From IMG/VR virus record IMGVR_UViG_3300035202_000312, positions 1-26,635 of that record: a stretch of DNA of 26,635 nt; one strand, 5' to 3'. The notes beneath the pieces were generated by a model. The model was not told where the DNA came from. It saw nothing but the letters and a program-made list of their open reading frames with translations, and made no database searches. Source of the DNA: a virus. The position numbers and the translations under genes are program-made. Below, one piece after another: positions 1 to 26,635 of this stretch; positions within the stretch are counted from its first letter, which is position 1; each line of letters opens with the position of its first letter.

Positions 1-10
1 AAATCAATTA

Positions 11-73
11 ATGTCAAAAGTTAAATCAAATGGTGTAAAAAGTGTTATTGAGGATAAGAGTCCCGAAGTCTGA
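11..73 (+). CDS. Possible 3' end of upstream gene or 20-residue ORF
   Basis: An ATG at 11 opens a 20-codon frame ending in TGA at 71-73. The same frame stays open to the left edge of the window, so this may be the tail of a longer upstream gene and not a separate peptide. No Shine-Dalgarno site is visible before the ATG. The frame overlaps the next ORF by about 30 bases. The product is lysine- and serine-rich and matches nothing I recognise. Coding status is uncertain. Confidence 0.3.
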   Translation: MSKVKSNGVKSVIEDKSPEV

Positions 74-251
74 GCATAAAGTCGAAGTTGAAACTGAAAA
101 GGATGGATTTTTAGTGCTGAATGGCAAAAAATACCCTATTGACGGTGAGGTGTCTGAACTTATAGTCGATATGCTTGAAGAATTAATCGATTTAAGAGAT
201 GTGGTCAATATTTATGAAAACGAGTTCTCGGGATACAGAGGAGAAGCATAA
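42..251 (+). CDS. Small acidic hypothetical protein (69 aa)
   Basis: A GTG-initiated ORF of 69 residues. The only in-frame ATG lies past the middle, so GTG at 42 (or TTG at 48) is the likely start. The sequence suggests a short beta-rich N-terminal half (around VLNGKKYPID, residues 26-35) followed by an acidic amphipathic helix (residues 37-55). There is no helix-turn-helix, signal peptide or membrane segment. It sits two genes before the large terminase, where a small terminase subunit is often encoded, but nothing in the sequence supports that role. Its TAA shares one base with the ATG of the next small gene, so the two are probably translated together. Function unknown. Confidence 0.55.
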   Translation: MLLRIRVPKSEHKVEVETEKDGFLVLNGKKYPIDGEVSELIVDMLEELIDLRDVVNIYENEFSGYRGEA

Positions 252-376
252 TGGCTGGAAGTTATGGTACGGGAGAGTCTAAATTCTCAGACGGGTCTAC
301 AAGGTTGGTAAACACCCTAGACAAAAAGAAGCGCGCTAAAAGAAAAAAAAGGTCGTCCAATAAAAAGAAAAAATGA
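251..376 (+). CDS. 41-residue basic peptide resembling the capsid N-terminus
   Basis: A short ORF that starts inside the upstream stop (TAATG), has a GAGGAG ribosome site about 7 bases upstream, and ends in an ATGA overlap with the terminase start. Residues 1-20 read MAGSYGTGESKFSDGSTRLV, very close to residues 1-21 of the major capsid protein (MAQTYGTGTPTQFTDGTQRQ followed by V). About 13 of 27 positions are identical with a one-residue gap, plus several Ser/Thr exchanges. Residues 25-41 are a Lys/Arg-rich tail with no acidic residues. I know no named family. The shared N-terminus suggests it binds a partner that also recognises the capsid N-arm (scaffold, portal or capsid), while the basic tail could bind DNA or the acidic scaffold. 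These roles are inference. The good ribosome site and tight coupling on both sides support a real gene. Confidence 0.65.
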   Translation: MAGSYGTGESKFSDGSTRLVNTLDKKKRAKRKKRSSNKKKK

Positions 377-2004
377 ATTTAGAATACACCATAGAAGAAC
401 GGGAGGTACTATTAAAAAGAATGTATGTGGATATATTTTTTTTCGCGAAGTTTATCTTAGGCGATGAGGAACAGCCGATGAATTATCACATAAGGAAACC
501 CAGCCCGCCGTTTCATAGGGAGATTGTTAATACGCTATTATCCTTAAAGAGAGGAAAGAAACTGGCAGTTGTTGCCCCTAGGGGACACGCCAAATCAACA
601 TTAATCAACTTGGTCTATCCGCTACACCGAATATTATTTGACGAAGAGAAGTTCATACTACTCATATCGGAGTCTGAAAGACAGTCTAAGTTTTTTTTGG
701 AGACATTAGGGAATGAAATCGAACACAATGAAAAACTCATGTATTTTTTTGGAGACAGAAAAGGGAAAACTTGGGGAAAAGAAGAAAAAGACTTTATCAC
801 AGGTTTTGATGAGAAGGGCAACCCGAACAGCTGGTGCAAAGTATTGGTTCGTGGAACGGGGCAGAAAGTTAGGGGCCTTAAATATGGTGCTTACAGACCA
901 ACCCTTACAATAATTGATGACGGGGAAGGCGAGCGTAATACAGCAACTGAAACTTTAAGAGACCAATTCCGTTCATGGCTTAATGGTGCGGTGATTGCAG
1001 GTTCTGCTGATGCAAGGTTGATATTTATAGGAACCATTGTAGATGAAGAGAGTTATTTGAATAGAATTGCTGGCCCACTATCATATAATAAGGATAGGAC
1101 TAGAAAAATTAAAGGATGGGATTCTCTTTTTTATCAGGCTATTCTTCAGGATACTAAGGTTGGAGAATTTGTTGCTAGTGGTAAAGAAATAAGTCTTAAA
1201 AAGGGGAAAAAAGTTTTATGGCCTGAGTATAGAAGCTATAAATGGCTGACGGCAGAGAGGGATAGGCTTATTTCAGAGGGCGACGTAGCTTATTTTTATC
1301 AGGAATATCAGAATATACCGATGGACGATAGTTTTAGGGTCTTCAAAAAAGGAGATATACAGTATTGGCAAGGTATATATGCCTACAATCAGAATCATTC
1401 ATTTATTATTAGGGAAAAAGATGGCGAGAAAGAGGAAGTCCCTGTTAATGTGTTTTTTGGGGTTGACCCTGCGTCAAGTGAAAATGTCAAGGCTGACTAT
1501 ACTGTAATTATGGTTGTTGGAGTAGATAAAGAAAATAATATATATGTCATTGATTATTTTAGAGGGCAGGTAACCCCCATGACATGTGCAGATAAGTTGT
1601 TTGAGATGATGGAGTTTTATAATCCTAGGGAAGTTAAAATAGAAGAGACTGGGCATATTATGTTAAGCGAGTATGTAATCCTAAAGTCTAAAAAGCTTGG
1701 TCACTTTTATAATATTAACCCAAAGAAAGCTATTAAGTCTAAATATTATAGGATTAAGCAGATGCAACCTTACTTTGCTTCTAAGGCAATGTTTTTGAAA
1801 GAAGACCAATGGGAACTTGAGAGCGAATTGTTGAACTTTAAGGAACACGGTACATTTAAAAAGGATACACTTGACGCATTGAGATGGTCGCTTGATGATG
1901 TGTTTGTACCGCGAGTTCAGTATGATGACGAGGGGAATATAACGCAATATAAATCAAAATTGTCTGGAATGGACTGGGAAACAGGAATGTTAATTTATGC
2001 GTAG
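373..2004 (+). CDS. terL: Terminase large subunit (packaging ATPase-nuclease)
   Basis: Motor protein that translocates phage DNA into the prohead through the portal and cuts it at the ends of packaging. At 543 residues it has normal family length and both domains. The N-terminal ATPase has a Walker A-type loop APRGHAKST (residues 68-76), a Walker B strand LTIIDD (178-183) with acidic residues just after it, and a coupling-type segment LIFIGT (216-221). The C-terminal RNase H-like nuclease shows FGVDPASS (D365), VKIEETG (E424/E425) and KKDTLDALRW (D498, D501), the usual acidic metal-binding set. The pattern fits the Terminase_6/Terminase_6C families. The start overlaps the preceding stop as ATGA and lacks its own clear ribosome site, implying coupling to the 41-residue peptide gene. 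No separate small terminase subunit is recognisable nearby. Confidence 0.97.
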   Translation: MNLEYTIEEREVLLKRMYVDIFFFAKFILGDEEQPMNYHIRKPSPPFHREIVNTLLSLKRGKKLAVVAPRGHAKSTLINLVYPLHRILFDEEKFILLISESERQSKFFLETLGNEIEHNEKLMYFFGDRKGKTWGKEEKDFITGFDEKGNPNSWCKVLVRGTGQKVRGLKYGAYRPTLTIIDDGEGERNTATETLRDQFRSWLNGAVIAGSADARLIFIGTIVDEESYLNRIAGPLSYNKDRTRKIKGWDSLFYQAILQDTKVGEFVASGKEISLKKGKKVLWPEYRSYKWLTAERDRLISEGDVAYFYQEYQNIPMDDSFRVFKKGDIQYWQGIYAYNQNHSFIIREKDGEKEEVPVNVFFGVDPASSENVKADYTVIMVVGVDKENNIYVIDYFRGQVTPMTCADKLFEMMEFYNPREVKIEETGHIMLSEYVILKSKKLGHFYNINPKKAIKSKYYRIKQMQPYFASKAMFLKEDQWELESELLNFKEHGTFKKDTLDALRWSLDDVFVPRVQYDDEGNITQYKSKLSGMDWETGMLIYA

Positions 2005-2043
2005 GTTAATACCAAAATATATTTTTAATATCCATACCATATT

Positions 2044-4056
2044 ATGATAAGAATTAAGAAATTAGACCTCGAAGAGCTAAAAGCTAGTGATGTACGAGAC
2101 GAATATACTAATTATTCGTCGTCTGCTGCTGATTACAAATATCAAATGGCTGAGGATGATGAATTTTTTCTCGGTATGCAACTTACAAGTGGTCAAAAGG
2201 ACTATCTATTAAGTATTGGGCAACCGCCCGAGGCAAATAATAAGATTAGACCGGCAGTTGAGCAGGTTTTAGCTAATGTTGCTAGCTCTTCTCCAGAGTG
2301 GGACGTGATAGCGACTGGGCAGACGGATAATGATATAGCCAATATTTATAACGCCCTTCTAGATAAGATATGGTTTGATTCTCACGGGAATAGACATTTT
2401 CGGAACATTTGCAGGGACTACATCGTAAAAGGTGTTGGGTATATGTATGTGTACCCGGATTGGCAGGCCGAACAGGGGGCTGGGGGAATTCGGATTAAAA
2501 GAGTTGCTCCCGAATCTGTATTTGTTGACCCCAATTCTACTGACTCACACTTTTCAGACGCAGGGAGTATTATGCTTTCTGATTTGCATACCAAAGAGTC
2601 TCTGAAAATCAACTTCCCCCAATATGCTGATATTATTGAAGATGCAAGAGAGGACTCTGAAACAAATTTCCAAAATACTGGCAAATATAACCGAGATACA
2701 AAAAGTTTAAGGGCTGATATTAGTCCATTTGACGGAAAGCCGTCTGTAAGAAAATTCGTCAGGTGGTCTAAAGTTGGTGTGCCAAAGGTTATGGTTACTG
2801 ATAATATGACTGGGTTATATAAGATTTTTGATAAAGACGATTATAAAACGGCACAAAAAGAAGATAGATATAACGAATACTTAAATGGTGGGCAGATTTC
2901 TGAAGAGTTGGTTTATGAAACCCAAATAAGGGAAACATTTGTTATTGGCGACCATTTAGTATATGACGAAGTGTTGCCGATGGATAGATACCCAATTATT
3001 CCTGCATGCAACGAACATAATGGTACTCCTTATCCCGCTGGAGACGTAAGACACGCAAAAACTCCGCAGAGAATGCTTAATAGGGTTGAAGCTCTTTTAA
3101 TCAGCCACGCAACTAGCACTGCAAGTTTTAAGTTGCTTTATGAAGATGGAGCAATAGATAATGAAGAAATAGAGAAGTGGTATGTGCCTAATGCAATTAT
3201 TCGTGCTAATCCCGGCGCATTGAGAGAACAAAAGATAAAAGAATTTGCTCCACCCGCTATTAGCGCACAGCTTTATAGTGAAAAGCAAAGATATGAGGTG
3301 GATATTGAAACAATTTTTGGAGCTTATAAATTTCAACAGGGTAATCCGCAAGGAGCCGTAGGAACTGTTGGTGAAGCTCAAATCATAGACGAAGCCGCGG
3401 CTCGTAAACAGAATTGGAAAATACTCCCAATTTATGATATGCTTACAGAAGCAGGAAGATGCGCGGCATTATATACGCCTTATGTTTATAATAAGGCAAG
3501 AGTATTAAGAATTTTAAATCCCCTAGGGACTGAAAAGGAAGTTACAATCAACACTCCCGGTATTAATGACTATACCCAAGCCGTTGAGATGCTATATGAT
3601 GTAACATCTGCCCATGTAGATGTTCGTGTAGTCGTCGGAAGCACTAGAGCTAAAACTCCTAGCGCAGATTTGGCTAGAGATATAGGACTTATGCAGGTTG
3701 GTATTTATGATAAGGTTCAAGTTATCATGAATATGCAGTCTAATGTTGATAAAGCGGCACTAATTAAGCGTATGGGTGAGATTTCTCAATTATCTGGTCA
3801 AGTACAACAGTTACAGGAGCAGGTAGAGACCCTTTCTGGAGACCTACAGACAAGGGAAAGGGAACTGTTTCATACCCGAATGCGGGCTGAAATTGCAGAG
3901 GCTACAAAACCTGTACAGAAGGCTGTAAGCAATCTGCAATCAACCGCAAAGGCGGAACAGGAAAAACAAAGAGAGCTTACTCGGCAAACAGCCGAAGATT
4001 TAAGCTACTTATCAAAACAGGCTATAAACTCGGAAACCGAAGCCCCATCAGCTTAG
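2044..4056 (+). CDS. Portal protein, P22-like
   Basis: Forms the dodecameric ring at one capsid vertex through which DNA enters and leaves, and the docking site for terminase and connector. The 670 residues start with a segment like those of P22-type portals: DDEFFLGMQL (38-47), then NNKIRPAVEQ (65-74) and SSPEWDVIATGQTD (82-95). A C-terminal region from about residue 571 to 660 is strongly heptad-like and rich in Gln, Glu and Lys, a probable coiled coil or barrel extension into the capsid. It lies between terminase and scaffold, as expected. No Shine-Dalgarno site is seen before ATG 2044, and the 39-base gap from terL is AT-rich. There is no alternative in-frame start upstream before a stop at 2026. 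Confidence 0.92.
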   Translation: MIRIKKLDLEELKASDVRDEYTNYSSSAADYKYQMAEDDEFFLGMQLTSGQKDYLLSIGQPPEANNKIRPAVEQVLANVASSSPEWDVIATGQTDNDIANIYNALLDKIWFDSHGNRHFRNICRDYIVKGVGYMYVYPDWQAEQGAGGIRIKRVAPESVFVDPNSTDSHFSDAGSIMLSDLHTKESLKINFPQYADIIEDAREDSETNFQNTGKYNRDTKSLRADISPFDGKPSVRKFVRWSKVGVPKVMVTDNMTGLYKIFDKDDYKTAQKEDRYNEYLNGGQISEELVYETQIRETFVIGDHLVYDEVLPMDRYPIIPACNEHNGTPYPAGDVRHAKTPQRMLNRVEALLISHATSTASFKLLYEDGAIDNEEIEKWYVPNAIIRANPGALREQKIKEFAPPAISAQLYSEKQRYEVDIETIFGAYKFQQGNPQGAVGTVGEAQIIDEAAARKQNWKILPIYDMLTEAGRCAALYTPYVYNKARVLRILNPLGTEKEVTINTPGINDYTQAVEMLYDVTSAHVDVRVVVGSTRAKTPSADLARDIGLMQVGIYDKVQVIMNMQSNVDKAALIKRMGEISQLSGQVQQLQEQVETLSGDLQTRERELFHTRMRAEIAEATKPVQKAVSNLQSTAKAEQEKQRELTRQTAEDLSYLSKQAINSETEAPSA

Positions 4057-4086
4057 ATGGGTAACTTATAAAGTCAGGAGCATAGA

Positions 4087-5004
4087 ATGAGTGATGAAAA
4101 AAAGGTACAGAAGACAGAAGAATCAGGTTCTGATAACCAGAATGATGTAATGGAGGCATTGGAAGATTTCAATAATCCCGTTAAAGAGTCTGGCTCAGAT
4201 GAGGTGGAAACTAAAGGTGCTGAACCCGAGGTTAAATCTCAGCCTGAAGAATCGTCTGAAGTCAAAGATAATCCAAAAAGAACCGATGAATCACCAGTTG
4301 ATTGGCTCATTGATAATAAATTTCGTAATGATGAAGATGGTAGGCAAAGCCTCGCCGATTCCTATAAAAACATGCAAAGCATGAAGGATAAGGCGGAGCA
4401 GGAGCTTAAATCTCAGAGTGGAGAATATGATAGATTGAGTAAGCTTGATAAATTTCTGAAGGAAAACCCAAATGTGGTTAATGTAATTCAGGAAGAAGTC
4501 ACTAAAGTTGCTGAATCTAGCGATGCTTCACCGGACAAACCTGAAGATTACGATATTTTAGATGAAGCAGTTAATGGAACCTCGTCTCAAAAATGGAGAA
4601 CTAGTTACGACGAATGGCTTATTGAACAAGGCGCTCGCAAAGCAATGCAGTATGTCGATGATGTTAGACATCAAGACGCTCAGCAAGCAAACCTTCAAGC
4701 CGAAGTTGACCAACTAAAATCTCTTGGAATGACAGATACGGAAATCGAAGGCTATTACGGCTGGATGAATAATCCCGACAATGTCACGACTGAGAATAAG
4801 GTTAAGATTTATAAGATTCTTAATGGGCAGGTCAGTAAAGAAAGCAATGATGCTGATGTGAAAGGTTCCACTGGTCAATCTGTTAAAGAAATGTCCAAAA
4901 ATGTGAGTGCTGGCGCTGTTGAAGGCAAAGCATCTGCAGTAAAGACAAACTTTGAGAAAGAACAAGAGGACTGGGTAGCTAGCATCATGCAATTTTCCAA
5001 GTAG
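4087..5004 (+). CDS. Capsid assembly scaffold protein
   Basis: Probable internal scaffold that guides capsid subunits into a closed prohead and then leaves. The 305-residue product is highly charged and predicted mostly helical. An acidic, disordered Ser/Glu/Asp-rich N-terminal third (residues 1-75) precedes helical segments around residues 95-140, and the chain ends in a short amphipathic helix near FEKEQEDWVASIMQFSK. Charged helical proteins encoded exactly between portal and major capsid gene are typically scaffolds, so the call rests on position and composition and not on a sequence motif. A consensus AGGAG at 4076-4080, six bases before the ATG, fits high expression. No protease domain is visible. 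Confidence 0.8.
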   Translation: MSDEKKVQKTEESGSDNQNDVMEALEDFNNPVKESGSDEVETKGAEPEVKSQPEESSEVKDNPKRTDESPVDWLIDNKFRNDEDGRQSLADSYKNMQSMKDKAEQELKSQSGEYDRLSKLDKFLKENPNVVNVIQEEVTKVAESSDASPDKPEDYDILDEAVNGTSSQKWRTSYDEWLIEQGARKAMQYVDDVRHQDAQQANLQAEVDQLKSLGMTDTEIEGYYGWMNNPDNVTTENKVKIYKILNGQVSKESNDADVKGSTGQSVKEMSKNVSAGAVEGKASAVKTNFEKEQEDWVASIMQFSK

Positions 5005-5026
5005 TTAAACTACAGGAGTAGATAAT

Positions 5027-6457
5027 ATGGCACAAACCTATGGTACTGGGACACCAACCCAGTTTACTGATGGTACACAGAGACAAGTTCTCGAACTTGG
5101 GCAGAAGATTCATTACTATAACCCAAGTGTCACTCCTCTACTGACTATATCCGGACGCGCGGGTCACCGCGGGACACCTGTTCCCATCTATGAATGGATG
5201 GAAGACGAATACTATATCAAGCGGTCAACTTTAATTGCCGCAGCTGATATGGTTGCCGAAACAGATATTCTCGACAGTGCATCTGCTGGAATTAATGGAG
5301 ACGGTTGTGTTCTCCGACTGCAACGACAAGCTCTTATGGAGCTTTTTGAAGTTGGCGGAATCTATACCATATCCGGTTCTAGCGGACAAGGTGAATCCAA
5401 TACACATTTCATGTGTCACGCAGTTGGAAAGGATGTAAACCACGGGTCAAAGACTGATAGGGATGTCCAATTTGTAGGTGGTACTTACGCAAGTAAGACA
5501 TTTACACTGAACGATGTTGCTAATGGTGTTGACATGATTACCGCAGGACAGGCTACGACAATTACATTTGTCGGTAGTGTGTCTGGCGCAGGTAGTTCAA
5601 GTGGCAAATATCCTTGGGAAGGTGGAACTGATGGTAATTCATTTACCACCACAGAAACCTTCGCTGTTCGTGGAACAGAAGGTATTGCTGAAGGCGCGGC
5701 TATCGGGAAAGAGACTCGGAAAAAAGTTCGCAGGTTAAAAAACTGCACGCAAATTTTCCGGGAACCTTATGAAATCACTCGTACTGCTAGAGTTTCTAAG
5801 CAGTATGGTGGCCCTGAGCTTGCTCGTTTGCAAGCCCGGAAATTGGCACAAATCAAGGTTAATGTTGAAACGGCATTATTGTTTAATGGCGCAATCAGTT
5901 TAGACGCTACCGCAGCGGCTCCGGCAAGAACTTTTGCTGGATTCGGTGTTGGAGGGTCAGCTGGTATTGTCCAATCAAACAATGGTGACATCAGCACTGC
6001 CTTTCAACTCAACAACTCAACTGGAACTCAAGCTAACTTCGACGATGTTTTGGAAGCAGTATTTCAAGACATGGTTGATGGTTCTATGCACAAAACAGTC
6101 TATGCCTCTAATAAGTGGCTGACTAAAATGGTTAAGATGGTTAGAGCAGACTCATCAGGGCAGTTAAACGCCAAGATGGGTTCTGAAATAACCGCTGGCT
6201 TGAGAGTAATGGAATATATGGGGCCTGTTGGTTCCGTTAGTTTCATTCCTCATCCTCTGTTGAAGGGTGCGTATGAAGATTACGCCCTCGCGGTTGATAT
6301 GGCTAACTTTGAAGTTCGCGCTTTAGCTGAATCTAGTTTTCAGCTCAGACGTGACGTTGTCAAAGATGGCTCGGATGGTCAGGTAGATGAATGGTTAGTA
6401 GAGCTTGGCCCTGAAATTCGTCAGGAACAGACTCACGCTATTTTGAAGCTGGTCTAA
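5027..6457 (+). CDS. Major capsid protein
   Basis: Main shell subunit (476 residues), presumably of HK97-like fold as in all tailed phages. The call rests on its place after portal and scaffold, its size, a strong AGGAG ribosome site at 5014-5018, and the hairpin directly after its stop. The N-terminal arm starts MAQTYGTGTPTQFTDGTQRQ. A Gly/Ser-rich, probably surface-exposed stretch lies around residues 110-215. A basic region containing KKVRRLKN follows at about residue 230, next to a long helix (about 255-285) that could be the spine helix. The last third has an alternating beta pattern. No prohead protease is encoded in the window, so the N-arm is probably not processed. The N-arm sequence recurs in the 41-residue peptide at 251-376. 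Confidence 0.9.
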   Translation: MAQTYGTGTPTQFTDGTQRQVLELGQKIHYYNPSVTPLLTISGRAGHRGTPVPIYEWMEDEYYIKRSTLIAAADMVAETDILDSASAGINGDGCVLRLQRQALMELFEVGGIYTISGSSGQGESNTHFMCHAVGKDVNHGSKTDRDVQFVGGTYASKTFTLNDVANGVDMITAGQATTITFVGSVSGAGSSSGKYPWEGGTDGNSFTTTETFAVRGTEGIAEGAAIGKETRKKVRRLKNCTQIFREPYEITRTARVSKQYGGPELARLQARKLAQIKVNVETALLFNGAISLDATAAAPARTFAGFGVGGSAGIVQSNNGDISTAFQLNNSTGTQANFDDVLEAVFQDMVDGSMHKTVYASNKWLTKMVKMVRADSSGQLNAKMGSEITAGLRVMEYMGPVGSVSFIPHPLLKGAYEDYALAVDMANFEVRALAESSFQLRRDVVKDGSDGQVDEWLVELGPEIRQEQTHAILKLV

Positions 6458-6467
6458 TACGGTTTTT

Positions 6468-6490
6468 GAGGGGGTGCTTTGCGCCCCCTC
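6468..6490 (+). terminator. GC-rich hairpin after the capsid gene
   Basis: A perfect 10-bp stem (one G-T wobble) with a TTT loop begins 11 bases after the capsid stop: arms GAGGGGGTGC and GCGCCCCCTC. It is the most stable-looking stem noticed in this AT-rich window. It is not followed by a T run (ATTAAACTTA comes next), so it is not a textbook intrinsic terminator. It may act as a partial terminator or as an mRNA 3' stabiliser that raises capsid output relative to downstream genes. On the opposite strand the hairpin is followed by AAAAACC, so it is not a reverse-strand terminator either. Confidence 0.55.
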
Positions 6491-6526
6491 ATTAAACTTA
6501 AACTTAAATTATGAAAGGAAATAGAC

Positions 6527-7075
6527 ATGGGGACACCAATAGACCATGTTAAATATCAGGTTTCTTTGGATATTGTTGATGAATACACTGAAGATATAAC
6601 ATACAATGATGATGCTGGTGTTGCTATAACACATACCTCAGATACGGTTAGGGGAAGACATTTTACCGAAGTTGGAAAAACTTTGGGCGGTGGAGTCTCT
6701 AGTTCTTCGCATATTCCACTTGCTCTTACAGGTATAGTCGGCTACGGCACAACAGATGGAGCGGCTGATTATGGGAATGTTTTAGGAGATGGCACTCATT
6801 TTGCTATAGGAGCCGAAGCTACTGCATACGATGTTATGTTTATAAAACATACTGGATTTGAATATGATTCTGGATTAGGCACAACTGCTAATACTAATAA
6901 ATTAGATGTATTTATAGAAACAGCAGCAAATACTTACTTCAAAATATGCTCTTTAAATCCCGGCGGAGCTATAGTTCTTCCAAATACGCCCGCTCTTGTA
7001 TCGGCTTGCACTTTTATGGTCGCTAGAAACGCTGGTTCTGAATCAATCGCTGTAGAATATTTAGTAATAACATAA
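6527..7075 (+). CDS. Small beta-rich virion protein (182 aa), decoration candidate
   Basis: I do not recognise a family. The product is Gly-, Thr- and Ala-rich, has no membrane segment or signal peptide, and shows short alternating hydrophobic stretches typical of a beta-sandwich, including NPGGAIVLPN at about residues 145-154 and a C-terminal strand EYLVIT. It has its own good ribosome site (AAAGGA at 6514-6519, seven bases before ATG), which in this operon goes with abundant proteins. The place right after the capsid gene and hairpin suggests a capsid cement or decoration protein, or a small head fiber. That role is inferred from context only. Confidence 0.7.
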   Translation: MGTPIDHVKYQVSLDIVDEYTEDITYNDDAGVAITHTSDTVRGRHFTEVGKTLGGGVSSSSHIPLALTGIVGYGTTDGAADYGNVLGDGTHFAIGAEATAYDVMFIKHTGFEYDSGLGTTANTNKLDVFIETAANTYFKICSLNPGGAIVLPNTPALVSACTFMVARNAGSESIAVEYLVIT

Positions 7076-7081
7076 ATTACG

Positions 7082-7735
7082 ATGAAGTACAGGGCGGCTT
7101 TTGAACTTATAGACGCTGGTCTTATTAAGGCTGAGCTAGGATTTCCACCTTTAGAGGGTGCGAAAAAGGAATTTTTTAATGCTAAAGTGCAGGAGGTAGG
7201 ACTGCGTGCTGACAAAAAGAAAAATTCTGAAAGCTTTACCACAACCGCCACAAACTCTTATACATTTACAAATACAGATGTAACATCAAGGATATACAAG
7301 GTTCAACTGGATACAAAACTTGTTCCTTTTGTCAGCGAAAAACGATATACCGAGAATTTAGATGAGTCACTGGTTGATAATATAGGGTTCTTTTATAAAG
7401 AAACAGTAACTGGGCCAGAAGAATTGGTAAGGTCGATTGCTCGCCAAATAATTTTTACTAAAAATACGGAGGCAGGGAAGACATTAAAGGTGTCTTATTA
7501 TGCTAGTCCGGTAGCTTATACTGATTTGGATAGTTATATTGATTTGCCAGACCAGTTAATACCGTCTGCTCTTCATTATGCGCTTGGGCATTTCTTAGCA
7601 TTAGATGGTCAAATGAAATTAGCGTCTGGTCATCGCGGTTTGGCTCGACAAATTGAGCAGGAGTATATTCAAACAATTAATACAAGGGAAGCAAAACCAG
7701 ACATTATCCCATTGCCATTACAGGATTTCTTATAA
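7082..7735 (+). CDS. Probable head-tail connector/adaptor protein (217 aa)
   Basis: No strong motif, but the C-terminal third is helical (residues about 160-205) and reads like connector or adaptor proteins that stack under the portal: a bundle containing LPDQLIPSALHYALGHFLAL followed by a second helix ending in REAKPDI. The centre (residues 55-145) has beta character. The gene lies between head genes and tail genes, the normal site for adaptor proteins. There is no Shine-Dalgarno site before ATG 7082, which is six bases after the previous stop, so translation is probably coupled. Its own stop overlaps the next start (TAATG). Connector is the most likely role, but a minor tail protein is possible. 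Confidence 0.65.
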   Translation: MKYRAAFELIDAGLIKAELGFPPLEGAKKEFFNAKVQEVGLRADKKKNSESFTTTATNSYTFTNTDVTSRIYKVQLDTKLVPFVSEKRYTENLDESLVDNIGFFYKETVTGPEELVRSIARQIIFTKNTEAGKTLKVSYYASPVAYTDLDSYIDLPDQLIPSALHYALGHFLALDGQMKLASGHRGLARQIEQEYIQTINTREAKPDIIPLPLQDFL

Positions 7736-10056
7736 TGAGTGTTTTTAAAACAGAAATAGAAGATTTAGTCGGAGTTGTAGGCGACGATACTTTTTTAAAC
7801 GATTCTATAGTTTCTACCGCCAAAGAGATTATAAAAGCATTACCACCCACTAAGGTTTTTAGCGTTTCTGAAACAAGCGCAGAAATTACCTCTCAAGCTT
7901 ACGATATTGGTGAAGCTAAGGTGCTAAAAGTGCAAAGAGAGACAGGTTCTGACGGAGTTTATGCTAATTGCACAGAAATATCGGTAGAATATGAAGATAA
8001 GGTACAGGATTCTGGGAGCATGTTTTATCCCAGCGTAACAAACCCTGTTTATTTATTTAAGAATGGGAACGTCTGGGTTTATCCAGCTCCTGAAAATTCT
8101 CCAAATTCTATGAAGGTCACTACAGTATTATATCCAACAACAATAGATTGCACTTCAGCCTCAGTAGGTTCAGGGTTGGCAACTTTCCCAAATGAATATG
8201 AGAATCTTGTTGTTGTAGGGGCGGCTACAAAAGCTTTACAATATTTAATGGCGAGAGTAAAAGATAATTTTAGTGGGATAAACCCTACTTTTGTTGCTCC
8301 AACTATGGGAAGCGTTGGCTCTTTGACGTTACCGAGTGTACCTACTGCTCCATCAATAAGTAGTAATTCTGTTTCATTTAGCACTACTGCGCCCGCGTAC
8401 ACGAAGCCAGTGTTGTCCTTGACAAGTTTTCCTTCAATAACATGGGCTTTACCTAGTGTCCCATCTGTTCCGGTCTTAACGTCTAGCACAGTTAGCTTTA
8501 GCCAAACTGCGCCAACTTATACAAAGCCAGTATTGTCTTTCACAAACTTTCCAACGCTAACGTGGGCATTTCCAAGCGTTCCATCCACTCCAGTTTTAAA
8601 GTCAACTACTGTAAGTTTTAATCAAACTGCGCCAACTTATACAAAGCCAGTATTTTCTGAGCCGGGATTTCCAACAATAAATGGTATGACGTTACCCAGT
8701 GTTCCAAATGCACCAGTAGAACCATCTTTTACAACGCCAAATATTGTTGATGGTACAGTCGGTTCTTTAGGAACAGCTCCCACATATGCAAAACCAGTAC
8801 AATCTTTTGATATTGGTCAATTAGAAACATTTTTAGAAACAAACGAAGACCCTGAATTGGCTCAGGTACAGATTGGTAGATTGTCTCAAGAACTTGGGCA
8901 GTATCAAGCTGATATTCAGAACGAATTAAATGAGTATAATAAAGAAAATGCGATTTATCAAACGACAGTTCAAGAAGCAATTAAAAATGCTGAGATAAAA
9001 GCTCAAGAAAATCAGGGGGAGGCTAATTTAAAGCTATCTAAAGAGCAACAGGAATACGGAGCTAAGCTGTCGAAATTTCAGAATGATATTGGTAATTATC
9101 AAGCGCAGGTTAATAAAGAGGTACAGCGCTGGACAGCAGAAGAATACAATAAGAAATTCCAAGAATGGCAGACTAAATATAATAACAGGCTTCAGGGATA
9201 CTCTTCAGACATACAAAACGCACTAAATTTATTTAATAAAGAGAATGTGGAATATCAGGCTCAATTACAAGTGTCTATTCAAAACGCCCAGCAAGAGGGA
9301 AGTGATGATGCACAAATACTTCAGAAGTACCAGAATCAGGTTTCGTCTTATCAATCTGAAGTTGGTAAAGTTGTGCAGGGTAATCAGGGGCAGGCTAGTG
9401 AATGGCAGACTCAAAATAATTTAAAATTACAGCAATACGGTTCTGATATTCAGAACGAATTAAATGGGTTCAACAAAGAGAACACAGTGTATCAGGCGGA
9501 GCTTCAAGTTTCGATACAGAACGCCCAGTTAAACTCAGAGGACGATAGTCAATTAATACAAAAATATCAAAATGAATTAGGTTCCTATCAAGCTGAAGTG
9601 ACTAAGGTGGTTCAGGGAAATCAAGGGCAAGTATCAGAATGGAATATTCAAAATAAGATAAACCTAGAGCAGTATTCAGTAGATATTCAAAACGAGTTAA
9701 ATGACTTTAATAAAGAGTCGGCTGAATATCAGGCTCAATTACAAATATCTATTCAAAATGCTCAGTTGAGTTCAGAGGGCGATGCTCAGACTTTACAAAA
9801 ATACAATGGTCAAATTGGAGCTTATCAAGCGGAGGTTGCTTCTGCTATTCAAAAATGGACTGCTGAGGAATGGACTCAGAATTTTGAGAAGTATAATTCG
9901 GATTATGCGCGTATTGTTGAAAAATTTAACGCAGATGTGCAAAAGTATGGTGCTGATTTACAAAAATACAATTCTGAGTACCAATGGTATCAAGACCAGT
10001 ATGCTCGATTAAGCGCAGATTATAAAGAACAGTTACAAATTATTATGGCGAACTAA
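7735..10056 (+). CDS. Repeat-rich virion protein: adaptor-like head, Pro repeats, coiled coil
   Basis: A 773-residue protein in three parts. Residues 1-190 form a globular, mixed alpha/beta domain with a segment near residue 115 (VYPAPENSPNSMKVTTVLYP) reminiscent of N-terminal domains of connector-linked proteins in marine podoviruses. Residues 200-330 hold three 40-41 residue Pro/Ser/Thr repeats plus a partial fourth, each with TAPxYTKPV. Residues 388-765 are a long Gln/Asn/Glu-rich heptad region built from repeats of about 79 residues with the signature DIQNxLNxFNKE. The layout suggests an attached globular base, an extended stalk and a coiled-coil rod, perhaps a fiber or a structure around the tail. 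It lies between the connector candidate and the tail hub. Function unknown; the structural assignment is by context. Confidence 0.75.
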   Translation: MSVFKTEIEDLVGVVGDDTFLNDSIVSTAKEIIKALPPTKVFSVSETSAEITSQAYDIGEAKVLKVQRETGSDGVYANCTEISVEYEDKVQDSGSMFYPSVTNPVYLFKNGNVWVYPAPENSPNSMKVTTVLYPTTIDCTSASVGSGLATFPNEYENLVVVGAATKALQYLMARVKDNFSGINPTFVAPTMGSVGSLTLPSVPTAPSISSNSVSFSTTAPAYTKPVLSLTSFPSITWALPSVPSVPVLTSSTVSFSQTAPTYTKPVLSFTNFPTLTWAFPSVPSTPVLKSTTVSFNQTAPTYTKPVFSEPGFPTINGMTLPSVPNAPVEPSFTTPNIVDGTVGSLGTAPTYAKPVQSFDIGQLETFLETNEDPELAQVQIGRLSQELGQYQADIQNELNEYNKENAIYQTTVQEAIKNAEIKAQENQGEANLKLSKEQQEYGAKLSKFQNDIGNYQAQVNKEVQRWTAEEYNKKFQEWQTKYNNRLQGYSSDIQNALNLFNKENVEYQAQLQVSIQNAQQEGSDDAQILQKYQNQVSSYQSEVGKVVQGNQGQASEWQTQNNLKLQQYGSDIQNELNGFNKENTVYQAELQVSIQNAQLNSEDDSQLIQKYQNELGSYQAEVTKVVQGNQGQVSEWNIQNKINLEQYSVDIQNELNDFNKESAEYQAQLQISIQNAQLSSEGDAQTLQKYNGQIGAYQAEVASAIQKWTAEEWTQNFEKYNSDYARIVEKFNADVQKYGADLQKYNSEYQWYQDQYARLSADYKEQLQIIMAN
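8332..8694 (+). repeat. Tandem 40-residue Pro-rich coding repeats
   Basis: Three in-frame units at 8332-8451, 8452-8571 and 8572-8694 (120, 120 and 123 bases), followed by a partial unit from 8695. Each starts PSVP, carries a strand ending in SF, then TTAP or QTAP, then YTKPV, and ends near TWA or an equivalent. The codons of the units differ at many synonymous positions, so the amino-acid pattern is older than any recent duplication. Confidence 0.85.
8896..9903 (+). repeat. Coiled-coil coding repeats of about 237 bases
   Basis: Four consecutive units: a longer degenerate one at 8896-9192 (99 residues), then three of exactly 79 residues at 9193-9429, 9430-9666 and 9667-9903. Shared features are DIQNxLN, FNKEN or FNKES, YQAQLQ or YQAELQ, SIQNAQ, a central SYQ or AYQ heptad, and VVQGNQGQ in the middle units. 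The first and last units instead carry W(T)AEE(Y/W) at the equivalent place. A 240-base Gln/Lys/Tyr-rich tail follows to 10053. Confidence 0.85.
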
Positions 10057-13000
10057 TGCCTAAACAAGTTTATAAATTACAAAGATTTGATGGCGGGACT
10101 AACAACCATGCTAATTCAAGAGATATTGCAGATAATGAAGTAGTCTCGATTATAAATGGTCGCGTTGATACTATTGGTATGATTACACCGCTTCTTTATT
10201 CTACTACTAATGTTTTTACTGCTGATGGCGGTAATCCAACTTCATCTGCAGGAGCCAGAATGACTATCGAGGATACAGAACTTATAAATGGAGACGGTCT
10301 TTTCGTTTTTAGTTCTGATTGGCGTGGAGGTCAGATAAAGACTACTGGGAAACATACTGCAAGTAATGATTCCGCCAACGCAGTAGATGCTTCCAACAGG
10401 TTTATTGCCGATGAGTTAAATGGTGCGTATATATACAATTTGACGAATGATAAGTTTGGGCAAATAATAGATACTGCAGATAGTGGTAGCGCTGGTATGC
10501 TTATTACTACATTATCAGGTTCTGAGGATTTTGATACTGATGATGTTTATAAGGTTTATGCGATGTCTGAATCAACTGCAGTCACTGAAAGTGGTGACGA
10601 TTATCTTTGCATCCCAAGGCAAAAAGCATCTGGCGGAGGAATATTTATAAAGTCAAGGAATAGCGGTAATTCGTTTGCGCCTATTGTAGAGTTTAATACA
10701 AATACAAATATTATACCAAAATATTACTGTGTAGATGGTGTGCTTCGCGTTTGCGATTCTGCCTTTACAACAAATTATGTAGCAAATAATAAGAATAAAT
10801 GGTATGGATATATAAATAGGACATTATTTGAAGGATATTCTTCTACATATCAGCATATTATAGACGGTTGGATTTTACAGGACTCAGAGCCTGAGACTCC
10901 GCCTGTATCATGTACTTTGAAGTCTGGGTCGGCCTTATCGTCCTTAGAAGTTTCATATACTGACGCTACGGACAGGGCTGCAACACCTAATGCGGATACT
11001 GGTTATACTAGCCCTACAAATGCTATTCATGGAAATGATACAAGTATTGCTTATTCTCAGGGGACGATGAGTTTTACTGGAAATTATGTTTCTAGCGCAA
11101 CTGTTCGAGTTAAAATAACCAATTTTCCCCTATATGAAGATTGGTCTGTTAGTGCTGTTGTTCGGATTGGACAAAAAAATACTACCACCACTTGGCAAAC
11201 TGGGAATACGGGTTATCAATATAAATCTGTTTATCTTGAGGGGTTTGGTTTTGGGGGCGGTATTCCCGAATGGAATGCGACTGATGAGGTTTCATTTAGT
11301 TGGGGAAGTGAATTTGCGATTAATGTGAACGATGTTTTGGTAAGCTTACGAGTTATTAGCTCCAACGCTTCAGGGGCTACTATAGCAATAGACCACATAA
11401 CAATAGTTGGTGGAGGTGGTGGGGTTGGAGATGAAGTTTATAATGGTCAAACTGATGCGGTATCTATTGTAATTGGAGATTCTGCTACTGAATCAACTGA
11501 TTATGCTGCGAAATGGAATGTTGGGGTTTCTTATACCTATGACGGCAATCAAGAGTCTTTAGTTAGAAAATTATCGGATGTTGATACTGGTGCTAAAACC
11601 GTTACATTAACTAAAGCTCCTTATATGAATATTGGTTTTCAATACGACAGGAAATGGAATCAGCGGATTACTGGCGTTAATGTTTATATGAAAAAAGAAA
11701 CAGACTTAGAATGGTTATTACACGGAGTTGCTGATTTAAAATCTGGAGAAGTATTCAGATTAGGAGACGCTTTGAAGCATTCCGGCGCTTATAGCACCGC
11801 AAATAGTGGATATTTATTCTCTCTTTCTGGTGATATTAGTACAGATTTACCCGTTATGACATATGATGGTAATACAGGATATTCGCAGGAGACACAATCT
11901 TTAACGGCTAGATATAAAACTGCGGTTCTTGCTAATCGTAGGATGTATATTGGGAATGTTAAGATAAAGGACGAGCTTGGAACCGAGAGGGTTTTTGGTG
12001 ATAGGATTATAAAAAGTCCTGTAAATAAATTTGATATTTTTCCTATAGAAAATGCTATAGATGCCACAGTTAATGATGGTGAGTCAATTACTGCTTTAAT
12101 TGCTTTTGGAGATAAGTTGTTAGAATTTAAAGAGAGAACCTTATATATCTTAAATATAGCTGGAGTGAATGATGTGCTTGAGGCTACTCATCATTTTAGG
12201 GGCGTTTCTCATCAAGGGGCAGTTGCCAAAACTGAAATTGGTATTGTGTGGGCGAATAAACATGGTTGTTTCTTTTATAATGGTAACAATATTATGAATT
12301 TGCTTGAGAAAAGCGCTATGAGGTCAATAAGTCGTGATACTTGGAATGGATTTTTTACCGACCAATCTACTGTCGCTTATTTCCCCGAGTTAAGGCAAAT
12401 AGCCGTCATTTCTTCTTATAATGCTGGCGGGTCTAGTGGTGATGCCTATATATTTGATTTTATTACAAATTCTTGGGTAAAAGCTTTAAATTTTGTTTCC
12501 AACACTTATGCTATTAGCAATATGATTAATTTATGGGATGGAAATATTGTTTGGATTGAAGATGGTGGGGCAAATGTGTCTCTAAAGAGAAAAGATTTAT
12601 CTATTCCAACGGCTTCATTGACTTCTTCTACGATTGCCTTTGTTAATAGTAACCCAGACACTATTGTTGGTACTAGTTATGTTGACTTTATTACTTCGGG
12701 GTTTAAAGACGGAATGGAAATTATTGTTACTGGCTCAGGTGAGGCGGGAAATAATGCCACTTTTACGATTGATACTGTTGTCGCAGATACAATTACGTTG
12801 GTTGCTACCGATGCTTTAACCGCTGCTAGCGCTGGCTCGACTATTACTATTAAATCTGGATTGCCAAATTTTGAATTGATTACAAAAGAAATTGATTTTG
12901 GTAATCCTGCTAGCAAAAAAGATATTTATAAGGTTATAGCGACTTACAAAGGTGGGCAAAACCAAAATGTTGATGTTGTTTATTCAAAGGATGGTGGGGC

Positions 13001-13184
13001 AAATTATTTAGGATTTGCTCAAGATTTGAATAGCGTATCAACTAACCAAACAGAATTAGTGCTAACCCCTAGCGCTAGTATCCGAGCCATTAGAAGTTTT
13101 CAGTTGAAATTTACAGGTACGATGGCAAACACGTTTGAATTGAATGATTTAGGAATAGTTTATAGAGAAAGGGGAGGGTTATAA
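10056..13184 (+). CDS. Tail hub/stabilisation-type protein (1042 aa)
   Basis: The N-terminus (YKLQRFDGGTNNHANSRDIA, then DNEVVSIINGRVDTIG) matches the opening typical of podovirus tail stabilisation or hub proteins, which cap the connector and are beta-propeller-like. The rest is Gly/Thr/Asn-rich beta sequence with repeated short strand-turn patterns. Two segments look like inserted beta domains: residues about 285-455 (ending in a Gly run, GGGGGVGDE) and about 857-934, which has the small-domain pattern of a value written as strands around IIVTGSGEAGNNATFTIDTV. The stop overlaps the next start as TAATG, there is a GGGGAGGG ribosome site for that downstream gene, and the gene's own start lies in a TAATG overlap without a ribosome site. 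The family call is moderate; virion location is near certain from context. Confidence 0.7.
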   Translation: MPKQVYKLQRFDGGTNNHANSRDIADNEVVSIINGRVDTIGMITPLLYSTTNVFTADGGNPTSSAGARMTIEDTELINGDGLFVFSSDWRGGQIKTTGKHTASNDSANAVDASNRFIADELNGAYIYNLTNDKFGQIIDTADSGSAGMLITTLSGSEDFDTDDVYKVYAMSESTAVTESGDDYLCIPRQKASGGGIFIKSRNSGNSFAPIVEFNTNTNIIPKYYCVDGVLRVCDSAFTTNYVANNKNKWYGYINRTLFEGYSSTYQHIIDGWILQDSEPETPPVSCTLKSGSALSSLEVSYTDATDRAATPNADTGYTSPTNAIHGNDTSIAYSQGTMSFTGNYVSSATVRVKITNFPLYEDWSVSAVVRIGQKNTTTTWQTGNTGYQYKSVYLEGFGFGGGIPEWNATDEVSFSWGSEFAINVNDVLVSLRVISSNASGATIAIDHITIVGGGGGVGDEVYNGQTDAVSIVIGDSATESTDYAAKWNVGVSYTYDGNQESLVRKLSDVDTGAKTVTLTKAPYMNIGFQYDRKWNQRITGVNVYMKKETDLEWLLHGVADLKSGEVFRLGDALKHSGAYSTANSGYLFSLSGDISTDLPVMTYDGNTGYSQETQSLTARYKTAVLANRRMYIGNVKIKDELGTERVFGDRIIKSPVNKFDIFPIENAIDATVNDGESITALIAFGDKLLEFKERTLYILNIAGVNDVLEATHHFRGVSHQGAVAKTEIGIVWANKHGCFFYNGNNIMNLLEKSAMRSISRDTWNGFFTDQSTVAYFPELRQIAVISSYNAGGSSGDAYIFDFITNSWVKALNFVSNTYAISNMINLWDGNIVWIEDGGANVSLKRKDLSIPTASLTSSTIAFVNSNPDTIVGTSYVDFITSGFKDGMEIIVTGSGEAGNNATFTIDTVVADTITLVATDALTAASAGSTITIKSGLPNFELITKEIDFGNPASKKDIYKVIATYKGGQNQNVDVVYSKDGGANYLGFAQDLNSVSTNQTELVLTPSASIRAIRSFQLKFTGTMANTFELNDLGIVYRERGGL

Positions 13185-14026
13185 TGCCTACACCGTCTTA
13201 TTTATTAAATAAATATAATAGAACATTAGAAAATCCAGTAAGACTTGTTAGACAGCGCATTGCCATTGAGGGAGCGTTAGCTGAAAAGGAAGCCGCAGCG
13301 AGTACAGAGAAAATGAAACAAGGTTTCGGCGTATTGGGGGGGGTTGGTCAAACTTACAACGAGTGGAGCATTGCTAAGAAAGGTGGGTACGAAGGTAGTT
13401 TCCCAGAATATATGGTGGCTAGTGTTGGTAGTGACGCTCAGGTTGATGAGATAGGCCAGTATTATAGTCTTGGAGCTGGAAGGTTGAATGAAGAAAAATT
13501 GGCCGCGAAAATTGCAAACCTTCACCCAAAGCCGGCGCAGGACTCACTCACTAGAGGGGGCGCTGGTAGGGATTATTCCGGTCTAACGTATGGTGGTGGT
13601 AAGAATAAAGACTATAAGGTAGTGAAAGACCCATTAACAGCAGGCGAACAACCAAAACATGGGCAAAAGAGCATTACTTTAGGAGATTACCTTAATGAGC
13701 CTACTGCTACATACGAACCTAAATTCGATTTTGATAAAAAAGAAGTAGCAAGGATGAAACATGAGGGTAATAAAGATTTTAGCAAATATGGGCCTGAAGG
13801 TGTGTCAAAGGAGACATGGCAAGGAACCTATACTGAACCGGGCAAGCTTTCACCAAGGGGGAAATACGAGAAAAGGCATGAGGACTATGAGCTTGAAACT
13901 GCTAAATACGAAGCTAAAACAAGTCTATCAGAATGGAATAAAGGAAATAGTCCATTGGATGCGTTATTAGATATTATAGAAAATTTTAAAATGAAAATTT
14001 TTAAAGATAAAAAGGATAAAAAATAA
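13184..14026 (+). CDS. Hypothetical virion protein (280 aa), probable internal protein
   Basis: I do not recognise a family. The N-terminal 60 residues are helical with an Ala/Glu/Lys-rich stretch (about 27-45) and a Gly run (FGVLGGVGQTYNEWS). The middle is hydrophilic with Gly/Lys/Tyr-rich loops, and the C-terminus ends in an amphipathic basic helix (LDALLDIIENFKMKIFKDKKDKK region). No signal peptide or clear membrane segment. It opens a block of four genes that look like internal or ejection proteins. A run of eight G at 13336-13343 lies within codons 51-54. It starts in a TAATG overlap with a strong GGGGAGGG ribosome site upstream. Confidence 0.65.
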   Translation: MPTPSYLLNKYNRTLENPVRLVRQRIAIEGALAEKEAAASTEKMKQGFGVLGGVGQTYNEWSIAKKGGYEGSFPEYMVASVGSDAQVDEIGQYYSLGAGRLNEEKLAAKIANLHPKPAQDSLTRGGAGRDYSGLTYGGGKNKDYKVVKDPLTAGEQPKHGQKSITLGDYLNEPTATYEPKFDFDKKEVARMKHEGNKDFSKYGPEGVSKETWQGTYTEPGKLSPRGKYEKRHEDYELETAKYEAKTSLSEWNKGNSPLDALLDIIENFKMKIFKDKKDKK

Positions 14027-14028
14027 AA

Positions 14029-14589
14029 ATGGGTAAATCGGCTTTATCGAGTGGAATATCTGGCGCGACTGCAGGGGCGAGTATAGGCGCTCCCGGTGGA
14101 GTTGTTGGCGCTGGAATAGGTGCAGGGATTGGATTCCTCGTAGGTGCAGTAGGTGGTTCCTTCATAGATTCTAAATTGGCGAAGAGAAATAAAAAAATTA
14201 GGGGTCGTCTTGGAGACACTCAGAAAAGATTAAGTTCAAGAATACCTGAAATACTAAAATATTATGCCAATTTAGAACGTCAATCTATTCAGGAAGATGA
14301 GATTAAGACTCAATCTGGTATTAATCAATTTTTAGACTCCTCTAATGCCCTGTTTAATCAGGGACAACAGCAGACAAGTTCGGCTAATTTGGCTCATAGT
14401 GGTTCTATGGTCAAAGATATTCAAGGTCAGTTTGATTCTGTCTTTGGTTCATACGAAACAACCAGAGATTTACAGGATTTATCGGCAAAAAGAGATTTGC
14501 AGGGAGTTGGTCTGGCTAAGGACGAATCTTTAAATAAGGTTTCTGATTTAATTGAGAGTTTAGAAATAGATAAATTAAAGTATTCATAA
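14029..14589 (+). CDS. Gly-zipper internal virion (ejection) protein (186 aa)
   Basis: Residues 8-44 form a Gly/Ala-rich hydrophobic stretch with repeated G-x3-G spacing (GATAGASIGAPGG, then GAGIGAGIGFLVGAVGG), a glycine-zipper pattern able to insert in membranes as a pore-forming helix pair. The rest is a hydrophilic, Gln/Ser/Asp-rich helical domain. Small proteins with this design near the tail end of podovirus structural modules are usually ejected with the DNA to help it cross the host envelope, as in the gp14-like and gp7-like ejection proteins of T7 and P22. It starts two bases after the previous stop, without a visible ribosome site, and its stop overlaps the next start. Role inferred from the zipper and the position. 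Confidence 0.7.
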   Translation: MGKSALSSGISGATAGASIGAPGGVVGAGIGAGIGFLVGAVGGSFIDSKLAKRNKKIRGRLGDTQKRLSSRIPEILKYYANLERQSIQEDEIKTQSGINQFLDSSNALFNQGQQQTSSANLAHSGSMVKDIQGQFDSVFGSYETTRDLQDLSAKRDLQGVGLAKDESLNKVSDLIESLEIDKLKYS

Positions 14590-16106
14590 TGGAAGATTTA
14601 ACAGTCAGTGGAGTAGGAAAAAGCGCGGCAGAAGCCGATGCTTATGCTACTATAAACCAATTTTTACAACGAAGAAGGCGGACTAGGGGTGGTAGGTATT
14701 ACGACCCAACACCTACTCATGAGAAACCTAAAATCGAAACTTCTGAATCTGGTGAAGTATATTTAAGAACTGTAGACCCTACAACTGGTGGGTTCAAATT
14801 TACTCTAGCAGGTCAAGACCCGACTAAAAAAGTTGAAGATAAAGCAGTAACGGCTTATAGTAATTATCAGTCTACTGTAATGGCTGAGCTTGGAGGAGAT
14901 TTTGGTGAAGGGAATATAGCGTTTGACAAAGATATGGGTGGTGTTTTTTATCGCGGAACTAAGAAATTAGAACCCCACGATAAAGATAGAATTAAAAATC
15001 TAAATGAGATAGGTATAGCTCTTAAAAATTACACTAAGGCTGGAAGCTCTGTCCACGAACCGACTGTTACAAATCTAATGGAGGCGATGGACGTTAATCT
15101 AAGAGGTAAGGATGTAACTTATACAGAATCTTATGAGGGGCCAGAAGGTGAAACTGTTTCTTACGAAACTATTAAAAATATGTATCCGGGTCAAACTGTT
15201 AAAAAAGGATTTAAACAAGCAGATAAGAAGGATGAGGTCGTTGATTATGCTGCGAGTCATGTGTCAGCTCTTATAACTATAGGAGAGTCTGAGGGTTTAT
15301 TCTTTAATGCCGAGACGGGACTGTTTGATGTTCCAGTAGGAGATTCTAACAAAGAATATCAAGCCGATGAAACTAATCAAACTTTGACTTCCCTTAGAAA
15401 TCTGAAGGGTCAAGCTAGGAGTAGGGCAGGTGGTATAGCCGATAAATTAAGAGATAAAGGTCTTGGGGTGTTGGAACCGGGAGTTGTTGCTGTTGAGACT
15501 GAAACGGAAAAAGATGGAGTAATAACAAGACAAAGAAAATATGTCCCAAAAGTGGTTGATGAATATATCCAGTCAAAAACAGTAAGGCAACCAGCTAAAA
15601 AATTAAAGAAAGTTCAAGCGTCTAATGAAAAGCTTGCCGAGTCCCACCTTGGGACTGCGAAATCACTTTTTGAAAAGGGCAATCTCAAGAAATCGGAAGA
15701 TACATATAGAGCTTATTTAAAACAGCATGCCACTAACGAACAATACAAAAAGGACAATACAAAATACACAGGCAAATTCGCTGTTTCGCCAAGGCATTTA
15801 CCTCCATACACGTCTAGTCAATTAAAAAACAGTAAAGCGTGGATGGATTATACTTCAGAAATTGGCGGTTCATACTCTAATATATATAAACAATGGCAAG
15901 GAGGAGAATTTGATGACGAGTCTAATGTTAGTCAAACAGAAGAAAACGCTAAAACGGCTTTTAAAAAAGGATTTTTTGAATGGCTACAAGAACAACAACT
16001 GCTTGGTAGTGAATACGCGAGCGATTTTATTATAGCAACTGTACCAACTGAATGGACGGTCACTGACACCGGGTATCAGTCTAGACATATAATGCCGAAT
16101 AAATGA
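14589..16106 (+). CDS. Hypothetical internal virion protein (505 aa)
   Basis: No family recognised. The sequence is hydrophilic throughout. It has an Arg-rich patch near the N-terminus (QRRRRTRGGRYY, about 28-38), Gly/Asp/Glu-rich middle segments, and a helical Lys/Ala-rich region at about residues 345-385 that loosely resembles a TPR helix pair. There is no signal peptide or membrane span. It lies between the Gly-zipper protein and the giant polyvalent protein, so an internal or ejected virion protein is the likely role. It starts in a TAATG overlap and ends in a TGA that shares bases with the GAGGT ribosome site of the next gene. Confidence 0.6.
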   Translation: MEDLTVSGVGKSAAEADAYATINQFLQRRRRTRGGRYYDPTPTHEKPKIETSESGEVYLRTVDPTTGGFKFTLAGQDPTKKVEDKAVTAYSNYQSTVMAELGGDFGEGNIAFDKDMGGVFYRGTKKLEPHDKDRIKNLNEIGIALKNYTKAGSSVHEPTVTNLMEAMDVNLRGKDVTYTESYEGPEGETVSYETIKNMYPGQTVKKGFKQADKKDEVVDYAASHVSALITIGESEGLFFNAETGLFDVPVGDSNKEYQADETNQTLTSLRNLKGQARSRAGGIADKLRDKGLGVLEPGVVAVETETEKDGVITRQRKYVPKVVDEYIQSKTVRQPAKKLKKVQASNEKLAESHLGTAKSLFEKGNLKKSEDTYRAYLKQHATNEQYKKDNTKYTGKFAVSPRHLPPYTSSQLKNSKAWMDYTSEIGGSYSNIYKQWQGGEFDDESNVSQTEENAKTAFKKGFFEWLQEQQLLGSEYASDFIIATVPTEWTVTDTGYQSRHIMPNK

Positions 16107-16116
16107 GGTAGCTTAG

Positions 16117-19100
16117 ATGCCTCATCAGCAGCAAGTAAAAAAAACACATCCAAATCTACCTCCGCCTCCGAATATTCAGGAAGAAGAGATATATAAGCAA
16201 AATGCTTTAAGAAGCCATCCTAACCTTCCACCTCCACCGCCCCTCCAAACTGTTGAGCCGGTACAACCTGTAGCATCTCCCCTCAGCGCGGAAGCCCCTC
16301 CCATTACGTTCGATGAAGATAAATTTGCTACAAATATGGAAGAAATTGCCAATGCCACAGTAAATAATTTGAAAAAGTTCTATAAGACAGATGATGTAGA
16401 AGTAAGAATAGCCCATCAGGGCGGTAGGAGAGATTTAAAAGAGCAGGCTGAACTGGCAAATCGGGGGGCATCTGATACTACGATTTCTTTGCACAACTTT
16501 TCCGCTGCAACTGATTTTGATATTTTTATTAATGGCGAATGGATGCGCGGTGAAGGTAAAGATAACTCTTTAGCTCAAAGTCCAGACCCTTTTAGGGTAT
16601 TAGGCTCAGAAGCTTTAAAGAGAGGGTATTTCTGGGGATGGGGTGGAGATGCTAAGCATGTGGGCGAGACTAGGTTTGTTAGCGATTTTATTGAGAAATA
16701 TCCCGATTATGCGTTTAAAGACAATACAAAAGCCGTATATGAAAAATATTCGGAAACAGCACCAGCCGGGTATAAACCTTTACTTGAAAAGTTGGATGAA
16801 CTATACGGAAAATCTGAAGTAAAAAGAGAATATACCGGCAAGGAAAGAACAATAGACCCCTTATTGGATGCTATATATGTAGATGCTGTTAGCGAAAGCC
16901 AAGAAAAAAGTGAAGTTGATATTGCATTAGCTGATGAGACTAAAAGAGTTAAGGATAGCCCAAATGCCCCTATTGATGATTACGATAATATAACAAAACC
17001 TAGGTCTGAGGTTGTAATCAGTAATGTTAATTACGATAGGATGGCTGATGCTCCACCTCCAGTAACCGATGGTGAGTTATATGACCTAGCCGTACAAAAT
17101 ACCTCTTATCAAAACATTATAGAAAATATATTAAACCCTGCTCCTTATATGTATGCTGGGGATGGCGCTATAGCCGAAGAAATAGATTCTCAGCCGGGCG
17201 CAAAGATGACCACTCCTTTTATAATGAGATTAACCGATGAAATGAAAGCTTATTATAATCGGGAAAACTATGACCCATCTGCACAGGACGTATTAACTGT
17301 TTCAAATAATATAATACACAACATACCCGAATTGGCTGTTGGGATGGCGGAATTTCATGCTGATTTATTTAACGATGTTACTCAGGCTTGGGGCGCTACT
17401 GCCGACAAAATGGTTTTAGATGTTGGTAGTCCGCGTGATGATTGGGGTGAGGTTGGTCAGGATGTAATGGATGCTATTGATTTTTTCAATGTTAGTTTTA
17501 CTGATGTTGTCAAGGCATTAGTAACTCCAGCTGTCCTCCCTTTTTATAAATTAGCTGGAATGAGCGATGAATCTGTTGAACGGATAAAACAAGCCTCAAC
17601 TGAAGCTAGGGGCAGGTTTCTGCATTCTCCACTTAATCCTATCGCAGCCGCTTATGGTATGAAAGGTGGATTAAAGGGTCTATCCAAAGGCGAGACTAAG
17701 GGAGGCCCTAAGTTGCGCGCTTTTATAAAAGAGCAAGCTGAAAATGGAAGGGTTGCATTAGAATACTATAGAAATCCAGCCAAATTTGACCAAATGCCAA
17801 ATCCAAGTGTAGTGGAGATAACTAATACGCTAAAAGTTATGGAACCTGCTCAAATTTCCAACTTTGAAAAGGGGTTAGTACAGCTTGAATTTGACCTTAC
17901 AAAAGTACCCCCACTTGAAGAAGTAAGTAAAGCTAGAGCAAAAAAGGCAATGGATAAGGCCGAAGCAGAAAGACAGCAAACTTTAGGATTGAAAGATGTA
18001 GCTGAGGTTACGCGTAAGAAAACAATCCCAAAAGAACAAAAAGAAGCCTTTGGAGAGGATGTGCCAAGCGATGCGGTTGTTTATGTTGAACCGCCACCAA
18101 ATCCAAAATTTGACCCTTTGTTTAATCATCTTATAGTTCAGAAGCCCATTGTTACCCCTTTCGCTGAAACCCCACTTTTAGAACAGCCAAAACCTAGGTA
18201 TGTTTCTCAAAATAGTAGAGAAGCTGTTGTTATAAAAAATGACTATGGTAATCTTTTAGAAAATTTAAAGGAACTAGACAGAAAGATTGACGGGTTAAAA
18301 AAAGGAGGGGAACCTAAGCTTGATAGAGTTGTAAGCCTTGAAAAAGTGCCGAAGGCTATTATGGATAGTATGTATAATGACCGTTTGGTTAATTTAAAAA
18401 AAGCAAGAGATAATGTTCAGAAAAATATAGAATTAAAATTAAAAGAGATGGAGAAACTTGGTATAGACCCTCTTAATTATATGAATATGGCATTTGGATT
18501 GCCGCCGGGTTCAGGCGTGGCGAGATGGCTTTTGGAAAGAATTAAAAAGGGGTTGCCAATTCCAGAGGGTAAACTTAGGGAAATGCTTTCTGGGAGTAAA
18601 AGAACCCCAGAATCATATAAGGGCGACAATCCTTATTATAATAGCAATGTGCAAAAAATGCAGGATATATATAATAAGCAGGACGGCTCAATGGATGCTA
18701 AGGCTATCCAAAAGCTTAGAACTTTTAAAGAAAAGATGATGGAAGGATTCCCTGATGCTAATTATAGAATTAGGAAAGGTCTCTTTGATGAGTTTGGGAA
18801 CATACCGGAGGTTCGCGAAGCTTTAAATTACATGGATAGATTAAGAGGGTCAAGCGGAATTACCTTAACCCAGCTTGAGCAAGGAAAATATCAAGTTACT
18901 CGCGGTCTTAAAAATAATGAAAAGAGAATTTTTAATAGATTAAGTCAGGCTATTAATGAAGTGGAAATATGGAACAATCATCAGACAAGGATAGCTGAGT
19001 TAGTCAAAAAGTTAGACAAAACAAGCGGTAAAGATAGAGTCCCTATCCAAAACGAAATACGGAGACTGAATAAATATAGGCTTTCAAACTCTTTTGACCC

Positions 19101-21696
19101 TGTAACAGGTAAAGAAATCCCAATGCACCAAGCTGCTAATAGATATGCAGATTATGCTAGGGCTACAATATATCAATATCCATCTATATATCATCGCGTT
19201 ATGAAGGGATTTGATTTATATAAAGAAGCTTTAAAGGAAAGATTTGATGAAGGTCTAATAGGTGAAGCGGATTATAATAATCTAAGCCAAAGGCTGTATA
19301 ACCCTAAACAGTATCTTGAAAAATTGCGAGATTCTAATACTATAGGGGTTGGCCCCGCGAGGTCAATAACTGTTCCTAAAACAGATGTAAAGAAAATGGG
19401 GACAGGTAGTTCAGGTCATTTGTTTAATGATTGGGAAGCTATGTATCATCAGTCTTTAAGTTCTAAAAATAATATTATACATAAGAACAGAGCCAATAAT
19501 GCTTTGTATGATTTAGCAGAAACTATGGGAGCTGAAATTGGAGATATTATATACATACCTGAAGGCGGAGCTAAATTGCCTGACGGGTATAAATCCGTAG
19601 AACTTATGCGAAAGGATTTAGAGGGTAATGTCTCTAAAAAACGAGTAGCTATGAGAGAGGAGTTTCTGGACTCTTGGGTATCTAAGGGTGAGAATGCTAT
19701 AAAGTCTAGCACGGCAAATGCTCTAGGATGGGCTACCTTAACTAAACCTCTAAAAGCTTCTGCTACTGGATATAACTGGGGCTTTGCTTTATATCAGATG
19801 CCACTAGATGCTGGTTACAATATAATGCACGGTAGGGCATTTAGCTCCTTTGTTCCCCTTGCTGTTCCGCAACTTTTAAGAGATTATATAGCTACTGCGC
19901 CTGATGTTATGACAAGAAATTGGAAACACGGTAAGTATGGAAAGCGTAACTTTGGCGCTAACCCAGCAAACGAGGTTAGAAAATATTATTTAGAAGGCGG
20001 AAGGATGGATTATTTCACTGCTATGGGTCAATTCGGAAGGACGAGAACGGGCGGTCTTAAAAAAGGGCAAAGTCCTTTTATGGGATGGATTAATGATTGG
20101 GCTGGAGCGCTAGGTAGCACCACAGAATTGTGGACTCGGATGGCAATAAGAAACAGATATATGAGACCTAAGAGTAAAATTGGGACTTTAGGCGGAGCTA
20201 ATATGTCGTCTATTGATGCTAGTTTGGGTGCTAGGAATACTTTAGACTTTTTAGCTGGCGGCGGAATAGCAAAGGCTATGGATAGTGGTTTGCCATATTT
20301 CAATGCAGGTATACAGGCATCAAGGGGGATGTTTCGTTCTCTTGGCTTTGGGGCAGAAAGAGGTACGAGTCCTTACTTCTCCAGCAGGGGAAAGACATTA
20401 GCTAAATATGCTCAAGTAATGGGAATCGCTGGCGCTATGGCTTGGTATAATAGGACGCAGGAACCTGAAAACTATTTTAAACTTAGCGATACTGAAAGAT
20501 ATAATAATTGGGTAATCCCAATTAGTGATATGGTTATTCACGATAAAGAATCTGGTCGGGACATACCTATGTATTTAAGGTTTGCTAAAGACCAAGGGCA
20601 AAGAGCTGTTGCTGGTTTGATAGATGTTGGGATGGCTATTGCTATGAAAGATGAAAAAAGTCTTGATGTTATCAGTAAATATTTAGATAGAACTCTTGAA
20701 AATGTTAGTCCAATCACCGTAAGCATGTTACCGCCTGCGCTTAAAATAATAGCTGGATGGAAGTCAAATAAGGACATTTTCTATAATGCAGAAATATGGA
20801 AGGGTGATTATACTGTTGAAAATCCATATCGGGTAAACCCTGAAACTGGTGAGTTTGCACAGGATGTGGCAGGTGTTTGGAACTCATTCGCCAATGGGGA
20901 ATCTTATACGCTTGACCCAACTCAATTAGATTTTGCCTTTAAACAGCTCGGAAGTCAGTCTCAACCTGTTTTTGAGTTGTTTGGTACATTACATAAAAAT
21001 ATTAAAGAAATGGCTGGAATGGAATTGAAAGACATGAGACATCCGGTAACTGTATCTGATGTCCCCGGTTTTAATAATGTGGTTAGAAGAATAGTAAGGG
21101 AAGTCCCTATTGACAGAGTAGATAATAGAATGAGGCCTATAACTAAAGAATTAATTAGCAAAACTGAAACTCATAAAGAAATCAACAATCAAATGCAAGA
21201 TAGGTTCTTTTTTGTGATGCAAGAAGCTCAGAAAAAAGGGAATGTTGAGAAGGCTGATTCAACATATAAAAAATATGAAGAATGGCTACAAAAGCAGGGG
21301 GATAGTATGGGTCTTGCTGAGTATGAAAGATTGGAGAAAAATGGTAATCAAAAACAGTTATGGAAGCAAGCTGGAGATTTGAGGGGAATCCCTCAAATAG
21401 CTTCTTACTTTTTAAAGAACTATCGCACAAAAGGCCCTCGAGAAAAAGCTATGGCATTATATGGCGAATTTGCTAATCCTTATTTTGTAGCAAACCCAGA
21501 AGCCTATTCCCCTTTTATAGAAGCAATCGAAGAATATAGTGGGTTTATGTCAGAAGAAACACAGGGCATGTTAAACCTCTTTATTAATAATGATGAGGCC
21601 GACCTAAGAAAAATCTATGGTAACGACTTGTATGAAAGATTTATTAATTTACATGATAAAAAATTGAGAGAAAGTAAGAATAAGCTTGCCAAATAA
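16117..21696 (+). CDS. Giant internal virion protein with M15-type peptidase and LPD38-like region
   Basis: An 1859-residue polyvalent protein, probably packaged and ejected to open the way for DNA. A Pro-rich N-terminus repeats HPNLPPPP twice (11-18, 34-41). Residues about 95-190 carry a VanY/M15-type zinc peptidase signature: SLHNFSAATD (H126, D133; SxHxx[GS]xAxD pattern), then WGWGGDAKH (D178, H181; DxxH). This suggests peptidoglycan cutting. Residues about 1195-1560 match large polyvalent protein region 38 in style (ASATGYNWGFALYQMPLDAG, TELWTRMAIRNR, PYFNAGIQASR). The remaining sequence is mostly helical and charged. The start is preceded by GAGGT at 16105-16109. T7 gp16-like function is an analogy, not homology. 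Membrane-active parts cannot be placed with confidence. Confidence 0.8.
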   Translation: MPHQQQVKKTHPNLPPPPNIQEEEIYKQNALRSHPNLPPPPPLQTVEPVQPVASPLSAEAPPITFDEDKFATNMEEIANATVNNLKKFYKTDDVEVRIAHQGGRRDLKEQAELANRGASDTTISLHNFSAATDFDIFINGEWMRGEGKDNSLAQSPDPFRVLGSEALKRGYFWGWGGDAKHVGETRFVSDFIEKYPDYAFKDNTKAVYEKYSETAPAGYKPLLEKLDELYGKSEVKREYTGKERTIDPLLDAIYVDAVSESQEKSEVDIALADETKRVKDSPNAPIDDYDNITKPRSEVVISNVNYDRMADAPPPVTDGELYDLAVQNTSYQNIIENILNPAPYMYAGDGAIAEEIDSQPGAKMTTPFIMRLTDEMKAYYNRENYDPSAQDVLTVSNNIIHNIPELAVGMAEFHADLFNDVTQAWGATADKMVLDVGSPRDDWGEVGQDVMDAIDFFNVSFTDVVKALVTPAVLPFYKLAGMSDESVERIKQASTEARGRFLHSPLNPIAAAYGMKGGLKGLSKGETKGGPKLRAFIKEQAENGRVALEYYRNPAKFDQMPNPSVVEITNTLKVMEPAQISNFEKGLVQLEFDLTKVPPLEEVSKARAKKAMDKAEAERQQTLGLKDVAEVTRKKTIPKEQKEAFGEDVPSDAVVYVEPPPNPKFDPLFNHLIVQKPIVTPFAETPLLEQPKPRYVSQNSREAVVIKNDYGNLLENLKELDRKIDGLKKGGEPKLDRVVSLEKVPKAIMDSMYNDRLVNLKKARDNVQKNIELKLKEMEKLGIDPLNYMNMAFGLPPGSGVARWLLERIKKGLPIPEGKLREMLSGSKRTPESYKGDNPYYNSNVQKMQDIYNKQDGSMDAKAIQKLRTFKEKMMEGFPDANYRIRKGLFDEFGNIPEVREALNYMDRLRGSSGITLTQLEQGKYQVTRGLKNNEKRIFNRLSQAINEVEIWNNHQTRIAELVKKLDKTSGKDRVPIQNEIRRLNKYRLSNSFDPVTGKEIPMHQAANRYADYARATIYQYPSIYHRVMKGFDLYKEALKERFDEGLIGEADYNNLSQRLYNPKQYLEKLRDSNTIGVGPARSITVPKTDVKKMGTGSSGHLFNDWEAMYHQSLSSKNNIIHKNRANNALYDLAETMGAEIGDIIYIPEGGAKLPDGYKSVELMRKDLEGNVSKKRVAMREEFLDSWVSKGENAIKSSTANALGWATLTKPLKASATGYNWGFALYQMPLDAGYNIMHGRAFSSFVPLAVPQLLRDYIATAPDVMTRNWKHGKYGKRNFGANPANEVRKYYLEGGRMDYFTAMGQFGRTRTGGLKKGQSPFMGWINDWAGALGSTTELWTRMAIRNRYMRPKSKIGTLGGANMSSIDASLGARNTLDFLAGGGIAKAMDSGLPYFNAGIQASRGMFRSLGFGAERGTSPYFSSRGKTLAKYAQVMGIAGAMAWYNRTQEPENYFKLSDTERYNNWVIPISDMVIHDKESGRDIPMYLRFAKDQGQRAVAGLIDVGMAIAMKDEKSLDVISKYLDRTLENVSPITVSMLPPALKIIAGWKSNKDIFYNAEIWKGDYTVENPYRVNPETGEFAQDVAGVWNSFANGESYTLDPTQLDFAFKQLGSQSQPVFELFGTLHKNIKEMAGMELKDMRHPVTVSDVPGFNNVVRRIVREVPIDRVDNRMRPITKELISKTETHKEINNQMQDRFFFVMQEAQKKGNVEKADSTYKKYEEWLQKQGDSMGLAEYERLEKNGNQKQLWKQAGDLRGIPQIASYFLKNYRTKGPREKAMALYGEFANPYFVANPEAYSPFIEAIEEYSGFMSEETQGMLNLFINNDEADLRKIYGNDLYERFINLHDKKLRESKNKLAK

Positions 21697-24600
21697 TAAA
21701 TATACCAATTCTACCTTAAACCAAACTCCTGTTACTGGGCCTTTTGGGTTTCCATTAAAGAACTCCGATGGTTCTAACAATGAAATCCGTGTAGTTAGGA
21801 AGGGTGGAAGATATTCTCTTGCTATAAAATCTGGAAATATATGGCATTATATTAACGAGAATGGGGAAGCGACCTCTACAACTCTTGGATTGGTCAAAGT
21901 TGGTGATGGTCTCGCAATAACCTCGGGTGGCACATTATCTGCAACAGGTGCAGGAGCCAACAATTATCTTGATGGGATTACAAGAGCAACGAATACACTT
22001 ACCTTTAGTGTAAATGGTGCTACAGATGTTCCTTACACCTTTGGTAGCAACGCTTTTACTTCTACGACTATCCTTGCATTAGGGACTACTGCCGGGACTG
22101 CTCTTGAAGGAGACACAGGGGTAACTAATTGGAGTGGTGGTAGTGGTGGTTTAACTGCATCTACAGGCAGAACAAGTTTAGGACTTGGTAGTATGGCTCA
22201 AGAAAACACAAGTAGTTATGCTACTGGGGCGCATCTTGCTATAGGAACATCTTCAACCACTGCATTACGTGGAGATGCCTCTACCGCGAATTTAGAAGAT
22301 ATAACGGGCGCAGGTGATGACAGTGGACAAATATTGATTTATGCTCTAGATGATGATGGATACAATCCACTTGTAATGAGTGGAGATGCAACTATGGATA
22401 AGGATGGTATAGTTACAGTCGCTAACGACTCCCACACTCATTCAGCTTATTCGCCCACATCTCATACCCATAGTGGGTATGCTACATCAAGTCATACACA
22501 TAGCACTTCTAATCTAACAGATATAACAGGTGCGGGTGATACGAGTGGGCAAATATTGATTTATGCTGAAGACGATACGGGTTATAACCCACTTGTAATG
22601 AGTGGAGACATAACAATGGATAAGGATGGTATAGTTACAGTAGCCAATGACTCTCATACCCATTCATCTTATATTACTTCTGCTTATTCTGACTTATCCA
22701 CCAATTCTAAAATCGGTACTGGCTCAACCCAAGTTGCTCAAGGCAACCACACGCATAGTATATATATGTCCTCTACTGCTAATTTCGGGGACTTAGCGGA
22801 TGTAGAAACAGGAATATTGGCATCTTCTGGAGAGGTGATTACGGGGGACTCTGGAGAATTTGTCTCTAAAACTTTAGCTAATGCTGGGATTGAAGCATCT
22901 TTTACAAAAAATACTGCCTTTAACAAGAATTTTGGTACATCTTCTACCACCGTTGCGTATGGGAATCATACTCATAGTGTCTATATGTCCTCTACCGCAA
23001 ACTTTGATGACCTTAACGATGTAGCTACAGGGACTTCCCCGAGTAGCGGAGAACTCATAACGGGTGATTCGGGAGAGTATATAAGTGAAACCTTCGCCAA
23101 TGCTGGCGTTTCTGAGGTGGGTCACACGCATGGAACAGGAGACATCTCTAATTTATCTGGCACAAATACTGGTGATGTATGCACTACAAATCATACAAGT
23201 GCTGGTTATTTGGATAATACCGCAAACTTTGGAGACTTAGCCGATGTAGAAACGGGTATTAGTGCTTCCTCTGGTGAAGTTATAACAGGTGATTCTGGTG
23301 AATTTGTATCAAAGACATTGGCTAATGCTGGGATTGAAGCATCTTTTACGAAGAACACCGCTTTTAATAAAGACTTTGGCACTTCTTCCACTACCGTTGC
23401 TTACGGAAACCATACGCATAGCACCTATATGTCTTCTACTGCCAACTTTGGAGATTTAGCGGATGTAGAAACAGGGATTAGTGCAAGTAGCGGTGAAGTA
23501 ATAACAGGAGACTCTGGAGAGTTCGTTTCAAAGACTTTAGCTAATGCGGGAATAGAGCCATCCTTTACGAAGAACACCGCTTTTAATAAAGACTTTGGTA
23601 CTTCTTCTACTACGGTTGCATATGGGAACCATACACATAGTACCTATATGTCATCTACTGCCAGTTCGTCCGATTTAAGTGATGTGGATGGTAGTGCATC
23701 GGGTGAAGATATATTATTTTATGATGAGAGTACATGGAAACCGTCTTCTTTAGCAGAAGCGGGAATATCGGCAACATCTCATACACATAGTGGGTATGCC
23801 GCATCAAGTCATTCACATAGTGGGTATTTATCAACATCTGCCAACTTTGGAGATTTAGCTGATGTTGAAACTGGTATCTCTGCATCCTCTGGAGAGGTAA
23901 TCACAGGAGATTCGGGAGAGTTTGTTTCTAAAACATTGGCAAATGCTGGTATAGAGCCATCCTTCACAAAGAATACTGCTTTTAACAAAAATTTTGGTAC
24001 ATCTGGTAGTACAGTTGCATACGGAAACCATACGCATAGCGGGTATTTATCATCTTCTGTTGCATTTGGCGATTTAACCGATGTTGAGACTGGGATTACT
24101 GCATCTTCTGGGGAAGTTATTACTGGCGATTCTGGGGAATTTGTTTCTAAAACATTAGCTGATGCGGGTATATCTGCTACATCCCATACCCATAGCTATC
24201 TCCCAACAACATTAAGTAGCGGTTATACAGTAGGTATGGGTAGTTGGGGGTTGAGAAATACGACCCCTAGTGGCTATATTGAGTTTGGCCCAGCAAATTC
24301 CTCTTGGGCGCATATATATGAAAGCGGTACAGCGAATGGTTTTTATATGAACTCAAATCTTCATGTTGCAGATGGATATCAAGTTCTTCATGCGGGCAAC
24401 TACTCCTCTTACGCTCTCCCATTAAGTGGTGGGACTGTTACTGGTGATACCACTTATAATGATATATACTGTAAAAATATTGATGTAAATAGAGGTGCAG
24501 ATATTGGTAGCACAACAGTTGGGGTTTTAACGCTCTACAGTACGGGTCATTCCACGACTTCAAAAATTTGCTTTAAACATCAGAGTAGTGTTGGGTGGGG

Positions 24601-25066
24601 AAATCACGGATATTGCGATGACAATTACAATACATATTTTGAAATGGATTCTACTGGTCGTGGATGGGTATTCAGAAATGCAACAACTTCTACTAATGTA
24701 TTTTCAATATCCAATCGCGGTGAAATATATGCAAATGGAAGTTCAACATTTGCAAGTACAGTCACTTGGTCTGGTGGTGGCTCAGCAAATGCAAATACGG
24801 CTTATACACATAGCCAATCTTCCCATGCTCCAAGTAACGCAAATTATATAACCAACAATAACCAATTAACCAATGGGGCGGGATATTTAACATCAATCGG
24901 TTCCCACGACCATTCTTTTGGTGGAGTAAATCTATCCGATGTAGAGAGTGGTGAATCAAGCATGGATATATTGGTCTACGATTCTGGGAAGTGGACACCT
25001 TCGACTTTGGCAGAAGCGGGATGTTCTGCAACATCCCACGGACACAATAGATATATGAAAAGTTGA
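21686..25066 (+). CDS. Tail fiber, main part (1126 aa), ends at in-frame TGA
   Basis: Starts with TTG inside the end of the previous gene (11-base overlap); no in-frame ATG exists in the first 60 codons, so TTG is the likely start. The N-terminal 200 residues are Gly/Thr/Ser/Asn-rich. They are followed by modules of about 60-75 residues that end in H-x-H signatures, mostly HTHS (15 H-x-H copies by my count), which in T4 gp37-type fibers coordinate iron in a needle. From about residue 840 a beta-rich module with LSSGYTVGMGSWGLRNTTPS begins. The frame stops at TGA 25064-25066 just after HGHNRYMKS, yet the same frame continues open for 365 more codons to an S74 chaperone. A bona fide S74 fiber therefore appears split. 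As written, this product lacks the trimerisation chaperone. Confidence 0.85.
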   Translation: MPNNKYTNSTLNQTPVTGPFGFPLKNSDGSNNEIRVVRKGGRYSLAIKSGNIWHYINENGEATSTTLGLVKVGDGLAITSGGTLSATGAGANNYLDGITRATNTLTFSVNGATDVPYTFGSNAFTSTTILALGTTAGTALEGDTGVTNWSGGSGGLTASTGRTSLGLGSMAQENTSSYATGAHLAIGTSSTTALRGDASTANLEDITGAGDDSGQILIYALDDDGYNPLVMSGDATMDKDGIVTVANDSHTHSAYSPTSHTHSGYATSSHTHSTSNLTDITGAGDTSGQILIYAEDDTGYNPLVMSGDITMDKDGIVTVANDSHTHSSYITSAYSDLSTNSKIGTGSTQVAQGNHTHSIYMSSTANFGDLADVETGILASSGEVITGDSGEFVSKTLANAGIEASFTKNTAFNKNFGTSSTTVAYGNHTHSVYMSSTANFDDLNDVATGTSPSSGELITGDSGEYISETFANAGVSEVGHTHGTGDISNLSGTNTGDVCTTNHTSAGYLDNTANFGDLADVETGISASSGEVITGDSGEFVSKTLANAGIEASFTKNTAFNKDFGTSSTTVAYGNHTHSTYMSSTANFGDLADVETGISASSGEVITGDSGEFVSKTLANAGIEPSFTKNTAFNKDFGTSSTTVAYGNHTHSTYMSSTASSSDLSDVDGSASGEDILFYDESTWKPSSLAEAGISATSHTHSGYAASSHSHSGYLSTSANFGDLADVETGISASSGEVITGDSGEFVSKTLANAGIEPSFTKNTAFNKNFGTSGSTVAYGNHTHSGYLSSSVAFGDLTDVETGITASSGEVITGDSGEFVSKTLADAGISATSHTHSYLPTTLSSGYTVGMGSWGLRNTTPSGYIEFGPANSSWAHIYESGTANGFYMNSNLHVADGYQVLHAGNYSSYALPLSGGTVTGDTTYNDIYCKNIDVNRGADIGSTTVGVLTLYSTGHSTTSKICFKHQSSVGWGNHGYCDDNYNTYFEMDSTGRGWVFRNATTSTNVFSISNRGEIYANGSSTFASTVTWSGGGSANANTAYTHSQSSHAPSNANYITNNNQLTNGAGYLTSIGSHDHSFGGVNLSDVESGESSMDILVYDSGKWTPSTLAEAGCSATSHGHNRYMKS
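22292..22670 (+). repeat. Two DITGAG-type fiber modules
   Basis: Units starting at 22292 and 22514 (222 bases apart, 74 codons) share DITGAGDxSGQILIYA, then GYNPLVMSGD, and end in VTVANDSHTHS. They differ mainly in the short acidic linker and at synonymous sites. They precede the main repeat block. Confidence 0.8.
22775..24199 (+). repeat. Tandem NFGDLADVETG/H-x-H fiber modules
   Basis: Seven in-frame units start at 22775, 22994, 23219, 23438, 23657, 23837 and 24059, mostly 219-225 bases long. The core of each is NFGDLADVETG, SSGEVITGDSGEFVSKTLA, then an NAFNK or equivalent segment, then YGNHTHS. The units at 23219 and 23438 are nearly identical in protein. Units at 22994 and 23657 are divergent and carry a different C-terminal half. 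The high identity invites recombinational gain or loss of units. Confidence 0.9.
24209..24420 (+). repeat. Direct repeat, copy 1 (fiber TVGMGSWG module)
   Basis: 212 bases encoding TLSSGYTVGMGSWGLRNTTP through GYQVLHAGNYSSYALP. The second copy begins exactly 1116 bases downstream (372 codons), in the same reading frame and beyond the in-frame TGA. The encoded sequences are nearly identical apart from a few residues and synonymous changes. Confidence 0.9.
25064..25066 (+). other. In-frame TGA interrupting the tail fiber reading frame
   Basis: Codon 1127 of the fiber is TGA, with context AAA AGT TGA GCA GAT. The frame then stays open without another stop to TAA at 26159-26161. A change of one base from TGG (Trp) would give this stop. 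UGA is used as an ordinary stop by other genes here (the 505-residue gene at 16104-16106 and the 41-residue peptide gene at 374-376), so genome-wide recoding is not supported. Confidence 0.9.
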
Positions 25067-25162
25067 GCAGATTCAAGCATTTCGGGGTGGAGTGTTGACG
25101 GATACCGCAATGGAAGTGGTACTTCACCTCATATTTATTTTTCCCATGATGGTGGTTATGGA

Positions 25163-26161
25163 ATGCACATTAATACCTATAATACTTCTTCGGGTAGGTA
25201 TGCTTTAGAGATTACTAATAGTGCCAAAACCATTTTTTATGTAAGAAATGATGGTGTGGTTCAAGCAGATGGCGGGAATCAAGTTCTTCACGCTGGTAAC
25301 TACTCCTCTTATGCTCTCCCTAAAACATTAAGTAGCGGTTATACAGTAGGCATGGGTAGTTGGGGATTGAGAAATACGACACCTTCTGGCTATATTGAGT
25401 TTGGCCCCGCCAATTCCAGTTGGGCGCATATATATGAAAGTGGTTCTTCGAATGGTTTTTATATGAACTCGAATCTTCATATTGCCGATGGATATCAAGT
25501 TCTTCATGCTAATAACTTCATATCTTATGCTCTCTCATTGTCTGGCAACACATCATCTGCGGTCGGATTTAAAAGAGTTGAAATAAGAAATGACCTCTAT
25601 AGTGGCTCTGTAACTGATGGAAGTTTGTCATTCTGGGGTACAGGAGGTGCAACGACTTCACGGATGCAATTCATACCAATTGCAACTGGTAGTTTTGGGG
25701 AACACGGCTCTACCAGCGGTGGTTATAATACTTATTTCGATATGGATTCTACTGGGAGAGGGTGGATATTCAGAAACGCAACAACCTCTACTAATATCTT
25801 TTCAATACAAAATCAGGGTCATGTGGCTGCAAATGGAGATATAACTGCTTATTATTCAGATGCTCGCCTAAAAGACTTTCACGGAGTCATAGAAAACTCA
25901 CTCGACAAAGTAATGAAACTGAATGGCTATTACTTCACCGAAAATGCAAAGGCAAAAGAATTAGGATACAGTAATGACCGTATGCAAGTGGGTGTCTCAG
26001 CACAGGAGATTGAGAAAGTGTTACCCGAACTTATCAAAGATGCTCCAATCGGACACGGATATATGACCATTGATTATAGCAAACTAACCCCGCTTCTAAT
26101 AGAAGCAATAAAAGAATTGAAAAACGAAATCAACCAAATTAAAGGAATAAACAATGGCTGA
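25163..26161 (+). CDS. Tail fiber C-terminal part with S74 chaperone (332 aa from ATG)
   Basis: Contains the second LSSGYTVGMG module (residues 56-127) and then a Peptidase_S74 intramolecular chaperone from residue 232: YYSDARLKDF carries the cleavage Ser (S232) with Lys five residues later (K237), the pattern known for the endosialidase-type autoproteolytic chaperone. VGVSAQEIEKVLPEL (277-291) and a C-terminal helix PLLIEAIKELKNEI (310-323) complete the domain. The family assists trimerisation of fibers and is then cut off. The frame is open without interruption from 25067, directly after the TGA, so this is best read as the end of the 21686 fiber. A restart at ATG 25163, with only a weak GGTG upstream, is possible but not well supported. 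Confidence 0.85.
   Translation: MHINTYNTSSGRYALEITNSAKTIFYVRNDGVVQADGGNQVLHAGNYSSYALPKTLSSGYTVGMGSWGLRNTTPSGYIEFGPANSSWAHIYESGSSNGFYMNSNLHIADGYQVLHANNFISYALSLSGNTSSAVGFKRVEIRNDLYSGSVTDGSLSFWGTGGATTSRMQFIPIATGSFGEHGSTSGGYNTYFDMDSTGRGWIFRNATTSTNIFSIQNQGHVAANGDITAYYSDARLKDFHGVIENSLDKVMKLNGYYFTENAKAKELGYSNDRMQVGVSAQEIEKVLPELIKDAPIGHGYMTIDYSKLTPLLIEAIKELKNEINQIKGINNG
25325..25536 (+). repeat. Direct repeat, copy 2 (fiber TVGMGSWG module)
   Basis: Second copy of the 24209-24420 module, downstream of the TGA and upstream of the S74 domain. It differs at the end (HANNFISYALS in place of HAGNYSSYALP). The similarity continues, more weakly, after the repeat: both copies lead into an NTYFxMDSTGRGW segment followed by FRNATTSTN. 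Confidence 0.9.
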
Positions 26162-26387
26162 TACATATAAAGTACAAGAAGTACTCTCAACTCCAGCGAT
26201 AGTTACGAGTGATGATAAAGACAAACAAATATCTCGGAGTTTTACCGAGAGTAGAGAAGAAGTCTTTACTATTCGGATGTTGGAACAACAAATGGCAGAT
26301 TGCGACAACCAAATAGAAATGGCAACAGACCGCAAGGCTGAGTTGCAAGCTAAGATTGACGAAGCTGAAAAGGTGCTTGCTGAATAA
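26154..26387 (+). CDS. Small coiled-coil protein (77 aa)
   Basis: Overlaps the end of the fiber frame by eight bases and has a good ribosome site (AAGGA at 26142-26146) seven bases before the ATG, so it is likely a real gene. The second half (residues about 43-75) is a regular charged heptad helix rich in Glu, Lys, Asp and Gln. The N-terminal half is polar. I recognise no family. Its position after the fiber would fit a small fiber-associated protein or chaperone, but this is a guess. It has no membrane span, so it does not look like a holin. Confidence 0.7.
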   Translation: MADTYKVQEVLSTPAIVTSDDKDKQISRSFTESREEVFTIRMLEQQMADCDNQIEMATDRKAELQAKIDEAEKVLAE

Positions 26388-26635
26388 TGACAATGACTTC
26401 GTCATTATCGAATATTAGAATGTGGGATATGGCATATGAAGTACAAGAATATACTCCGGGAGCCGATGGTCACCAAGTCTCTCTTACCGAAATGGTAGAG
26501 AATGCGGAAGAGTTATACAATTCTGCACCATACATGACTTGGGCAACTCCTCACGCATTTTCTGAATGGAGAAGCTTAGAGTATTGTCTATCACTTGATA
26601 CATTGGTAGATATGGCAGATGGAACCCAGAAGGCA
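26387..26635 (+). CDS. Hypothetical protein, 3' truncated by window end (83+ aa)
   Basis: Begins with an ATG that shares one base with the preceding TAA (TAATG); a second in-frame ATG follows two codons later and could be the actual start. The frame is open to the last base, so the true length is unknown. The visible 83 residues include Trp/Tyr-containing stretches (MWDMAYEVQEY and APYMTWATPHAFSEW) and no recognisable motif. A hairpin (arms at 26384-26391 and 26401-26408) covers the start codon and could control initiation or enforce coupling to the upstream gene. Function unknown. Confidence 0.6.
   Translation, partial: MTMTSSLSNIRMWDMAYEVQEYTPGADGHQVSLTEMVENAEELYNSAPYMTWATPHAFSEWRSLEYCLSLDTLVDMADGTQKA

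What the first reader, a model, noticed from the sequence alone, without database searches (positions are those of the whole stretch)
251..376. A 41-residue peptide beside the terminase copies the N-arm of the major capsid protein
Seen: residues 1-26 of the peptide and 1-27 of the capsid protein align with one gap at about 13 identities (M, A, Y, G, T, G, F, D, G, R, V, L, K) plus Ser/Thr exchanges. Of the 13 identical residues, nine use different synonymous codons (for example GCT/GCA, ACG/ACT, TTC/TTT, GAC/GAT), so this is not a fresh DNA duplication and the protein pattern seems to have been held by selection. The rest of the peptide is a Lys/Arg-rich tail. Inference: the peptide may occupy the binding site of the capsid N-arm on scaffold, portal or capsid, with the basic tail touching DNA or the acidic scaffold. 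It could act as a packaging or assembly regulator, mark the portal vertex, or stand in for a missing small terminase. I know of no described system of this kind.
Basis: partly seen in the sequence, partly recalled or inferred. Interest (0 to 1): 0.75.

Follow-up and report, generated by a model that had tools for sequence, protein, structure and literature searches.

The report
Mini-gene copying the capsid arm
A family of uncultured, apparently marine phages carries a conserved 36-53-residue gene whose front half copies the first ~22 residues of their own shell protein and whose back half is a strongly positive tail, most likely a DNA-binding peptide that uses the shell protein's own 'address tag' to get into the virus head.

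Summary
ORF 251-376 aligns with the major capsid protein (MCP) N-arm at exactly 13 identities, 9 with different codons; score 53 against a shuffle mean of 17.4 (0 of 20,000 reach it); profile-profile E 8e-10. The peptide is a conserved gene family: 57 distinct members beside this SU10-type MCP module. It occupies one of two places: just upstream of terL (the window's clade) or just downstream of the MCP gene (most other relatives). In 51 distinct contigs with both places visible, 28 are MCP-downstream, 17 terL-upstream, 0 both, 6 neither. After the peptides themselves, the next 39 distinct hits of a peptide HMM are all MCPs. Conserved residues use many synonymous codons, so selection acts on the protein. 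Peptide and MCP arm do not clearly covary genome by genome. The small-terminase idea is not supported. Best reading: an old duplicate of the MCP N-arm, kept as a head-targeting tag, carrying a basic tail into the prohead; it would work like T4 internal proteins with their capsid-targeting sequence, without being homologous. The mechanism is inferred; the gene, its two positions and the similarity are shown.

The parts
251..376 (+). 41-aa peptide gene (arm-like front half plus basic tail)
   Evidence: Coupled start and stop; conserved family of 57 distinct sequences; protein-level constraint
251..319 (+). residues 1-23, the MCP-arm-like half (YGTG...F[ST]DG..R....L)
320..373 (+). residues 24-41, Lys/Arg-rich tail (family net charge of whole peptide +7 to +17)
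5027..6457 (+). major capsid protein, SU10_MCP family (HK97 fold)
   Evidence: Pfam PF17236 E 3e-37; phrog_1328; fold search to VP1, SU10 capsids
5027..5101 (+). MCP N-arm, residues 1-25, the stretch that is copied
   Evidence: Near-invariant in 52 distinct MCPs
4087..5004 (+). putative scaffold, acidic (net -27), possible partner of the MCP arm
   Evidence: Position before the MCP gene, charge; no informative family hit
373..2004 (+). terminase large subunit, downstream neighbour of the peptide gene
   Evidence: phrog_38 E 1.5e-73
42..251 (+). 69-aa conserved ORF, upstream neighbour, function unknown
   Evidence: Conserved upstream of terL in most relatives; no family hit

Best explanation
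The peptide is a short head protein made of two parts: a head-targeting tag that reproduces the first ~22 residues of the MCP (probably an old duplication of the MCP gene's 5' end) and a polybasic DNA-binding tail. SHOWN: it is a conserved gene, found only beside the head genes of this one phage family; its front half matches the MCP arm; its tail is always strongly positive. INFERRED: the tag binds whatever the MCP arm binds inside the prohead (most likely the acidic scaffold, or the arm-binding groove of a neighbouring MCP), so the peptides are co-assembled on the inner surface; when the scaffold leaves and DNA enters, the basic tails neutralise and hold the DNA against the shell.
For: Similarity to the MCP arm far beyond chance and to nothing else in the loci. 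Conserved single copy at one of two places in the head module, 45 of 51 contigs. Protein-level constraint. Mean net charge +13, almost all in the tail; putative scaffold net -27. In several genomes lacking it, the place after the MCP gene holds other short Lys/Arg-rich proteins, as if a basic head protein is what matters. Precedents: the P22 MCP N-arm (D14, E15, E18) holds the scaffold (PMC9965877); T4 internal proteins share only a capsid-targeting sequence and their lysines contact DNA (PMC3012670).
Against: No proof that the peptide is translated, packaged or bound to anything. No clear covariation with the MCP arm. One sub-clade lost YGTG. Six of 51 genomes lack it, and three of these (L029, L034, L035) show no evident substitute. 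AlphaFold2 could not place arm or peptide.
Confidence: 0.5

Rival explanations
1. Assembly regulator: the peptide competes with MCP arms for the scaffold or for the neighbouring-subunit groove, filling sites that no MCP arm fills (for example around the portal vertex, where penton arms are missing) or timing scaffold release; the basic tail senses incoming DNA or binds the acidic scaffold.
For: Same arm similarity; acidic putative scaffold; N-arm to scaffold contact in P22 (PMC9965877).
Against: The strong polybasic tail and its replacement by other basic proteins in sister genomes fit DNA binding better; loss in six genomes with unchanged MCP arms.
Confidence: 0.25
2. Cement or minor capsid peptide: the arm-like half binds the mature shell like an extra N-arm and stabilises it, the basic tail lying on DNA only incidentally; no targeting through scaffold.
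For: In P22 the N-arm becomes a loop reaching into the neighbouring subunit on maturation (PMC9965877).
Against: Nothing specific; not separable from the best explanation without structures.
Confidence: 0.12
3. Decoy: a free mimic of the MCP N-terminus that distracts a host defence sensor which recognises the MCP.
For: It mimics a conserved MCP segment; MCP-sensing defences exist (my own knowledge, not checked here).
Against: Fixed place in the head module, polybasic tail, and conservation across a whole family rather than rapid turnover.
Confidence: 0.05
4. Stand-in for a missing small terminase subunit (one of the first reader's options).
For: In the window's clade it lies directly before terL.
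Against: A conserved larger gene occupies the terS place upstream; in most relatives the peptide lies after the MCP gene.
Confidence: 0.02
5. Chance similarity of a short, partly low-complexity or non-coding ORF.
For: The peptide is short and half of it is low-complexity.
Against: 0 of 20,000 shuffles; 57 homologues; fixed residues written in all synonymous codons, for example Gly by GGT/GGC/GGG/GGA 25/13/8/7.
Confidence: 0.01

Closest known systems
Phage T4 internal proteins (IPI-III) with the N-terminal capsid-targeting sequence (PMC3012670)
   Same: Small head-gene products with a conserved N-terminal stretch thought to direct them into the prohead core, and lysines on packaged DNA
   Different: T4's targeting sequence is not described there as a copy of the MCP arm; internal proteins are larger, folded and processed; no sequence relation was tested or found here
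P22 coat protein N-arm and scaffold C-terminus (PMC9965877)
   Same: Shows that an MCP N-arm can be the scaffold's docking site, through acidic residues including D14
   Different: P22 has no described free arm-like peptide (to my knowledge); the arm there is a helix in the procapsid; sequence not compared
Encapsulin cargo-loading peptides (PMC7355545)
   Same: Short terminal tags that load cargo into an HK97-fold shell
   Different: Usually C-terminal, on enzymes, not described there as copied from the shell protein; no DNA
Small Lys/Arg-rich phage proteins next to the MCP gene (DUF6321 PF19846, phrog_7595, phrog_17747, phrog_33179)
   Same: Occupy the same head-module places in sister phages and are strongly basic
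   Different: No arm-like front half; the five tested for arm likeness gave at most a weak hint; function unknown
SU10, VP1 and VS-ABTNL-3 capsids (SU10_MCP family)
   Same: Same MCP family or fold
   Different: VS-ABTNL-3 has a different MCP N-terminus and no such peptide among its annotated neighbours; no INPHARED record matched a family peptide by tblastn

Membership tests
SU10_MCP (PF17236), for the capsid protein whose arm is copied | Match to the curated profile above its cut-off | tested here: met
   E 3.1e-37, 129 bits against cut-off 24.1
T4-type internal head proteins | Packaged inside the virion head with DNA | not testable with these tools
   No proteomics available
T4-type internal head proteins | N-terminal capsid-targeting sequence removed by the prohead protease | not tested
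   Cleavage cannot be seen from sequence here; no protease gene was looked for outside the window
Encapsulin cargo-loading peptides | Short tag sufficient to load cargo into an HK97-fold shell | not testable with these tools
   Needs a fusion experiment; AlphaFold2 of the MCP-peptide read-through gave no placement
Terminase small subunit | Match to a TerS family, or sole candidate in the TerS position | tested here: not met
   No hit in Pfam, PHROGs or NCBIfam; a larger conserved gene lies upstream
Any described small phage protein family | Match to a Pfam, PHROG or NCBIfam model | tested here: not met
   Peptides of both genomic positions: no hit in Pfam, PHROGs or NCBIfam
Paralogue of the MCP N-terminus | Collinear similarity from the start Met over the arm, beyond chance | tested here: met
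   hhalign 96.5%, 21 columns from Met 1; MCPs are the next hits after the peptides. Common descent rather than convergence is an inference

The most novel reading that the evidence does not exclude
A tailed-phage lineage turned the tip of its major capsid protein into a stand-alone basic mini-protein that occupies capsid-arm binding sites (on scaffold, on shell subunits, or at the portal vertex where penton arms are missing) and so controls assembly or anchors the packaged genome: self-mimicry of a shell protein as a working part of the head.
Probability: 0.45. Interest if true: 0.8.

Novelty: new variant of a known kind. Interest (0 to 1): 0.68.

Why it matters
If the tag works as inferred, it marks the functional element of the MCP arm in SU10-type capsids and names a minimal ~20-residue address for loading basic cargo into phage heads, testable by a simple fusion. 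It also shows a phage re-using a piece of its shell protein as a separate gene that stays single-copy while sitting at two different places in the head operon. The family is absent from PHROGs, Pfam and NCBIfam, probably because it is so short, so similar mini-genes may be overlooked elsewhere.

Tried and rejected
Chance or non-coding ORF: rejected. Recent DNA duplication: rejected, because 403 of 596 shared residues use different codons, no fewer than expected for independent codon choice. TerS substitute: not supported; I first took the upstream gene for terS, but no family model confirms it, so that stays an inference. Covariation of peptide and MCP arm: own arm fits no better than others; a partial Mantel correlation is weak overall (0.27) and absent in the window's clade (-0.03), and its permutations do not respect relatedness. 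AlphaFold2: MCP alone with 16 rows (mean pLDDT 56) and an MCP-linker-peptide read-through of L048 with 53 rows (62) both leave the arm and the peptide unplaced, so no conclusion on docking; the fold search used only the poor first model. Likeness of the replacement basic proteins to the MCP arm: none, except a weak hint for MPYGKGTYG... (40 of 5000 shuffles, five proteins tried). In the MCP tree two truncated MCPs (L292, L305) were misplaced by my trimming and are ignored; the direction of the relocation could not be rooted. INPHARED tblastn with a family peptide: no match. Literature searches found no description of such a peptide; most papers of subscription journals are not in that library. 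No promoter or terminator signal above shuffles near the gene.

Full report
WHAT IS THERE. The window is a stretch of an uncultured phage: the end of a putative terS, a 69-aa ORF (42-251), the 41-aa ORF (251-376), terL (373-2004, phrog_38), portal (2044-4056, phrog_156), a putative acidic scaffold (4087-5004), MCP (5027-6457, Pfam SU10_MCP, E 3e-37), then further virion and tail genes. The ORF starts inside the preceding stop codon (TAATG) and ends inside terL's start (ATGA), the layout of translationally coupled genes.

STATISTICS. The peptide scores 53 against MCP residues 1-30; 20,000 shuffles of its first half gave mean 17.4, sd 3.8, maximum 43. The peptide-family profile against the MCP-arm profile gives hhalign probability 96.5% and E 8e-10 for one comparison. 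An HMM of the peptides' front halves run over 16,715 six-frame ORFs from 149 loci finds the peptides, then 39 distinct MCPs in a row before anything else (E 2.8); reversed ORFs start at 3.8.

A GENE FAMILY. 80 MCP relatives and 80 terL relatives were fetched from IMG/VR, with further scans and two loci from a Marinimicrobia bin. The first set holds 57 distinct peptides. In the window's clade the gene lies directly upstream of terL or up to 170 bases before it, in several genomes with a ~60-aa ORF between. In most other relatives it lies downstream of the MCP gene, usually 45-75 bases after its stop and in some 160-735 bases after it. After removing duplicates, 51 contigs show both places: 28 have it after the MCP gene, 17 before terL, none in both, six in neither. 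In an MCP tree the before-terL genomes group together and the after-MCP genomes group with the peptide-less ones, ignoring two truncated sequences. One relocation and a few losses (or late gains) would explain this; the root is not known. A profile scan of IMG/VR for the peptide gave 65 loci; the newly found contigs that I checked all belong to the same module or are fragments too short to tell.

SELECTION. At fixed positions many or all synonymous codons are in use: the Gly of DG by GGT/GGC/GGG/GGA 25/13/8/7 times, the Arg by five codons, the Thr of YGTG by four. Shared residues of peptide and MCP use different codons in 403 of 596 cases, against 353 expected for independent choice. The likeness is therefore held at protein level and is old. 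pN/pS over the 19-codon core is 0.3-0.6 in pairwise comparisons, that is, some positions fixed and others free.

WHAT IS COPIED AND WHAT IS NOT. The MCP arm is nearly fixed (Y5 G6 G8 Q12 F13 Q18 R19 Q20 L22 E23 L24 G25 invariant, D15 above 90%). The peptides keep YGTG, F[ST]DG, R, and often V and L, then turn into a tail that makes the whole peptide +7 to +17 (mean +13). Peptides of the after-MCP genomes resemble the arm more (mean score 46.6) than those before terL (30.8); a sub-clade of the latter reads STN[QE] for YGTG while its MCP keeps YG[AS]G. A peptide does not fit its own MCP arm better than other arms.

CONTEXT AND MECHANISM. In several genomes where the peptide was not found, the place after the MCP gene holds other short Lys/Arg-rich proteins (L059, L288, L295, L302, L303, L304, L009), some in PHROGs of unknown function (phrog_7595, phrog_17747, phrog_33179); L052 has a DUF6321 protein before terL as well as the arm peptide after its MCP gene. 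L029, L034 and L035 show no evident substitute. In P22 the MCP N-arm carries the acidic residues that hold the scaffold (PMC9965877), and in T4 the internal proteins share only a capsid-targeting sequence, with lysines on the DNA (PMC3012670). From these I infer an address tag copied from the MCP arm plus a DNA-binding tail. Binding partner, packaging and effect are not shown. Structure prediction could not place arm or peptide.

VERDICT. I rate it a new variant of a known kind (head-targeted basic protein), because the functional idea has precedents, while a tag made from the shell protein's own arm, carried by a separate single-copy gene at either of two head-module sites, is not described in anything I found (the paper library is partial).

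Noticed in passing
window 42-251: 69-aa ORF conserved between the putative terS and terL in nearly all relatives, whether or not the peptide is there; no Pfam, PHROG or NCBIfam hit.
   Followed up: partly
L007, L014, L017, L018, L022 upstream of terL (e.g. L007 at -209 to 0 relative to terL): A ~60-70-aa ORF (..EIKKMISDRLDxGQxKYNQDVPxxDxRDFTQEALEELLDxCVYL..) sits between peptide and terL in many genomes of the window's clade but not in the window itself.
   Followed up: no
L295, L303, L304, L302, L009, L059, L288, L299 downstream of the MCP gene: Runs of one to several very basic short proteins (30-110 aa, about 25-60% Lys+Arg), some matching phrog_7595, phrog_17747, phrog_33179: a hot spot for small basic head-module genes.
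   Followed up: partly
window 21686-25066 and 25163-26161: Two consecutive tail-fibre-like ORFs share a nearly identical stretch (SGYTVGMGSWGLRNTTPSGYIEFGPANSSWAHIYESG); the first is full of internal repeats (GDLADVETGISASSGEVITGDSGEFVSKTLANAGIE), the second matches tail-fibre PHROGs. It may be a duplicated or split fibre gene.
   Followed up: no
window 7735-10056: 773-aa ORF with Pro-rich repeats (APTYTKPVLSFTNFPTLTWAFPSVPS type) followed by long repetitive Gln/Glu/Lys-rich segments; no PHROG hit.
   Followed up: no
L307, L308: The only genome contigs matches to this MCP lie in one Marinimicrobia metagenome bin (UBA7303), a weak host hint since viral contigs can be mis-binned.
   Followed up: no
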